From assembly GCA_016926625.1 (NCBI GenBank), contig JAFGOE010000075.1, positions 1 through 64,000 on the forward strand: 64,000 bases of DNA, read 5' to 3'. The stretch's first letter is position 1. The number at the start of each line of letters is the position of its first letter. The notes under the pieces were generated by a model, which was not told where the DNA came from, ran no database searches, and was given only the letters and a program-made list of their open reading frames with translations. This document shows positions 1-64,000 of this stretch, piece after piece. Origin of the DNA: Candidatus Zhuqueibacterota bacterium. GTDB taxonomy: Bacteria > Zhuqueibacterota > Zhuqueibacteria > Thermofontimicrobiales > Thiofontviventaceae. The translations under genes were made by a program, and so were the position numbers.

Positions 1-1
1 C

Positions 2-1501
<1,500 letters not shown>

Positions 1502-1653
1502 TTCTAACACAGACGACGTCGATAGCTATTTAACATGGCGGTAACATAAAGGTCAACTAACAAGCGGTTCCAGCGGAGAATCTACCATTGCTCCCTGAAC
1601 CGGAATAGAATGCTTTTTCTAAATTCTTATGATTTATTGGTTGTTTTAATACA

Positions 1654-1684
1654 ATGTGGGAGAAGAATATGACTTCTCCCACAT
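1654..1684. terminator. 12-bp perfect hairpin between convergent katG and secreted-protein gene
   Basis: ATGTGGGAGAAG pairs perfectly with CTTCTCCCACAT around a 7-nt loop. It sits between two convergent genes, 78 bp past the stop of the minus-strand gene, so a terminator role is likely even though no long U-run follows. A near-copy lies at 5709-5742, at almost the same distance after another stop codon. Confidence 0.6.
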
Positions 1685-1761
1685 GCAATTTATCCAGACT
1701 CCGCTTCATTCCGCTGGAGTAATATTTTTAATAATTATTGCTGTTTCCTGATATTTTATTA

Positions 1762-4164
1762 TTACTTCAAAATTAACAGTTTCCTTATATGATAAATTCC
1801 TTCGGCTTCTAGCTGATAGAAATACAATCCCGAGCCTAATCCTTGAGCATTCCAATCGATTTTATATTCTCCGGATTGGTGCTGCCGATCGACTAGAGTC
1901 TCAATTTTTTGACCCAGTAAATTAAATACCGTAATAGTCACACGGCAATTCCTGGGGATAGTATATTCGATACACGTCTTAAGATTGAAGGGATTCGGAT
2001 AATTTTGAGATAAATGAAACTCGGTTGGAATTAATCCTCCCTCTTTATCTTCAATGGCGATGGGTTCTCCATAATGAAAGACATGGAGTCCATATCCAAT
2101 ATTTGCGGAAGCATAGACATAATCATCGATGACTTCGATATCGAGGAAACCGCCATCTTGACCAGTAGGATTGAGGTCCTGGAAGCAATAATATCCAATT
2201 TCAGATGGATTATTTGGATTTGAAACGTCTATAACTCGCAATCCTGCAACGCCATCGGCCACGTAGGCAAGATTACCAGCAATTTGAACTCGCCTGGCAT
2301 ATCCCGGGGTATCTATGGTGCTGATCAATGTCGGATTTGCAGGATCGTTCACGTCGATAATGTGCACCCCAAATTCAGAATCCGCCACATAAGCATAACG
2401 ACCTGAGACGCATACACCGCTACCGTTTTTGATCTCGTCATATGTACCGAGCAATGAGGCATCGGGTGCACCAGAAATATCATAAATTCTGAGGTGATAA
2501 TCAGAAACGACATAGAGATTATTTCCCTGGACAAAAATATGCCAGACCGCATCGGAGACGTCTACTCTTTTAGAGGTTAGACCAGGCTGTGTCGGATCAG
2601 AGATCGAGAGGATACAAAAACCTCCGTCATCGAGGGCAATATAAGCCCAATCCCCCGATACATGGATGGCGTTTGCATAATCGACTAATTCAGAACTCCT
2701 GGCGATCTCATTTAATTTTGTCGGATCAGAAATATCAATGACCCGCATACAACCCTGACCACCTAACAGCAATGACCACCATTCCTCAGTTATATAAGCA
2801 TAATTGCCTGAGATTTGGATATCACTCGCATAGGAATAGGTAAATGGATTTGTATTACCGATATTGACTTTACTTTGAATTGCGGGATGAAAGGGATCCG
2901 AGATGTCGGCTGAATACACACCACCGCCGTCGGTTACAAAAGCATGAGTACCGGATATGGCAATTCCTCTGCAATCCCCTGAAATTGATGCTCGACCCAG
3001 GAGCTGTAATTTCAATGAATCGATTTTTATAGCCGAGACCTCTACTGTTTTACTATCGTTTGATGCATCTTCATCCCCCGTTAATTCAGACTTAATTTCG
3101 ATAGTATATGAAAAATTTGTGTTCGGTACCTCCCAGCCGGGATCATATATGATATAATCTAAATCATTGATGCCTAATGTATATTCAGAGATCTCGGTAT
3201 CTTCATATATATAATTGCCCGGGCCCGTGATCTTTAGTTTTACAGGAATCCCGGCTGGTTGTTCATTTGCACCCTTATTAATCAGGTAAGCCTTAACAGT
3301 CTTTAGTGTTTGTCCTTTGAAGTGAGAACCGTTTAAAGGGAAATCGATATTATTGATGCCGACATCATTCCATGGATTCTTAGTCACCGTCACCTGGACC
3401 GTGCTCTTGTCATTGGATGGATCTTCATCGTTTGCTAATTCTGTCCATGCTTCAATTGTGTACGTAAAATCTGTATTGGGCACTTTCCAATCAGGTTCAA
3501 AACGAAACCGTAAGGTCTGATCTCTGCCCAGCGTATCTGTCGTCATATCAGTATCTTCATAAAGATAATTTTCAGGACCAGTGATTTTCAGTTTTACAGG
3601 GATCCCTGCCTGTTGAGTATTTAAGCCATAGTTTTTTAAATAGACTCTCACGTCTTCTTCATGTCCTCCCTGGACATTAGGGAACTCAGACGGACTAGTT
3701 ATTGAAGATATTCCGACGTCATTAGAATATAATTTATTCGCTATGATGTGAATGGTTTTTCTGTCGTTTGACGGATTTTCATCTCCGGCCAGTTCTATCC
3801 AGGCTTCAATCGTATAGGTGCAATCTGTATTTGGAACGTGCCAATCAGGTACAAAATCAACGGTTTTGGAAACATATTGTGCCATAGATTCCGACGTTAC
3901 CTCAGTATCTTCATAGAGATAACCGTCCCGCCCAGTTACCTTTAATTGTACCGGAATTCCGGAAATTTGCGTATTTGTGCCCCAATTTGTTAAATTTACC
4001 CTGATATTCGTATAAGATTCACCATTTAAAATAGCATTTTCATTTGGACTATGAAAGGTGATACCTACATCGTTGTTATAAAGGCTGGTGAAAGGTTTTG
4101 CTTCTCGATTAATTGACAATACCGCTATCATCATTATAAATAGTATGCGTACTTTTCTGAACAT
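1762..4164 (-). CDS. Secreted CARDB-like / LVIVD beta-propeller protein with T9SS sorting domain
   Basis: 800 aa, probably displayed on or released from the cell surface; no enzymatic motif is visible. A hydrophobic signal sequence (about residues 5-25) is followed by three tandem repeats of about 118 residues. Each starts near a 'NDVGI' motif and carries 'GIPV(K/Q)LK(I/V)TG', 'YEDT' and 'ASND/PSND' landmarks, like CARDB-type Ig folds. Residues about 390-690 form LVIVD-type propeller repeats (recurring 'V.IAG..AYVAD...GL.VIDVSNP'). The last 85 residues are a T9SS sorting domain (QNYPNPFNLKT ... GSGLYFYQLEA). The start is set by GAGGAGGT just upstream of the ATG. It probably acts as an adhesin or scaffold; the ligand is unknown. 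Confidence 0.85.
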   Translation of the reverse strand: MFRKVRILFIMMIAVLSINREAKPFTSLYNNDVGITFHSPNENAILNGESYTNIRVNLTNWGTNTQISGIPVQLKVTGRDGYLYEDTEVTSESMAQYVSKTVDFVPDWHVPNTDCTYTIEAWIELAGDENPSNDRKTIHIIANKLYSNDVGISSITSPSEFPNVQGGHEEDVRVYLKNYGLNTQQAGIPVKLKITGPENYLYEDTDMTTDTLGRDQTLRFRFEPDWKVPNTDFTYTIEAWTELANDEDPSNDKSTVQVTVTKNPWNDVGINNIDFPLNGSHFKGQTLKTVKAYLINKGANEQPAGIPVKLKITGPGNYIYEDTEISEYTLGINDLDYIIYDPGWEVPNTNFSYTIEIKSELTGDEDASNDSKTVEVSAIKIDSLKLQLLGRASISGDCRGIAISGTHAFVTDGGGVYSADISDPFHPAIQSKVNIGNTNPFTYSYASDIQISGNYAYITEEWWSLLLGGQGCMRVIDISDPTKLNEIARSSELVDYANAIHVSGDWAYIALDDGGFCILSISDPTQPGLTSKRVDVSDAVWHIFVQGNNLYVVSDYHLRIYDISGAPDASLLGTYDEIKNGSGVCVSGRYAYVADSEFGVHIIDVNDPANPTLISTIDTPGYARRVQIAGNLAYVADGVAGLRVIDVSNPNNPSEIGYYCFQDLNPTGQDGGFLDIEVIDDYVYASANIGYGLHVFHYGEPIAIEDKEGGLIPTEFHLSQNYPNPFNLKTCIEYTIPRNCRVTITVFNLLGQKIETLVDRQHQSGEYKIDWNAQGLGSGLYFYQLEAEGIYHIRKLLILK

Positions 4165-4604
4165 ATTACCTCCTCAGAATTTTATGGTAATTAAAATTGC
4201 CGCACACACGGATAATAATAGGCATCGCCATTTAAAAGATTATGATTTTGATAAATTATCCTGAGTTATGTCAGAAGTAAAAGTTATTTGAGCAAGAATT
4301 ATTGGCAGATCTTAATTGTTGGATCTGGAATGTAAATAATATTAATTTCAGTAACGTAGCTAAGACTTAAGTGTCGTGGCAGCAGGAATAGAATTCGTTC
4401 GAATTTTTGAGATAACAATATGTTGGTCAATGTCAATACCGTAATTATAAGTATTGTGTCATGCTCAGAATATTTAACGCGAATGGTGAGTTTATTCTTA
4501 ACGATGCAAATAAGTAACTTTGAAAATAATTCAATTGTACTATACGCTGTAATTTTAAATAAATCTTAAATATCCTATCATTATCACATGTTTGTCAGAG
4601 TACA
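4165..4604. other. 440-bp AT-rich intergenic gap
   Basis: Lies between the lipoprotein gene and the CARDB/LVIVD gene, both on the minus strand. Apart from the strong RBS next to 4164, I see no convincing ORF, hairpin or -35/-10 pair. The promoter of the 800-aa gene presumably lies here but I could not pin it down. Confidence 0.5.
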
Positions 4605-5099
4605 TTACTCTGTTATACCGCTTCCGTCCGTTCTGCTTGCAGTCCAATTACCCGCGAGTTGAGGTGGCCATCCCTCAGTGGTGAAAGAAATAGTGTAACT
4701 TCCATTCCCCTGTCCTTGATTAGTCGTCCCCTCGATATTCAGAGTAAAAGGTGACGTTTGTTTGGGATCTGCAACAAATTTTGCAGTACCTGAAGCAATA
4801 AAGGAGATAGACGGTCCGGAAATAGTAACCTGTCCGTTGTTAAAGGGACATTTTATTTCGAACGAAGTTGGAGGGATGAGTTCAAAGTTATAGATCCATT
4901 CGCCATCGACGATAACAGATGAATCTTCTTCCATGGAAAATTCCCAGGTGCCGTTGCCAATGCCTTCATCAGCTATAGAATTCCATTCCTCTGTCGCGAT
5001 GAACGAGTCGTCAGGTCCCGTGACTTTCTTGTCTTCATCACAGCTTGTAACGAAGAAGATAAAAAGAACCACAAATAAAATAGTAAGAATTTTAGTCAT
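4605..5099 (-). CDS. Small predicted lipoprotein, unknown function
   Basis: 164 aa. The N-terminus is a lipoprotein signal: a hydrophobic stretch ending in the lipobox FVTSC, with Cys20 as the predicted lipidated residue, followed by an acidic linker. The remainder is beta-rich (for example 'GNGTWEFSMEEDSSVIVDGEW' in its first half and 'NGSYTISFTTEGW' near the end) and resembles small lipocalin-like or META-like folds, but I recognise no family. AAGGAGGT lies 8 nt before the ATG. Two sigma70-like promoters upstream (5470-5498 and 5524-5553) point at it and imply a leader of about 360 nt. Envelope location is well supported; function is not. Confidence 0.75.
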   Translation of the reverse strand: MTKILTILFVVLFIFFVTSCDEDKKVTGPDDSFIATEEWNSIADEGIGNGTWEFSMEEDSSVIVDGEWIYNFELIPPTSFEIKCPFNNGQVTISGPSISFIASGTAKFVADPKQTSPFTLNIEGTTNQGQGNGSYTISFTTEGWPPQLAGNWTASRTDGSGITE

Positions 5100-5469
5100 T
5101 TTTTGTTACCTCCTTATCAATGTTAAAAATCATTTAATGTTACTTAATTAATAATGCTAATAAAGTGGCTACGGAGAGTTCTGGGTTTTAAATTTTTCTC
5201 CAATCAATGAATTTCATAGAAAGGATTGTTAAAATAATGAAAGGGATTGACCACGGTTTATATATTTATAAAAAAAAAGATTACCCAGACATTATGAGAC
5301 AGATAATTCGTTCGTATTGATTAATTTTTAGAAGGAAGAGCAACTACTATTTTCGAGTGAGTGTTCTGAAGAATTAGAAGTCTATAATAATTGTAAGAGA
5401 ATGATATCAGATAAAAATTACCTGAAATCTTTATCGGTCAGAATAATTCAATATACAATACGTAAATTA

Positions 5470-5498
5470 AATATAAGGAAGTTTCTGTCTGTTGTCAA
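5470..5498 (-). promoter_or_regulatory. sigma70-like promoter, TTGACA-N17-TATATT
   Basis: On the minus strand a perfect TTGACA and TATATT are separated by exactly 17 nt. It points toward the lipoprotein gene that starts at 5099. Confidence 0.55.
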
Positions 5499-5523
5499 AT
5501 GAAATATTTGCTTTAAAGAGAAT

Positions 5524-5553
5524 TTTATAAAAAGGAAATCAGTCAAGTGTCAA
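5524..5553 (-). promoter_or_regulatory. Second sigma70-like promoter, TTGACA-N18-TATAAA
   Basis: Minus-strand TTGACA is followed after 18 nt by TATAAA (or after 17 nt by TTATAA). It lies just upstream of the promoter at 5470-5498, so the two would be tandem promoters for the same transcript. Confidence 0.4.
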
Positions 5554-5708
5554 CATATGGCCTGCTCTTAAGTGTATATTTAGTCAAATTGTTTAGCTCG
5601 CATAGTATCCTGGTTTGAAGATTGTCGAGATAATCTTCATGAAGTCATACATCTCTCTTCGGATCATTCAGTATATTTTTATCTTTCATCCTGTTTCCAT
5701 TTTTCAAA

Positions 5709-5742
5709 TATGTGGGAGAAGACATTTTGACTCCTCCCACAT
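5709..5742. terminator. Hairpin, near-copy of the 1654-1684 hairpin
   Basis: ATGTGGGAG pairs with CTCCCACAT and the stem shares both flanks with the copy at 1654-1684 (ATGTGGGAGAAG ... CTCCCACATGC). It lies 76 bp downstream of the stop of the minus-strand 1396-aa gene. It is a probable 3'-end element or terminator without a clear U-run, or a dispersed palindromic repeat. Confidence 0.5.
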
Positions 5743-5817
5743 GCTGCCGATTATTTCGTAAATGCCTGATGATATCATAAGGCCGTGAGATACTATTTTC
5801 TATCCGGCAATATTGAA

Positions 5818-8800
5818 CTATTTGATCAGAATCATCTTCTTGCTGTCGCTGAACTTTCCGGTCTTGATCTGGTAAATATAGACACCCGATGGGATTTCAT
5901 TCCCCTGGTCATCTGTGCCATCCCAACGCGCAGCGTAGCGTCCGGCTTCGTGGTGTTCACTCACTAAGGATCTGATCTGATGGCCCACGGAATTGTATAT
6001 CGTCACAGTCACGTACCCTGCTTTGGGTAATTGATACATGATCTCGGTATCCATGTTGAACGGATTCGGATAATTCTGTTCCAGATAGTACGTCGTGGGT
6101 ACCTCGAGTCCGCCCAATCGCCGGACGCCTTCCATCGACGTGTTAAAGCGCCCGGAACGTTCTGTCGCCCCGGCGAGATCATCCTTCAGGTTGAACAGCC
6201 ATAGATCACCGAGTCCTTCGGCATTATCGTTCACCTTAAATATTACATCGACCAGCTTGACCGAATTCGGATTCTCATGAGTTTTGGCGTTGATTCCATC
6301 CGTGGCAAAACCACCCACGGTCACCACGCCGTCTACATTGACCTTTCCATCGAGCATATCCCAACCATCGGTCATGCCGGTAGGTCTGATACACACAAAT
6401 GTCAATAACTCTGTCGGATATCCCAAATCGAGGCCAAACGCCTGAACGCTCTCAGTCGGGTCCAGTTCAATGGAAAACAGGACATCTTCTCCGTGTCGTC
6501 CTTCGGCCGAGGTGATACTCACGGACAAATCAGCCTCTTTGGGTAAAGCAGCCGGTTTGCAGTCCAGCGGCGGCGTCTTGCCACCCAGGTAGCCCTGGAA
6601 AATATAGAGCGCATCACCCGGGGTGATGCCGTCGGGGGTACAATTGACATCGGCCGCGAACAAGGCGCACTCATTATCGCAGGCGGTTCCTGCCGGCGGG
6701 GTGCCACCGTTGAGATAGATCTGGAATGCACAGAGCGCATCGCCAGGTGTGAGCGATCCGTCGTTGTTCACATCGCCTAATTTACATGGGGGTGGACAAT
6801 TGAAGGTATAACTGCAAGCATTCATACCGACCAAATCATCGACTAAACCAGTAATGTTCAGTACACATGTCTCACCTGTTGGGCAGATATCGAGATAAAG
6901 TTTTACGATAGCGATGATGCCGTCTGCATTCATAGGAATAGCAGTGGTATGGAATCCACCGATGTTAACATTACCTGGTGACGTCTCCTGATACTGGAAG
7001 AAACTGAATGCAGATGTTAACGGACCCTTCATGACTTCTATTAAATGAAACTTGTCGGCGCAGTATTTGAATTCGAATCCGAATGCATCGATCGGGCTCG
7101 TATTTCCTTTTATATGAATTGGTACATGAAATTCCATTCCTGCTCCGATTGAGGGTTCCTCAGGTTTTACATAAGGCGGATTGCAAGGACCAGCGCCACA
7201 GTTGATATTGAAATAGTTATTGCTCATATCCCAGCAACCGGATGCCGCCACATCGGAGACCTTGATCTTGGAGCTGCACACCGTTCCGGCCGGAATCGTC
7301 CAGGTGTAACTGCCATCATTGGGAGTGCTGGCGATGATGGTGTTCCAGGTGGTGCCGCAGTAATATTCCAGCTTCACGTTCCCGCTCGCGCCTGTCGATG
7401 TCCAGGTGATCGTGGTGCTGCAACCGATATTCTCTCCGCCGTTGGGGGCGGTGATGGTGAAGCTACATGAGGCTGTACAATTGATATTGAAATAATTATC
7501 GCTCATATCCCAACATCCGCTGTTAGCCACATCCGATATTTTGATCTTGGAACTGCAGACAGTATTGTTCGGGACAGTCCAGGTGTAGGAGCCGTCATTG
7601 GGTGTGCTGCTAACAATGGTATGCCAGGTATCATTGCAATAATATTCGATCTTGACATTCCCTGACGCGTTCGATGATGTCCAGGTGATCGTCTTACTAC
7701 AGCCGACGGATTCACCGCCATTCGGGCTGATGACCGTGATGGAACAGGTCGGTGTAGATAAACCCGTACCTGTAAGAGCGATTAATAATGGATTTTCGTC
7801 CGGATCATTACTATTGATGCTTAGAGTGGCACTTTTACTTCCGGCGCCAGTCGGTGCAAACTTAATCATCATGTCGCATGAAGCTCCCGGCGCTAAGGTA
7901 AATGTGGCGTTAGTTTGAATGCTAAATTCCATGGCATTCGCACCCGTTAGAGACGATCCAGTGACATTTAAATCTGCAACCCCCTCATTTTTGATCATAA
8001 ATGTCTTGTCCGAACTATTGCCTACCTCGACTGAGCCATAATTCCAGGACATCGGATTGCATGAGATATCGGGCATGTCGGATATAAGATCCGAAAGTAT
8101 CCTGCGCCAAATACCGCCATTATCTGTTCCCGCAAAAATATAGGAACCACTGGTAATGAGCGTACGAATGTACAAATTTGTCAACCCGTCATTGATCGCT
8201 GACCAGGCGGCAGTTGGATCCTGGTTCAGGAACACACCTCCTCCCCAGGTCGCTGCAAAGAGATTTGATGAGTGGACGCAGAGATATGGGATGTGAAGAT
8301 GTGATAATCCGCTGTTGATTGCAGTCCAATTGGTCATCGGAGTATCCAGGAAAACACCACCGCCGTCAGTCCCTGCAAAGAGCTTGTCCATGCTGCCGAT
8401 TGGCATACCAGCCAGGGATATGGCAGCGGTGTTTGTCAATCCGGTGTTCATTGCAGTCCAGCTTGCTCCGCTGTTGGTTGAGTGAAACAACCCGTTAATC
8501 GTACCTGCGAAGAAATGTGTTCCGCTGATATAAAGCGATCGGACGCATGTTTGGGTGATGCCATTGTTAATTGGGGTCCAGCTTGAACCATTATTCGTCG
8601 ACAGAAGTACACCACCTCCCCAGGTGCCGGCAAGAAGGTTCGATCCGCTGCAATATAGGGATGAAACGTTCGAATGTGTTAACCCTGTATTGAAAGGCGT
8701 CCAATTGATAGTGGTGCTGTTGTTGGTTCGAAACACACCACCTCCCCAGGTGCCTGCAAAGATATAGGCTCCGTTGCTACAAAGCGCACGGACTGTCAAA

Positions 8801-10008
8801 TTTGTCAAGCCCGTATTGACAGGATTCCAGCTGCCACCATTGTCAGTGGAGAGGAATACACCACCGGCCTCAGTTCCAGCAAAGATACCTATTCCGGTGA
8901 CTGTAAAACAAGTGATCGTCCCGCTGGTAGGTTGATTGGTGAGCACCCATTGTTCGGATGTTCCTCCCGGTGCATACATGATAGCGAATTCTGAGAGATG
9001 TGCAACCTGACCGCAGATGACATTGGTGTTGGTATTTATCGAAGTCGTGATATTGGTCCATTGTCCCGGGGGTTGTTCATAGACATAGAGTGCTAACGCG
9101 GCCTCCTGCTGACTCGTCAAACCTGCGTCGCTGTATTGGATGCAGATGGTGATGTTGCCAGTGAACGTAGCAGTAGTCGTAATCGAATAATACAAGGGTG
9201 AACTCACCGGAAGAACGGCCAAACCTCCCGGAGGAGGTGTTCCACTGCTCGATGTCGTCAAGGAAGTATTGCCGGCACCGCTTACGTTATTAAATGTCAC
9301 GTTTACTCCACCGCCAAGGTTGACCTGAACGTTAGATCCGGGATTGGTATTATATGATCCTGTACCCGCTTCGGCAATGACGTTATCGATATTCCAACTG
9401 CCCCGGAGCCAGCATTCTGGCATCTGATCCCCGGGACCCGTTATTCGAACCCGGATTTTTTTAACTTTGTATCTGGGATCTGTTAACCACGACGGTTTCC
9501 AGGTGAAATGGTATAATTGGTTGAAATTTTTTATGTCGTGAAATATGAAATTAGTACCATCGTGTTCGGCGAACAACTTTTCCTTATTGCCGTCAGCCAT
9601 ATCGATTACTTTAAGCTGAAATTGAACAAAAAAGACATTTGGAAAATCCCCCCAGCACGGTGTATACAGCAATCGTTTGACATCGATGCTGTAACCACCT
9701 ATTCCCTGCCAATTCGAATTGGATGACAGATCCGGTGATTCAAGATAGATGTCATTTTGATCCGACCTCCCGATGAGCAACGAGCCGGTCAATGCCACCA
9801 GTTGATTGTCGCTATTGACGAGTGTATAACCGATGACTGGTGTAAATTTCGTCTGCGTTGCTGTAACATACATCTGATCCAATGTCCAGCCCTGGGTCGT
9901 TCCATTATTAAAGTCGAATGTCCCGGCGCTGTGCAATAAGGATGTAAATATCAACGACAATAGACAATTTATAAGAATAATTGTAAGAATTAATTTCCCC
10001 TGTTTCAT
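5818..10008 (-). CDS. Giant secreted propeller / cohesin-dockerin-cohesin protein with T9SS sorting domain
   Basis: 1396 aa from the ATG at 10008, chosen because AAGGAG lies 7 nt upstream; the track's GTG at 10032 precedes that RBS. Positions in track numbering: signal peptide 9-36; a jelly-roll/laminin-B-like domain 37-220; a beta-rich domain 230-355; seven repeats of about 45 residues (360-650) with 'IFAGT.GGGVF.S...WT..N.GLT', consistent with a seven-bladed BNR-type propeller; an ASPM/Hydin-type Ig domain 655-757; two near-identical 'PNGGE..GCS.TITWTS' Ig domains 761-944; a cohesin-like domain 952-1078; a type I dockerin 1083-1157 with two calcium loops (GDVNNDGSLTPGD, ADVNCTPDGITPGD); a second cohesin-like domain 1166-1295; and a T9SS sorting domain. 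No catalytic motif is visible. It is probably a surface scaffold or adhesin; the cohesin calls are by fold-level resemblance, the dockerin call is firm. Confidence 0.85.
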   Translation of the reverse strand: MKQGKLILTIILINCLLSLIFTSLLHSAGTFDFNNGTTQGWTLDQMYVTATQTKFTPVIGYTLVNSDNQLVALTGSLLIGRSDQNDIYLESPDLSSNSNWQGIGGYSIDVKRLLYTPCWGDFPNVFFVQFQLKVIDMADGNKEKLFAEHDGTNFIFHDIKNFNQLYHFTWKPSWLTDPRYKVKKIRVRITGPGDQMPECWLRGSWNIDNVIAEAGTGSYNTNPGSNVQVNLGGGVNVTFNNVSGAGNTSLTTSSSGTPPPGGLAVLPVSSPLYYSITTTATFTGNITICIQYSDAGLTSQQEAALALYVYEQPPGQWTNITTSINTNTNVICGQVAHLSEFAIMYAPGGTSEQWVLTNQPTSGTITCFTVTGIGIFAGTEAGGVFLSTDNGGSWNPVNTGLTNLTVRALCSNGAYIFAGTWGGGVFRTNNSTTINWTPFNTGLTHSNVSSLYCSGSNLLAGTWGGGVLLSTNNGSSWTPINNGITQTCVRSLYISGTHFFAGTINGLFHSTNSGASWTAMNTGLTNTAAISLAGMPIGSMDKLFAGTDGGGVFLDTPMTNWTAINSGLSHLHIPYLCVHSSNLFAATWGGGVFLNQDPTAAWSAINDGLTNLYIRTLITSGSYIFAGTDNGGIWRRILSDLISDMPDISCNPMSWNYGSVEVGNSSDKTFMIKNEGVADLNVTGSSLTGANAMEFSIQTNATFTLAPGASCDMMIKFAPTGAGSKSATLSINSNDPDENPLLIALTGTGLSTPTCSITVISPNGGESVGCSKTITWTSSNASGNVKIEYYCNDTWHTIVSSTPNDGSYTWTVPNNTVCSSKIKISDVANSGCWDMSDNYFNINCTASCSFTITAPNGGENIGCSTTITWTSTGASGNVKLEYYCGTTWNTIIASTPNDGSYTWTIPAGTVCSSKIKVSDVAASGCWDMSNNYFNINCGAGPCNPPYVKPEEPSIGAGMEFHVPIHIKGNTSPIDAFGFEFKYCADKFHLIEVMKGPLTSAFSFFQYQETSPGNVNIGGFHTTAIPMNADGIIAIVKLYLDICPTGETCVLNITGLVDDLVGMNACSYTFNCPPPCKLGDVNNDGSLTPGDALCAFQIYLNGGTPPAGTACDNECALFAADVNCTPDGITPGDALYIFQGYLGGKTPPLDCKPAALPKEADLSVSITSAEGRHGEDVLFSIELDPTESVQAFGLDLGYPTELLTFVCIRPTGMTDGWDMLDGKVNVDGVVTVGGFATDGINAKTHENPNSVKLVDVIFKVNDNAEGLGDLWLFNLKDDLAGATERSGRFNTSMEGVRRLGGLEVPTTYYLEQNYPNPFNMDTEIMYQLPKAGYVTVTIYNSVGHQIRSLVSEHHEAGRYAARWDGTDDQGNEIPSGVYIYQIKTGKFSDSKKMILIK

Positions 10009-10138
10009 ATATGGCTCCTTATAAAATTGCACATAAAACTTAAATTATTAGTTAGTTCTGTTGATTATTATTGAAAAAATACTTGTCTGGTACATTAAAA
10101 TTATCTAGGAATGGATTATTCCTCCTATTGATCGAGGG
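10009..10138. other. Gap upstream of the cohesin/dockerin gene
   Basis: Together with the inverted-repeat element next to it, this separates the 1396-aa gene from the protease gene by about 310 bp. Beyond the RBS at its left edge I see no confident promoter, hairpin or ORF. Confidence 0.4.
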
Positions 10139-10261
10139 GACTTTATCACAAGTTAACTCGTAGTGACGAATTTATTCGTCAAATACAACATATTAAACGG
10201 GTAAAGATTTCGTTACTACAAATTATACTAACTATCTTGCATTGAGACTGTTGATATAGCC
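10139..10261 (+). repeat. MITE-like element, copy 1 (diverged)
   Basis: A segment of about 123 bp with imperfect 16-bp terminal inverted repeats (GACTTTATCACAAGTT / GACTGTTGATATAGCC). It aligns end to end with the element at 49510-49634 on the other strand, including a 32-nt core that matches at 30 positions and contains the palindrome GACGAATTTATTCGTC. It has no coding capacity, and I could not identify a clean target-site duplication. Confidence 0.7.
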
Positions 10262-10317
10262 CCGGCAACACTAATGAGTCGATATAGAACGAATAACAAA
10301 TTAATTTATTAATTGCT

Positions 10318-13311
10318 CTATCGCATCAAAACGAGTTTTCTGATATATACATTTCCTCCTGCTTCCAACCGATACACATAAATCCCACTTGCGAATCCTT
10401 TAGCATCCCATACGATTCGATGCATTCCGGCGGTTCGCTTCTCCGAAATCAATAAGGCTACTTCTTCGCCTAACAGATTGTAGATCTTCAATGTGACAAA
10501 TGATTCTTCTGGCAGTGAAAATTCGATGGTGGTGCTGGGATTGAATGGATTCGGATAATTTTGTCGTAAATTGTAATCTGTAGAGATATGTTGAACTATA
10601 TTTTGTACTCGTGTCGGTAGTGGCTCTCCTTGATATATCTTGACGTCATCAATCAGCACACCGAGATCGGTGTTCTGTTCATCGGAGATAAAATGAAATC
10701 GGACCCATACCTGGGTGTGTCCCTCTTCAATGAATTCGGTTAAACTGACTTGACGATGTTCCCATTTTTGCATGGCGCCAGATAACGAGTCAATTTTCAT
10801 CCAGTTCAGGCTGTCGCCACTGGCCTCCACGTAACAGATGTCTTTATCCTTTTCGGTCAGATATCTCGTCCAGTACTTCAGAGTGGCGCTGTCTCCTGAT
10901 TGAAAATGAAAGCCCGGTATGAAGCTCATCACCGCATCCATGTTGTTCTCATAAGGGGTGACCCCATTATGGTTATGGGCCGCACTCTTACCTGAATGAC
11001 CGACAAACGTGGTGGTAACCGCCCACCCACCATCAAAAGACCAATATCCGACATCCTTAGAAAAATCATCGACCAGATTGGTTACATCAACTGCGCGTTG
11101 AGACATATTATTATATGCATTGTAATCACCGGGGTAATTAAGAACGGTGATCACAAAATCCAGGTTTTCTTGTTGATAAGCTACAAACAGTTTAAATTCC
11201 ACCACACTTGTCTGGTCAACCAGAAGCAGCGGAACATGAGTCGTATCCGCATACAACGCCTGACCGTTACATAGTATAGTACAGGCGACATCAAAGTCGG
11301 CCCCGTTATGTTGCCCGCAATTTAAAATTTCAGCCCCTGGTATGATCGGGACAAATAGCGGGATACTATCAACCGACAGGTGCACACGTTGAGCGGCTGC
11401 ATCGTAGTCGGGTAATATAAGTTCGAGGTCATACCATACTCTTCCTGAAGAAGTGGCAGACGTATCGTTGGACGAGATGAAGATGAAGCCGCGATGATGG
11501 CCACTATGTAGATCTCTGGTTAAAATATTGAAATCGAGTAGAAGCGAATCATACGGGCTGATGCTCTCCATGCTATAGGGAAGATCTATCCAATCGGCAT
11601 CTTCCATACCAACATATCCGATACGCCGTAACGATGGATCATCCTCACCATGATTCGAGAAAAGTACGTTTCCCTGGTCACTCACCACGATATCATCGAT
11701 TAAAAAGCCGTCGAGCGATGGATCAGTTACTGCGCTAACGCCTTCGTCTGAAGCGAGCGCAAATCGGATCATGACGCTGTCTGATTTATATGCAGAAAGA
11801 TCGAATTCTATCGGTACCCAACCAGAACTGCGACCTGCCCAACCTGCTATTCCAGTTCCTATGTCCCATAGAGTTGGCGACCCGAAGCTCCACAGACTTT
11901 GACAATTATAAGCCGGATGACTGGGATAGGCAAGTTCGAAATGAATTCCACCATCGGTTGAAATCCACACGTTACACCCATCCCAACCATCATATATTTT
12001 TAATACAGGTGAGAGCAATGTGGGATCCTCCAATGCCCATCTCCCTATCAGTGAGAGGGTGGGAATAGTAGTATTCGATAATGTGAGCATAGGTAGGTCT
12101 AAATATTGCAGCCAACAGTCGCCATAGCCACTTAGCTGCGGATCGCCACACCACCATGAAAGACCATCATAGGATTGAGTACTATCCGAATGAAAATAGA
12201 TAGCTGTCGATGTCGCACCGTCCAGAGCGAAGAACGCCAACTGATTAGGACTGTTATTTTTTATATGAATTTGTTGAGACACTGAATCACCAATGACAAG
12301 CGCATCGCTGATCTGTTTTGGAAAGATAGACAGAGCCGGGCCGCATGTCGTTTCATCCCAGATAAATGAAGAATGCCTGCCAATTCTGCAAGTACCCCAT
12401 TTGATCCTGAAGTAACCGCCATTGTTTGCACCGGGTGTATATCGTTTGAATTGGGCAGTTTCACCCCAATTTGTCCCCCAACTGTTTTTACAGATCCAGC
12501 ATTGTTCTTCATCATTCCAGCCTATGATTAAGATTGCATGGCCACTAATTAGTTCCCCTGAAACATGTTCATAGACACCAGTCGAATAATATCGAAAATC
12601 ATCGTAGACAGCGAAACCTGCACTTACTGGTTGGTAAATAAGTGCATTTTTAATATTTGAGATTAAACCATCATTCAAGCAAACAAAACCACAACCAGCG
12701 ATTCGAACTGCTTCGTCCATCCAATTACTGCAGAGCTCGGTGCAAGGAATCTGATCATTCGCCTGATATGGCATACACATTTCACTCGGTATTCCATCTG
12801 TTCTGATAAAATCCAATGCTAACTTTGAATTACCTCCCTCGCAAGATCCCGCACCGCTGCAGGACAGGATAAATTGCTCTGACAGGTCGATCATCGAATC
12901 GGCGTTATTATGGTATATTTTCCACCAGGATTCGACCTGTGCAACAGCAGCGAAGTCCCAGCAACTGCCGCATCTCTGAGGAGAATACTGAGTTTTGGGT
13001 GGTGTCACCCAGTTGCCGTTGTTATTCCGCCAATCGATACGGGGAGGAAAATCGTCAACCTGGGGTAACGAAATTAATGTTTCCCGAGATTCATCCAGTG
13101 GCCCGAGGTCAGCACCACAAAGACGCTTGAACTCTTCGAGTGATAGCTTGCTCACCCAGCTCTCTCCGGGGGTCCAATTTGCCCCTTTTTCAGCAATGGC
13201 TAATTTAATCTGCTCGATATCGTCTGATGAAAATAGGTTAGACGGTAGGGTGAGAATTAGTAGAATTGGTAACAGCAGACAAAGATGGGTCATTCGTTTC
13301 AATGACTTCAT
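10318..13311 (-). CDS. Secreted papain-family (C1A) cysteine protease with T9SS sorting domain
   Basis: 997 aa extracellular protease. A signal peptide (1-29) and a short propeptide-like segment (about 30-88) precede a complete C1A domain: oxyanion Gln112 and nucleophile Cys117 in QRCGSCWDF, His258 in SGHAILIIGW and Asn276 in KNSWGTNWGE. Several extra cysteines (CSGAGSCEGG, CMPYQ ... CTELC) suggest disulfides. Downstream are several beta-sandwich domains, among them two MAM/jelly-roll-like segments with 'DGFLIDDIVV' and 'LGVLIDDVKIY', and a CARDB-like domain around 655-755. The end is a canonical sorting domain (QNYPNPFNPSTTIEF ... GIYVYRLEA). AAGGAGGT precedes the ATG. The long C-terminal half probably handles substrate or surface binding. 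Confidence 0.92.
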   Translation of the reverse strand: MKSLKRMTHLCLLLPILLILTLPSNLFSSDDIEQIKLAIAEKGANWTPGESWVSKLSLEEFKRLCGADLGPLDESRETLISLPQVDDFPPRIDWRNNNGNWVTPPKTQYSPQRCGSCWDFAAVAQVESWWKIYHNNADSMIDLSEQFILSCSGAGSCEGGNSKLALDFIRTDGIPSEMCMPYQANDQIPCTELCSNWMDEAVRIAGCGFVCLNDGLISNIKNALIYQPVSAGFAVYDDFRYYSTGVYEHVSGELISGHAILIIGWNDEEQCWICKNSWGTNWGETAQFKRYTPGANNGGYFRIKWGTCRIGRHSSFIWDETTCGPALSIFPKQISDALVIGDSVSQQIHIKNNSPNQLAFFALDGATSTAIYFHSDSTQSYDGLSWWCGDPQLSGYGDCWLQYLDLPMLTLSNTTIPTLSLIGRWALEDPTLLSPVLKIYDGWDGCNVWISTDGGIHFELAYPSHPAYNCQSLWSFGSPTLWDIGTGIAGWAGRSSGWVPIEFDLSAYKSDSVMIRFALASDEGVSAVTDPSLDGFLIDDIVVSDQGNVLFSNHGEDDPSLRRIGYVGMEDADWIDLPYSMESISPYDSLLLDFNILTRDLHSGHHRGFIFISSNDTSATSSGRVWYDLELILPDYDAAAQRVHLSVDSIPLFVPIIPGAEILNCGQHNGADFDVACTILCNGQALYADTTHVPLLLVDQTSVVEFKLFVAYQQENLDFVITVLNYPGDYNAYNNMSQRAVDVTNLVDDFSKDVGYWSFDGGWAVTTTFVGHSGKSAAHNHNGVTPYENNMDAVMSFIPGFHFQSGDSATLKYWTRYLTEKDKDICYVEASGDSLNWMKIDSLSGAMQKWEHRQVSLTEFIEEGHTQVWVRFHFISDEQNTDLGVLIDDVKIYQGEPLPTRVQNIVQHISTDYNLRQNYPNPFNPSTTIEFSLPEESFVTLKIYNLLGEEVALLISEKRTAGMHRIVWDAKGFASGIYVYRLEAGGNVYIRKLVLMR

Positions 13312-13873
13312 GTATTACCTCCTTTTTTATTGATAATTACATCCGGACTTCCCTTTCCTTCACTGGACTGAATAGTCGACGGGGACTTGCTCCTCACGAA
13401 AACTGTTTGAAAGAGTTCGTCAGCCGTTTTTCATGAAGAAAAGATAGCTGCACAGAGTGCAGCGAAATTTTTTCCTAGATGTCAAACCATGTAGATGTTT
13501 TTATACGGTAAATTAGTTGAAATTATAGTATCAAGAATAAACGTCTATTATTCTTATAACATGTTTTAAAAGAGAAATTTTATACAGGATGAATAAAATA
13601 TACCGATTCAGGGGGAGTCGGTTGAAGAAATGGTGGTAGCGAATAAACTAAGGCGATTATTTATTATCTATAAATACTGAAGGAAATGCCAAAAGGAAAA
13701 TCGATCAAAAGAACACGAACGATCCGCACATTAATATAATCTAATTCGTGCCGATTGTCAATAAGAATTTATGTTCTCAATTGAATTTTACTTCATTCGA
13801 TATCGAAATTGCATTATTTTTGTCAGGAATTTTAAAATTAATCATTATTTTGATCTAAATAACGTTATGTAAA
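13312..13873. other. 562-bp intergenic gap with minus-strand promoter
   Basis: AT-rich, with no ORF of note. It carries the promoter candidate at 13733-13761 and a small perfect hairpin (GCTGCAC-AGA-GTGCAGC, 13447-13463). The promoter position implies a protease-mRNA leader of about 415 nt. Confidence 0.5.
13733..13761 (-). promoter_or_regulatory. sigma70-like promoter, TTGACA-N17-TATATT
   Basis: Minus-strand TTGACA and TATATT are separated by exactly 17 nt, downstream of the barrel gene's stop and facing the C1A protease gene. It has the same two hexamers and the same spacing as 5470-5498 and 27723-27751. Confidence 0.55.
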
Positions 13874-15340
13874 TCATTTATTTAAGTTATCTCCAAGCAG
13901 CAGCCCAATATAAAGCGAAAAATACTTCGTGTTTTCATCTTCAGTTAGAATGATATTATAATTTGGCTGAATGGTTACTTTCTGTTTAATATCCATGGCG
14001 ACTCCCAGTTGGATGCCTGGTTTAGTTACTGAATCTCTTTCTATCTTCAACGTGATCGAGGATTCTGTATGCTGGTCTTTGTAATATCCTTTTACTTCGG
14101 CATCGCCGCTCATGAAGAAAAATCCTGCACCAGCCTGCAATGCAACATTGAAATCTTGAGTTTCGGAGCGCGACATGCGGAAACGTATTGAGGGGAGCAG
14201 CTCGATGATCGATAGTGAACCGGAAGTGCTTTTCAACTGATAATCATAACTTTCGTAATATGGCGGGATCCTCATCGATCTCGCCTGTTTGATAAGTTCT
14301 TCCCCATTGGGTGAAAATCGATTGTAGGCGATTCGTCCGCCTAAGGAGACTGATTTATTCGTCTGAAAAAAGATGTTGCATCCGGCTGAAAGTCCGATGC
14401 TCCAATCCTCGCTGCCTTCTCCGATGGCTTTCGCGATTCCTAAATTTGGTACGAAACAAATATTGCTTCTTTTTTTACCTTTGATTTCCGTTTCCTGTCG
14501 TTCTGTTTCAGGCTGACGCTCTGGATTGAGATACATCTGCATACCGATAGATCCAACGAAGCCACCGATTCCGAGTTTCAGGTCGATATCTTCCACTTCA
14601 CCGGTGAGTGGATTCAGAGGAGCATTGTCGTTTTGTAACAACTTGTGTCCCTTGTAAGCAGCGAATGAATATAGTCCCTTAGCAACCAGCATCGTTTTAT
14701 TGGAAATAATGGGGATTTCAATGCCTGCTCCCAGCACGGGTGCAATAACGTTATCCTCTCCTTGATATGTGTCGGTCGCTGAGTAAAATTCAGACATACC
14801 ACCCGTAATATCGTAGGTACTCGACATTTTCAGAGAAAGAGATAAAAATTCCAGACCAGCGCTTATAAAAATCCCCTGTTTTTTAGAGGGAAAATAATTG
14901 GCAAATAGAGAAAACGATCTTTGAGAATAATCCGTACTGCCCGAAATCTCCGATTGCATTTCCATTGTGTTACCCATCACATCGACAAATGGTAAACCAG
15001 GAATTGTCGCAGTCTCTTTTTCATTTTTCTCAAAATAATAGTTATAAGTTGCCATCATCGAAAAGTGGGAATTAATGCGGTATCCGATATAGGGCGATAA
15101 TCCTAACAGGATTTTATTATCCCACCCCCAACCTATTTTTACATCATCCTCGTCATCATCATTCCCAAACATTTTAGTCGTTACATCGAAATCAGTATCT
15201 TCGATTTTACCGGTTCCATTCATTAATAACATAGAAGCACCGCCACCTAAGAAAAAGCCTTCATTGGGAATTTGAGCCGACAGGCAATTTGAGATTAATA
15301 GTACTCCTATAAATCCGTAAGCCTTTAAAAAAAATTTCAT
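13874..15340 (-). CDS. Outer-membrane beta-barrel protein, two barrel-like halves
   Basis: 488 aa with a signal peptide ending near SNCLSAQ. The chain is rich in alternating-hydrophobic strands with glycines and terminal aromatics. A first half (about 27-280) begins 'GFFLGGGASML' and ends with a 'GIGGFVGSIGMQMYL' strand. A charged linker (ERQPETERQETEIKGKKR) leads to a second half that begins 'FVPNLGIAKAIGEG' and ends with the strand 'KYFSLYIGLLLG'. This suggests two OmpA-like barrel domains in tandem, or one larger barrel. GGGGAG lies 8 nt before the ATG. No substrate can be named. Confidence 0.75.
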   Translation of the reverse strand: MKFFLKAYGFIGVLLISNCLSAQIPNEGFFLGGGASMLLMNGTGKIEDTDFDVTTKMFGNDDDEDDVKIGWGWDNKILLGLSPYIGYRINSHFSMMATYNYYFEKNEKETATIPGLPFVDVMGNTMEMQSEISGSTDYSQRSFSLFANYFPSKKQGIFISAGLEFLSLSLKMSSTYDITGGMSEFYSATDTYQGEDNVIAPVLGAGIEIPIISNKTMLVAKGLYSFAAYKGHKLLQNDNAPLNPLTGEVEDIDLKLGIGGFVGSIGMQMYLNPERQPETERQETEIKGKKRSNICFVPNLGIAKAIGEGSEDWSIGLSAGCNIFFQTNKSVSLGGRIAYNRFSPNGEELIKQARSMRIPPYYESYDYQLKSTSGSLSIIELLPSIRFRMSRSETQDFNVALQAGAGFFFMSGDAEVKGYYKDQHTESSITLKIERDSVTKPGIQLGVAMDIKQKVTIQPNYNIILTEDENTKYFSLYIGLLLGDNLNK

Positions 15341-15569
15341 TGTTCATTCTCCCCTTTTTTATTAGGATTTAGGAATATTGGTTTTATTTTTTATATAAAA
15401 ATTCCGCGAGAATACCCGGTATAGTATTATTTATGCAGGTCTAAAAGGATAAACCATGATGTTAATTTAAATAATTAACGAAGAAAAAGAATAAAAATCA
15501 ACAAATTTCTGAATCAGCTCACCTTTTGGTAAGCGCATACCATGCATGGTGCGTGTCTTTTACTAATAA
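15341..15569. other. Divergent intergenic region, left part
   Basis: Together with 15570-15752 it makes a gap of about 410 bp between the divergent barrel gene and the sulfatase gene. The sulfatase promoter candidate is listed separately. I see no confident minus-strand promoter for the barrel and no ORF. Confidence 0.4.
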
Positions 15570-15598
15570 TTGACACTGGTACATTATATAGATAAAAT
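15570..15598 (+). promoter_or_regulatory. sigma70-like promoter for the sulfatase, TTGACA-N17-TAAAAT
   Basis: Perfect TTGACA, a 17-nt spacer and TAAAAT. It lies about 150 nt upstream of the sulfatase start on the same strand, with nothing else in between. Confidence 0.5.
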
Positions 15599-15752
15599 AT
15601 TCAAGGCCCATCGCTATTGAAAAATTTGACATTATCGACTGACATACTTGATAAAGTCATCAATATTTTGTATGTTTTATTGATCTGCCGATACTCGTAA
15701 AAACGAGATTGTTCGAAAAACGAAATATGTTCAGAAAAGAAGGAAATTGATC

Positions 15753-17192
15753 ATGATCAGAAAATCCCACACACGTCGTCAATTTTTAAAAACCACTGGC
15801 CTTTTAGCAGCGGCATCCGCATTGCCGTGCTTGAAAGGAAGTCGGAATGATGTAAGACGACTGCAGCCCAACATTATCTACATACTGGCGGATGATCTGG
15901 GGTATGGAGATTTAAGCTGCTATGGTCAGAACAAGTTCTCAACACCCAATCTGGATCAATTAGCCCGTAGTGGTATAAGATTTACCCATCACTCCGCAGG
16001 CAGTACCGTATGCGCGCCATCGAGGTCGGTATTGCTGACCGGACTCCATACCGGCCGTACGCCCATTAAGGGCAACAAAGAATATGAAACGGAAGGACAA
16101 CAGCCGATGCCGGAAAGCACAGTGACCGTGGCCAAACTCCTCCGGCAGGCCGGATACAGGACAGGGGCTTTCGGGAAGTGGGGACTCGGTTTCGTGGGTA
16201 CAGACGGCGATCCGAACGCTCAGGGGTTCGATGAGTTCTTCGGCTACAACTGTCAGCGACAGGCGCACCGGCATTATCCGTCTCATCTATGGTATAATCA
16301 TAAAAAAATTACGCTGGAAGGAAACGATCAAAATCCTCCTCTCACCTATGCGCCCGATGTGATTCATGAAAAAGCACTCGAGTTCATCGAGACAAATCGA
16401 GAGCATCCCTTCTTCCTGTATCTTCCTTACACCCTGCCTCATGCGGAACTCATCGTTCCGGACGACGACATCCTGCGAAAGTATAAAGGGACGTTCGAGG
16501 AGAAGCCCTATATTGCCGACGAGGGTAGTGATTACGGCGCCGACATGATCGTCGCAAAATACTGTTCGCAGGAGACGCCGCGAGCCGTCTACGCGGCGAT
16601 GGTGGATCGGCTGGATTGTTACGTTGGTGAGGTGGTTGCTAAAATTGCTGAATTAAATCTGTCCTCTCAGACCCTGATCATGTTCAGCAGCGACAACGGT
16701 CCCCATCAGGAGGGTGGTGCGGATCCCCAATTCTTCAACAGCAACGGGGGATTACGTGGTCACAAGCGAGATTTGTATGAGGGGGGCATTCGGGTGCCGT
16801 TTATCGCGTCCTGGCCAGGCCACATCCCGGTCGGGAACAATTCCGATCATATATCCGCCTTCTGGGATATACTTCCAACATTCGCAGAGTTAGCCGGCGT
16901 TAAAACACCGTCAGCAATCGACGGCATTTCACTAGTCCCGACGCTAATGAACAGAGGCAATCAGCGCGAACATGACTATCTTTATTGGGAGTTCCATGAA
17001 TGGGGCGGCCGAGTCGCCGTTCGCAAAGGTAACTGGAAAGCAGTACGATTGAATGCATTGGTTGAGCCTCAGCACTCCCTGGAGCTGTATAATTTAAACG
17101 ATGATCCCCACGAACAGCATGATGTGGCTAAAGATCATCCCGATCTGGTAAAGGAGATAGAGGCGATCATCAATAGAGAAAAAAGCTTTTAG
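15753..17192 (+). CDS. Tat-exported sulfatase (arylsulfatase family, Cys type)
   Basis: 479 aa from the ATG at 15753, 8 nt after AGAAGGA; the track's TTG at 15747 is a less likely start. The N-terminus has a twin-arginine motif (TRRQFLKTTG) and hydrophobic stretch, so the enzyme is probably exported folded. Family hallmarks are metal ligands Asp47-Asp48 in ADDLGYGD, the C-A-P-S-R signature with Cys87 as the residue converted to formylglycine, GKWGLG with the conserved Lys, and SSDNGPH with the Asp-Asn metal ligands. Length is typical of arylsulfatase A / N-acetylgalactosamine-6-sulfatase-like enzymes. It needs a formylglycine-generating enzyme or anSME, and none is in the window. The likely substrate is a sulfated glycan. 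Confidence 0.93.
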   Translation: MIRKSHTRRQFLKTTGLLAAASALPCLKGSRNDVRRLQPNIIYILADDLGYGDLSCYGQNKFSTPNLDQLARSGIRFTHHSAGSTVCAPSRSVLLTGLHTGRTPIKGNKEYETEGQQPMPESTVTVAKLLRQAGYRTGAFGKWGLGFVGTDGDPNAQGFDEFFGYNCQRQAHRHYPSHLWYNHKKITLEGNDQNPPLTYAPDVIHEKALEFIETNREHPFFLYLPYTLPHAELIVPDDDILRKYKGTFEEKPYIADEGSDYGADMIVAKYCSQETPRAVYAAMVDRLDCYVGEVVAKIAELNLSSQTLIMFSSDNGPHQEGGADPQFFNSNGGLRGHKRDLYEGGIRVPFIASWPGHIPVGNNSDHISAFWDILPTFAELAGVKTPSAIDGISLVPTLMNRGNQREHDYLYWEFHEWGGRVAVRKGNWKAVRLNALVEPQHSLELYNLNDDPHEQHDVAKDHPDLVKEIEAIINREKSF

Positions 17193-17280
17193 CATGCCAC
17201 AGAGTAATATTCATAACTAATAGATCCTACTCGTAAAAGAGTACTATTTCTATTGCCAGTCTGTCTGATGCAAAATTAAT

Positions 17281-17322
17281 AAGGGGATACGGTACTGTAT
17301 ATTAAGTGAACCGTATCCCCTT
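17281..17322. terminator. Bidirectional terminator between sulfatase and P-type ATPase
   Basis: A perfect 13-bp stem AAGGGGATACGGT / ACCGTATCCCCTT with a 16-nt loop, centrally placed between convergent genes. The U-runs are weak. Confidence 0.7.
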
Positions 17323-17372
17323 GTCATCTTCTTTATGTTATCGATCCAATTTCTAAAACATCTGTCTTGATA

Positions 17373-19874
17373 TCAATCCGTCAGGTGATAGTAAAAATAT
17401 TTAACCAGTTCAGAACAGACAAAGAATGATCCGACCAGGGCGAGGATGGTGCCCATATGTTTTGCCGTGGGCGGCGTAAAGTGGAAAATGCTCTGACCAA
17501 TACCCGTGTACGGCAACAGCACTGTCAATATAATCGCGATACCCGTCAGTACCAGCACATACGATGAAGGACGTTTCGCCTTGAAAAACGGCAGTTTACT
17601 CCTGACGGAGAACAGAAATATAAGTTCGGTGATAATGCTGCCCATGTACCAGTTGGTCTGCAGAATGTTCGCTCCCTCCCGGACGAAGATCGCAAAGAAC
17701 ATGAAGTCGAACACCATGCTCACCACGCCGAGAACGATCGAAATAAGGACGATTTCCTTTACGTCGTACTTTCGTGGCTTCGTAACCTCCGGAATATCGA
17801 CATTATCGGTGGCGATGGATATCATCGGAAAATCAGAGAGCAGGTTCACCAGCAATATCTGCAGCGGCAACATCGGTAAAAAATCGATAAACAGTGAGCC
17901 GATCGCAATCGCGTAAAAGTTGCCGAAGTTGGACGCGAGCGTGGCCTTTAAGTACTTGATGCTATTGGCGATTCCTTCGCGACCGCTTCGAATCCCATCG
18001 ATAATCACCTCAAGGTTTTTCTGCAACAGGATGATGTCCGCTGCCTCACGGGCGATATCAGCGGCGCTTTCGACCACCATCGATACGGTGGCGAGTTTCA
18101 GTGCGGGCGCATCGTTGATCCCTTCTCCCAGGAATCCGACTGTATAGGTCTGTTGCAGTGTCTGAATGATCTCGTATTTTTGCTCGGGCGTGACACGAGC
18201 GAAAACGTCGTAATGCATGATCGCTTTGGTACGTTCTTCAGGCGTCTTACTCATTAACTCGAATCCGCTGATCACCTGGGTAGCATCCTCAAGCAATCCG
18301 ATCTTCACGCCAACGGCTCCGGCGACTTCGGGACTGTCGCCCGTAATGATTTTAAGCTGAACACCGAGCTGTTTCGCTTTCTCCACGGCCTGGAATGTGG
18401 AGGGCTTGATGGGATCGGAGAACGCGATGACGCCCAGAAAATCGAGGTCATGTTCGTCCTCCGGCGAAATCGTCGTTGTGTCCGATGGCAGCACTCGTTT
18501 CGCGATCGCGATGGTTCGCTCGCCGGCTTTCCCTTTTTCCATGAGCCAGGAATGAAGTGCCTTCTGTTCGGTTTCATTCAGCGAAGATAAATGCAGTACG
18601 TCCTCCGGTGCACCTCGAACCAGCATAATGGTCTCGTTCCCGTCACGAAGCAGTACGCTGTTGCGGCGGCGCTGCGGATTGAACGGTATCTCCATCAGTC
18701 GCTCCGGCTGTTTGTCTGATGACAGATTATTCTTAGCGAAGGCTTCTAAGATACCGATATCAAAAGGCTCCGTCTTCTGTTCGGTCTGGGCGACGGTTAG
18801 CGCGGCGAAAGACAGTAGTCCTGGGTCCGCACCCGGAGAAAATTCCGTCACCGTGAGCGAGTTCTCGGTGAGAGTCCCGGTTTTATCGGAGCAGAGCACT
18901 TCGATGCTGCCGATGTCTTCGATCGCGGTTAACCGTTTGACGACCACATCCTGTTTAGCGAGTCGCAACGCGCCGCGCGAAAGCGAAACAGTCGTCACGA
19001 CCGGCAGAGCCTCCGGTATCACGCTGACCACGAGGGCGATGGAGAAAATAACCAGTTCGATGATATTCGCCCGCTCTCCTTTTAGAATCAGATTCATCGC
19101 AAATACAACCGCCAGCGTAATAAGGATCATCCTGAGGATGAATTGACTGAAACGGCCGATCCCTTTGGAGAATTCGCTCTCTTTGGTGGTCTCCAAAGTT
19201 AATTTAGCGATCGTGCCGATGGCGGTGCGGGCACCTGTTTCTAATACCAGTGCAATCGCATCCCCTTCGACCACCGATGTACCGCTGAAACAGAGATTAT
19301 GTCCTTCGTAGATGCTTTTGGGGACTGCGGTCATCACATCCTGGTTTTTAGGAACAGGCACTGATTCACCGGTCAGCGTCGTCTCATTGACGACCAGGTA
19401 GTGTGTACTCAGTATCCGAACATCGGCCGGTACGGAATCCCCTGTCTCGAGTTTGATGATGTCACCCGGGACCAGGTTACGCGAATCGATGGTGTCCCAA
19501 TGCGAATCGCGTTTGACCCGGGTCCGTTTGGTGATGAATTGCTGTAATGCTCTTAAAGAAAGCTCGGATTTGTACTCCTGATAAAATCCGAGAAGAGCGT
19601 TGATGAATACGAAACTGATGATAACGGCTGCGTCGAGATGTTCGCCCACGATAAACACGATAATCGCAGCCACGATGAGCAGATAGATAAAAGCCGATTT
19701 AAATTGGCGAAGAGCGACATCGTACCATCGAACCTGGTTCGCTTTGATCTCATTGTAACCCCTGGTGGATAAATGTTCCGAAGCTTGTTGCGATGATAAT
19801 CCACTCGCTGCTGAGGTACTGAACCGCTCTGACAACTCCTGTTCCGATAAAGTAGCGTAATTAAAGATGTCCAT
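17373..19874 (-). CDS. P-type cation-transporting ATPase (MgtA/P3B-like)
   Basis: 833 aa integral-membrane pump. Visible parts: an N-terminal cation-ATPase segment (1-60), two transmembrane helices (about 65-97), an actuator domain with LTGES, an M4 'PEALP' motif, the phosphorylation site DKTGT (Asp329), an ATP-binding domain, and six C-terminal helices. The hinge motif reads GEGINDAPAL rather than the usual GDGxNDAP. The stretch around 'TLASNFGNFYAIAIGSLF' and 'PLQILLVNLLSDFPM' most resembles MgtA-type Mg2+ ATPases, but the M4 motif differs from MgtA (PEMLP), so the ion is uncertain. AGGAG lies just before the ATG. The gene is monocistronic, convergent with the sulfatase. Confidence 0.9.
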   Translation of the reverse strand: MDIFNYATLSEQELSERFSTSAASGLSSQQASEHLSTRGYNEIKANQVRWYDVALRQFKSAFIYLLIVAAIIVFIVGEHLDAAVIISFVFINALLGFYQEYKSELSLRALQQFITKRTRVKRDSHWDTIDSRNLVPGDIIKLETGDSVPADVRILSTHYLVVNETTLTGESVPVPKNQDVMTAVPKSIYEGHNLCFSGTSVVEGDAIALVLETGARTAIGTIAKLTLETTKESEFSKGIGRFSQFILRMILITLAVVFAMNLILKGERANIIELVIFSIALVVSVIPEALPVVTTVSLSRGALRLAKQDVVVKRLTAIEDIGSIEVLCSDKTGTLTENSLTVTEFSPGADPGLLSFAALTVAQTEQKTEPFDIGILEAFAKNNLSSDKQPERLMEIPFNPQRRRNSVLLRDGNETIMLVRGAPEDVLHLSSLNETEQKALHSWLMEKGKAGERTIAIAKRVLPSDTTTISPEDEHDLDFLGVIAFSDPIKPSTFQAVEKAKQLGVQLKIITGDSPEVAGAVGVKIGLLEDATQVISGFELMSKTPEERTKAIMHYDVFARVTPEQKYEIIQTLQQTYTVGFLGEGINDAPALKLATVSMVVESAADIAREAADIILLQKNLEVIIDGIRSGREGIANSIKYLKATLASNFGNFYAIAIGSLFIDFLPMLPLQILLVNLLSDFPMISIATDNVDIPEVTKPRKYDVKEIVLISIVLGVVSMVFDFMFFAIFVREGANILQTNWYMGSIITELIFLFSVRSKLPFFKAKRPSSYVLVLTGIAIILTVLLPYTGIGQSIFHFTPPTAKHMGTILALVGSFFVCSELVKYFYYHLTD

Positions 19875-20063
19875 AGTGTCTCCTGCAAACTAACCATCAA
19901 TGAAGCTGTTTATTGGAGTTGAATCTCCGGTAAAGCATTTTAAGTTGTGTAATCCTTTTATTACTATAAACAGTGCCTATTTTTTAATATTCCCGTAAAA
20001 AAAGTTCTCGATATTTTTTTTTGACTTATCATCGGTTTTATTTAAAGCGTGGATTGATACATA

Positions 20064-20091
20064 GACGGGCTGTCCCCCAAAGACAGTCCGT
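20064..20091 (-). terminator. Hairpin just downstream of the metallophosphoesterase stop
   Basis: ACGGACTGTC pairs with GACAGCCCGT (one G-U) around a 7-nt loop, immediately after the minus-strand stop codon at 20098. There is no strong U-run, so it is a moderate terminator candidate. Confidence 0.45.
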
Positions 20092-20097
20092 TTGAAT

Positions 20098-23000
20098 TTA
20101 TTTGACAAGTACCATTTTTTTAACTTGGGCGAACCCGGTATCAGTAGCCAGACGGTAGAAATAGATGCCGCTGGCAACGGAGTTACCGTACGCATCCTTA
20201 CCATCCCAGAGGGTCGTGTAATAGCCGACTGGCTGTTCTTGATTCACCAGCGTGCGTATCGTCTGTCCGTACACATTGATGATCGATAATTTAACTTTGG
20301 CATTTTCTATTATCTGGTATCTGATGGTGGTCACAGGATTGAACGGATTCGGATAATTCTGCTGAAGCGACGGTGTACCCGGCAGCATCTGTTCAAACTC
20401 AATGACCTGTGTTAACGTGTCTTCTGCCTGGAAATAAGCGAAATAGCGTAGCTCGACCGGAGTGGCTGAATTCTGTCCCGTATAGGATACGAGAGGATCC
20501 GAGGGGAGAGCTTCGGCTACATACTTGGTCATTCCGAAGTTATACAGAGAAATATGAAAACGATCCACGTTCTGTAATCCGGGAGAATCTTTTGGTACGA
20601 GCATTTCCACAAAGCGCTGCGACTGCTTATGAGCAAACAATCCTCCTGGAGGCATATTGCCATGCCCCCCGCTCTGACGGACCCAACTTGATCCCGTCCA
20701 GATATAATATTGCGGTGATGTTCCTGACCAGCCGCCCATTTCGTTGTGGTAAGCAAAGATGGCAATTTCAGGTAGATGTTCCGGCACTACCGTTGTAAAT
20801 GCACCCCAGGGATTGGAGTTTCCGCCGGAGTTATCGATATGATCGGTATCGATAAAGAGACCGAAATGCATCTTTTCATCTGTAGCGTCGGTAATGAATC
20901 CAAGGTAGAGGTTGTTTTCGTCCATATGTACCATGAGTGAATCGATCCGGTATTGGGTACCGACCTGCGAGGTGTTCGTTGCAACGGCGACCGGTTGAAC
21001 TCCCAGGGCGAGCCAATCGGACGGATCACCGTCGATATCTATAGGATTGATTATGACAGGCGTCGTGTCGGGTGCATTGTACCACCAGAACTGAGTGAGT
21101 GTCGTAATATCCGTCGATGTATTTTCTTCAGTAAAGCGAATGACGTCATCGTTAGGTAACACCGCTGATACACCAGCGCCGGATGTATTTCCGACGGAGA
21201 AGAGCTTCACATGAAAATTATCCGCGCCGTTTAAACCCGGAGCATCGTGAGGAATACCGATCTCGAAGAATCGGTTCTCGTTATCGATGGCGAAAATCCC
21301 GTTTTCAGGGAGTCGTGCCATTCCGCCGGAACCGGTGATCCATGAATTAGAATTGGCATCCCAATGGTAGAAACTGGGACTCGTACTACTCCAGGTGTCA
21401 TCATCTTCATGATAGGCGTAGATCTGTACTTCCGGTAAATGCCTGGGTTCGACGATGATGGCCTTACCCCAGCGGTCGGTCGTACCACCGGAACCGGGGA
21501 TATTATCCGTGTCGATGTAGAGACCGTAGGAGACACCCTTATCCGTGGCCAGTGCATCGAACCCGAAGTAATAATAGTCGCTGTCATGTGTAATGTACAG
21601 GCGATCCAGCTTGAGATTGGTATCCGTCATGAGTCCTTCCTCATCTACCATTGGCTCAACCATATTGCTGGTAAAGTCGATGTCGCGACCGTCGATATCG
21701 AGCGACTCGTATACATCGGCCACCGTCCCGTCGGCTCTCATCATTTCCACGCGAAATTTACTTCCGTTGACGTAAACCTTGAGGAAATGATTCGATTTTT
21801 CCAGATAGCCTGACCAGGGATTGGTATTCAGGGTGAAATCTTTTAGATGGATACTCAAGCCGCCGCTGATGAAATGGGGGATACCATTGACGACGCTGCG
21901 TTCGTAGAAATGATTATGACCGCTGAATGTGGCTGTAATGCCGTATTTTTCGAAAAGGGGAATTAAATATTGCGAAGCCAGCGTATTCGGTCCGTGATAT
22001 CCCAGGCTGGCGTAAGGGCCGTGATGAAGGCAGACGAATATATGATCGATGATGCTGCTATCGATGTTCTGCAGTTCATTCTCCAACCAGACATACTGAT
22101 CGCTTCCTTCGATGTAACTGCGGAAGACGTCCAGTCCGATAAAATATACATTATTATATCGGAAACTATACCAGTGGAACTCATTTTCAGGATCGCCGTT
22201 TGACGGAAGCGTGAAGAGTTTGCCCAGCGTCGGAGAATCTGAATCGTGGTTACCGTAGACGGGCATGATGGGGACGTAGGGCGAAAGTTCTTCGAATGTC
22301 TCCAGAAAAGTGAACCATTCCGGCAGCTTGACACCATCGACCACGATATCTCCGGCATGGATCATAAAGGCAGGTTCCTGCTGTGCGATTTTGCCGACAA
22401 TAGGCTGATAGACTTCAAGCTGATTATCACCGCCGACGACGAACATGAATTCATCTTTATAGGCAGCAGTTTTAAATGTGTAAACAGGGCCGGGTTCATT
22501 ATCACCGGTAGCGATCTGATATTTGTAGGTCGTGTTCTCTGAAAGTCCGGTAAGCCGGGCGATGTGTACGAGTTGATCGTTCTCGGCCTGAAGATCCTTG
22601 AATTCAGAGACGATATGGGTGTTTTCCGTGACATCATTTATGCCGTAAAATACCTTACCGCTTCCGGATACGTCGCTGAAATAGGTAATTGCGATATGAT
22701 GTTGAGGATCATTATCATAAAAAGTCAGGATGGGTGGCATTTTCCGGGGTTCGACGGGATCGAAAACATCCGCCCATTTTTCTACCACATCCTCGATGGT
22801 CATACTTGAATCGCCTGTAGTGAACGTCCTGTTGGCAATTTCCTCTCCGGCAGAATCTTTTTCCACCGATTCCCAGTCGCCGCGGGTGTATTTGTATTCA
22901 TAGGCGGTGTTTTTTTCGAGGGAGAGGGTGAGATGCCATTGCAGAGAATCTATTTTTTCCATAACCTGAGCACCAGGATTCCAGTCATTAAACGTCCCTG

Positions 23001-24069
23001 CCAGGTACACCAGATCATCCTCCGGTGTATTTGCAGGTACTGTGACGGAAAAGGTAACTGCTACTGACGAGTCCGGATCACCGTATGTCCCCCATCTGGG
23101 ATCACCCAGATTCGCTTCGTCCGAAGCAGCACCTACTGCAGGCGAATCGATATGAAGAGCGAGACGGCCGGCTGCAGCATCTTCGAACAGAGGATCATCG
23201 AATACGTTTCCGGTGACGAAATCAGGATTTCCTGATCCCATGTACTCGATATCTTGATTATTACCGAAAAATAGATTGTATTGTACGATAGGATTATCTC
23301 CATAGACCTTTGCACCGATAGAATTTTCGGTCACGATGATATTGTCCCGAATGAACAAATTTTCCGTGATTTCTTTTGGATAAAGAGCGATATTTGTCAA
23401 TCCTGAAAAAGTGCAATGGCTTACTTCAAATCCCTGAGATGATCCCAGCACATAGGCGGCGATATCATCGATACGATAGAAACTTGAATTCGCTATCCTG
23501 GTATATTTCACAGAATTCTGTCGGTCTTTGAAATAGACCGGTATCCTGTCGAAATCATAGAACAGGCAGTTATCGATGATGAGTGTATCGATATCAAAAC
23601 TGCTGGACGTCAGTCCATATCCGCGCAGATTGTAGAAATCCGAATCATAGATACTTAACTTCCCGAAGTGGTCCTGGACTTGAATAAATCGATACGTTCC
23701 GTCGTCGCCCCGTTCCGCCCATGCACCGTCGAAAGCGAGGCCGATTACGGTGAGATCGGCCTTAACACCGAGCATCGTTCCCGAAGCCTCCGTCTTCAGA
23801 ATGGGTTTATTCACTAAATCAGGCGCTGCTTTCAGGGTAAGGGGTAGTGGGGGTAATACGACTGTTGCGGCAGAATTATAAATTCCGCCGTCCGTCACCA
23901 GGAGAAGTGTATCCCCGGCTTCGATGGCTTCGCTGATAGCGGAAAACCATTCATCCCCGGCCTCCACTTCAATTACCGCTGCATTTACTGATATGCCAGG
24001 CAGAAGAAATAGCAGAGAAATCGCTATAAGTACAGTTTGAATAAGTCTGAATTTGATCTGTTTCGTCAT
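20098..24069 (-). CDS. Secreted beta-helix / CBM48-like / metallophosphoesterase protein with T9SS sorting domain
   Basis: 1323 aa. Order: signal peptide 1-30; right-handed parallel beta-helix about 35-310 (repeated 'I.NCLFYD', 'I.NSSFYRI', 'VSHCTFSG' rungs); a CBM48/AMPK-type glycogen-binding-like domain about 335-430 (LAGTFNDWNPG ... YEYKYTRGDWE); an FnIII-like purple-acid-phosphatase N-domain 445-535; a calcineurin-like phosphoesterase 540-770 with GGDNQ, HAGDIV, GNHDS, LHHGPY and SGHNHFYER metal-binding blocks; two related C-terminal beta-sandwich domains about 815-985 and 1005-1190 (each with 'GLYIDTDNI/GLFIDTDHI' and 'EPRHLPE/PEHLPE'); and a T9SS sorting domain from about 1228. All metal ligands appear present, so it is probably an active extracellular phosphoesterase anchored to carbohydrate. 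GGAG precedes the ATG. Confidence 0.9.
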   Translation of the reverse strand: MTKQIKFRLIQTVLIAISLLFLLPGISVNAAVIEVEAGDEWFSAISEAIEAGDTLLLVTDGGIYNSAATVVLPPLPLTLKAAPDLVNKPILKTEASGTMLGVKADLTVIGLAFDGAWAERGDDGTYRFIQVQDHFGKLSIYDSDFYNLRGYGLTSSSFDIDTLIIDNCLFYDFDRIPVYFKDRQNSVKYTRIANSSFYRIDDIAAYVLGSSQGFEVSHCTFSGLTNIALYPKEITENLFIRDNIIVTENSIGAKVYGDNPIVQYNLFFGNNQDIEYMGSGNPDFVTGNVFDDPLFEDAAAGRLALHIDSPAVGAASDEANLGDPRWGTYGDPDSSVAVTFSVTVPANTPEDDLVYLAGTFNDWNPGAQVMEKIDSLQWHLTLSLEKNTAYEYKYTRGDWESVEKDSAGEEIANRTFTTGDSSMTIEDVVEKWADVFDPVEPRKMPPILTFYDNDPQHHIAITYFSDVSGSGKVFYGINDVTENTHIVSEFKDLQAENDQLVHIARLTGLSENTTYKYQIATGDNEPGPVYTFKTAAYKDEFMFVVGGDNQLEVYQPIVGKIAQQEPAFMIHAGDIVVDGVKLPEWFTFLETFEELSPYVPIMPVYGNHDSDSPTLGKLFTLPSNGDPENEFHWYSFRYNNVYFIGLDVFRSYIEGSDQYVWLENELQNIDSSIIDHIFVCLHHGPYASLGYHGPNTLASQYLIPLFEKYGITATFSGHNHFYERSVVNGIPHFISGGLSIHLKDFTLNTNPWSGYLEKSNHFLKVYVNGSKFRVEMMRADGTVADVYESLDIDGRDIDFTSNMVEPMVDEEGLMTDTNLKLDRLYITHDSDYYYFGFDALATDKGVSYGLYIDTDNIPGSGGTTDRWGKAIIVEPRHLPEVQIYAYHEDDDTWSSTSPSFYHWDANSNSWITGSGGMARLPENGIFAIDNENRFFEIGIPHDAPGLNGADNFHVKLFSVGNTSGAGVSAVLPNDDVIRFTEENTSTDITTLTQFWWYNAPDTTPVIINPIDIDGDPSDWLALGVQPVAVATNTSQVGTQYRIDSLMVHMDENNLYLGFITDATDEKMHFGLFIDTDHIDNSGGNSNPWGAFTTVVPEHLPEIAIFAYHNEMGGWSGTSPQYYIWTGSSWVRQSGGHGNMPPGGLFAHKQSQRFVEMLVPKDSPGLQNVDRFHISLYNFGMTKYVAEALPSDPLVSYTGQNSATPVELRYFAYFQAEDTLTQVIEFEQMLPGTPSLQQNYPNPFNPVTTIRYQIIENAKVKLSIINVYGQTIRTLVNQEQPVGYYTTLWDGKDAYGNSVASGIYFYRLATDTGFAQVKKMVLVK

Positions 24070-24482
24070 ATGAGCTCCAATCTGGTTTAGGATTAATAGT
24101 TAATGAGTAGTTAGTCAGTAAGCTCGGTTTTTATGATAGGTAGCAAGAGCATTTTTAGTCATGATTCAGTGAGTTAGTTTAATCGATCAGACCTATGACA
24201 TTGAATAAAGGTGCTGCTGATTTCCTCTGTATGTTTCTTTAAGTGCTATAACTCTGGTATACGTAACAAAAAGTAATTTCATTCCTATATCTGAACAATG
24301 CGATGCTCAGATTGATCAAAGGATTAAGCATAGCTCGGCATGGGAGGGACAAATAAGTATTTGTTCTCCTCATGTGATGACATAAAATAGATCGAATGAA
24401 TAATAAGTACTTTAGTAGTCGCGTTATGTGATCTTAGTGAAAGTCATGAATAGCTGAATAGTACGGGCTAAATTTATCCGGA
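24070..24482. other. 413-bp intergenic gap
   Basis: Lies between the phosphoesterase gene and the upstream lipoprotein gene, both on the minus strand. AT-rich. A weak TATCAT with an imperfect -35 occurs near 24133-24162, but I do not trust it. No ORF or strong hairpin was seen. Confidence 0.4.
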
Positions 24483-25286
24483 TTAGTTTGGAAAAACGCG
24501 TAACATCAGCTTCCCGTTAAAGAATACGGCTCGTGTGTCATCCGATGGTGACGCATACATATCACCTGCTTCGATCGTCAGTGTCAATGGTTCCGTGCTC
24601 GGTGAGAGAGTGATTGCATGTTCCTCATCGACAGTAACAGCGCCACAGAATGCAATAAATTTAGAATAGAGCACAGTCCCACCATGGTTCAGGAACATGC
24701 CAAATTTTATATACTTTGTCGTCGTATTTCGTAAACTAAATTTTACGGTCACCGGCAGTTTGCCATCGACGAGCATGGGAGAATGATCAGGGAGATTGAT
24801 TGTTTTGGATTCTCCCTGGGCGATTTTCAGGACGGTTGCATCGTATTCAATGTATATCGTATCCGGGGCCATTGTAAAATCGCTGCCGAATCCTTCGACA
24901 AAGTCGGTGCATGGTGCGACGAAGAACGACCGGGTATCACTATGCTTGGCGACACGGCACCAGGAGCCGGTGGTGACATCGGCACTGACCGTCAGGGTAT
25001 GGCTTCCCATAGACAGATCGAAATCAGGGGCAGTCCAGGTATCCCGGGAATAGGTGAAAGCATTCGTTATATCATAAGGCAGGTCGCTGTCCTTATCGAG
25101 CCATGCTTTAAACGTTTCCGGTTGAACGGTGCCGCAACCCGTATGTTTAACGGACAGGGTGTATGGTGTGGTAACATCGGGTTCGTTCTGCGCCGGTTTT
25201 TCGATCTCGATGCGGCTGCAGCCTGAAATCAATATCAGGCTAATCGCCATCGTGGCGACAATTAGGGAGCAAATTAAACGTTTCAT
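24483..25286 (-). CDS. Predicted lipoprotein, unknown function
   Basis: 267 aa. The lipoprotein signal has lipobox LISGC with Cys23 as the predicted lipidation site, followed by a Pro/Glu/Asn linker. The mature part is predicted all-beta: 'TPYTLSVKHTGCGTVQ' at the start, two short Cys pairs (SWCRVAKH, VAPCTDF), and a C-terminal 'EHAITLSPSTEPLTLTIEAGDMY' stretch typical of Ig-like or jelly-roll modules. I recognise no family. AAGGAG precedes the ATG, and a good promoter (25329-25357) lies about 40 nt upstream, so it is probably transcribed alone with a short leader. Confidence 0.75.
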   Translation of the reverse strand: MKRLICSLIVATMAISLILISGCSRIEIEKPAQNEPDVTTPYTLSVKHTGCGTVQPETFKAWLDKDSDLPYDITNAFTYSRDTWTAPDFDLSMGSHTLTVSADVTTGSWCRVAKHSDTRSFFVAPCTDFVEGFGSDFTMAPDTIYIEYDATVLKIAQGESKTINLPDHSPMLVDGKLPVTVKFSLRNTTTKYIKFGMFLNHGGTVLYSKFIAFCGAVTVDEEHAITLSPSTEPLTLTIEAGDMYASPSDDTRAVFFNGKLMLRVFPN

Positions 25287-25328
25287 GTTATATACTCCTT
25301 ATTTTATTTACGTAAATAGACCATTAAT

Positions 25329-25357
25329 AATATACATACCCTTTAAAATATAGTCAA
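25329..25357 (-). promoter_or_regulatory. sigma70-like promoter for the lipoprotein, TTGACT-N17-TATATT
   Basis: Minus-strand TTGACT and TATATT with exactly 17 nt between them, about 40 nt upstream of the ATG at 25286. Position and spacing make it a strong candidate. Confidence 0.65.
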
Positions 25358-25413
25358 GTTAAATAATGAATAATGATAGTGGAGGAGGTATTGGTTTATT
25401 TTTAATTAATTTT

Positions 25414-25697
25414 TAAAAAAAGATTAACCACCGAGAACACAGAGGACACAGAGCCCCACAACCCAACCACTTCGAAAAAATTAATAATTATGAAAAATTT
25501 TATTTGTTGTTGAAATAAATGTTATAAATTTCCTCATATTTCAATTAGAATAAATTAATCTTTGGGGTGGAAGAGGAAATGGGGCTTCGTGTTCTTCGTT
25601 TCCTTCGTGAGCTTCGTGTCCTTGTGGTTTAAGCTTTTAGCGTGGTCGGGAATCGGAACTCTGTGGGCTCTGTGCTCTCGGTGGTTAATCTTTTTAT
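25414..25697. repeat. Inverted repeat built from 9-nt-period 'ACACAGAG/CACGAAG' units
   Basis: The left arm reads AAGATTAACCACCGAGAACA followed by CAGAGGACACAGAG. The reverse complement of the right arm (about 25656-25697) reads almost the same. Between the arms, the reverse complement of about 25583-25637 contains four consecutive 9-nt units ending in ACGAAG (GACACGAAG, CTCACGAAG, GAAACGAAG, AACACGAAG). It looks like a non-coding dispersed repeat of intergenic regions. Confidence 0.7.
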
Positions 25698-25738
25698 GAA
25701 TTCGACCTATCAGAGATCTCATCCCCGAAAATAAAAAA

Positions 25739-25764
25739 AACCATCACTCTTTCAAGTGATGGTT
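25739..25764 (-). terminator. Intrinsic terminator of ppiD
   Basis: AACCATCACT pairs with AGTGATGGTT around a 6-nt loop. On the minus strand the stem runs into eight T residues. It lies 38 bp past the ppiD stop codon. Confidence 0.88.
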
Positions 25765-25801
25765 TTATAAAGGCTATTACTACGATAAATTCGTTAATTT
25801 A

Positions 25802-27622
25802 TCAATAGAATATATATCGATAATCTTTGATGTTCGCGTTATCTTTCAGGGAATTGATCCAGTTCGTATATACAGTCCGTCTTTTCGAATCGAGTAATTG
25901 ATTCCGCAGCTGCTCACGTTGCGCTTGAAATCCTTCTTCATCGAACGGCGATTTGCCTTTCATACGGATGATGTAATATCCTCTGGCTCCTTTAACCGGC
26001 TGCGAAATTTCCTGCTCATCCAGTGCAAAGGCAGCACCGGCGAATACGGGATCTCGTCCCACGCCGGTAATATTACCTTCGAGGGTGAAGGAGTTGGTGG
26101 TTTTTATTTCCAGGGAATCTGCAGTGGCAATCCGTTCCATGTCCTCAGGAACCTGTATTTGCTCACGAACACTCTGCGAAGCTAATTTCGCCTTTTCGAA
26201 CTTGATGTCCCGTTTCAATTTACTGACAATGGTCTCGCGTACCGATTCGAGAGATTTTATTGTCTCCTCCTGGATCTCTAGCAACTCATAGACTAAATAC
26301 CCTTTATCCTCGATGTAATATACTTTACTGACGTCTCCGATATTCTGATTAAATGCGTTCATAACGAGTCGTTTTTCCATTCCAAGTGAAGGAATGAAAC
26401 CCGAATCGCTGAAGTAATCCGTGGTATCCACGGGTAACTTTTCGATATTAGCCGCATTCAGGAAACCTTCTTCCATAGCGACTTCGGCGAAATAATTTGA
26501 GTTTTCGCGCGCGTTTTCCTGAGTTCCCCGGGAAGGTTTAAATTTCAACAGGATGTGACTTGCTTTTACCTGTTCTTCATCGTTTTCGATTTTCTTATCC
26601 TCGACCTTGATGATGTGTAGTCCGAAGTTGGATTGTACCGGACCTACGATATCGCCTATTTTAGCTGAAAATGCGGCGTCCTCAAATGGTTTTACCATGG
26701 CACCCCGGGCAAAATATCCGAGATCACCACCCTTTGCCGCTGAACCGGGATCTTCCGAATAGTTGGTCGCAAGCGATTCGAAGCTTGAGCCGAGCTTCAA
26801 GCTATCGATGAGTGTGTTTGCAAAATTGAATACGTCGGTGCTATCACTCGCAGAAGGGTCGATGGAGAACAGAACGTACTGGATCTTTCGTCTTTCGCTC
26901 TCTTTGAACTCGTCCTTATGATCGTCGTAATAGTTGCTGATCTCTTTATCACTAATTTCATCATCAGCTACATCGAATTCGTTCACATCGAAAGCCAGAA
27001 AATCAACCTGTACGCTTTGATTACGTTTTCTGAACTCCTCCCTTAGCTCCTCATCGGTTACCCGGATGGTCGATAATATTTCGTAATCTAATTTTTCATA
27101 GGGAAGAATCATTCTGAGATAATTCTCTTTATAAAGCCAGAAATTATCATTACCCGGACTGCTGAGCGCGGCTTGAAATCGTTCCGGATCGAATTGGTTG
27201 TTTTCATTGAAGAAATTCTGATCCGTCGTGATCACGGGATGAGGATTTTCGACGATAAAATATCTGATCTCTTCACGTGTCGCTTCTATCCCCAACTTCT
27301 CTATCTGCTGACGCTTTAATATGTCGCGGATGAACGATTCCCATACCTGCTCTTCCATCTGTTGTAATTGATATGCCGAGGGTTCCTGTTCATTCTGTTG
27401 CCGATATTGTTCGAGCTCCATTTGATACGCTCTTGAGAATTGATCGTACGCGATGTTCTCACCATTAACGCTTAAAATGGTGTCCGGTTGACGTCCGGAT
27501 AAAATGTCCATGATGTTGGCTCCGCCGACCAAACCACCAATCGTCATACTCGCGACGAATCCCACTAAGAGGATAAATAAAATGATATGCGTGTTCTCAC
27601 GCATTTTATGCATTATTGCCAT
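25802..27622 (-). CDS. ppiD: PpiD/SurA-type peptidyl-prolyl isomerase, membrane-anchored periplasmic chaperone
   Basis: 606 aa. A single N-terminal membrane anchor (about 10-33) after a short basic cytoplasmic tail, then a SurA_N-like helical chaperone domain (about 40-225) and a parvulin rotamase domain about 240-350 (hallmarks 'FESLATNYSEDPGSAAKGGDLG', 'FGLHIIKVED'). A second, degenerate parvulin-like half follows from about 355 (KASHILLKF). The architecture matches PpiD: an inner-membrane foldase acting on proteins leaving the Sec translocon, which suits a genome with many giant exported proteins. AAGGAG precedes the ATG; it has its own promoter and terminator. Confidence 0.9.
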   Translation of the reverse strand: MAIMHKMRENTHIILFILLVGFVASMTIGGLVGGANIMDILSGRQPDTILSVNGENIAYDQFSRAYQMELEQYRQQNEQEPSAYQLQQMEEQVWESFIRDILKRQQIEKLGIEATREEIRYFIVENPHPVITTDQNFFNENNQFDPERFQAALSSPGNDNFWLYKENYLRMILPYEKLDYEILSTIRVTDEELREEFRKRNQSVQVDFLAFDVNEFDVADDEISDKEISNYYDDHKDEFKESERRKIQYVLFSIDPSASDSTDVFNFANTLIDSLKLGSSFESLATNYSEDPGSAAKGGDLGYFARGAMVKPFEDAAFSAKIGDIVGPVQSNFGLHIIKVEDKKIENDEEQVKASHILLKFKPSRGTQENARENSNYFAEVAMEEGFLNAANIEKLPVDTTDYFSDSGFIPSLGMEKRLVMNAFNQNIGDVSKVYYIEDKGYLVYELLEIQEETIKSLESVRETIVSKLKRDIKFEKAKLASQSVREQIQVPEDMERIATADSLEIKTTNSFTLEGNITGVGRDPVFAGAAFALDEQEISQPVKGARGYYIIRMKGKSPFDEEGFQAQREQLRNQLLDSKRRTVYTNWINSLKDNANIKDYRYIFY

Positions 27623-27672
27623 GGTGACTCCTTTGACATGATAAAACCCTTGTCCTCAGTAAACAAAATTTT

Positions 27673-27701
27673 AATATAGTAATATATTGAAAAAAAAGCA
27701 A
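27673..27701 (-). promoter_or_regulatory. Promoter for ppiD, TTGCTT-N17-TATATT
   Basis: Minus-strand TATATT with TTGCTT 17 nt upstream, about 50 nt before the ppiD ATG. The -35 hexamer is weaker than in the other promoters here. Confidence 0.5.
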
Positions 27702-27722
27702 GATAAATTTAAAAAATTGAGC

Positions 27723-27751
27723 TTGACATTTTGTCATAACAATGTTATATT
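27723..27751 (+). promoter_or_regulatory. sigma70-like promoter for uvrB, TTGACA-N17-TATATT
   Basis: Perfect TTGACA, 17-nt spacer and TATATT, 116 nt upstream of the uvrB ATG in the divergent ppiD/uvrB gap. I saw no LexA-type palindrome over it, so SOS control is not indicated. Confidence 0.7.
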
Positions 27752-27867
27752 TATACTTTGTTAACGATGTTAGATCTCATCCACCTGCCCATTCAATCAT
27801 CTTACTATTGTTTTGTTATGATGTACAACACATTGCTAATTATAGACTAATATATTAAAATAGATCC

Positions 27868-29898
27868 ATGTCGACATTTGAACTCATATCAGATTATGAA
27901 GCTCAGGGTGATCAACCCCGAGCCATTAAGCAACTCACCGAAGGTATAGTGCGCGGTGATAAATTCCAGACGTTATTGGGTGTAACCGGAAGTGGGAAAA
28001 CGTTTACCATGGCCAGTGTTATCGCCAATGTGCATAAACCCACTTTGATCATTTCGCACAACAAGACCCTTGCCGCGCAGCTCTTTGGGGAACTTAAGGC
28101 GTTCTTCCCTAAAAACGCCGTCGAATATTTTATCAGTTACTACGATTACTATCAGCCCGAAGCCTATATTCCGACTACCGATGTTTACATCGAGAAGGAT
28201 GCGTCCATCAACGAGGAGATCGATCGTCTGCGGCTAAGAGCGACGAGCTCATTGATCGAACGCGATGATGTGGTGATCATCTCATCGGTCTCCTGTATCT
28301 ACGGTCTGGGTTCACCCGAAGATTATCGTCAGTTGCTGTTGATCGTCCGTACAGGCGAGAAGATCATGCGAAACAAGATCCTGGAAAAACTTGTTGATAT
28401 ACACTATACACGTAACGACTTCGATTTTTCCAGGGGCACCTTTCGTGTTCGCGGTGATGTCATCGAGGTGATCCCTGCTTATGAAGAGGAAGCCGTGCGA
28501 ATCGAGATGTTTGGCAACGAGGTAGAGAAAATATCCGTCGTAAATACGCTTACGGGCGAGGTATTACACGAGCGCAGCAGCATTGCCATCTATCCGGCTA
28601 AACACCATGTGACGACTCAGCCCAAGCTGGAGAACGCGATCAAGACGATACGGACTGAATTGACAGAGCGCTTGAATCATTTACGCGCGCAAAATAAATT
28701 GCTCGAGGCTCAGCGTCTCGAAATGCGCACGAATTACGATATCGAGATGCTGCAGGAACTGGGCTATTGTTCCGGGATAGAAAATTATTCGCGACATTTG
28801 ACAGGGCGTGCTCCGGGTGAGCGGCCATACAATTTAATCGATTTTTTCCCCAACGATTACCTGATGATTATCGATGAATCCCATGCCACCATTCCACAGG
28901 TCAGGGCCATGTATCATGGTGATCGGTCCAGAAAGGAAACGCTGGTTGAACACGGATTTCGGCTGCCTTCGGCCCTGGATAACCGACCCATGAATTTCCA
29001 GGAGTTTGAATCGACGATGAATCAGGTAATCTTCGCATCGGCGACGCCGGCTGAGTATGAATTGGAGAAGAGCGGCGGAGTGGTAGTGGAGCAGATCATT
29101 CGTCCCACCGGTTTAATCGATCCGGAGATAATCGTCAGGCCGACCAAAGGACAGGTGGATGACCTGATCGAAGAGATCAAGAAGCAGGTCACCAACGGAG
29201 AGAGAACGCTAGTCATTACATTGACCAAGCGAATGGCAGAGGACCTGAGCGATTATCTGTCCGACATGGACATTAAAGTTCGCTATATTCATTCTGAGAT
29301 CGCTGCACTGGACAGGGTGTCCATACTGCGCGATTTACGATTGGCGGAGTTCGACGTGTTAGTCGGCATCAATCTGCTAAGGGAAGGACTCGATTTGCCC
29401 GAAGTTTCGCTTGTTGCTATCCTCGATGCGGATAAGGAAGGTTTCCTGCGTTCGGAGATTTCGCTGATGCAGACCGCCGGTCGTGCAGCACGGAATGTAA
29501 ACGGCCGTGTGATCTTCTACGGTGATACGATCACGAAATCGATGCGCAAGACAATCGATGAGACGAACAGGCGCCGTATCCTCCAGAATCGCTACAATGA
29601 AGAACACGGAATCGTTCCTGCCACCATACGAAAATCGGTCGATGACATCATGAAATCGACCCGCGTTGCCGACGAAAAGGTGGATAAGTGGGACAGGAAA
29701 TCGCACAAGAAGCGTGCGGAGAGGGAATATGAAAAGCTTTCAGAAACCGAACGAGAGGAATTGATCGAACAACTTGAAAATGAGATGTTGAACGCTGCCA
29801 GGAAACTGGATTTCGAACGAGCGGCTGATATAAGGGACGAAATTGAGCTGTTAAAAACAAAATCACGCGGATCGGAAAAATTACGGTATAATATATAA
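27868..29898 (+). CDS. uvrB: UvrABC excinuclease subunit B
   Basis: 676 aa, normal UvrB length. It is the damage-verifying helicase-like subunit of nucleotide excision repair and works with UvrA and UvrC in the cytoplasm. Visible motifs: Walker A GVTGSGKT, the beta-hairpin segment [15 protein letters not shown] that clamps one DNA strand, DESH box ([11 protein letters not shown]), helicase motif V/VI region ([15 protein letters not shown] ... QTAGRAARN), and a C-terminal UVR motif ([18 protein letters not shown]) that contacts UvrC. The start fits family length although the RBS is weak. The next gene begins 2 nt after the stop, so the two are probably co-translated. Confidence 0.98.
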
Positions 29899-29900
29899 CA

Positions 29901-31172
29901 ATGAAGATATTGGTTGTTGGGGATGGTGCCAAAGAGCATGCGCTGTTATGGAAACTGAGGCGAGATTTGCCGAAAGCGGTTTTGTATTGTGCTCCGGGCA
30001 ATGCCGGTATCGCGAAATTGGCTCACTGTGTGCCGATTGCTGTGACCCAGACCGTCGAATTACTTCAATTTGCGGATTTTCAAAAGATCGATCTGACCGT
30101 AATTTCTGATGAATATGCAGTCATCAATGGTGCCGTCGATGCGTTTCAAAATCAGGGTCTGGCGACTATCGGACCAACAGAGAAAACGGCACAGATCATC
30201 AATAACAAGATTTATACGAAATATCTGTTGGATAAATACAAGATCCCGGCACCGCGCTATCGTGATTTTAAATATTATCGGCATGCTGCCGAGTATATTA
30301 AACAGTATGATTGCCCGATCGTCATAAAATCGGATCGATTCCACAAACTGGGGAATACGTTTATCACGGATACTCTGGAGGAAGCCCATTATTTTCTAAA
30401 GAAATTTTTAATGGGTGAGAAAGCAAAGCTCGAACCAGAGAAGATTATTATCGAAGAATTTTTAGTCGGACAGGAGATCGCGGTACCGTTTTTTACCGAT
30501 GGTATCAGTTTTAAAATAATCACCACGATCAGTCCCTATAAATCCATTTTTGATGGAGAGATCGGGGCGATCACCGAGGGTATGGGAGCGCACGCTCCAG
30601 CCACGATCAGAGATCAAGATCGGATTCTGGAACGCATTCGTAACGAAATCATCGGACCCATTGTTAAAGGGCTAACGCTCGAAGGTATTCCGTTTCGCGG
30701 ACTGATGCAAGTGGGTATTATCCTCACCTTCGAAGGACCAAAGGTGATTTCTCTGAAACCGTTTTTTCCTGATCCGGCGACACAGACGATAATGCCGTTG
30801 CTGGAATCGAACCTGTTCGAGCTGCTTATCGCGTGTCAGAACGCGGATTTGGAACAGCTCGATCTGCGATTAAAATGCGGTCACGCAGCGAATATCGTTA
30901 TTTGTTCCAGCGGGTATCCCGGACAGTACAGGGTCGGTAAACAGATTATCGGACTCGATGCGATCGTTAATGAGAAGATAACTGTTTTTCATTACGGAAC
31001 CCAAATGCATAAAGGGAAATATTACACCGCGAATGGCAGAGTCCTATCGATCGTGTCTGTCGACACCACGCTCGAACAATCGCGTGATGAGGTTTACAGA
31101 GCCGTAAAACAGGTGACATTTGATGGAGCCTATTATCGTCGTGATATTGCGATACGGACCTCGAAGAGATAG
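29901..31172 (+). CDS. purD: PurD-family (GAR synthetase-like) protein with altered active site
   Basis: 423 aa, the length and domain order of phosphoribosylamine-glycine ligase: N-terminal domain (ILVVGDGAKEHALLWKL, CAPGNAGI), ATP-grasp (about 100-325) and C-terminal domain (SSGYPGQYRVGKQI). However, signature residues are gone. The phosphate-binding GPE.PL is SDEYAV; the ATP-loop IKADGLAAGKGV is IKSDRFHKLGNTF; the metal-binding EFN.RFGDPE(T)Q is SLKPFFPDPATQ, which loses the Glu and Asn that hold Mg2+. GGMGA survives as EGMGA. The comparison is with the E. coli sequence from memory. Either this lineage has a second, true PurD and this is a repurposed paralogue, or the enzyme is highly divergent. 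It follows uvrB by 2 nt. The symbol denotes family only. Confidence 0.8.
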   Translation: MKILVVGDGAKEHALLWKLRRDLPKAVLYCAPGNAGIAKLAHCVPIAVTQTVELLQFADFQKIDLTVISDEYAVINGAVDAFQNQGLATIGPTEKTAQIINNKIYTKYLLDKYKIPAPRYRDFKYYRHAAEYIKQYDCPIVIKSDRFHKLGNTFITDTLEEAHYFLKKFLMGEKAKLEPEKIIIEEFLVGQEIAVPFFTDGISFKIITTISPYKSIFDGEIGAITEGMGAHAPATIRDQDRILERIRNEIIGPIVKGLTLEGIPFRGLMQVGIILTFEGPKVISLKPFFPDPATQTIMPLLESNLFELLIACQNADLEQLDLRLKCGHAANIVICSSGYPGQYRVGKQIIGLDAIVNEKITVFHYGTQMHKGKYYTANGRVLSIVSVDTTLEQSRDEVYRAVKQVTFDGAYYRRDIAIRTSKR

Positions 31173-31311
31173 GATGATCGATTTGATGGGCGATCGAATT
31201 TTGATGACGCCCATACCATGAAACAGAAAATAAACAATACACAGCGTACCATGAAAAGGACGTTATTAGCGTAAACAACATTGCTATTGCAACTAGTAAG
31301 GAGAAACGAAG

Positions 31312-32232
31312 ATGAAAATTTTGGTGACAGGCGGAGCTGGATTTATTGGATCTCATGTGGTCGATGCTTACATTGAACAGGGGCATGACGTGGTGGTTAT
31401 GGATAATCTGGTGACCGGATACGAACGTAATATTAATCAGCGTGCAAAATTTTACAAAATGGATATCCAGGATGCTGACGTCCTCAAGGTGTTCGAAAAG
31501 GAGAAATTCGATATAGTCAATCATCATGCTGCGCAGATGGACGTTCGCAGATCGGTCAGTGATCCTGTTTACGATGCAAAAAATAATATTCTGGGTTCGA
31601 TAAATCTAATGCAGGCGGCGATTACAACGGATGTAAAAAAGTTTATTTTCGTTTCTTCGGGCGGCGCGATTTATGGTGAACAGGTCGTCTTTCCTGCGGA
31701 CGAAGAACATGACACCTGGCCGCTTTCACCTTATGGCATTACCAAACTGACAGGAGAAAAGTACCTTTATTTTTATTCACAGACTTACGGATTAAACTAT
31801 GCGGTTTTACGATATGCCAATATATACGGTCCAAGACAAAATCCCCATGGGGAAGCCGGTGTGGTGGCGATCTTTACGACGAAGTTGCTGAACAGGGAAC
31901 AGCCTATCATCAACGGTGACGGCAAGCAGACCAGAGATTATGTATTTGTGGGTGACGTTGTCAGAGCGAATTTAAACGTCACGTCCTATGAGAAGAATGA
32001 TTATTTCAATATCGGCACGAGTATCGAGACCGATGTCAATGAGATTTTTGACCATTTAAATGAGTTCACGGGTGACCATGCCAAAGAATTACACGGTCCG
32101 GCTAAACCGGGTGAGCAGTTACGAAGCGTGTTAAACTATGAAAAGGCGAAACGTTTATTGCATTGGAAGCCTGAGGTGATGTTAAAGGATGGATTGCAAC
32201 GAACAGTAGACTATTTTTCATCTAAAAAGTGA
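31312..32232 (+). CDS. NAD-dependent nucleotide-sugar epimerase/dehydratase (GalE-like)
   Basis: 306 aa extended short-chain dehydrogenase. Rossmann motif GGAGFIGSH at the N-terminus, Asp31 after beta2 (VVVMDNL) as expected for NAD, a catalytic Ser-Tyr-Lys set in SSGGAIYG and SPYGITK, and the substrate-binding YGPRQNPHGEAGVV segment. It resembles UDP-glucose/UDP-N-acetylglucosamine 4-epimerases of cell-surface pathways, but the exact sugar cannot be read from sequence. AAGGAG lies 8 nt before the ATG. It is followed by the sigma54 activator, lptE and a glycosyltransferase, which fits a role in envelope sugar supply. Confidence 0.92.
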   Translation: MKILVTGGAGFIGSHVVDAYIEQGHDVVVMDNLVTGYERNINQRAKFYKMDIQDADVLKVFEKEKFDIVNHHAAQMDVRRSVSDPVYDAKNNILGSINLMQAAITTDVKKFIFVSSGGAIYGEQVVFPADEEHDTWPLSPYGITKLTGEKYLYFYSQTYGLNYAVLRYANIYGPRQNPHGEAGVVAIFTTKLLNREQPIINGDGKQTRDYVFVGDVVRANLNVTSYEKNDYFNIGTSIETDVNEIFDHLNEFTGDHAKELHGPAKPGEQLRSVLNYEKAKRLLHWKPEVMLKDGLQRTVDYFSSKK

Positions 32233-32287
32233 GCCTGATGATGATTGTCGGCGAACGACGATCGTTACCTATAACAAACGGAAAAAG

Positions 32288-33460
32288 ATGAACAATCAAG
32301 CGAAGAGATTACCAGGTCGATACGGTATGATCGGCCAATCCGAGGGTATTATTCAGATTTTTGAAATTATCGATCAGGTCTCTACCACGGACATCTCCGT
32401 CCTGATAATCGGTGAGAGCGGAACCGGAAAAGAACTTGTGGTAAAGGCCATTCATAATAATAGCACCCGCAAGGCTAAACCGCTCATTATTGTTAATTGT
32501 GGTGCTATTCCCGAAGGAATCATCGAATCCGAGTTATTCGGACATGAAAAAGGGGCGTTTACGGGAGCAGTGGGGCCACGTAAAGGATACTTCGAGATGG
32601 CGGATGGCGGCACCATATTTCTGGATGAGATCGGAGAAATGCCGCTTAATGCACAAGTCAAAATACTTCGCATATTGGAGGGCAGAGAATTTACACGTGT
32701 GGGAGGAGGAATGCCACATCGTGTCGATGTCAGAGTCATTGCCGCTACAAATCGTGAGTTGGAGTCTGAGGTGCAGAGAGGTACTTTCCGCCAGGATCTG
32801 TTTTTTAGATTGAGAGCCGTCAATATTCATGTTCCTCCCCTGCGAAAACGAAAAGAAGATATCATGCTCCTTGCTGAATATTTCGCCTATGAATTCTGTC
32901 ATGCAAATCAGATCGATTTTAAAGGATTTGATTCCTCGGCCAGGGATGTGCTGGTCAATTATTCATGGCCGGGCAATATTCGGGAGCTGAAAAATTTAAT
33001 TGAGAGCATCATCGTGCTGGAAAAAGGAGATCTGATCGATGAAGCGACTCTATCGAAATATTTGAAATATGATACACATGAACAGCGGCTACTGCCCATT
33101 GCTCTGCATAAGTCTCCCGACGAGGCTGAGCGGGAATTTTTGTATCGAATCCTGATCGACCTGAAAAACGAGATCGCCGGTCTCAGGGAGTTGATCGTCA
33201 ACCGATTATTTCCACCGAAACGACTTAAACCATGGGAAAACGATGAGACGATCACCTATATTCATGAAGAAGATGAGATCCCATACGATAACCAGTACGA
33301 TGTGAAGAATCCATTGACCAGCCTACAGGATATGGAGCGGGAGCTCATTGAAAACACGCTCCATCGATTCAATGGAAATAAACGTAAAGCCGCTAAAAGT
33401 CTGAAGATAAGTGAACGAACTCTTTATCGAAAAATTAAAGAATACGATCTGCCCTATTAA
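32288..33460 (+). CDS. Sigma54-dependent transcriptional activator without receiver domain
   Basis: 390 aa bacterial enhancer-binding protein. The AAA+ domain starts almost at the N-terminus: Walker A GESGTGKE, sigma54-contact loop GAFTGA, Walker B GGTIFLDEIGEM, sensor and Arg-finger region (FRQDLFFRL, PLRKRKEDI). A linker of about 100 residues leads to a Fis-type helix-turn-helix (GNKRKAAKSLKISERTLYRKI). There is no receiver, GAF or PAS domain, so activity must be set by expression, a partner or ligand binding to the linker. The gene lies between an epimerase gene and lptE; its targets are unknown. Confidence 0.94.
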   Translation: MNNQAKRLPGRYGMIGQSEGIIQIFEIIDQVSTTDISVLIIGESGTGKELVVKAIHNNSTRKAKPLIIVNCGAIPEGIIESELFGHEKGAFTGAVGPRKGYFEMADGGTIFLDEIGEMPLNAQVKILRILEGREFTRVGGGMPHRVDVRVIAATNRELESEVQRGTFRQDLFFRLRAVNIHVPPLRKRKEDIMLLAEYFAYEFCHANQIDFKGFDSSARDVLVNYSWPGNIRELKNLIESIIVLEKGDLIDEATLSKYLKYDTHEQRLLPIALHKSPDEAEREFLYRILIDLKNEIAGLRELIVNRLFPPKRLKPWENDETITYIHEEDEIPYDNQYDVKNPLTSLQDMERELIENTLHRFNGNKRKAAKSLKISERTLYRKIKEYDLPY

Positions 33461-33506
33461 ATCGCTAAGAAGAGACAGGGAATTAATATTAAAGAAAGAC
33501 AGGTGT

Positions 33507-34028
33507 ATGTTACTAAACTTTCATTATCATTCTATTAAAAATACTTGTATTTTTACGATATTATTGCTATTTTTAGCAATATGTGGATGCGCGTACTATT
33601 CGTTTTCCGGTTCAGCCTTACCAGCTCATCTGAAGACCGTATCGATCCCGGTGTTCGAAGATAGAACAGCAGAGTTTGGGATAAGTGAGCTCATAACCGA
33701 AGCGTTGATCAATCAAATTACCAAAGATAATACATTAAAGATTTCTGATCCCAGAAACGCGGATTCGGTCATCAACGGGTCCATCACGACGATCCGGGAT
33801 GAAGCAGGAACGGTCAATCTGGACAAAGAAGTACAGGACATCAAGATCTATATTACCGTCGATGTTGAATTTGTCGACCAGACGAAGAGAAATGTGATCT
33901 GGCAAGACAGATTAACGCAGTGGGGTACATATGAGCCAGATGCTGTCGACGGGAGAGAAAAAGGCATACAGGAAGCGGTTGATAAGTTAGTCGAGGATAT
34001 CGTCAACAACATCATCGCTGGTTGGTAA
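33507..34028 (+). CDS. lptE: LptE-family LPS-assembly lipoprotein
   Basis: 173 aa from the ATG at 33507. The track's start at 33411 would overlap the previous gene by 50 bp and add a non-signal leader, so I reject it. The lipoprotein signal ends in lipobox ICGC (Cys28), and the mature part begins AYYSFSGSALPAHLKTVSIP, characteristic of FCB-type LptE (compare 'YSF.G...P...KT..I'). 'TEALINQI' and 'GSITTIRDE' continue the fold. LptE plugs the LptD barrel and helps place LPS in the outer leaflet. It is co-directional with the upstream activator and the TPR gene. Confidence 0.88.
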   Translation: MLLNFHYHSIKNTCIFTILLLFLAICGCAYYSFSGSALPAHLKTVSIPVFEDRTAEFGISELITEALINQITKDNTLKISDPRNADSVINGSITTIRDEAGTVNLDKEVQDIKIYITVDVEFVDQTKRNVIWQDRLTQWGTYEPDAVDGREKGIQEAVDKLVEDIVNNIIAGW

Positions 34029-34087
34029 ACAGGTGGCACAATTTTCACCTGCCAGGTAATATTTTTGATAGAAAGGGTGTCATAGGT

Positions 34088-35188
34088 ATGGATAGACCAT
34101 TTAAAGAAGAACAAAAGTATTTGGAAGGCAAGCTCAAACACAATCCTGATTCGATTTTATTTGCCAGATTGGCTGAAATGTACTTATCGCTCGATAGAGT
34201 CGAAGAGGCCATCAAATTATGCGAAGAAGGAATCCGGCGGCTTCCATCATACGTAACTGGTCATTACATATTGAGTAAGTGCTATCTCAGAAAGAATAAG
34301 ATAGAAAATGCCAAGAAAGAGTTGAAACGAGTATTATATTATGATCCATATTATATTGCTGCACATCGCGATTCCGGAGATCTGATGATTAAAGAAGGGT
34401 GGACAAATAAGGCGATCGAGAGCTTTGAAAAAATTCTTGAAGTTGATCCGTTGAATCGAACCGTCCGCAGCCGCGATCAGGAGCTCAGAAATAGGGCGGG
34501 TGTTCTTCCTTCGCAGCAGAATGAAGATTTTGATATCGATATCGATACCGATCTGGAAGACCGGGCTATCGAAATCCCTGATCGGCGTTCAGAAATCGGC
34601 TCAGTCGAGGATATCTTTGCTGAATCAAACCGTGTGCAGTTGGATAACTTTCAAGAGAGACAAAATGCCGACAATGAAGGCGCTGAACTCTTTGATCTGG
34701 TAAACAAAATTTTTCGTGAAAATGATCTTGATAGCCCGACAGAACCTGAGTTTACATCAGTTGAAAATCAGGATGAGCCTGACTACAAAACAGATCTCGA
34801 TAGGGAAGAACATGGCAAAGTAGATGAAAAGAACTTCCTGCATGAAAAGCCGTCAGTCCTGAATAGCGAGGACGAAGAGAGTAAAGATAATCTTGATGAT
34901 GATTTCAGGGACTTCATCGAAAAGGTGAAAAATCCTCCCCCGATATCTTCTCAGGATTCTGACTCTCTAGAATCGTTGGCAAAAGAAAGGGAATCGAAAA
35001 AGTCGAATCCGGAGCCGCCATCAAAGTTAGTGACACCGACTCTCGGCGAGATCTATATTTCTCAGGGTCAATATAATAAAGCGTTGGGGGTGTATCAGCT
35101 CTTGCATAAAAATAATCCGGAAAATGAACTGTATATACAAAAAATAGAGTTTCTTAAGAAGAAGCTCGAAGAGATCAGTCAGCGGTAG
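34088..35188 (+). CDS. TPR-repeat protein with acidic disordered middle
   Basis: 366 aa from the ATG at 34088, preceded by GAAAGGGTG; the track's TTG at 34022 overlaps the lptE stop. The N-terminal 120 residues hold three tetratricopeptide repeats ('ARLAEMYLSLDRVEEAIKLC', 'LSKCYLRKNKIENAKKELKR', 'SGDLMIKEGWTNKAIESFEK'). A strongly acidic, low-complexity region of about 190 residues follows, then one more TPR at the C-terminus (LGEIYISQGQYNKALGVY) with a short coiled tail. No signal peptide is seen, so it is probably cytoplasmic. It is likely a protein-interaction adaptor; the partner is unknown. Confidence 0.85.
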   Translation: MDRPFKEEQKYLEGKLKHNPDSILFARLAEMYLSLDRVEEAIKLCEEGIRRLPSYVTGHYILSKCYLRKNKIENAKKELKRVLYYDPYYIAAHRDSGDLMIKEGWTNKAIESFEKILEVDPLNRTVRSRDQELRNRAGVLPSQQNEDFDIDIDTDLEDRAIEIPDRRSEIGSVEDIFAESNRVQLDNFQERQNADNEGAELFDLVNKIFRENDLDSPTEPEFTSVENQDEPDYKTDLDREEHGKVDEKNFLHEKPSVLNSEDEESKDNLDDDFRDFIEKVKNPPPISSQDSDSLESLAKERESKKSNPEPPSKLVTPTLGEIYISQGQYNKALGVYQLLHKNNPENELYIQKIEFLKKKLEEISQR

Positions 35189-35222
35189 TCAATTAATCAT
35201 CATCAACGCAGAAAGCACCCCC

Positions 35223-36110
35223 GTGAATAGGAAAGTAGATATATCCGCTATTATCGTTACATATAATAGCGGACATGAAATAAGAGAGTGTCTTTCATCG
35301 TTAATCCTTTCTTTAAAATCTTATATCGCAGAAATATTTATCATCGACAATGCCTCAACCGATTCCACATTGCAGGTTGTAAAATTATTCCAGGAAAAGT
35401 ATGCGTTCATTTCGTTTATTAAGAACGAATCGAATTATTTATATACTCATGCGATCAATCAGGGATTATCGTTAGCGAAGGGGCAATTCGTCCTGCTGCT
35501 GAATCCCGATACCGTCGTTCCTGAGACGACGTTTGCGTCGTTGATTCCTGAATTTTCTGATGATGAGAAGCTCGCCGTCGTCGCGCCTCAATTTCACAAC
35601 AGCGATGGGTCGATCCAACCTTCCTGTCGGCGATTTCCAAAACACCGAGATATCCTTTTCCATTTGATGGGTTTAAATTATCTGTTTCCAAGAAGCAAGC
35701 TGTTCAATGGCTGGAAGATGGGTGATTTCGACCACAAGACAAAAAAATATGTCGAACAACCACAGGGAGCATTCATTCTCGTCCGCGCAGAAGCAATAAA
35801 GACGATTGGATTTTTAGATCAGCAGTTTCCCATGTTTTTTAGTGATGTCGATTGGTGTCATCGCTTTATTCTCGACGATTGGAAAATTGCGTTCATTCCT
35901 ACCGTCGCCATCGTGCATCACCAGGGCAGATCAGTTTTCAGACAAAGAATTCCCATGATCTGGTCGTCCCATAAATCATTTTACCTCTATTTTAAAAAAT
36001 ACTACCCCTCTGGTATTTGGCCGTTCGTCAATGCAGTCACTGGCTTGCTCTTATCCCTTATGGCCGCAGTTCGATCCGCTTATTTATATCTGCTAAAATT
36101 GGGAAGTTAA
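35223..36110 (+). CDS. GT2 glycosyltransferase, rhamnosyltransferase-like
   Basis: 295 aa, GTG start. GT-A fold signatures: IIVTYNS at the N-terminus, IIDNASTDST nucleotide-binding loop, LLLNPDTV as the DxD-equivalent, a 'PQGAFILVRAEAI' acceptor-side segment and 'FSDVDWCHRF' (ED motif variant). This pattern is typical of WbbL/RfbF-like cytoplasmic rhamnosyl- or similar transferases of surface polysaccharides. The C-terminal end (WPFVNAVTGLLLSLMAAV) is hydrophobic and may tether it to the membrane. Sugar and acceptor cannot be decided. Confidence 0.9.
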   Translation: MNRKVDISAIIVTYNSGHEIRECLSSLILSLKSYIAEIFIIDNASTDSTLQVVKLFQEKYAFISFIKNESNYLYTHAINQGLSLAKGQFVLLLNPDTVVPETTFASLIPEFSDDEKLAVVAPQFHNSDGSIQPSCRRFPKHRDILFHLMGLNYLFPRSKLFNGWKMGDFDHKTKKYVEQPQGAFILVRAEAIKTIGFLDQQFPMFFSDVDWCHRFILDDWKIAFIPTVAIVHHQGRSVFRQRIPMIWSSHKSFYLYFKKYYPSGIWPFVNAVTGLLLSLMAAVRSAYLYLLKLGS

Positions 36111-36122
36111 ATCCTGGAGTCT

Positions 36123-39100
36123 ATGAACATGATAAGTGTGAGGAGCAGAATCGGCAGGTTTCAGTATCGATTGATCTTCTTGATCCTGGGATTGGTCACT
36201 GTCTCCCGCGTCTATGGTCGATCATACTCCGGTGAATATATCCTGAAGATGAAGACGGAGCGAACCGTAGTCGAAGTCCTGAACGAGATCACGCTCCATC
36301 AGCGACTCGCAGTAACTATTCAAACATTGAAACCGCTCTGCCAAGTTCCAGGGGGGATAAATAGTAAACGTTACGCATTAAAAAAAACAACAGGCCTCGA
36401 TCGAATCAACTTTTGTGAAATCGAATCCGAAATTGAACCCCAAAACCTGCTTGTTTTATTAAACGATCTTGAAGACATCGAATACGCGATCGAAAACCAT
36501 GTCTATCGCTTGCATCAAAGTCCGAACGACTCACTCTATTCGCAACAGTGGTATCTTCGGCAGACTAAAATTGACAAGGCATGGACGATCACCAGAGGTT
36601 CGAAGGATGTCCTCGTGGCGATAATCGATACCGGGATCGACTATGTCCATCCTGACCTTGCATCTCAAATCTGGATCAACGCGGGCGAAGACCTGAACGG
36701 AAACGGTTTCGTAGATGACGGCGATTTTAATAATTTCGATGACGATGATAACGGTTACGTCGATGACATCATGGGATGGGATTTTACCGATGCCCCGCAT
36801 TTCCCTGACGACGGAGATTACCTGGATCGTGACGATGATCCTGTAGATGAAAATGGACACGGGACCTCGGTAGCCGGTGTTATTGCTGCTGTTTCCGATA
36901 ACGCGATCGGTATTGCGGGCACAGCGCCCCGATGCAGGCTCATGAATGTGAGGGCAGGGACATCACAGGGCTTGTTAGAAGAAGATGATGTCGCATCTGC
37001 TATTGTCTATGCCGTCGACAACGGAGTTCAAATCATAAATTTGAGTTTTGGCGATACCTATGCGTCCCCTCTGTTACAGGATGTGATCCAGTATGCATTC
37101 GAAGCCAATTGCGTGCTCATCGCCAGCGCAGGTAACAGCGGTTCTGCAGATATTCATTATCCGTCAGGTTATTCCCAGACTATTTCCGTTGCTTCGACCG
37201 ATGAAATGAATCAGAAGGCGGGGTTTTCAAACTATGGTACCACGGTCGATCTGGTTGCACCCGGCGTCGATATCCTCTCCACCAGGCCTGGCCAGCGCTA
37301 TGATTATTTCTCAGGTACATCTGCTTCAGCTCCGATCGTTTCAGGGATCTCCGCGCTGATCCTTGCACATCGTCCTGAGCTGAGAAATGAAACGGTGAGG
37401 AGCCTGTTGTTGTCGTCGACTCAGGATCTGGGCGAGCAGGGACATGATGATCAGTTCGGTGCTGGCCTCGTCGATGCGTTCATGGCACTCAATATGGATG
37501 TGCTGACGCATGCACGAATCGAATCGCCGCGACTCGATCAAGGTTTCAATGGCGACGAGATCGCTGTAACGGGCGACGCGTTCGGTGCATTTATGGATAC
37601 GTACCAATTATTTTATGGAACAGGAGATAATCCGGGCGATTGGATCGTCTTCGCAGAGACGAACAATAGGCAAGTGGTCGCTGATCTGTTAGGACGATGG
37701 GATGTACAGGCACTGCCGGATACGACGTATACCATCCGATTAAACGTACTGAATAAAAACGGAACGTCCATCGAAGATAGAGTTCGGATATTCATCGATA
37801 GAACTCCCCCGCGAATTGGTCATGTAACCACAACGGAGATGATCGATGGAGCGGAAGCGGGATCACTGATCCAATTCGAAACCGATGATCTGTGCGAATC
37901 ATCTGTCTTCTATCGCTTGCTCAACTCGGAGGGTCTATTTAACGAAATTAAACTCGCGTATCGCACAGACCTCCACCGGTTCTTCTTTTCATCAGATGAC
38001 GGCGACGGTGAATTTGAGTTTTTCATCGAGGCGGTTAATAATGCTGGACTCTCGTGCAGATCGGATTCGAGCTATACGATTCGATTGACGCAGCAGATCG
38101 TTCCGACCTCGACGTTTACCGAATGCGATCTCGAGCTTCCGGCTGGTTATATGCTCAATAAAATTAATGACTTCAATAATAATGGCTATCCGGAGGTTGT
38201 GATCAATAAGTTCGATGACAATCATAAGTACGGCGGGCTATCCGTTTATGAATTCGATCCGAATGACATCATCGAGCTATTTCATACCGATCAGATCTTA
38301 ATTCCACGTGATATCGCAGATTCCGATGGCGACGGGCTATGGGAAATCTTAGCCGGTTCTGGTCCTGTTTCCTACATACTGGAAGCTACAAAATCGAATC
38401 CAGTCCCTAATACAGTCGTATGGAGCGACGACAACGATGCATGGGCGAGCCGATTCTCAGATCTTGATCGAGACGGTGCCATGGAAATTATTTGCAGGAT
38501 CGATCGTGAATATCATATCCTCGAACACACAGAAGACAACGAATATCATGATGTCGCTGTACTACTTAACGTCAGCCCGGGAGAAAATGGTGTGGGTGTG
38601 CCTTACGTGGAGTGTGGTGATTTCGACAACGACGGATGGTCGGATGTACTGTTCGGCGATTACGACGGCGATCTGATCATGTACGAGAACAGGGGTGATG
38701 ATGTTTATGTACTGTCATGGACGCAACGACTGCCGTTGATGGATTGTATCGACTATATCGTCAGCGGTGATTTTAACGGTGATGGAATATCTGATTTCGG
38801 TGCAGGGTGTCATTCTGATCCTGATCTGAATGCTGAACATGAGTATGATGCCCGACACTGGATATATCGCATCTATGAGTCGAATGAGGATGATTCCTAT
38901 TCCCCTGTCTATGAACAGGCGTTCTGGGGCTACGATAATCCTCATCGATCTGCGAACGGCGTATCGGCAGGCGATGTCGATAATGACGGACTGGATGAAT
39001 TAGTGATCAACGTGTTTCCGGATCTTTATATCATCGATTTTGAGCGCCAAACAGGTAACTATCAGATGATGTGGTATTACGACTCGAACTATTCGCAGTC

Positions 39101-40340
39101 CAACATCATTGGCGATCTGAATCGGGATGGAGTAAATGAACTGTTCCTCTTCGATGGTACGACCATCAAGTCTTACTATCATGTTTCGGATACACATGTC
39201 GGACTGCCGGCTCCTCTCGGATTCAGGGTATTTCCTCTCGATACTCATGCGGTGCGATTGCAGTGGAATGAAGTGCCGCAGGTAAGTGGTTACACCATCT
39301 ACAAGGGAAGCAGTGCTGCGGAATTATCGGTGGAATGTGCTACTGCGAGCAATGAATTTACTGATTTTCGGGTGAGCAGTGACTCTGTCTATTGGTACGC
39401 GGTGGCGGCTTACGATCATTCTTCAGCGGAGGGACGTCAGACCGCTGCACAGTCTGTTCGGCCCGGATACAAACCTTTTGTCGTACGGATTAACTACATT
39501 GTACCTGATCAGGTGCAGATAGAATTCAGTGAGCCGATGAATTCGTCTATTAAAGATATCGTTAATTACAGTACGATGCCTGATGCGGGGCATCCTCGTT
39601 CGGTGATCGTCTCAAAATCGGCACAGCAAGTCATTTTGACGTATGATCCCTTCGCACTCTCCCCGGTAACGTACGTTCTACAGGTTGACCATGTGTTTGA
39701 TCAAGACGGTACACCGATCGATACCATGCGTCGTTGCGGTGAGTTCACTCCAACCGTGATCGCTGCAGCACCTTATATTGTGGATGCAAGACTCATCGAT
39801 CATCATACGATCGAAATTGAATTCAATGAGAGCGTGGATATCAACTCAGCCGAGACATTGACGAATTACAGTATCGAACCGGATGTTGATATATTGAGCG
39901 CAAACCGTATTGAAGGTCGCGAAGAATGCGTTCGGTTGGGGCTAAGCCATCATCGTATGCGTGCGATCGGCAAGAACTATCTGCTGACCGTTATGAACGT
40001 AAAAAATTTAGCAGGCATCTCCATCGTAAGAGGTGTTGGAGACCAGAAAGCTTTTTCCCTGTTCAACCAGGACCTATCCGCCGTGTATACATATCCGAAT
40101 CCCTTTCGCATCGGGGAGGGAAATGGTATCATGTTCGCGAATCTGACCAGTGAAGCGACAATTACGATTTATACCATCGAGGGACGTTTCATTCGCAGGA
40201 TCAGAGAAACAGACGGCAACGGTGGTGTCGAGTGGGATGTGAGGGATGAGGACGGGATCGATGTGTGCTCTGGTGTCTATTTATACTACGTCGAGGGCGA
40301 GGGTGATCGCTGTGTGGGTAAATTGGTTATCATCCGTTAA
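36123..40340 (+). CDS. Secreted subtilisin-family (S8) protease with T9SS sorting domain
   Basis: 1405 aa. A signal peptide (about 14-34), an inhibitor-like propeptide (about 35-130, ending LEDIEYAIENHVYRL), then a complete S8 domain: Asp169 (AIIDTGID), His246 (NGHGTSVAG), oxyanion Asn338 (SAGNSG) and Ser400 (GTSASAP). An Asp-rich calcium-binding insertion (LNGNGFVDDGDF, DDDDNGYVDD) lies between Asp and His. Downstream come Ig-like domains, FG-GAP/VCBS-type repeats ('DFDNDGWSDVLFGDYDGD', 'DVDNDGLDELVINVF'), an FnIII domain (PAPLGFRVFPL...), two Big-5-like domains ('VQIEFSEPMNSS', 'IEIEFNESVD') and a T9SS sorting domain (TYPNPFRIG). It is an active-looking surface or extracellular protease. 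GGAG precedes the paired ATGs at 36123 and 36129; either could be used. Confidence 0.93.
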   Translation: MNMISVRSRIGRFQYRLIFLILGLVTVSRVYGRSYSGEYILKMKTERTVVEVLNEITLHQRLAVTIQTLKPLCQVPGGINSKRYALKKTTGLDRINFCEIESEIEPQNLLVLLNDLEDIEYAIENHVYRLHQSPNDSLYSQQWYLRQTKIDKAWTITRGSKDVLVAIIDTGIDYVHPDLASQIWINAGEDLNGNGFVDDGDFNNFDDDDNGYVDDIMGWDFTDAPHFPDDGDYLDRDDDPVDENGHGTSVAGVIAAVSDNAIGIAGTAPRCRLMNVRAGTSQGLLEEDDVASAIVYAVDNGVQIINLSFGDTYASPLLQDVIQYAFEANCVLIASAGNSGSADIHYPSGYSQTISVASTDEMNQKAGFSNYGTTVDLVAPGVDILSTRPGQRYDYFSGTSASAPIVSGISALILAHRPELRNETVRSLLLSSTQDLGEQGHDDQFGAGLVDAFMALNMDVLTHARIESPRLDQGFNGDEIAVTGDAFGAFMDTYQLFYGTGDNPGDWIVFAETNNRQVVADLLGRWDVQALPDTTYTIRLNVLNKNGTSIEDRVRIFIDRTPPRIGHVTTTEMIDGAEAGSLIQFETDDLCESSVFYRLLNSEGLFNEIKLAYRTDLHRFFFSSDDGDGEFEFFIEAVNNAGLSCRSDSSYTIRLTQQIVPTSTFTECDLELPAGYMLNKINDFNNNGYPEVVINKFDDNHKYGGLSVYEFDPNDIIELFHTDQILIPRDIADSDGDGLWEILAGSGPVSYILEATKSNPVPNTVVWSDDNDAWASRFSDLDRDGAMEIICRIDREYHILEHTEDNEYHDVAVLLNVSPGENGVGVPYVECGDFDNDGWSDVLFGDYDGDLIMYENRGDDVYVLSWTQRLPLMDCIDYIVSGDFNGDGISDFGAGCHSDPDLNAEHEYDARHWIYRIYESNEDDSYSPVYEQAFWGYDNPHRSANGVSAGDVDNDGLDELVINVFPDLYIIDFERQTGNYQMMWYYDSNYSQSNIIGDLNRDGVNELFLFDGTTIKSYYHVSDTHVGLPAPLGFRVFPLDTHAVRLQWNEVPQVSGYTIYKGSSAAELSVECATASNEFTDFRVSSDSVYWYAVAAYDHSSAEGRQTAAQSVRPGYKPFVVRINYIVPDQVQIEFSEPMNSSIKDIVNYSTMPDAGHPRSVIVSKSAQQVILTYDPFALSPVTYVLQVDHVFDQDGTPIDTMRRCGEFTPTVIAAAPYIVDARLIDHHTIEIEFNESVDINSAETLTNYSIEPDVDILSANRIEGREECVRLGLSHHRMRAIGKNYLLTVMNVKNLAGISIVRGVGDQKAFSLFNQDLSAVYTYPNPFRIGEGNGIMFANLTSEATITIYTIEGRFIRRIRETDGNGGVEWDVRDEDGIDVCSGVYLYYVEGEGDRCVGKLVIIR

Positions 40341-40442
40341 ACGGACAGCTAACGCGGTCTTCGGGCGCATGGGTGCGAATAACGTCATCGGTGGATGGAT
40401 TAGCCACGATCATAAATCTTAAAAATACAGAGAATTGAGCCT

Positions 40443-41057
40443 ATGATAAGAATCGGTCTGACCGGAGGAATCGGCGCAGGGAAATCGACTGTCGCGCGGA
40501 TTTTGATTGAGAGCGGTATCCCCGTGATCCATGCCGATCAGTTGGCCAGAGAGCTGGTTGATACGGATGAATCTGTTCGCAGCAGAATTGTCGAACATTT
40601 TGGTGAGGATATCTATAGACAGGATGGCAAGCTGGATCGAAAGAGGATGGCTGAGATCGTGTTTGCGGATGACCAGGCTCGAAGTCGGTTAAATTCGATA
40701 GTACATCCGGTTGTCATCGCAAGGCAGGCGGAGATGTTAGCCGAATTGGAGCGCAGCGATGTGGAAATCGCCTGTATCGAAGCAGCTCTAATTTTCGAAG
40801 CGAAATCGACGGCTCAATTCGACATCATCGTGGTGGTGATATCTCCGTTAGAGGATGTGTTGCTGCGGTTGAGACAGCGCGATGCTTTGTCGGAAGGACA
40901 GATTCGCGCGAGACTGGATTCACAACTATCAGCGAGCAAAAAAGCCGAGATGGCTGATTACGTCATCGTGAATGATGGAACTCTCGAAGATCTATATCAA
41001 AAAACGATGTCGTTTATCGACTGGTTGAGATGTAACATGGTTGCGGATAAATCTTAA
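40443..41057 (+). CDS. coaE: Dephospho-CoA kinase
   Basis: 204 aa, standard CoaE length. It catalyses the last step of coenzyme A synthesis, phosphorylating the 3'-OH of dephospho-CoA. It shows the P-loop GGIGAGKST, the substrate-binding HADQLARELV segment with its catalytic-type Asp, 'LNSIVHPVV' and the CoA-domain 'VVVISPLEDVLLRLRQRD'. It begins about 100 nt after the protease gene on the same strand and is followed by a convergent gene, so it ends the plus-strand run. Confidence 0.96.
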   Translation: MIRIGLTGGIGAGKSTVARILIESGIPVIHADQLARELVDTDESVRSRIVEHFGEDIYRQDGKLDRKRMAEIVFADDQARSRLNSIVHPVVIARQAEMLAELERSDVEIACIEAALIFEAKSTAQFDIIVVVISPLEDVLLRLRQRDALSEGQIRARLDSQLSASKKAEMADYVIVNDGTLEDLYQKTMSFIDWLRCNMVADKS

Positions 41058-41200
41058 TCTGCAATCAGCGCTGCAGGTTGCTGCTTTTATCGCATCACTC
41101 GGATTCTCAGGACGGCCCTTATGCGCATATGCCCGGATTGATATGCCTCGATGCATAACGATCACTTCATGTATCGAGATATAGGGTGCAAGCGAATTTT

Positions 41201-42697
41201 CTAATTGCGACTGAACGATGATAAAGCGATACAGATCTGATCTTGCAGATCCATGACGACCTGTACATCACATAGAAAATTATTCACCATGATCGAAAAG
41301 ACAAGAGTCTCATCATCTCGGGTCGTCGCGTAACCAGACAGGCATCTCACATTAGAGATAGTCCCCGTCTTTGCAAAAATCTTCCCCTCAGCGCTCGTCC
41401 CTTTCATTCTGTAACCGATCGTCCCGTCGATCCCGGCGATGGGCAGGCTCTGGCGAAAAATGTTTCCATATTGATGATAATACATGCCTCGAAGTATCTT
41501 AACAATCTGCGCCGGGGAAATGTAGTTATAGCGACTGAGTCCCGAACCATCTTTGTATTGATAGGAGTCATCCTCTAAACCGAAGCGTACCAGTGTTTCC
41601 CTGATTATATTTTCTCCCTCCTCGAAACTGCCTTCTTTTCCAAAATGATAACCAAGCAGTTTAACGAAACTTTCGGCGTAAAGATTTTGTGATCTCTTCA
41701 TCAGTACGTTGAGCACGTCGGAAAACGGTGGCGAGAGATGGGTATGTATCAGATGCCAATCGTGCATAATGATGGTCGAATCGAGTTCGTCCGAGTCGAT
41801 CAGCTCGCCTTTAACCGCGATACCGTGGCGGGCTAACTCGTGCGCCAGTCCGCTGAGAAAATAACGCGTCGGATGATGGATAGCGATGTCTTCGGTAATT
41901 TTTTGGCCTGGTTTGATTGTACCGGAATAGGTCACCAAATTGGAGTTGGTCTCGCGGAAGATATTGATCTCTGTCTCCTCATCTTCATCGTCGATGATGG
42001 AGAGATCTGTCCGGAACGTTAGAACACCGTAATCCGGGAAGACTGAAAAGTCTAAATTCTGTCCCATAGAGTCGACGCTCAGGGTCACCTGAGCATAATT
42101 TTCATTGAGCATCAGTCCACCGACTTCGGCTGAATAGTAATAGGTTAGATTGTCGACTGTCCATCCGTATCCGATATGTTGGTCATCGAATACATCATCG
42201 ATACCGATCAGATCGCCCCGGATCTCTTTGATATGATGCTCGCCGAGGGACGTGATCCAATCCCGAAAAATGACACATGAGTCCGCATCATCGCAGAATC
42301 GGTAGGAGATCGTTGGATCACCGCTCCCAACGATGATCAGATCACCGTTTAGAATACCGTCCTCGACCGTACCGTTCGTGTATAAGTTGGTTTGATAGCG
42401 AAAATCGGGTCCAAATTTCATCAGGGCGACGGCGGATGTTGGTATTTTCTCATTCGAAGCGGGCATGAGCAGCTTCTGTGCATTGTGCTGATACATGATT
42501 TCACCGGTATCTAATGATTGGACAAGGATGCCTACGGTTGCTGTTTGGATTTCCGGGGTTTCGACCAGGAGATCCATTTGATAGGCCAGTTTTTCACTGG
42601 CTGAGTGAACAGGTGGATGTTGTTTGATGTAACGAGGCGCACATCCGGAGGACAGAATTGAGATGGTAATGGCTGCAACTACACATTTTCTGATCAT
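41201..42697 (-). CDS. dacB: D-alanyl-D-alanine carboxypeptidase/endopeptidase, PBP4 type (S13), lipoprotein
   Basis: 498 aa. Lipobox SSGC (Cys19) suggests outer-membrane or inner-membrane lipid anchoring rather than a free periplasmic form. Penicillin-binding motifs are complete: Ser81-x-x-Lys84 in PASNEK, S-x-N in KRSQNLYAE, and KTG in FAKTGTISNV. 'DGSGLSRYNYISPAQI' is the typical PBP4 C-terminal block. It trims peptidoglycan peptides or cleaves cross-links. It lies alone on the minus strand, convergent with coaE. Confidence 0.94.
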   Translation of the reverse strand: MIRKCVVAAITISILSSGCAPRYIKQHPPVHSASEKLAYQMDLLVETPEIQTATVGILVQSLDTGEIMYQHNAQKLLMPASNEKIPTSAVALMKFGPDFRYQTNLYTNGTVEDGILNGDLIIVGSGDPTISYRFCDDADSCVIFRDWITSLGEHHIKEIRGDLIGIDDVFDDQHIGYGWTVDNLTYYYSAEVGGLMLNENYAQVTLSVDSMGQNLDFSVFPDYGVLTFRTDLSIIDDEDEETEINIFRETNSNLVTYSGTIKPGQKITEDIAIHHPTRYFLSGLAHELARHGIAVKGELIDSDELDSTIIMHDWHLIHTHLSPPFSDVLNVLMKRSQNLYAESFVKLLGYHFGKEGSFEEGENIIRETLVRFGLEDDSYQYKDGSGLSRYNYISPAQIVKILRGMYYHQYGNIFRQSLPIAGIDGTIGYRMKGTSAEGKIFAKTGTISNVRCLSGYATTRDDETLVFSIMVNNFLCDVQVVMDLQDQICIALSSFSRN

Positions 42698-42822
42698 AAT
42701 TCACCACATGGTAATAAGTTATCATTTAGGGCTGAAAGAAGGAATCGCATCAGTTATTGTTTATGCGTTATAAAAAACAATATAATGAGTTTAGCCAATA
42801 AAATCAAGCTGAATCCAAAAAA

Positions 42823-42852
42823 AAGCCAGATCGAAAGTGAGTGATCTGGCTT
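42823..42852 (-). terminator. Intrinsic terminator of the barrel/coiled-coil gene
   Basis: Perfect 10-bp stem AAGCCAGATC / GATCTGGCTT with a 10-nt loop. Read on the minus strand it is followed by a run of T. It lies 27 bp past the stop at 42879. Confidence 0.88.
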
Positions 42853-42878
42853 GATTAAAGTAGTTAAAACGATGATAT

Positions 42879-44051
42879 TTATTCGATCGGTTCGTTTTCT
42901 TTCTTTTCCTCATCGGGGCGTTGATAATCGCCTTCAAGAATTCGTCTTAAGCGTTCCAGTTCGCGTTCGGCTTTTTGTCTCTCATTTTTAATCCGTTCAA
43001 GTTCTTCCTCTGCCGATTCGGTCTCTCTCTGCTCCCGGATGATTTGTTCGAATAGCTCTCGTCTGCTCTCCGCTTTCTTGATCAGGATGTCCTTTTCGCT
43101 TATCGTAAACACTTCGGTCGGCAGGATTTGCATCTTCATGCCAAGGTTTATTCGCCAGGCAGGGTAGTTAGGCATGCCGTGAATTTTATGGTCGAAATAA
43201 TAGAGTGATTCGTCGTTATTTGATGAGATTCTGAAATCGGCTCCAAAATTAAACGCCAGCCAGCGGGTCACCCGGTAGGAGATGCCCGGGGTGAGATAGG
43301 CATAGTTTTCCAGGCTGTATGCGGTCTGTTTAGGGGGTCTTTGGATAAACGCATTACCGTGCAATTCGAGTGAAAAATCGAACTCGGCGTTCGGAAAGCT
43401 TATACCGAGGCTATAGGTGAACTCCTGCGACATGGATGATACTTTGATTGAATCGAGGTTCTGATCCTCGGAGAGTCTTTGTCCGACATCATTGTGATTA
43501 TAATAGCCTAAATTCAGATAAGCGTTGAGATTATCTTCAGGATAGAGTGGATCACGGGAGTAGGTGCCCATGGCCTTTAATCCCCAGGAGACCGTTCCGG
43601 CGGAATAGGGTTCGAATACCACATTGTGATATTTGGCGGTAGGGAAACGGGTTTGCAGCATAAAACCGTATGCCAGCGAGCTATTCTTCAATCGATACGA
43701 TCCGAGTTTCAGGCTGAGGAACAGATCGTCGGGCAAATTATAGCCTTTCCCTCCCTTACCCTTATGGCTGTCCTGGTAGATAATCGGAGCCACTTGCATT
43801 TCAAGATGGTCGCTAACGCCGTAATTCACACTAAGCGCTCCTTGTACATCCCACACGGTCACTGCACTGTTCGGGGAGACTTTACCGAAAAATCGTGATT
43901 GTGCCTTAACGGTCATATGTCCTTGTTTCAATGTCCAGGCAGAACCGACATAATGGAGACCATATCCTCCGTTCATCGAATTTCCCGATGCAAGTGGGGA
44001 TGTCCATATGAGAATGCACATCCCCAACAATGCAGTCTTCCATGACACCAT
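42879..44051 (-). CDS. Outer-membrane barrel protein with C-terminal coiled coil
   Basis: 390 aa from the ATG at 44051, 9 nt after GGAGG; the track's TTG at 44057 is too close to that RBS. A signal peptide ends near SPLASG. Residues about 25-310 alternate hydrophobic and polar in barrel-like strands ('GLHYVGSAWTL', 'GALSVNYGVSDHLEMQVAP', 'LNAYLNLGYYNHN', 'WRINLGMKMQI'). The final 75 residues are a charged heptad-rich coiled coil (RRELFEQIIREQRE ... AERELERLRRIL) and an acidic tail. The barrel half resembles proteins annotated as transporter-like or DUF outer-membrane proteins. The tail could reach into the periplasm. Confidence 0.75.
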   Translation of the reverse strand: MVSWKTALLGMCILIWTSPLASGNSMNGGYGLHYVGSAWTLKQGHMTVKAQSRFFGKVSPNSAVTVWDVQGALSVNYGVSDHLEMQVAPIIYQDSHKGKGGKGYNLPDDLFLSLKLGSYRLKNSSLAYGFMLQTRFPTAKYHNVVFEPYSAGTVSWGLKAMGTYSRDPLYPEDNLNAYLNLGYYNHNDVGQRLSEDQNLDSIKVSSMSQEFTYSLGISFPNAEFDFSLELHGNAFIQRPPKQTAYSLENYAYLTPGISYRVTRWLAFNFGADFRISSNNDESLYYFDHKIHGMPNYPAWRINLGMKMQILPTEVFTISEKDILIKKAESRRELFEQIIREQRETESAEEELERIKNERQKAERELERLRRILEGDYQRPDEEKKENEPIE

Positions 44052-44224
44052 CTTCAAAATCCTCCGCGTTGTACGATTCCAGATGCTAATGCAAAAATTT
44101 ATAGAAATTATAATATTTCGATCAAATAATCAATGATTTTCTAATATATTACAAAGGTTTAATGAACCAGCTGATGAGCTGCGACTTCTGAACATTGTAT
44201 TCATCACGCTAATAAACCGGTGCT

Positions 44225-44728
44225 CTACTTGCTGCTGTAGAATGTGATGAGATAGTAGATCTGAGCGAGGAGAGCCAGCTTAGTTGTAAATTCAACAAAC
44301 GAATTAATATGATGCCATTTTGAACCAGAAATAATAATGGTATCACCCGGGTTTAACATGGGAATCAACGATTCGTCGCCGTCCTTTAAATATTGTGACA
44401 CATTGATCTCTGAGATATTTTTCTCGGATGCGCTGGTACTTTCGGAATGTATAATTTTGATGTTGGATAATTTAGCTCCCTTGCTGGGTCCTCCGGCATA
44501 GGAGATCAGCGACATCAAATCCGTTTCGCTCGGGACCATATATTGACCCGGTTTGTTGACAAATCCCCAGATGTTCACTTTGATCAATAGTTCATCGCCT
44601 GTGCCCAGAAAATATTGAGCTCCGCGCGAATATTTATCCTCTTTGAGTTCCTGTGCGACCAGCAGACCGGAAAAAGTAAAAAATTGGATGAAGTACATGA
44701 CTAAAATTTTTTTACCCAGGATACGCAT
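44225..44728 (-). CDS. Small exported SLBB-domain protein
   Basis: 167 aa. A signal sequence (1-25, ending GLLVAQ) is followed by 'FLGTGDELLIKV', like the start of polysaccharide-export proteins, but this runs straight into a single SLBB domain (NIWGFVNKPGQYMVPSETDL ... LISYAGGPSKGA). The Poly_export body is missing. It ends with a hydrophobic segment (TKLALLAQIYYLITFY) that may be a C-terminal membrane anchor. GGAGG precedes the ATG. No polymerase or Wzc partner is adjacent. It is probably an accessory to glycan export. Confidence 0.8.
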   Translation of the reverse strand: MRILGKKILVMYFIQFFTFSGLLVAQELKEDKYSRGAQYFLGTGDELLIKVNIWGFVNKPGQYMVPSETDLMSLISYAGGPSKGAKLSNIKIIHSESTSASEKNISEINVSQYLKDGDESLIPMLNPGDTIIISGSKWHHINSFVEFTTKLALLAQIYYLITFYSSK

Positions 44729-44775
44729 TCGTTCCTCCGTCTCAGGGTGTTGATATGGTGTATGAAATGAGTTGA

Positions 44776-44804
44776 ATGATATTGAAATTCACATTCAATA
44801 TCAA
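44776..44804 (-). promoter_or_regulatory. sigma70-like promoter for the SLBB gene, TTGATA-N17-TATCAT
   Basis: Minus-strand TTGATA and TATCAT with exactly 17 nt between them, about 47 nt upstream of the ATG at 44728. Confidence 0.5.
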
Positions 44805-45057
44805 GTAAAATTAGGGCGATCTAGAAATTATTACAATACTTTAGCATTTATATAAAGTATGATAAAAACTGGTTAGATAGTGTGCAAAATATCAATTATG
44901 AAAAGTCGTTGCAAGAACAATACCAAACAGAGGGTGAATGACGGTATGGAACAATTTTGATGGGTCAAATCGTGTGGTCAAAAGCGATGATCTGGGCATC
45001 AGGACGCAATATGGAGGGAAATGAATTTTTAAATGTTTGATCTAGGGATGTGTTTTA
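44805..45057. other. Intergenic remainder upstream of the SLBB promoter
   Basis: The whole gap 44729-45057 is about 330 bp. Apart from the promoter I see no ORF, hairpin or repeat in it. Confidence 0.4.
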
Positions 45058-45438
45058 TTAAGAAAATATTTTCGTGTACGAACCCCAGGCGATCTGATTT
45101 TCCCAGATGCGCAGAGTGATCGCATGCACGTTGGAAACCTTGATCTCATCGGCCATCATGTCACACATCGTTCGGGCGATATTTTCTATGCTGGGATTTA
45201 CGTCTTTAAATTCCTCGAAATCGTTCAGTGTTCTGTTACGATAACGTGCAACGAGATGATCCAGGATGTTTTCGAGGTAGATTATATCAATCAGATAGCC
45301 GTTACGATCCAGCGTATTGCCGGAAACGACCAGTTCGATTTGATAATGATTTGAATGCAATTCATCTTCGATCCCCCACTCCTCACTCATCAGATGGTGC
45401 TGTGCAATGAAATTGCGCTTCACAGATACTTCATACAT
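45058..45438 (-). CDS. 6-pyruvoyl-tetrahydropterin synthase / QueD-family protein
   Basis: 126 aa from the ATG at 45438, which has GGGAGG about 6 nt upstream; the track's longer form lacks an RBS. T-fold enzyme family acting on dihydroneopterin triphosphate. The first zinc His is in NFIAQHH. The site of the catalytic Cys of QueD is occupied by Glu (GIEDELH), as in PTPS-III-like members. The second zinc pair, normally H-x-H, reads HSNHY, so one ligand position is Asn with a His beside it. 'NPSIENIARTMCD' is the family's Glu-containing helix. It may serve queuosine, folate or another pterin pathway; context (GNAT, S46 peptidase) does not help. Confidence 0.85.
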   Translation of the reverse strand: MYEVSVKRNFIAQHHLMSEEWGIEDELHSNHYQIELVVSGNTLDRNGYLIDIIYLENILDHLVARYRNRTLNDFEEFKDVNPSIENIARTMCDMMADEIKVSNVHAITLRIWENQIAWGSYTKIFS

Positions 45439-45656
45439 TAATGCCTCCCAAATCAGAATAGATGTATTCTGCATCTGAATAAACACCTCTGTCTCACGGA
45501 TTTAGAAAAGAGATCATCAGATCACGTGATCATCGTCAGGGTGGATATGATAAAGTTTTATCTTTTTTTTCGTTGTTCGAACAGGATCATGTATGCCGGA
45601 TGTTGTTTATGGATCAAATAAGAGATCGAATGTGCCGCCGTGCATCGTCATTAGAA

Positions 45657-46136
45657 TTATTCGAACATGAGTTCATACATTTCGTAATGCTCGTTCGTCA
45701 TGCCCAGGTTTCGATAGACATGTTGTGCGTGAATGTTGCGCTTATCGACGTATAAACGCAATCCTTTCACCCGCGAACGGCGGGCGATTGTCTCGACGTG
45801 CCTGAACATTTCTCTAAAAACACCTTTACCTCTGGACTCCGGAACGATGTAGACGCTGTGAATCCACCAGACGTCCGCGTTGCGCCAATCGCTCCATTCT
45901 TTTAATATCAGCAGTGAACCAATAACCTGATCCGCTGTGCTGCGGGCAACAAGATAGAACCCGCGATCTGGTTGGTCGAGAATTGTAGTTACACCCCTGA
46001 TAACCGTAACTCTGTCCAACCTCAAGCCTTCCGTTTCCAGCGCCATCATTATCTGGAACTCAGCGATGACCTCAATATCCTTTCTGGTACCCTGTCCGAC
46101 CGTTATCGGATTAATCGACATCCTATGCTCTGACAT
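45657..46136 (-). CDS. GNAT-family N-acetyltransferase
   Basis: 159 aa. Classic GNAT core: 'IHSVYIVPESRGKGVFREMF' contains the R/Q-x-x-G-x-G/A acetyl-CoA pyrophosphate loop (RGKGVF), and 'LRLYVDKRNIHAQHVYRNLGM' is motif B. The acceptor is unknown. Either the first ATG or the Met six residues in (SEHRMSIN) could be the start; the RBS is weak for both. It lies 38 bp downstream of the S46 peptidase on the same strand and is probably co-transcribed. Confidence 0.9.
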   Translation of the reverse strand: MSEHRMSINPITVGQGTRKDIEVIAEFQIMMALETEGLRLDRVTVIRGVTTILDQPDRGFYLVARSTADQVIGSLLILKEWSDWRNADVWWIHSVYIVPESRGKGVFREMFRHVETIARRSRVKGLRLYVDKRNIHAQHVYRNLGMTNEHYEMYELMFE

Positions 46137-46174
46137 TTTCTATCTTTCTATTAGTGGACCGGCCTCGACGTAGA

Positions 46175-48337
46175 TCAATCGATCCCCATTTCGACAAGCA
46201 GATGATCAGCCCCTCCGAATTTTTGAGTGACCCAGAGAACATAACGGATGTCCACGGCGATGGACCTGCTGTAATTAGCGTTCCAGGCATAATCATTGAT
46301 CGTGGCATCGTAGGCCCTGTCGAAATTGATGCCGACCATCTCACCGCGTGCATTGAGAACGGGACTCCCAGAATTGCCCCCGGTCGTATCCATGTCGTAG
46401 AGGATACAGGTTGGGACGCCACCCAGTTTTTCATGATTGAATCTTCCGAAATTGCGATCGCGTATGAGATCGACCAATCGGTTCGGGGAATCAAAAGGCT
46501 CCACGCCGGTCGTTTTCTCCAGTACGCCCTGAACAGTTGTGATCGGGTGATAATAGACTGCATCGGCTGGTGAATATCCTTTGATTTGCCCGTATGTAAA
46601 TCGGAGCGTGCTGTTCGCATCAGGGATGAACTCTTTTTCCATAAACTCCTTCTTGACATCAACGAGCTGCGAGTGCAATTCATCGATCTTGCCTTTTCTG
46701 TTTTGTCTGACCTCTCTCAAATCCTTATAGATCGGGTACAGTTTATCTGCTATACTGATGAACGGATCGTTTATCTTTAAAAGCTCTTTGGTGGACAATT
46801 TAAATGCATCCGTTAAGAAGGCCTCTTCGTCGAGTTGGGTAGTTTCATATGCATTATTCAAGAATTCATCGATGTTGTTTATTTCAGGAGTTTGTCCTGA
46901 TGCAATATTCCACAATGGTTGGATGCTCATACATGCAGGGAGTACCAGGGCGTCATTCAGAAATTTTTTCATGAACTGCATATCGGTGGGTTGATGATAG
47001 CTCTTCAACGAAAGAATGCTGTTCTTTACGGTTCTATCGAAATTACGATCCATGTAGTCCGCTTCTCGCTCCAGATCATCTTTTTTCCGTTCGATGGAGG
47101 ATTCGTAGATCGTGGACGCCAGATTGAACATGGTCACATTGCGTTTCAAATAATCCAACAGAAGATCGCGATCTGAGGTCGTTTGAATCTCTTCATAGAC
47201 CTGTCCTATGTTTTGCAGCAGACTTCCGTATCGTTCTTTTCGTCCTGCATCCTGGTCGATATAGGATTGCAGAGCTTTTTCCCGTTCCCGCCAGACATCG
47301 ATTAAATTTAAACGCCGGATCCCCTTTAATTTTCCTTGATAATTTTTAATGGTATTATCGCGTCCTTTAATCCTGTCGGCCAGGGTGATAGCGATCGACC
47401 GGTCGTCTTTACCCATGTCGAGCATGAGTTGGTTTTGCCAGGAATAGAGATCCACGACATAGGGCATACGTTTATTGTATTCGTAATCGAGGTAGTGAGA
47501 TGTCTGATGGCGATACGTTCGTCCGGGATATCCGAAGATGAAGACGAAATCACCTTCTTCAACACCTTCAGGTTGAACCTTAAGATAGTTCTTCGGTTGA
47601 AACGGAACATTGTTCGCAGAATATTCGGCAGGAGAACCATCCGGAGCAACATAGGCGCGCATGAATGAAAAATCACCCGTGTGGCGCGGCCATTCCCAAT
47701 TATCGATATCACCACCGAACTCACCGATCGATCTCGGAGGTGCGTAGACAAGACGGATATCCTTGAGGTATGTGTAGATGAACAGGATGTATGTTTTGCC
47801 GATGAACATCTCCGACACTTCAGCACGTTTCCCCGGATTTTTCGATTCGGCTCGTTTGATGATGGCCTTGATCTTCTTTTCGATCGCCTTTGTTCTGTCA
47901 CCGTAATCCATATCTTTTTTGATGACACTCAATACGTCTTTAGAAACATAGCGATAGGACTCGGTGATACGGACCGTATAACCTTTCGCTTGAATCTCTT
48001 CCGATCGGTCACGGGCCAGGAAACCGTTGCTGATGTAGTCATGTTCTTCAGAGCTGGCTGTTTGTATGGCGCCGTATGCACAATGGTGATTTGTTAAAAT
48101 TAAACCATGGGGTGACACGAAAGAGCCTGTGCATCCATCCAGTTTACAGATCCCATCGATCAGACTGATGCCTCCGGGATTGTAAATATCGAGGACATCG
48201 ATCTCCAAACCCTTCGATTTAAGTTCGAGTTTATGGATTTCACTCATCGGATACATGCCTTCTTCGGCTCCCAGCTTGTGTTGAAATGTAAACGAGATTA
48301 TAACGAGAGCGATTATCGTCGTGATATTTTTTTGCAC
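46175..48337 (-). CDS. S46-family dipeptidyl peptidase (DPP7/DPP11 type)
   Basis: 720 aa from the GTG at 48337, which has GGGAG 7 nt upstream and gives a clean signal peptide; the track's GTG at 48370 adds 11 residues. Secreted chymotrypsin-fold exopeptidase: catalytic His in LTNHHCAYGA, Asp in GDIDNWEWPRHTGD, Ser in TGGNSGSP, with the large helical insertion between them. After the Ser motif the S1-pocket segment reads GINFDR; in characterised S46 enzymes an Arg here marks DPP11 (cleaves after Asp/Glu) whereas Gly marks DPP7. It is predicted to release acidic dipeptides from oligopeptides in the periplasm. Confidence 0.94.
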   Translation of the reverse strand: MQKNITTIIALVIISFTFQHKLGAEEGMYPMSEIHKLELKSKGLEIDVLDIYNPGGISLIDGICKLDGCTGSFVSPHGLILTNHHCAYGAIQTASSEEHDYISNGFLARDRSEEIQAKGYTVRITESYRYVSKDVLSVIKKDMDYGDRTKAIEKKIKAIIKRAESKNPGKRAEVSEMFIGKTYILFIYTYLKDIRLVYAPPRSIGEFGGDIDNWEWPRHTGDFSFMRAYVAPDGSPAEYSANNVPFQPKNYLKVQPEGVEEGDFVFIFGYPGRTYRHQTSHYLDYEYNKRMPYVVDLYSWQNQLMLDMGKDDRSIAITLADRIKGRDNTIKNYQGKLKGIRRLNLIDVWREREKALQSYIDQDAGRKERYGSLLQNIGQVYEEIQTTSDRDLLLDYLKRNVTMFNLASTIYESSIERKKDDLEREADYMDRNFDRTVKNSILSLKSYHQPTDMQFMKKFLNDALVLPACMSIQPLWNIASGQTPEINNIDEFLNNAYETTQLDEEAFLTDAFKLSTKELLKINDPFISIADKLYPIYKDLREVRQNRKGKIDELHSQLVDVKKEFMEKEFIPDANSTLRFTYGQIKGYSPADAVYYHPITTVQGVLEKTTGVEPFDSPNRLVDLIRDRNFGRFNHEKLGGVPTCILYDMDTTGGNSGSPVLNARGEMVGINFDRAYDATINDYAWNANYSRSIAVDIRYVLWVTQKFGGADHLLVEMGID

Positions 48338-48597
48338 AATACATCTCCCATCCGTTAGGTTAATTCTCACTGTTTGCTTAACGAATATACGATCGTGTTA
48401 CTCTCCTGCTTTATCATCATCTTAATTTAAGTACCATCTTGTACAGTATGAACTTGATGGTTTAATAATATAATAGTTTTCGCCGTGAAATACAACTAAA
48501 TATTTGCCAAGAACTTTTTATAAAACTATGCGTATGAATAGGTATGTTTTCTTATAAATCTTAATTATTGATCAATTATGATAGGAGGATTCACGGA

Positions 48598-49344
48598 ATG
48601 TGTTCCAAATGCATCAAATTAATTGCTATTTGTGGCTTATTGCAACTGCTTACCGTTACGACGACTCAAGCTCAGGTACAATTACAGGCTCAATCTCCAT
48701 CTCGTTTTCAGGTTAATCTCGATTTTCTTACCGGTTTCCCTCAGAATGAATTCAAGGAAAATGTGAAGAATACGGGATTCGGACTGGGTGCAGAATTCTT
48801 ATATCATATTCCAAATTCACCGTTATACCTGGGGGCTGGTCTGAATTTTCTGGTTTATGGGAGCGAATCGCGACGCGAAGCGATTTTTCCAAATATTCCG
48901 GATGTGACAGTAGAAGTTGAAACCTCAAATAATATCTTTTTTGGAGACCTCATCTTCCGAGCACAACCGCCATCAGGATACCTGAACGAAGTTTTACATC
49001 CATATGTTGAAGGCTTGATGGGGTTCAACTATTTATGGACTGAAACCAGTATCAAGGACGATGATTGGGATGATGATGATGAAATCAGTTCAAAAAACTA
49101 TAGTGACACTGCTTTGAACTACGGTTTCGGTGCCGGCATTATGTTCCGCATCGCTACGGGTAAGGCAGAAGATGATTTTCATAACATCTATCTGGATGTC
49201 AACGTGCGGTATCTGTTCGGCGAGAAAGCCAAGTATTTGAAAAAAGGTGGTATCATTCGCGAAGAGAATAAGGTCACGTACAACCCGACTGAATCGACGA
49301 CCGATTTACTCGTGCCTCGGCTTGGTGTGACATTTACTTTTTAA
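48598..49344 (+). CDS. Small outer-membrane beta-barrel protein
   Basis: 248 aa from the ATG at 48598, 9 nt after a perfect AGGAGG (48583-48588); the track's TTG at 48568 lies upstream of that RBS. A signal peptide ends VTTTQAQ. The mature part has an OmpA-like eight-strand pattern: 'FQVNLDFLTGFPQNEF', 'GFGLGAEFLYHI', 'LYLGAGLNFLVYG', 'HPYVEGLMGFNYLW', 'LNYGFGAGIMFRI', 'IYLDVNVRYLFG', ending 'PRLGVTFTF' with the C-terminal Phe typical of BAM substrates. An acidic loop (DDDWDDDDE-like) is exposed. Function unknown. Confidence 0.8.
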   Translation: MCSKCIKLIAICGLLQLLTVTTTQAQVQLQAQSPSRFQVNLDFLTGFPQNEFKENVKNTGFGLGAEFLYHIPNSPLYLGAGLNFLVYGSESRREAIFPNIPDVTVEVETSNNIFFGDLIFRAQPPSGYLNEVLHPYVEGLMGFNYLWTETSIKDDDWDDDDEISSKNYSDTALNYGFGAGIMFRIATGKAEDDFHNIYLDVNVRYLFGEKAKYLKKGGIIREENKVTYNPTESTTDLLVPRLGVTFTF

Positions 49345-49509
49345 CGTGACGAGTTGAATATTGGCGACCTTGCTGCGAAGGACGTAGTTTTCGTATTTTA
49401 GAAGTTCGTCCGCTCCGTATGATTATTTAAGCTTAAAATCATCATCAGAGGTGCATAATGGCCAATTATAAAAATCGGCGAAGGACAATGCTTTAATAGA
49501 CTATTTAGA

Positions 49510-49634
49510 GGCTGTATCAAAAGTCCTACTGCAAGATATTTACCACAACTAGTAGTAGCAAATCTAGTCTCTGCATACAATAGTTGGTATTCGACGAATA
49601 AATTCGTCACTACAAGTTGACTTTTGATACAGCC
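49510..49634 (-). repeat. MITE-like element, copy 2
   Basis: About 125 bp bounded by perfect inverted repeats: AGGCTGTATCAAAAGTC at 49509-49525 and its complement at 49619-49635. The interior has no ORF and contains the palindrome GACGAATTTATTCGTC (minus-strand reading). It aligns along its whole length with 10139-10261. It lies in the 295-bp gap between the barrel gene and the PilZ gene, just after the latter's stop. No transposase gene is present; no clean target duplication was seen. Confidence 0.75.
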
Positions 49635-49639
49635 TATTT

Positions 49640-50434
49640 CTATTCAGGACTCTCGTTAATATCCTTTACAATGACTCGCGGTCGTGTTTCCTTTGTGCCC
49701 GCTAATCCCATCCGACAAATTTTCAAAAAAATACGCTTTGCGTCTTCAGGATAATCAGGCTCATGCTTCTTCATCACCTCGAGCAGATCATAGAAAGTCC
49801 ATTGCTCTTCTATTGTCAGATTATCCGTGATGTCTTCGAATAGTGTAAACGCCTTCTGCCTGAGCTCTTCCTCCTTCTTGATGTCCTTCAGATTAGAATA
49901 GCACTCCATGCTGCTGATTCTGGCTAACAGATCGTCGTCCGAGAGCGCTTCTTGCGGCACAGGCTTCACAGTTTTGGTGGTTTTTTTTCGGCGAGGACGA
50001 TCGTCGATTACCTTGTAGGATGGCGTCAACGTATCGGGTTCAACTGGCTTTGGCGTCTCTGTATCAGACGCCTCCTCAAAGTCGTCCGTCTCTTCATTAA
50101 ATTCCACCGCACAATAACACTTATGATCGTGAAAAACGGGTTGGACTCTCATAATTCGACCCGAGCATTTAATGGTCTCTTTACCCGGTTCCACGATCTC
50201 AATTTTTTCGATGTTTGGATCTTCGATGCCGATAAAATGCTCAATACTGGATGTATATCCCAATAAACCGGCTCTGCTGATATTTACTACACTGATCTCA
50301 ACTACGCTTCCCCCTTTGAATTTGAATGTAACCTGCAGATCATTTTTCGGACTCATACGACGTCTTGGATGTTTCCTTCGCTCTACAAAGTCACCGTCCT
50401 TTTTGATCCTGCTGGTATCCGTTTTTCGCTGCAT
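49640..50434 (-). CDS. PilZ-domain protein
   Basis: 264 aa. The PilZ c-di-GMP-binding signature is visible: RxxxR-type 'ERRKHPRRRM' at the N-terminus, then 'VVNISRAGLLG' (the [D/N]xSxxG motif). The C-terminal half (about 140-264) is charged and helical ('DDLLARISSMECYSNLKDI', 'IEEQWTFYDLLEVMKKH') and unlike any domain I know. It is the last gene of the large glycan operon, 25 bp after the radical SAM gene, so it may couple c-di-GMP to glycan production. Confidence 0.85.
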   Translation of the reverse strand: MQRKTDTSRIKKDGDFVERRKHPRRRMSPKNDLQVTFKFKGGSVVEISVVNISRAGLLGYTSSIEHFIGIEDPNIEKIEIVEPGKETIKCSGRIMRVQPVFHDHKCYCAVEFNEETDDFEEASDTETPKPVEPDTLTPSYKVIDDRPRRKKTTKTVKPVPQEALSDDDLLARISSMECYSNLKDIKKEEELRQKAFTLFEDITDNLTIEEQWTFYDLLEVMKKHEPDYPEDAKRIFLKICRMGLAGTKETRPRVIVKDINESPE

Positions 50435-50459
50435 GACGTATTCCTCGCGTGATAACGCA

Positions 50460-51509
50460 TTATCGTTTCAGGTTCAATACTTTTCTGATGTTATCGAGCA
50501 GTTCATGTATCGATCTGGGGTGAATTAAAAGGTATCGCTGCGTGTAGCACGTTGTCCAGCAACCTCTGCATCTACTATACAATTCTAAGGCTTGTTTGTA
50601 ACTCTCACTCGTAAATATGTCAAATAAACTCTGATGATATAAATTGCCGATCGCACCTCCGTAACAAAGATATACATCACCATCCTCCATGATGGTGACC
50701 CGTGTTGCCAGTGAAGGAGAGTCTGTAAATGCACAATATTTAGTGACTTGGCCATTTATAAAATCATTAATACCTAAAATATATGAGTTTAGATTTAATA
50801 TATTGTGATTTGCGTCAAGAAATGATAAAATATCATCTAATTTTTTTCCGGGACGCAGTTTCAGTTCCTCGTCGTATCGGGTCGTCTCGGTCAGCGTATG
50901 ATAGACACCGATCGTGGTCTTCCAACCGAGGTCGACAGCGCGTTGGATCAATTCAGGGACTTGTTCCAGGTTGAGGTTATTGAGTACGATGTTTGCATAG
51001 AGTAATGATTTCGAATGACCACGTTTTTCTGAAATCAACTTCATATGCTTCAGCACGGTGTCGGAAAAATTTTTTGCACCTCTCAGATAATCGCCGATCT
51101 CTCCAAATCCATCGAGTGACGTCTGAATATTGATGTCGTTATCGAGAGCGACGGAAGCGGCTTTCTCAATAACCGATGTCTGATTGTACAATCCGGTTAC
51201 CAGCGTGGTGGCCTGGGAAAACGTCTGTTTAGCCTCCAGCAGAATTTTATCGAGATCCTGAACGAGCGTGGCTTCGCCACCGGAGATGAATCCAATATAA
51301 GCGCCGTATTCTCGAAGTCGTTTCGCGATCACCTTAAAAGAGTCAATATCCATGGAAGGAGGATTGGTCGTCCGCTCATAGACGCTGCATTGCCGGCATC
51401 GCTGAGTGCATAATCGGGTGATTCTGATCTCGGTACTGGAATTAATGGGTAATCGTCTGATTATTTTGGGAATCGCTTTCGTTGCGAATTGTCCTGTTGA
51501 CTTTAACAT
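50460..51509 (-). CDS. Radical SAM enzyme with SPASM-like C-terminus
   Basis: 349 aa. The 4Fe-4S cluster motif CTQRCRQC (CxxxCxxC) sits at about residue 33, followed by ISGGEATL, the SAM-binding GGE motif. The C-terminal part has scattered cysteines (CAFTDSP, VYLCYGG, RCRGCWTTC) suitable for one or two auxiliary clusters. Substrate not identifiable. It lies 31 bp downstream of a GT2 gene in the glycan operon, so modification of a sugar or lipid is possible; peptide modification is the family's best-known alternative but no precursor peptide gene is visible. Confidence 0.88.
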   Translation of the reverse strand: MLKSTGQFATKAIPKIIRRLPINSSTEIRITRLCTQRCRQCSVYERTTNPPSMDIDSFKVIAKRLREYGAYIGFISGGEATLVQDLDKILLEAKQTFSQATTLVTGLYNQTSVIEKAASVALDNDINIQTSLDGFGEIGDYLRGAKNFSDTVLKHMKLISEKRGHSKSLLYANIVLNNLNLEQVPELIQRAVDLGWKTTIGVYHTLTETTRYDEELKLRPGKKLDDILSFLDANHNILNLNSYILGINDFINGQVTKYCAFTDSPSLATRVTIMEDGDVYLCYGGAIGNLYHQSLFDIFTSESYKQALELYSRCRGCWTTCYTQRYLLIHPRSIHELLDNIRKVLNLKR

Positions 51510-51540
51510 ATACTAATTTCCTGCCGTATGATCCACATGA

Positions 51541-52680
51541 TTAATTTTTTCTTCCTTTCCACACGAATTTACCGAAATTACCTAACATTCCGACGAGCAT
51601 GACGTAGGGTATCTCCAGAAGGCTCCACAGAGGGAAGTACCGGATCAGATCGCCCCGCCCGTAAATGTGTGCGCCCCGCAGGATCACCATGAACTCGATC
51701 AACATTTTCAGAAGCAGGCTGCCGAGCACAATGGGCATGTGCTGCTGGGTGAAAATGCTTATCGGAATAGTAACGAACAGCGATGCATTCATCGTGAACG
51801 TGTTTAACAAGATTAGAAAAAACAGTTTATTAAGCTTTAATTGATACGATCCGTTCGATGCCCAGCGATTTCGTTGACTTACGAAACGTCTGAATGTTTT
51901 TTCCCCGTTAGTATGGTTGAATGAGCCCCTATTAGATGCAAATCGGATGTCCCAGTTCGTATTTCGATGGATGAGTTGTAGTAGTAGTACATCATCGCCC
52001 GAGATTCGATGACCGATCTCTTTAAAACCGCCGACTTCCTCAAAGGTGCATTTGCGATAGGCGATGTTTTGACCCGTTGCTGACAGGGGCATGTTGATAT
52101 TGAGAGAACCTTGTGCCGCGGTCAGCAGAGCCAGGAAATCGATCGCCTGCAGTTTTTCGAATAAGGAAAGGCGTTCCCCCGGAGACCCGATTTGCGAAAA
52201 TCCGACCACCATCCCTACATTTTCGGTGAAATACGACACCATCGTCTCGATCCATGTAGATTTTAATCTGCAGTCGGCGTCGGTCGAGAGGATGATATCA
52301 CCTTTGCTCTCCTTGATGCCTTGTTGAATCGCATTTTTCTTGGCTGTTAAAAGGCCATTTTTATCGTCGGCGGCTGTGACTAATCGGATGAATGGATAGT
52401 CGAGCGAAGCCGTGGCGACAATTTTAGCCGTATTATCCGATGATTGGTCATCGACCACGATCAACTCATAAAGTTCTCGCGGGTAGGTTTGCTGCAGAAG
52501 ATCGGAAAGCAAATGGCTGATGTTTTTCTCTTCATTACGCGCCGCGACAACCACACTGACGAAGTAATCTGCTGACTGCACCTTTTTGTTGATCCGAAAC
52601 GTGCCGAAAAGGAATATGAGCAGTGTGAGTGCGTACAGGATCGTCGTAATCCACGCTATTTGTACCATAATAGTGAACAT
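51541..52680 (-). CDS. Membrane GT2 glycosyltransferase (paralogue A)
   Basis: 379 aa. One N-terminal transmembrane helix (about 8-26), a GT-A domain and about three C-terminal helices. Motifs: VVVAARNEEKNI, VVDDQSSDNT, the metal-binding STDADC, SGDD and a processive-type QxxRW (SQRNRWASNG). It ends GNFGKFVWKGRKN, a tail shared with the two other GT2 proteins of the operon. Likely makes or extends a polyprenyl- or lipid-linked glycan at the inner membrane. The start lies 3 nt after the preceding stop. Confidence 0.9.
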   Translation of the reverse strand: MFTIMVQIAWITTILYALTLLIFLFGTFRINKKVQSADYFVSVVVAARNEEKNISHLLSDLLQQTYPRELYELIVVDDQSSDNTAKIVATASLDYPFIRLVTAADDKNGLLTAKKNAIQQGIKESKGDIILSTDADCRLKSTWIETMVSYFTENVGMVVGFSQIGSPGERLSLFEKLQAIDFLALLTAAQGSLNINMPLSATGQNIAYRKCTFEEVGGFKEIGHRISGDDVLLLQLIHRNTNWDIRFASNRGSFNHTNGEKTFRRFVSQRNRWASNGSYQLKLNKLFFLILLNTFTMNASLFVTIPISIFTQQHMPIVLGSLLLKMLIEFMVILRGAHIYGRGDLIRYFPLWSLLEIPYVMLVGMLGNFGKFVWKGRKN

Positions 52681-52683
52681 AGT

Positions 52684-53829
52684 TTAATGCGTATCCGGTT
52701 TCGGTTTCATTGCTGTTTGATAGGTCGTTCCTTTCCAGCGGAATTTTCCGAATTGGCCCCATAGTCCAAAAATAACCACGTAGGGTATATGAAAAAGAAC
52801 AGCGATCGGGAAATAGTCAATTAAATTATTCAGACGAAGTTGCCGAGCGGCCCTCTGAACCAGTGAGTATTCTGCTACAGACTTCACTATGATGCATCCA
52901 AGAAAGTACTTCCATAATTCAGGCGACCATAACGCCAGTAATGGCAGAATCATTAACAAGACGTTCATAAGATAAACGGCGACGAGGCTCAGGGTCATCC
53001 TGAATGAATAACGACTTCCTTTTGAAGCGTGCCGCGTTCGTTGATGAAAAAAATGTGAAAACGTTGCTGGTGCTTCGGAGGAGACGGTGCTGTCCGGATC
53101 GAGGACATAACGTGTTTCCCAGTTAGTATGTCGTACCACATGATGGAGAAGCAGATCATCGTCGCCTGACACGTACTGTCCGAATTTTAAAAATCCTCCG
53201 ATTTCATGAAAAACCCTGGTGCGGTAAGATAAATTTCTTCCGTTGCAAGTCAGTGGAAATCCTGCCCCGAAACTTCCCGCAGCTACCGCGGCTAGTGATA
53301 GCGCATCGAGTTGAACGAGTCTGCTGAATAGTGATTGCTTCTTCGCGCGATCTAACGGGGAAAAACCAGCGACCAGTCCGACGTGTTCATCGTACTGCCG
53401 GTTCATGGCTGAAATCCAACCTGGTTTAGTAATACAGTCAGCATCAGTCGTCAAAATAATCTCACCCTGAGCATTGTCTATCCCCTGAGATAGAGCGTTT
53501 TTTTTTGGTGCCATCTCTGATGTGGGTTGAACGATCCGGATCAGCTTCACCCGATCAAATTTGCTCGAGTAGGAGCTGACGATATCGGCTGTATCGTCGG
53601 TCGAACGATCATCGACGATGATAACCTCGTATCGATCGGCCGGATAGTGCTGAGCCAGCAGACTCTCGATGCAGTGACCGATGTTCTCGCTTTCATTTCG
53701 AGCCGCGATCACAACGGATACGGAATGGATCTTCTGATTGGTGCCGCTCTTTAACTGTGTTATACCACGGCGCAACCTGAGAATGATGATAACGTAAAAA
53801 AATGTCAATAGAACGAGTAATATATGCAT
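52684..53829 (-). CDS. Membrane GT2 glycosyltransferase (paralogue B, QxxRH variant)
   Basis: 381 aa, same architecture and clear sequence similarity to paralogues A and C: VVIAARNESENI, VDDRSTDDT, TTDADC, SGDDD. The acceptor-site motif is HQRTRHASKG, so the Trp of QxxRW is replaced by His; I checked the codon (CAC). Tail GQFGKFRWKGTTYQ. The start is 1 nt after the wzi stop, implying translational coupling. Confidence 0.9.
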   Translation of the reverse strand: MHILLVLLTFFYVIIILRLRRGITQLKSGTNQKIHSVSVVIAARNESENIGHCIESLLAQHYPADRYEVIIVDDRSTDDTADIVSSYSSKFDRVKLIRIVQPTSEMAPKKNALSQGIDNAQGEIILTTDADCITKPGWISAMNRQYDEHVGLVAGFSPLDRAKKQSLFSRLVQLDALSLAAVAAGSFGAGFPLTCNGRNLSYRTRVFHEIGGFLKFGQYVSGDDDLLLHHVVRHTNWETRYVLDPDSTVSSEAPATFSHFFHQRTRHASKGSRYSFRMTLSLVAVYLMNVLLMILPLLALWSPELWKYFLGCIIVKSVAEYSLVQRAARQLRLNNLIDYFPIAVLFHIPYVVIFGLWGQFGKFRWKGTTYQTAMKPKPDTH

Positions 53830-53830
53830 G

Positions 53831-55399
53831 CTACCAATTCATTTTAAGTTCGATGCTCACATTATTGTCTTTTGAGGAGTCACCTGCAATTCGATTTAAG
53901 TTATCAGTCCGCAAGAAATAGTAATTTAATGATACAAAGACATCTCTGAACACCTGATCACTGATGTGAACACCGTAACTCCACGTGTTCTCAACCGTTC
54001 CTGACAGGAATTTCTTCTTGCGGGAGTCACCCGAAGTATGCGGTCTGTTTAAGTCACCTTCTCCGTGCCTGGTTCTTTCGGTGATCAACGCCATTCGGAT
54101 ATCCCGGTTTATACGATAGTCCAATATTATAAACAGATCATCGGAATTCGGACCCAGCCAATGTCCGATCGATTGGTTATAGTTTTGATAGGTATTAACC
54201 GAATCCTTATGCGTATAAACGTACGGTTCGATACGCGCGTATTCCCATGAAAGGTTGAGGTCGGATAATCCCAGCGGATCTGCCCATTGATGGCCTATGA
54301 GGAATGCAAATTTATTTCCGTAATAAGTGAACGGATTCTCAGCCGTGGTAAAATCGTCTAAAAATAGTTCACCATAGATTTTGTGATGGCTCAGCGGGTA
54401 AATAGTCATGTCGAATCCCATGGTGTTATTGTCCCTGTCGCCCAGATGGTGCTCCGCTACATGATAAGGCATCAAGGGATTCAGATAAGATGGTTCGATG
54501 TCGCGATTGCCATAGATCACCGTTTCGCTGCCGCTGACAAAGAGCCAGGGAAATACCTTAAATTCGAGCCGGTGTCCTGCCATGTACTTCGTCGCAGCGC
54601 CAGAGTGAAGCGATCCGTGAAAGCTGATAAACCGAAATTTGTCGAAAGTGAACGATAGTTTCAATATTTCGAACAGCGGATTTTCCTTCGACAGCATCAG
54701 GCTGCCCCGCTTTCCTGGACCCCATTTGATCCGATCCCGGCCGAATTCCATCTGAAACCAGTCCCGTTGATACGTCATGTAGGCCCAGGCCTCGTCGGAA
54801 TAAACATTTCCGCCTGATATCGTCTTCGGTGTGCCGTAACGCGGATCAAACGTTTCTTCGATAAGATCGGTGCCCTGCTCCAGAGAATTGCGAGCTCTTA
54901 TGTAGAAATTAAAATGATCTCCAAATTGACCGCGTACAATTCCTCCCAGCGTGGTGAAGGACGTTCGCTCGGTTTCAGAATATTGGTCGCCTCGCTTGAC
55001 ATCCAAAAGCTGTTCGAATTCACCGTCTACGTTAATCGAATTATCCCCTTGCTCCCATGTTAAGAGGTGGCGTTCATGATAACGGGTTTTAGATGTTACG
55101 CCTAACCTGCTAAGTTCTTGATGAAACTCACCCTTCAATTGTTCGAACACATTCAAATCAGCATCGGATAAATGGTCTGTTGCTGTCGAATCGATATGAG
55201 CTAAAAAATGCGCCATGTCGCTCCGGGTGAGAGGATACGATTTCGTAAGCAATCCCCGGTATAATCCCAGAGTCTCTAATCGCTCGATGTAATCGTAAGC
55301 CCAGTGATCCAGTGGGATATTGATCGATTGAGCATGAGAGATGTGAATGCAGATGAGTGTAAGTACGCCCGTGAACAGTTTCGGCAAATATTGATTCAC
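53831..55399 (-). CDS. Wzi-family capsule assembly outer-membrane protein
   Basis: 522 aa, GTG start with AGGA 8 nt upstream. A signal peptide (ending HISHAQ) is followed by a helical N-terminal domain with 'LDHWAYDYIERLETLGLY' and 'PLTRSDMAHFLAHID', then a long beta-barrel with many amphipathic strands ('FQMEFGRDRIKWGPGKRGSL' is the most recognisable Wzi block). Wzi attaches capsular polysaccharide at the outer surface. Its presence inside this operon is the best evidence that the product is a surface glycan. Confidence 0.88.
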   Translation of the reverse strand: MNQYLPKLFTGVLTLICIHISHAQSINIPLDHWAYDYIERLETLGLYRGLLTKSYPLTRSDMAHFLAHIDSTATDHLSDADLNVFEQLKGEFHQELSRLGVTSKTRYHERHLLTWEQGDNSINVDGEFEQLLDVKRGDQYSETERTSFTTLGGIVRGQFGDHFNFYIRARNSLEQGTDLIEETFDPRYGTPKTISGGNVYSDEAWAYMTYQRDWFQMEFGRDRIKWGPGKRGSLMLSKENPLFEILKLSFTFDKFRFISFHGSLHSGAATKYMAGHRLEFKVFPWLFVSGSETVIYGNRDIEPSYLNPLMPYHVAEHHLGDRDNNTMGFDMTIYPLSHHKIYGELFLDDFTTAENPFTYYGNKFAFLIGHQWADPLGLSDLNLSWEYARIEPYVYTHKDSVNTYQNYNQSIGHWLGPNSDDLFIILDYRINRDIRMALITERTRHGEGDLNRPHTSGDSRKKKFLSGTVENTWSYGVHISDQVFRDVFVSLNYYFLRTDNLNRIAGDSSKDNNVSIELKMNW

Positions 55400-55472
55400 T
55401 ATCTATGTCCTCGTGTTGTGCAAATTTAAATATAGCAAAATCAGGATCAATTTCAACCTTTTTTTGTGTTAT

Positions 55473-56087
55473 TTACAATTTAGTACACAACATGTTGTGT
55501 TTATGAACGATCCCGATGACATCGTGTAATAGGGATACCGTCCGCTGACTAAGGATGTGCCCGTCATGAAATACAATAATCGTTCCCGGGCTCATATTTT
55601 TCGATATGTGATGTAAAATATTTTTATCACTCACGCTGACCGAGAAATCGTAGGTCATATGGGTCCACATGACCATCTTCATTCCATTTTCCTGGATTAT
55701 TTTGATAAGACGGGGGGTGAAATGTCCATAAGGTGGACGGAAGTAAACCGGTCGCTCTGAAGTAATTCTAATCAACGTGTTATACGATGTCTCAATTTCA
55801 TAATCTAACATCCTTTTCGTTTTAAATAACAGAGAACAATGGGTCTGTGAATGGATACCGAGTGTATGCCCTTCGCTCAGAGCTAAGCGAACGATGTCCG
55901 GATGTGCTTCGGCCTTTTCACCGACAACAAAGAATGTTGCCTTCGCATTAGCAGCGGCCAGTATATCGAGAATCTGCGGTGTATACTCCGGGTGAGGACC
56001 GTCGTCAAAGGTCAAATAAATATGCGGCTGTTCTGTATTGACCGACCATATGATCGAGGGAAATAATAACTTGGCCACAGATATCAT
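55473..56087 (-). CDS. Polysaccharide deacetylase (NodB/CE4)
   Basis: 204 aa from the ATG at 56087, 1 nt after the upstream GT2 stop and close behind GGAAGGA; the track's longer form would overlap that gene by 53 bp. All CE4 motifs are present: TFDDGPH (catalytic Asp and metal Asp), HSQTH (metal His pair), RPPYG and a C-terminal IIVFHDGH. It removes N-acetyl groups from a glycan or lipid-linked sugar. There is no clear signal peptide, although the N-terminal 'MISVAKLLFPSIIW' is hydrophobic, so deacetylation may occur at the membrane. Confidence 0.92.
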   Translation of the reverse strand: MISVAKLLFPSIIWSVNTEQPHIYLTFDDGPHPEYTPQILDILAAANAKATFFVVGEKAEAHPDIVRLALSEGHTLGIHSQTHCSLLFKTKRMLDYEIETSYNTLIRITSERPVYFRPPYGHFTPRLIKIIQENGMKMVMWTHMTYDFSVSVSDKNILHHISKNMSPGTIIVFHDGHILSQRTVSLLHDVIGIVHKHNMLCTKL

Positions 56088-56088
56088 C

Positions 56089-57213
56089 TCATTTTTCCTT
56101 CCATCGATATGAACCGATAAATCCCAGGAAGCTGGTGACAACGATGTAAGCGAGTTGGAAAAATTCTGCCAATGGGAGATAGGGTAGCAGGTCTCGCCGT
56201 TTCAGTAAGGTCAGCCCCTTACGAATAAACGCGCAGTCGAAAACCATTTTGATGACGAATAAAAACAACGGAAAAATGAAAGAGATATGTCCGAGCAACG
56301 CCAAAAACATCATCGTGGTCAAGACGAGATAGAGGAAATAGACCGACAGCAGGTAAACGGTCAGGCTGGTGTTGTTATAATGTGCCCCCTTGGATGCCCA
56401 GCGGCTTCGTTGATGAACGAATTGCCTCAGCGATTTAACCGGTTCCGTGTAAATAACGCTTTCCGTATCGATAGAATAGGTGACTTTTTGCTCCGTTCTG
56501 GAGTGGACCTTTTGAATGAACAGATCATCGTCACCGCTTGGCAGCCTATCGATCCCTTCAAATCCGTCGACGGACTCGAACACCGATTTACGGTACGACA
56601 GATTTGCTCCATTCGCAATGATAGGCTGGCCACTGCCGATACTGCCCATGCCGGCCAGGATCAGTGATATAAATTCGAGAGATTGAACTTTTAAAGATAG
56701 CTTCGTCTCAGCCGATTTATGAAACATCACCGGTCCTGCCACAACGCCCACATCATCGGTGAAATGGGCTACCATCGATTTGATCCAGTTTGGAGGGGCA
56801 ACTGTATCAGCATCCGTCGTCATGATAATCTCGTTTCTGCTCGCCTTAATACCAAGGGTAATCGCATGTTTTTTAGGAGAATCGACGATCTGATTTTGCA
56901 GAACACTGATGTATCGAACGTTGTGTCTGAGACGAGAGTATTTATGAACAATTTGCTCTGTACCATCATCGGAACGATCATTGATCACAATCACCTCGAA
57001 CTTGTCAGCCGGATAATTTTGTTGTATCAGCGCATCGAGACATCGGGATATATTCATGGCTTCGTTACGAGCCGGGATTACGACAGAGACAGAATGCTGA
57101 TTTCGATTAAGACCGCTCGATAATTTATCTAAACCGAAATAAAATATCATCAATCGATGCAGGTAGATGATTAGTAGGAGTAAAGTGACGATGCCGAGAA
57201 TTAAAGTTGTCAT
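56089..57213 (-). CDS. Membrane GT2 glycosyltransferase (paralogue C)
   Basis: 374 aa from the ATG at 57213, 2 nt after the flippase stop; the track's TTG at 57219 overlaps that stop. One N-terminal helix, GT-A domain (VVIPARNEAMNI, INDRSDDGT, TTDADT, SGDDD, HQRSRWASKG = QxxRW) and about three C-terminal helices. The tail GFIGSYRWKEK matches paralogues A and B. Most likely an inner-membrane transferase acting early in the same pathway. Confidence 0.9.
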   Translation of the reverse strand: MTTLILGIVTLLLLIIYLHRLMIFYFGLDKLSSGLNRNQHSVSVVIPARNEAMNISRCLDALIQQNYPADKFEVIVINDRSDDGTEQIVHKYSRLRHNVRYISVLQNQIVDSPKKHAITLGIKASRNEIIMTTDADTVAPPNWIKSMVAHFTDDVGVVAGPVMFHKSAETKLSLKVQSLEFISLILAGMGSIGSGQPIIANGANLSYRKSVFESVDGFEGIDRLPSGDDDLFIQKVHSRTEQKVTYSIDTESVIYTEPVKSLRQFVHQRSRWASKGAHYNNTSLTVYLLSVYFLYLVLTTMMFLALLGHISFIFPLFLFVIKMVFDCAFIRKGLTLLKRRDLLPYLPLAEFFQLAYIVVTSFLGFIGSYRWKEK

Positions 57214-57215
57214 GC

Positions 57216-58241
57216 TCAATGCTGATCATAAAAATTAACGAGTTTATTTTTTAGAACGATAAAGAAGCCGATCATGCTGGGTATCAATATGTTCAAGATG
57301 AAGGTCATGATGGACGCGTTGAAGGCGGTTGCTTGCTGAGCACCGACTTTCGCGAGGAAAAATATAGCCGCGCTCTCACGAATTCCCAAATCACCGAGAG
57401 AGATCGGCAACAGCGATTTGACGAGCAAAGTGGAGGAGATGGCCTGGAATGCTCTGAACAGGTGAATGTGTTCGAACGCGATAACCAACAAGGAAAATTG
57501 AATGAAGTAGATCAGATAAAAAATCACAGAGTAGATGATCAGTCGATAGGCATTTTTTCTGTTAAAATTATCGAATACACTGATCAGTTGTTTAATCTTG
57601 TCGCGGATCGGTAAGATAACGTTTATTTTATAAAGCAGGGTTCGTATCAACTCGGGGTGAATGAGCACGTAGCGAAGCAGCAACAGTGTGATGATCGTAA
57701 AGATCAGCAACGGTAGCAGGATAAAAAAATGCAACTGTTTACCGAGCAGACTCAGAATTCCGATCGACCCCATGAAAATGACGATGGCGAGCGAGAAAAA
57801 TTTATCGATAAACGATACGCCTATGACCTTCATCCAGGGGCAATCTTTGATGAAAAACGCCCTGCCAAATTCACCAACGCGTCCCGGTGTGATGAAACCG
57901 AACGCGAAACCAGCCAGCAGCGATTTCAATGCTTCCGCATTATCGGCTTCGGGTTTTACTAAGCGAATTAAATATCGCCATTTATAATATTGAATGTAAA
58001 TATTGGGGACGACGAGCAATGCCGCCATGATGATGTAAATATAGGTCGCTTTCCCAAAGGTCGTGATGATGTTAGCGACTTTTAAATTTTTCACTAACAT
58101 GACCATGACCATCACGGTCAGGATCAGTTTGAAGAGAAATATTAAGCGCCTTCTGGATATAAATTTTCTGTCCCTGACTGCAGTTGTTACAGATGTCGAT
58201 TCCTCTTCTATTTTTAATACTTTTCGTTCTGAATTGTTCAT
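57216..58241 (-). CDS. Lysylphosphatidylglycerol-synthase-type transmembrane protein (UPF0104 flippase-like)
   Basis: 341 aa, about eight hydrophobic helices. 'GFAFGFITPGRVGEFGRAFFI' and 'LPISLGDLGIRESAAIFFL' are the hallmarks of the AglD/LPG-synthase membrane domain, which in other systems flips or transfers lipids. The N-terminal 57 codons (to 58241) overlap the radical SAM gene in another frame. No later start codon leaves the first helix intact. It may flip a glycolipid made by the adjacent GT2 proteins. Confidence 0.85.
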   Translation of the reverse strand: MNNSERKVLKIEEESTSVTTAVRDRKFISRRRLIFLFKLILTVMVMVMLVKNLKVANIITTFGKATYIYIIMAALLVVPNIYIQYYKWRYLIRLVKPEADNAEALKSLLAGFAFGFITPGRVGEFGRAFFIKDCPWMKVIGVSFIDKFFSLAIVIFMGSIGILSLLGKQLHFFILLPLLIFTIITLLLLRYVLIHPELIRTLLYKINVILPIRDKIKQLISVFDNFNRKNAYRLIIYSVIFYLIYFIQFSLLVIAFEHIHLFRAFQAISSTLLVKSLLPISLGDLGIRESAAIFFLAKVGAQQATAFNASIMTFILNILIPSMIGFFIVLKNKLVNFYDQH

Positions 58242-59169
58242 ATGGGATTGATCGCCAGATAGATGTTACGGTTTGTTGTCTCTCAATCATGCCGAATGTA
58301 AATCGTCCGTGTTTATCGAAACAGCACGGGACGACCTCACCATTCGACAAAATTGTTGTGCTGGTCCATAGACGTTTACACGGTTTCAAAAGATTCTTTA
58401 ACTGCAGATCCGCGCCTTCTGTTTCATAGCGACGAAACTTTTTTGTCAGCGGAATATATTTTTCGGCTCCGTTCGAATCGATGATTTGAATGGTCTTAAA
58501 GATCAGTTTATCCGCACCGAGTGAGCTGACCAGTTTATTGATTTCACCCAGCTCATGTTCATTTCCTCGCGTGACCAGAGATTGAATAATGATACGCGGA
58601 TTCTTTCTTTTGAGCCGTTTCCTTGCGTCTGTTAGATGCTTAATGCCGTCGATAACTCGATGAAAATCGCCACCGCGACGATACGATTCGTAGGACGCTT
58701 CATCAGCACCTTCGAGCGAGATGATTATTTTATCCAGGTCCGAATGAACCAGATCTTCGCATAGATGATCGTCACCGAGAAAATGTCCGTTTGTACTGGT
58801 GATAACATATATACGGTATTTTTTCGCATAACGGATCATCGCCAGGAGGTCACGATGAAGAAAAGGTTCACCCTGATTATATAGTATAAGATACCATAAA
58901 CTGCGACCCATTTCATCAATTATTTTTTTATAATGCTCGTAGTTAAGGTCGCACACCCTGCGTTTTAACATCCCGGCACCGGTAGCACATTGAGGACATC
59001 GCAAATTACATCGGTTCGTCGGTTCGATGGTTAGAATATATGGCACTCCCCAGACACGCGATTTTTTGAGGAGCAGGGACAGATAAAAAGATGCGTGGAT
59101 GCGAAACAGATTGATGATTCGGTGAAGCTTGATCGGTTTCAGTATGCCCCAATCCCACAATTCTCTCAT
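58072..59169 (-). CDS. Radical SAM enzyme with SPASM domain
   Basis: 365 aa. CNLRCPQC cluster motif near residue 52, 'NQGEPFLH' as the GGE-equivalent, and a complete SPASM tail: LKPCKRLW, VVPCCFDKHG and GIDICNNCSQG, enough cysteines for auxiliary Fe-S clusters. The final CNNC codons (58180-58191) lie inside the region shared with the flippase gene. Substrate unknown; neighbours suggest modification of a lipid or sugar carrier. Confidence 0.9.
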   Translation of the reverse strand: MRELWDWGILKPIKLHRIINLFRIHASFYLSLLLKKSRVWGVPYILTIEPTNRCNLRCPQCATGAGMLKRRVCDLNYEHYKKIIDEMGRSLWYLILYNQGEPFLHRDLLAMIRYAKKYRIYVITSTNGHFLGDDHLCEDLVHSDLDKIIISLEGADEASYESYRRGGDFHRVIDGIKHLTDARKRLKRKNPRIIIQSLVTRGNEHELGEINKLVSSLGADKLIFKTIQIIDSNGAEKYIPLTKKFRRYETEGADLQLKNLLKPCKRLWTSTTILSNGEVVPCCFDKHGRFTFGMIERQQTVTSIWRSIPYEQFRTKSIKNRRGIDICNNCSQGQKIYIQKALNISLQTDPDRDGHGHVSEKFKSR

Positions 59170-59313
59170 GCGTCATTTTGCTTTCTTACTTAATCGTGAA
59201 TCATTTACTGTTCTTTCTCGGACGGCTCATTGTCAGGAGATAATTATCGACTACCCTATCCGGTATACTGCAGCATGTGAAGTTCAGTCTTGCCCCACTG
59301 TGCTTTCAGGAAA

Positions 59314-60111
59314 TTACAGCATACGGTGCGATGCGTCGGCCGGATAAACAAGCATATACCAGGTCGGATTGACGAATCGATTGAAAAGGGTATCACCATC
59401 ACTTACCCATTTTCGCAGGGCTCTATCGAATCGTATCATCTTAAGGAAGCGTACCATGGTTAAATGCAGCGGATTACACACGATCGATCGAGGATTGTTG
59501 AACAAACGATCCACCGCCCGCCGAGTGACAAACTGATGCTTCAGGGCGAGTTGTCCCAGCAGCTCTTTCAGTTTAAAATAACTGAGCAGCGCTGCCCAAT
59601 CTGTTTTACGATCCCTGTCTATCTTTAAAATCCGTGGAACGATCATTTTAATCCATCTCCGGGAAAGGATCGAAACACACGGCAGGTTCCAATGGGGATC
59701 AGCGATTAAATTGAGTGGTGAAAGTCGGTTTGGAGTGCACAGGTAAATCGTTCCGTTCGATTTCAGTACACGCTTCGCCTCGGCCAGCATCAGGGCAGGA
59801 TCGATGACATGTTCAATAACGTCCTGCATGATGATGAAGTCGAAAATTTGATCCCTAAACCCGAGGGCCTGCCCATTCATGATGCAAAAACCTGTATCCG
59901 CTGAACCGCCTGCCAATTTATTCGCCATATCGACCGCATACATATGAGCACCAATGGCTGCCAGGAGGGAGGCCGTGCCCCCCTCGCCGCAACCGATATC
60001 GAGAATATATTTCCCTTTGATGGCATCGATTGAAGTTAATATATCGGCGATGAAACGCCCTCGTTGATCCTTAAATGCCGCATAGTTAATCCAGGTCTTC
60101 GATGATTTCAT
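59314..60111 (-). CDS. Class I SAM-dependent methyltransferase
   Basis: 265 aa from the ATG at 60111 (the GTG at 60120 is an equal alternative; neither has a good RBS). SAM-binding motif I ILDIGCGEGGTAS, acidic motif II YAVDMAN, and 'FDFIIMQDVIEHVIDP ... LMLAEAKRVLKSNGTIYLCTP', the UbiE/Methyltransf_11 pattern. The last 100 residues are basic and helical. It is the first gene of the operon, 144 bp upstream of the radical SAM gene. It may methylate a sugar or lipid of the same pathway. Confidence 0.9.
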   Translation of the reverse strand: MKSSKTWINYAAFKDQRGRFIADILTSIDAIKGKYILDIGCGEGGTASLLAAIGAHMYAVDMANKLAGGSADTGFCIMNGQALGFRDQIFDFIIMQDVIEHVIDPALMLAEAKRVLKSNGTIYLCTPNRLSPLNLIADPHWNLPCVSILSRRWIKMIVPRILKIDRDRKTDWAALLSYFKLKELLGQLALKHQFVTRRAVDRLFNNPRSIVCNPLHLTMVRFLKMIRFDRALRKWVSDGDTLFNRFVNPTWYMLVYPADASHRML

Positions 60112-60216
60112 TGCGAACACAGTGTAAGGTTGATATGAGAAGCGCCCACGATTTTAATGTCATTTTAGATGTTCGAATGCTGCGTCTTATATCCCCTGTG
60201 ATCTGATTCCTCCTGA

Positions 60217-63200
60217 CTATTGATTAAACCAAACCTTGATGGTTTTAATTTTATAAGGCTCGAAAGTCAGCCGTATTTGATTTTTTTCAAAGGCTAATTC
60301 GTCGATCTCCTCCTCGAGTAAGTTTGACACGACGGCTTTTTGAACGTTCTCAGGAAGTGTGATGGTGGCTACGGTTTCGCGGCCGTAGGCTTCATACAAT
60401 CTTAAAATGAGCGTCGTCTGCTGAACCGTCGACTCATCCTTAAACGTCTGTTCAGGTTCTCCGGCCTTTATCGTATTCAAAACGATGTTCGGTTTATCCA
60501 CTGCGAAAAACGATTTGGTCTTCGTCCATTTCCCCTGATGTGACGAAGTCGCTTTAGCCATTAGCGGGTAGTTGTATTCGAATGCATGCTGCATCGTTCT
60601 GCCGCATTTCCAGCATTTCGAGTGAGGATAGAGTGAATATTCAAGGTGATGTTCTCCCATATCGGCCATGGGATCCGGCCATTTCGGAGACCGCAGCAGA
60701 CTGAGACGCATTACGGAATCGTGAATATCGCCACCGTATTTCGCCCTGTTGAGAAGGCTGACACCAAGGTCGTGTTCCGGATTGGTCAGGTCGGACCATT
60801 TTTGCTGACTGACTTCAAAGCGCGCTTTTTCCCAGTCGTTGTTCATGGTGGTGGGGCGCTTAATGCTGCCAAAGGGTATCTCGTAGGTAGCAAGACTATC
60901 GCTTACCGCGACATTGAAAGCTACTTTCAGCATCACATGATCCTCCCACCAGTCGGCGTGAGTAACGAAATCGATCCGATCTATACCATCATAGAGAATG
61001 ATATCCTGTTTGAAATAACTATTCGGATTATTGGGTGTGGGGTACGATTTAATCACGCCCGGTTTAAGGAAGTCATGTTCTACCCGAACCACACTGCGCA
61101 CCGGACCGGATTCAACGATCTGGATACCGCGGAACGTGGACGGAAATCTTTCACCAAGTCCTATATTCCACGCGTCCCAGGCCGATGGCCTGTCGTCAAA
61201 AAGCTTTAATTCATTGCCTGCACCGGCCAGAATCTCCGTTTTATTACGAATGTCGTAAATAGAACGTATCCATCCGGATGACGGATCGATCGCTATCTTG
61301 AAAAATTGGTTCTCGATTTCCGTCGCAGTCGTTTTTAGCGTTGACTCATATCGTGTTTTAGCAGAGGGACGCAGTTCATAGACCTCGTAACCCATAGAGG
61401 GTACGTCTTTAGCCATGAACAGGATCACATCATGATAACGGTGTGAGGTAACGGTTTGTGATGTAACTTCATTACCCTGCGAGTCGAAGACGAGAAAATT
61501 CTGAGCGGTGCCTTTATCGATTTTTAATTCTACGATATCAGTTCTTGTCCAGGGCAGCGTGTTGTAAACGACCACCGGGGTGGCATTCGCCGACTTCGAT
61601 CGGGTATCGATATTTTTGATGATGTAATCGAACGCACGTTCGCTTTCTTCATCCGCAATATGGAAGACCTCCTCATACTGTCTGTCCGCATCTTTATAGA
61701 CGGGGTAAATACTGGAGCCGGGAAGTACGTCGTGAAATTGATTGAACAGGATGTGCTGCCAGCCGTCGAGAAAATTTTGATACGGATAAGGATAACCGTA
61801 AATGCTGGCGATGGACGACAGTTGCTCGGCGTTGTTAAACTTGACCTCAGACAGGCGGTTATGATATTTAGTGTCCGATTGAGTCGTGTAGGTCCCACGA
61901 TGATATTCCAGATATAATTCATCCTGCCAGACCGGTAATTGCGACAGATCGTATTCTGCAAGCCAGTCGAGATAAGCCGTCGCCGTACCGTATTCCAACT
62001 GCGGGTAGATATCGATTTCCCTCAGGTAATTGACCTGATCCAGCATCTCCGGTGTAGGCCCTCCACCATGGTCGCCGACTCCGTACAAGAGTAACATTTT
62101 TTTAAAGCCGGTGTTGGCCTCAAATTGTCTCATCCAGTCCGAATAACCGTAAGGATTTTTCATGTCGTTCACATAGTTGTACGGGAAATAGGTAAGTATC
62201 CTGGAACTGTCGGGCCCCTGCCACCAGAACAGACGGTACGGGAACATGTTCGTGTCGTTCCAACCGATTTTTTGGGTGATAAACGCCTTGATCCCTGCAT
62301 CGGAATAGATCTGCGGCATGTTCCAATTATAGCCGAATGAATCCGGATTCCAGCCTATTTTAATATCGACGCCGAATTTTTCATAAAAATAACGTTTGCC
62401 GTACAATAGTTGACGCACCCACGATTCTCCGGAAATTAGATTACAGTCCGGTTCGACCCACATACCGCCTACCAATTCGAAACGACCATCTTTAACTCTT
62501 TGATGAATCCGCTCGTTCAGCTCGGGAAACATGGTTTCAATCCACCAGAAGAGATGCGCCTGACTTTGAGTATAGGTGAAATCGGGACGTGCGTCCATCA
62601 TGTTGAGCACTGATTCGAACGTATTTTTCGCGATGTTGATCGTTTCCAGATAGCGCCACAACCAGGCGCAATCGATGTGTGCGTTGGAATCGAGAACCAG
62701 CGTAAATTCTTTCGCATAATCGGCAACGGGCTGATATATTTTTCTTGCTCTGTCAAGTGAAGCCTCAAAGATTTCGACATCATTTCTATGCAACGCATCG
62801 AGGCGAACCTCGCGTGCGGCCTTATCCAGAACGTCCCGCAACGCGATGCGTTTCTCTCTGGGGGTTTTGCTCAGATCGATGCCATCGTCCCGTTTGGTGC
62901 TGCCCACCTGGAGGTAGGTGTCATCGCTGAGCAGTTTCTTCCCGACACGCAGGCTGAGCGTGAAATTTTCAATTTCTTCTCGATACGGCTGAACCGCATC
63001 CCAATTGAGCGACGCATTGATGAGCCGTAAGGGACCGCCGGTATTGAAAGCCTTGATCACGACGGTGTAATCAGCACCCGGAACGGCGTTTTCGGTCAAT
63101 AAAAATTCACCTGTCCAGTTGAAAGTCCCTTTTTTCTCTCCATTGATCCAGCAGGTGCCGCCATCATCCACCGTGAGTTGAAGCGTTATTTTACCCCCTC

Positions 63201-63483
63201 GCTTCAGTCGACGGCCTAATATCGATTGGGGAAGGGTTACGATCTTTCTGAACCATGCGGAGTCGGCCTGACTGCGTTCGCCCAGGCTCATGTCGCTCCA
63301 ATCTCTGTCATTGAAGTCGTTTCGATACGCTTCCTGGTTCATGATTTCACTATATTTCCATGTATCGAAATTCGTGTTGATCGCTTCGTGCAACTCATTT
63401 ACGACTTGATCTATTACATCCTGAGATTGAGCTGCTGTGAAAGACACGAACAGCATCATCAAAATGAAAGCCCATCGTTTCAT
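60217..63483 (-). CDS. Secreted GH38 alpha-mannosidase
   Basis: 1088 aa. A signal peptide (1-18, ending TAAQS) is unusual for this mostly cytosolic bacterial family. A beta-sandwich (about 50-165, DDGGTCWINGEKKG) precedes the GH38 catalytic domain: zinc ligands in SNAHIDCAWLW (His269, Asp271) and the predicted nucleophile Asp381 in GWNPDSFGYN. Helical-bundle and C-terminal beta domains follow to the end (LTFEPYKIKTIKVWF). Zinc- and substrate-binding residues look complete, so an active alpha-mannosidase acting on mannose-containing glycans outside the cytoplasm is likely. AAAGGA precedes the ATG. The SGNH gene is upstream, 78 bp away on the same strand. Confidence 0.92.
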   Translation of the reverse strand: MKRWAFILMMLFVSFTAAQSQDVIDQVVNELHEAINTNFDTWKYSEIMNQEAYRNDFNDRDWSDMSLGERSQADSAWFRKIVTLPQSILGRRLKRGGKITLQLTVDDGGTCWINGEKKGTFNWTGEFLLTENAVPGADYTVVIKAFNTGGPLRLINASLNWDAVQPYREEIENFTLSLRVGKKLLSDDTYLQVGSTKRDDGIDLSKTPREKRIALRDVLDKAAREVRLDALHRNDVEIFEASLDRARKIYQPVADYAKEFTLVLDSNAHIDCAWLWRYLETINIAKNTFESVLNMMDARPDFTYTQSQAHLFWWIETMFPELNERIHQRVKDGRFELVGGMWVEPDCNLISGESWVRQLLYGKRYFYEKFGVDIKIGWNPDSFGYNWNMPQIYSDAGIKAFITQKIGWNDTNMFPYRLFWWQGPDSSRILTYFPYNYVNDMKNPYGYSDWMRQFEANTGFKKMLLLYGVGDHGGGPTPEMLDQVNYLREIDIYPQLEYGTATAYLDWLAEYDLSQLPVWQDELYLEYHRGTYTTQSDTKYHNRLSEVKFNNAEQLSSIASIYGYPYPYQNFLDGWQHILFNQFHDVLPGSSIYPVYKDADRQYEEVFHIADEESERAFDYIIKNIDTRSKSANATPVVVYNTLPWTRTDIVELKIDKGTAQNFLVFDSQGNEVTSQTVTSHRYHDVILFMAKDVPSMGYEVYELRPSAKTRYESTLKTTATEIENQFFKIAIDPSSGWIRSIYDIRNKTEILAGAGNELKLFDDRPSAWDAWNIGLGERFPSTFRGIQIVESGPVRSVVRVEHDFLKPGVIKSYPTPNNPNSYFKQDIILYDGIDRIDFVTHADWWEDHVMLKVAFNVAVSDSLATYEIPFGSIKRPTTMNNDWEKARFEVSQQKWSDLTNPEHDLGVSLLNRAKYGGDIHDSVMRLSLLRSPKWPDPMADMGEHHLEYSLYPHSKCWKCGRTMQHAFEYNYPLMAKATSSHQGKWTKTKSFFAVDKPNIVLNTIKAGEPEQTFKDESTVQQTTLILRLYEAYGRETVATITLPENVQKAVVSNLLEEEIDELAFEKNQIRLTFEPYKIKTIKVWFNQ

Positions 63484-63561
63484 CGTCGTTTCCTTTGATT
63501 GTATGAAATAATAAATTTAATCTAATCCTCGATGGTCATACGTGTTCCAACCACATGTAAC

Positions 63562-63999
63562 CTATGGTTTCCAGGCTTCCAGTTGTTTCAAGGTTTCAAT
63601 CACCAGAGGCTTCCAACTGGCGTAGCCCTTGTCATTGCAATGCATCCCATCGTAGGTGTACTCGGAAACGAGCTTATGATTGCTATCGGCTACCGCAGTG
63701 AAGAAATCGATGTAGGCTAAATCCTGAGATTCACAGTAGGAACGCAACCACTCGTTTAATGCCCGAACCTCATCAACAGGATGGCTCCAGACCCAGTCTT
63801 TGCCTTCGATGTAATCGTTGACCGGGGAGATGGCTCCTATGGCGACTTTAATCCTGTTCCATCTTGCCATATCGACCATACGAATTGTGTTGAGCATGGT
63901 CTCTTCGGGGGACATGCGATTGTTCTCCCAGAAATCGTTACAGCTACCGTAGAACAGGATGACGATTTCCGGCTTCAGGCTCAGAACGTCCTGTCGGAA
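63562..63999 (-). CDS. SGNH/GDSL-family hydrolase, truncated by window edge
   Basis: 145 C-terminal residues are visible. The frame stays open to base 63999, so the track's Met at 63915 is internal. It contains the block III-type Asn region 'LFYGSCNDFWENN' and the block V Asp-x-x-His 'DGMHCNDKGY' that complete the esterase site; the nucleophile Ser block lies beyond the window. Such enzymes are often acyl- or acetyl-esterases on glycans. It would be transcribed before the GH38 gene, suggesting joint action on one substrate. Confidence 0.85.
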   Translation of the reverse strand, partial: FRQDVLSLKPEIVILFYGSCNDFWENNRMSPEETMLNTIRMVDMARWNRIKVAIGAISPVNDYIEGKDWVWSHPVDEVRALNEWLRSYCESQDLAYIDFFTAVADSNHKLVSEYTYDGMHCNDKGYASWKPLVIETLKQLEAWKP

Positions 64000-64000
64000 C

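Follow-up and report, generated by a model that had tools for sequence, protein, structure and literature searches.

A conserved cluster of membrane glycosyltransferase and radical SAM genes in uncultured KSB1-type bacteria, with a possible role in building a tailored surface glycolipid

The locus among the closest described systems

In the bacteriohopanetetrol cyclitol ether pathway, a membrane GT2 glycosyltransferase, a sugar deacetylase and a radical SAM enzyme (HpnI, HpnK and HpnJ) act sequentially on a lipid-linked amino sugar (PMC12583986). The locus described here, carried on a 64,000-nucleotide stretch of DNA from a Candidatus Zhuqueibacterota bacterium (“the window”), also combines a membrane GT2, a deacetylase and a radical SAM enzyme. 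It differs in that its GT2 proteins are only distantly similar and under the family cut-off, its genome has no hopene cyclase match, and several further GT2s, a second and (in relatives) a third radical SAM enzyme, a flippase-like protein and a Wzi-like barrel are added. Wzi itself acts as a lectin (PMC3791409), and group 1 (Wzx/Wzy) capsule loci likewise place a Wzi-family outer-membrane barrel beside glycosyltransferases; the conserved block, however, has no Wzx, Wzy, Wzc, Wza or ABC exporter, and carries membrane GT2s and radical SAM enzymes instead. The synthase-type systems (PgaC/PNAG, NodC-NodB, cellulose) share with it a membrane GT2 fold with QxxRW, a NodB-like CE4 deacetylase and a PilZ signal, but the locus scores far under their family cut-offs, has several different GT2s and encodes no dedicated export proteins.

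BtrN is a sugar-alcohol dehydrogenase, and BtrN and BlsE both work on sugar-type substrates. One radical SAM enzyme of the locus (rSAM1) joins a radical SAM domain to BtrN's four-cysteine twitch cluster, and another, found in relatives (rSAM3), has BlsE as its nearest solved structure; BtrN and BlsE, though, belong to antibiotic pathways with soluble substrates, and their genes do not accompany those of membrane GT2s and outer-membrane proteins. Our literature searches found no description of this gene set, in line with the first-pass annotation, which knew of no such system; we also found no experimental study of the chemistry of KSB1-type cell surfaces.

A ten-gene block and its relatives

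Ten open reading frames, all on the minus strand, occupy positions 49640-60120 of the window, separated by gaps of 144 nt at most, down to overlaps. The near-continuous order seen at first reading is thus real, and the family names given then were correct, all ten proteins passing the Pfam cut-offs for their named families. In the direction of transcription, the block begins with a class I SAM methyltransferase (MT; 59314-60120, 268 aa; Pfam Methyltransf_11/23, the former at 63 bits against a cut-off of 21) and a twitch-type radical SAM enzyme (rSAM1; 58072-59169, 365 aa; Radical_SAM and SPASM), whose reading frame overlaps the next by 170 nt. That next gene encodes an LPG_synthase_TM/flippase-like polytopic membrane protein (LPGS; 57216-58241, 341 aa; PF03706, 82 bits, cut-off 33), a putative glycolipid flippase, and is joined to GT2a (56089-57219, 376 aa; DxD, SGDDD and QxxRW) at a junction of -4 nt. 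The NodB-like small polysaccharide deacetylase (CE4; 55473-56087; PF01522, Polysacc_deac_1, 118 bits, cut-off 23) has its longest reading frame from a TTG at 56141; the preferred start is the ATG at 56087, one nt past the GT2a stop. Next comes a Wzi-like outer-membrane barrel with a likely signal peptide (53831-55399, 522 aa), matching PF14052 (Caps_assemb_Wzi) at 70 bits against a cut-off of 30 over positions 14-389 of 392. It is followed after 1 nt by GT2b (52684-53829, 381 aa), then after 3 nt by GT2c (51541-52680, 379 aa; SGDDVLL and QRxRWASNG), both membrane GT2s by Pfam, as is GT2a. The block ends with a second SPASM/twitch-type radical SAM enzyme (rSAM2; 50460-51509, 349 aa; Radical_SAM and SPASM) and a PilZ protein with a helical C-terminal part (49640-50434, 264 aa; PF07238). 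SPASM had at first been noted on one radical SAM protein only; that assignment stands, but both carry a SPASM/twitch C-terminus. A same-strand gene for a GH38-like alpha-mannosidase, 96 nt upstream (60217-63483), is not a member, since it is missing from related loci, and an outer-membrane protein gene on the opposite strand (48568-49344) was excluded as well.

Related loci were mapped in more than 40 genomes, spanning many families of candidate division KSB1 as well as genomes labelled Zixibacteria and Gemmatimonadota; where a relative's locus is cut by a contig end, absences were not scored as losses. Because every mapped locus keeps its recognised members on the same strand in near-constant order, the cluster is far beyond chance, and this order holds from family to family and extends to other phylum-level groups. 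Many of the median gaps across mapped loci are -4, a mark of translational coupling. The ten genes are one widely recurring, operon-like block, a real conserved gene cluster of uncultured KSB1-type bacteria. Co-occurrence in five or more genera had been set as a check, and rSAM2 occurs in 21 of 59 KSB1 genera; conserved co-occurrence and order support the coherent envelope-glycan pathway that was first proposed.

The longest layout, GT2d-MT-rSAM1-LPGS-GT2a-(CE4)-Wzi-GT2b-GT2c-rSAM2 followed by either DUF3108-GT2e-rSAM3-PHP or PilZ, exceeds the window's: relatives add two more glycosyltransferases (GT2d and GT2e), the third radical SAM enzyme, a DUF3108 protein and a PHP-type metallohydrolase. 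Wzi adjoins GT2b in 24 loci, rSAM2 comes immediately after GT2c in 23, and rSAM1 adjoins LPGS in 16. MT was recognised in 18 of the 44 mapped loci, mostly beside GT2d, rSAM1 or LPGS, and CE4 in only 10 of 44.

Radical SAM enzymes and glycosyltransferases

The most conserved gene of the locus is rSAM2, with 56-69% identity in 23 other genomes and then a drop to below 30% for near-full-length rivals. It is present in 24 of the 37 KSB1 genomes with GT2c, and in genomes that lack it and have the following stretch sequenced, the different enzyme rSAM3 usually comes next. The absence of radical SAM genes from homologous loci, named at the outset as grounds for rejecting the system, therefore holds for rSAM2 alone (13 KSB1 genomes), while at least one such gene persists in almost every adequately covered locus. 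Rather than a fixed part of the set, these are optional and interchangeable tailoring genes upon a conserved GT2b-GT2c scaffold, with genetic ties of rSAM2 to GT2c, rSAM3 to GT2e, and rSAM1 to LPGS and MT.

In rSAM1, the CxxxCxxC motif and four cysteines for one auxiliary cluster (C264, C282, C327 and C330, aligned with those of BtrN, 4M7S/4M7T) are invariant in 11 sequences, as expected of a twitch-type, BtrN-like enzyme. Its best solved relatives are BtrN and BlsE, and that of rSAM3 is BlsE. A fold search with rSAM2 gave general SPASM/twitch relatives only (SkfB, SuiB and BlsE, at a TM-score of about 0.6) and so names no substrate.

The three GT2s of the window had looked like duplicates. 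Our tree rules out a recent triplication: the proteins fall in separate old clades set by position and motif, with up to five different clades per locus. GT2a and GT2c keep QxxRW, GT2b and GT2d have QxxRH, and in GT2b the clade-specific QRxRHASKG stands in place of QxxRW. Such clade-by-position proteins with clade-specific acceptor-site motifs fit one enzyme per step. The structure model of GT2c is that of a HAS/PcManGT-like membrane GT2 with one N-terminal and three C-terminal membrane helices, and its profile matches ceramide glucosyltransferase across positions 8-271.

A proposed glycolipid pathway and its alternatives

We lean toward reading the cluster as a lineage-conserved pathway whose product is a surface glycolipid or lipid-linked oligosaccharide with tailored sugars. 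Membrane-anchored GT2d, GT2a, GT2b and GT2c (and GT2e where present) would act in sequence at the cytoplasmic side of the membrane, each transferring its own particular sugar to a lipid acceptor. Among the optional steps, the NodB-like deacetylase may free an amino group, the methyltransferase may methylate a sugar, and the twitch-type radical SAM enzymes may rework a sugar carbon, for instance by oxidation or epimerisation. The LPGS-type protein would then flip the product, and the Wzi-like barrel, together with DUF3108 in many lineages, would receive or display it at the outer membrane; both of these roles are predicted from family membership. Stepwise assembly is suggested by the HAS/PcManGT-like model of GT2c with its 1+3 helices and by the ceramide glucosyltransferase match. 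Sugar tailoring is suggested by the BtrN/BlsE relatives, the kept BtrN cysteines and a best NCBIfam match of CE4 to NodB (133 bits, under the cut-off of 240), and a surface glycolipid by the Wzi family match in a block with no polymer-export set.

As first noted, the set goes without Wzx/Wzy or an ABC exporter: none was recognised as part of the conserved block, nor in the genes searched that immediately flank it in the window. The same holds for Wzc and Wza, and neither an ABC permease nor an ATPase is a recurrent named member of mapped loci or appears in those flanking genes. Other contigs of the source genome do carry five Wzx-family (PF01943) genes, and a flippase from outside the locus could therefore do the work. 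Wzi-type barrels occur in 76 of 82 genomes of the phylum, often in several copies, and Wzi alone is therefore no proof of capsule handling.

It is unlikely that the locus makes a polymeric exopolysaccharide or capsule, with processive PgaC/NodC/HAS-like synthases, CE4 deacetylation, export or holding by Wzi and c-di-GMP control through PilZ. PgaC is among the best NCBIfam matches of the GT2s, HAS and BcsA are among the closest structures, QxxRW is kept in GT2a and GT2c, and PilZ and CE4 are present; however, the PgaC scores (78-83 bits) fall far short of the 422-bit cut-off, the GT2c model spans the membrane with four helices only, GT2b and GT2d are QxxRH, the GT2 clades suit stepwise assembly, and neither an export partner of the BcsB/PgaA/PgaB type nor an OPX gene is encoded in the block. 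It is improbable that the locus modifies a hopanoid or other isoprenoid membrane lipid rather than making a surface glycan, following the logic of hpnIKJ, where GT2, deacetylase and radical SAM act on lipid (PMC12583986). HpnI and HpnB are weak GT2 matches, at about 48-76 bits against cut-offs of 310-379 (HpnI 48-51 against 310), and Wzi and DUF3108 indicate the outer membrane. The squalene-hopene cyclase domain (PF13243) has no match in the source genome (G000, 85% complete) or in most locus-bearing genomes, and a hopanoid acceptor was set aside as the main idea for its lack in the former.

Two or three separate pathways may merely share the neighbourhood (MT-rSAM1-LPGS-GT2a-CE4, Wzi-GT2b-GT2c-rSAM2 and DUF3108-GT2e-rSAM3-PHP), although we think this very doubtful. 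In G004, rSAM1 lies on another contig, in L033 two modules are parted by 3.5 kb that include a RecQ-like gene, and in the phylum-level group around G083 the rSAM2 and GT2b-GT2c genes are dispersed beside housekeeping genes, so that they need not act solely with Wzi; most of the complete loci, however, hold them as one unbroken same-strand run, in several families (L045, L088, L096 and the window). A glycosylating RiPP or cofactor pathway, of the mycofactocin or sactipeptide kind, is scarcely credible: among solved structures rSAM2 comes closest to SkfB in both sequence and fold, and MftF is a top GT2b match, but most gaps leave no room for a precursor gene, the rSAM2 core begins at residue ~27 with no N-terminal extension able to hold a peptide-binding (RRE) domain, MftD/MftE genes are absent, and none of 495 candidate peptides taken from intergenic stretches proved to be a conserved small ORF, which rules against it.

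Further observations against the glycolipid pathway are that LPGS scores 34.6 bits with TIGR00374, under the cut-off of 43.2, and that G013 and G023 have rSAM2 without a strong GT2c.

A conserved locus in which dedicated radical SAM enzymes are coupled to membrane glycosyltransferases leads us to predict an envelope lipid with unusual modified sugars. A more specific version of the glycolipid pathway, which we put forward tentatively and with some doubt, is a previously undescribed envelope route in KSB1 and neighbouring phyla in which up to five position-specific membrane GT2s and up to three partner radical SAM enzymes, rewriting sugars after or during assembly, would be followed by LPGS-type flipping and Wzi/DUF3108 display. 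If true, such a relay would yield a class of radical-modified surface sugars without known counterpart. GT2c-rSAM2 and GT2e-rSAM3 are defined enzyme pairs whose chemistry is directly testable. Lineages that have a given radical SAM gene can naturally be compared with those that lack it, which would help to match genes with chemical structures.

PilZ, first placed in the core gene set, is instead an order-specific accessory: it is confined to 8 loci of families f1 and f2, within the taxonomic order of the window's bacterium, and DUF3108 takes its place elsewhere. The family match is marginal (23.2 bits, cut-off 22.5), and the window protein carries the c-di-GMP-binding signature RxxxR plus (D/N)xSxxG (here NxSxxG). 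In this taxonomic order it would probably add c-di-GMP control. The motif is conserved in the 8 loci, with the serine replaced in one relative (L038).

Gene content and conservation of the locus

The ten minus-strand genes at 49640-60120 form a conserved and real locus, apparently without an earlier description in the literature. All ten open reading frames of the first-pass annotation were found, every one on the minus strand, and each protein scored above the Pfam cut-off for its named family: a methyltransferase (MT), two radical SAM enzymes (rSAM1, rSAM2), a flippase-like LPG synthase-type protein (LPGS), three membrane GT2 glycosyltransferases (GT2a-c), a NodB-like deacetylase (CE4), Wzi and PilZ. 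Intergenic distances are 144 nt at most, shrinking to overlaps, and a better start for CE4 is 56087, 1 nt past the GT2a stop codon. There were no tRNA or Rfam matches across the 64,000-nt window.

Anchoring the conservation survey on rSAM2, we found a clear orthologue in 24 of 60 related genomes (own genome counted), with 56-69% identity to the window protein; below these the scores fall abruptly, and the next-best matches have ~26-29% identity. Within the phylum rSAM2 is single copy in 26/82 genomes (21/59 genera, eight families), and the matches, from MAGs, are labeled candidate division KSB1, Calditrichota, Zixibacteria and Gemmatimonadota. Gene maps of homologous loci were scored with HMMs made from the locus genes, and recognized member genes lie on the same strand in all of these loci. 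The most frequent neighbor pairs are GT2b-GT2c (31), Wzi-GT2b (24) and GT2c-rSAM2 (23), followed by rSAM1-LPGS (16), LPGS-GT2a (14) and GT2e-rSAM3 (13); the training set overlaps the scored loci heavily, so these counts describe the set and are no independent test, while gene order is independent of the HMMs.

The longest locus (L045) reads GT2d-MT-rSAM1-LPGS-GT2a-Wzi-GT2b-GT2c-rSAM2-DUF3108-GT2e-rSAM3-PHP, so that the window locus is an abbreviated version, one that includes CE4 and PilZ. The PilZ gene occurs in eight mapped loci, all from two families (f1 and f2); its Pfam score is marginal, and the c-di-GMP motif RxxxR...NxSxxG is complete in the window protein and mostly retained among eight sequences, that protein included. 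In other KSB1 families DUF3108, also present in Zixibacteria-labeled loci, occupies the PilZ position; one paper ascribes a YmcC fold to DUF3108 proteins (PMC4364669). The ~540-aa terminal protein of longer loci matches PHP weakly, and its conserved His/Asp/Glu positions are those of a typical PHP metal center. This PHP-type metallohydrolase has an N-terminal hydrophobic segment, received no Pfam call in two of three members tested, and is kept at the end of longer loci in several phyla (L088, L096, L100, L103 and others).

Glycosyltransferases, export and proposed display

All parts belong to known families, and we place the locus with surface glycan/glycolipid biosynthesis. Its logic resembles HpnI-HpnK-HpnJ hopanoid tailoring with a capsule-display barrel added, yet tests for membership place it in neither hpnIKJ nor the capsule systems. 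The evidence best supports a pathway in which membrane GT2 enzymes build a glycolipid or lipid-linked oligosaccharide step by step, with optional radical SAM tailoring.

The three window GT2 proteins had looked like duplicates in the first-pass annotation. In the tree, however, GT2a-e sort by gene position and not by genome (GT2b rows spread over more than one group), and motifs are clade-specific: GT2b of KSB1 loci has QRxRHASKG, GT2c has SGDDVLL and QRxRWASNG, GT2d has a QKxRHLSAG-like motif, and the ED motif of GT2e is shortened. The three window proteins are therefore separate, old enzymes; the catalytic Asp motifs are retained in nearly all aligned rows. The GT2c AlphaFold2 model (mean pLDDT 88.8) has a single membrane helix at the N-terminus and three at the C-terminus. 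Among PDB structures it matches hyaluronan synthases and PcManGT, an archaeal mannosyltransferase; this fold is common to polymerizing and single-step enzymes and hence non-discriminating. The number of distinct GT2 clades favors stepwise assembly.

As the first-pass annotation had inferred, exporters of the Wzx, Wzy or ABC type were recognized neither as recurring block members nor among the window neighbors searched; five Wzx-family genes lie on other contigs of the same genome. By family membership, LPGS is a plausible putative flippase. Wzi-family barrels are plentiful across the whole phylum. Past the PilZ gene, at a distance of about 5 kb, 44225-44728 (minus strand) codes for a small SLBB-domain protein of 167 aa that stands alone, has a likely signal peptide and looks like part of an OPX-type polysaccharide export protein.

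Radical SAM enzymes

Both radical SAM assignments were confirmed by Pfam; SPASM, previously given to one protein, applies to both, each having a SPASM/twitch C-terminus. Absence of radical SAM genes from homologous loci had been named as what would refute the earlier reading. Strong GT2c orthologues stand without rSAM2 in 13 KSB1 genomes; in loci whose sequence continues past GT2c, the genes that come next are usually DUF3108-GT2e-rSAM3 (L087, L088, L089, L090, L092, L093, L096, L098), and L095 ends at a contig edge. The absence thus concerns rSAM2 alone and not the radical SAM class. In the phylum-level group of genome G083, rSAM2 is kept in 8/9 genomes; in those examined, relatives of GT2b and GT2c are found at other places in the genome, often paired, and some genomes also carry rSAM1 elsewhere. 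Here rSAM2 is solitary among varied neighbors and a nearly universal single copy (L076, L077, L080-L083), a setting that suggests a role independent of the full locus.

BtrN, which performs aminocyclitol oxidation, holds its auxiliary cluster by four Cys ligands (PMC9012708), and all four correspond in the rSAM1 alignment. Among solved structures, BlsE is the second-closest relative of rSAM1, after BtrN, and the nearest of rSAM3; that of rSAM2, by sequence and by fold, is SkfB, at superfamily distance. We infer a sugar substrate, and the case for it is stronger with rSAM1 and rSAM3 than with rSAM2.

Neighboring and other genes

A large GH38-type alpha-mannosidase-like reading frame (60217-63483, minus strand), 96 nt upstream of MT on the same strand, was rejected as a member because the related loci did not show it; a GDSL lipase gene lies farther upstream. 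Large secreted proteins at 1762-4164, 5818-10032, 10318-13311 and 20098-24069 (minus strand) end in an NYPNPFN-type tail, typical of FCB-group sorted proteins. Outside the window but on its own contig (L051:10498-12528), an iron-only hydrogenase large-subunit domain is fused to Fe-S domains and a histidine kinase, possibly a hydrogen sensor.
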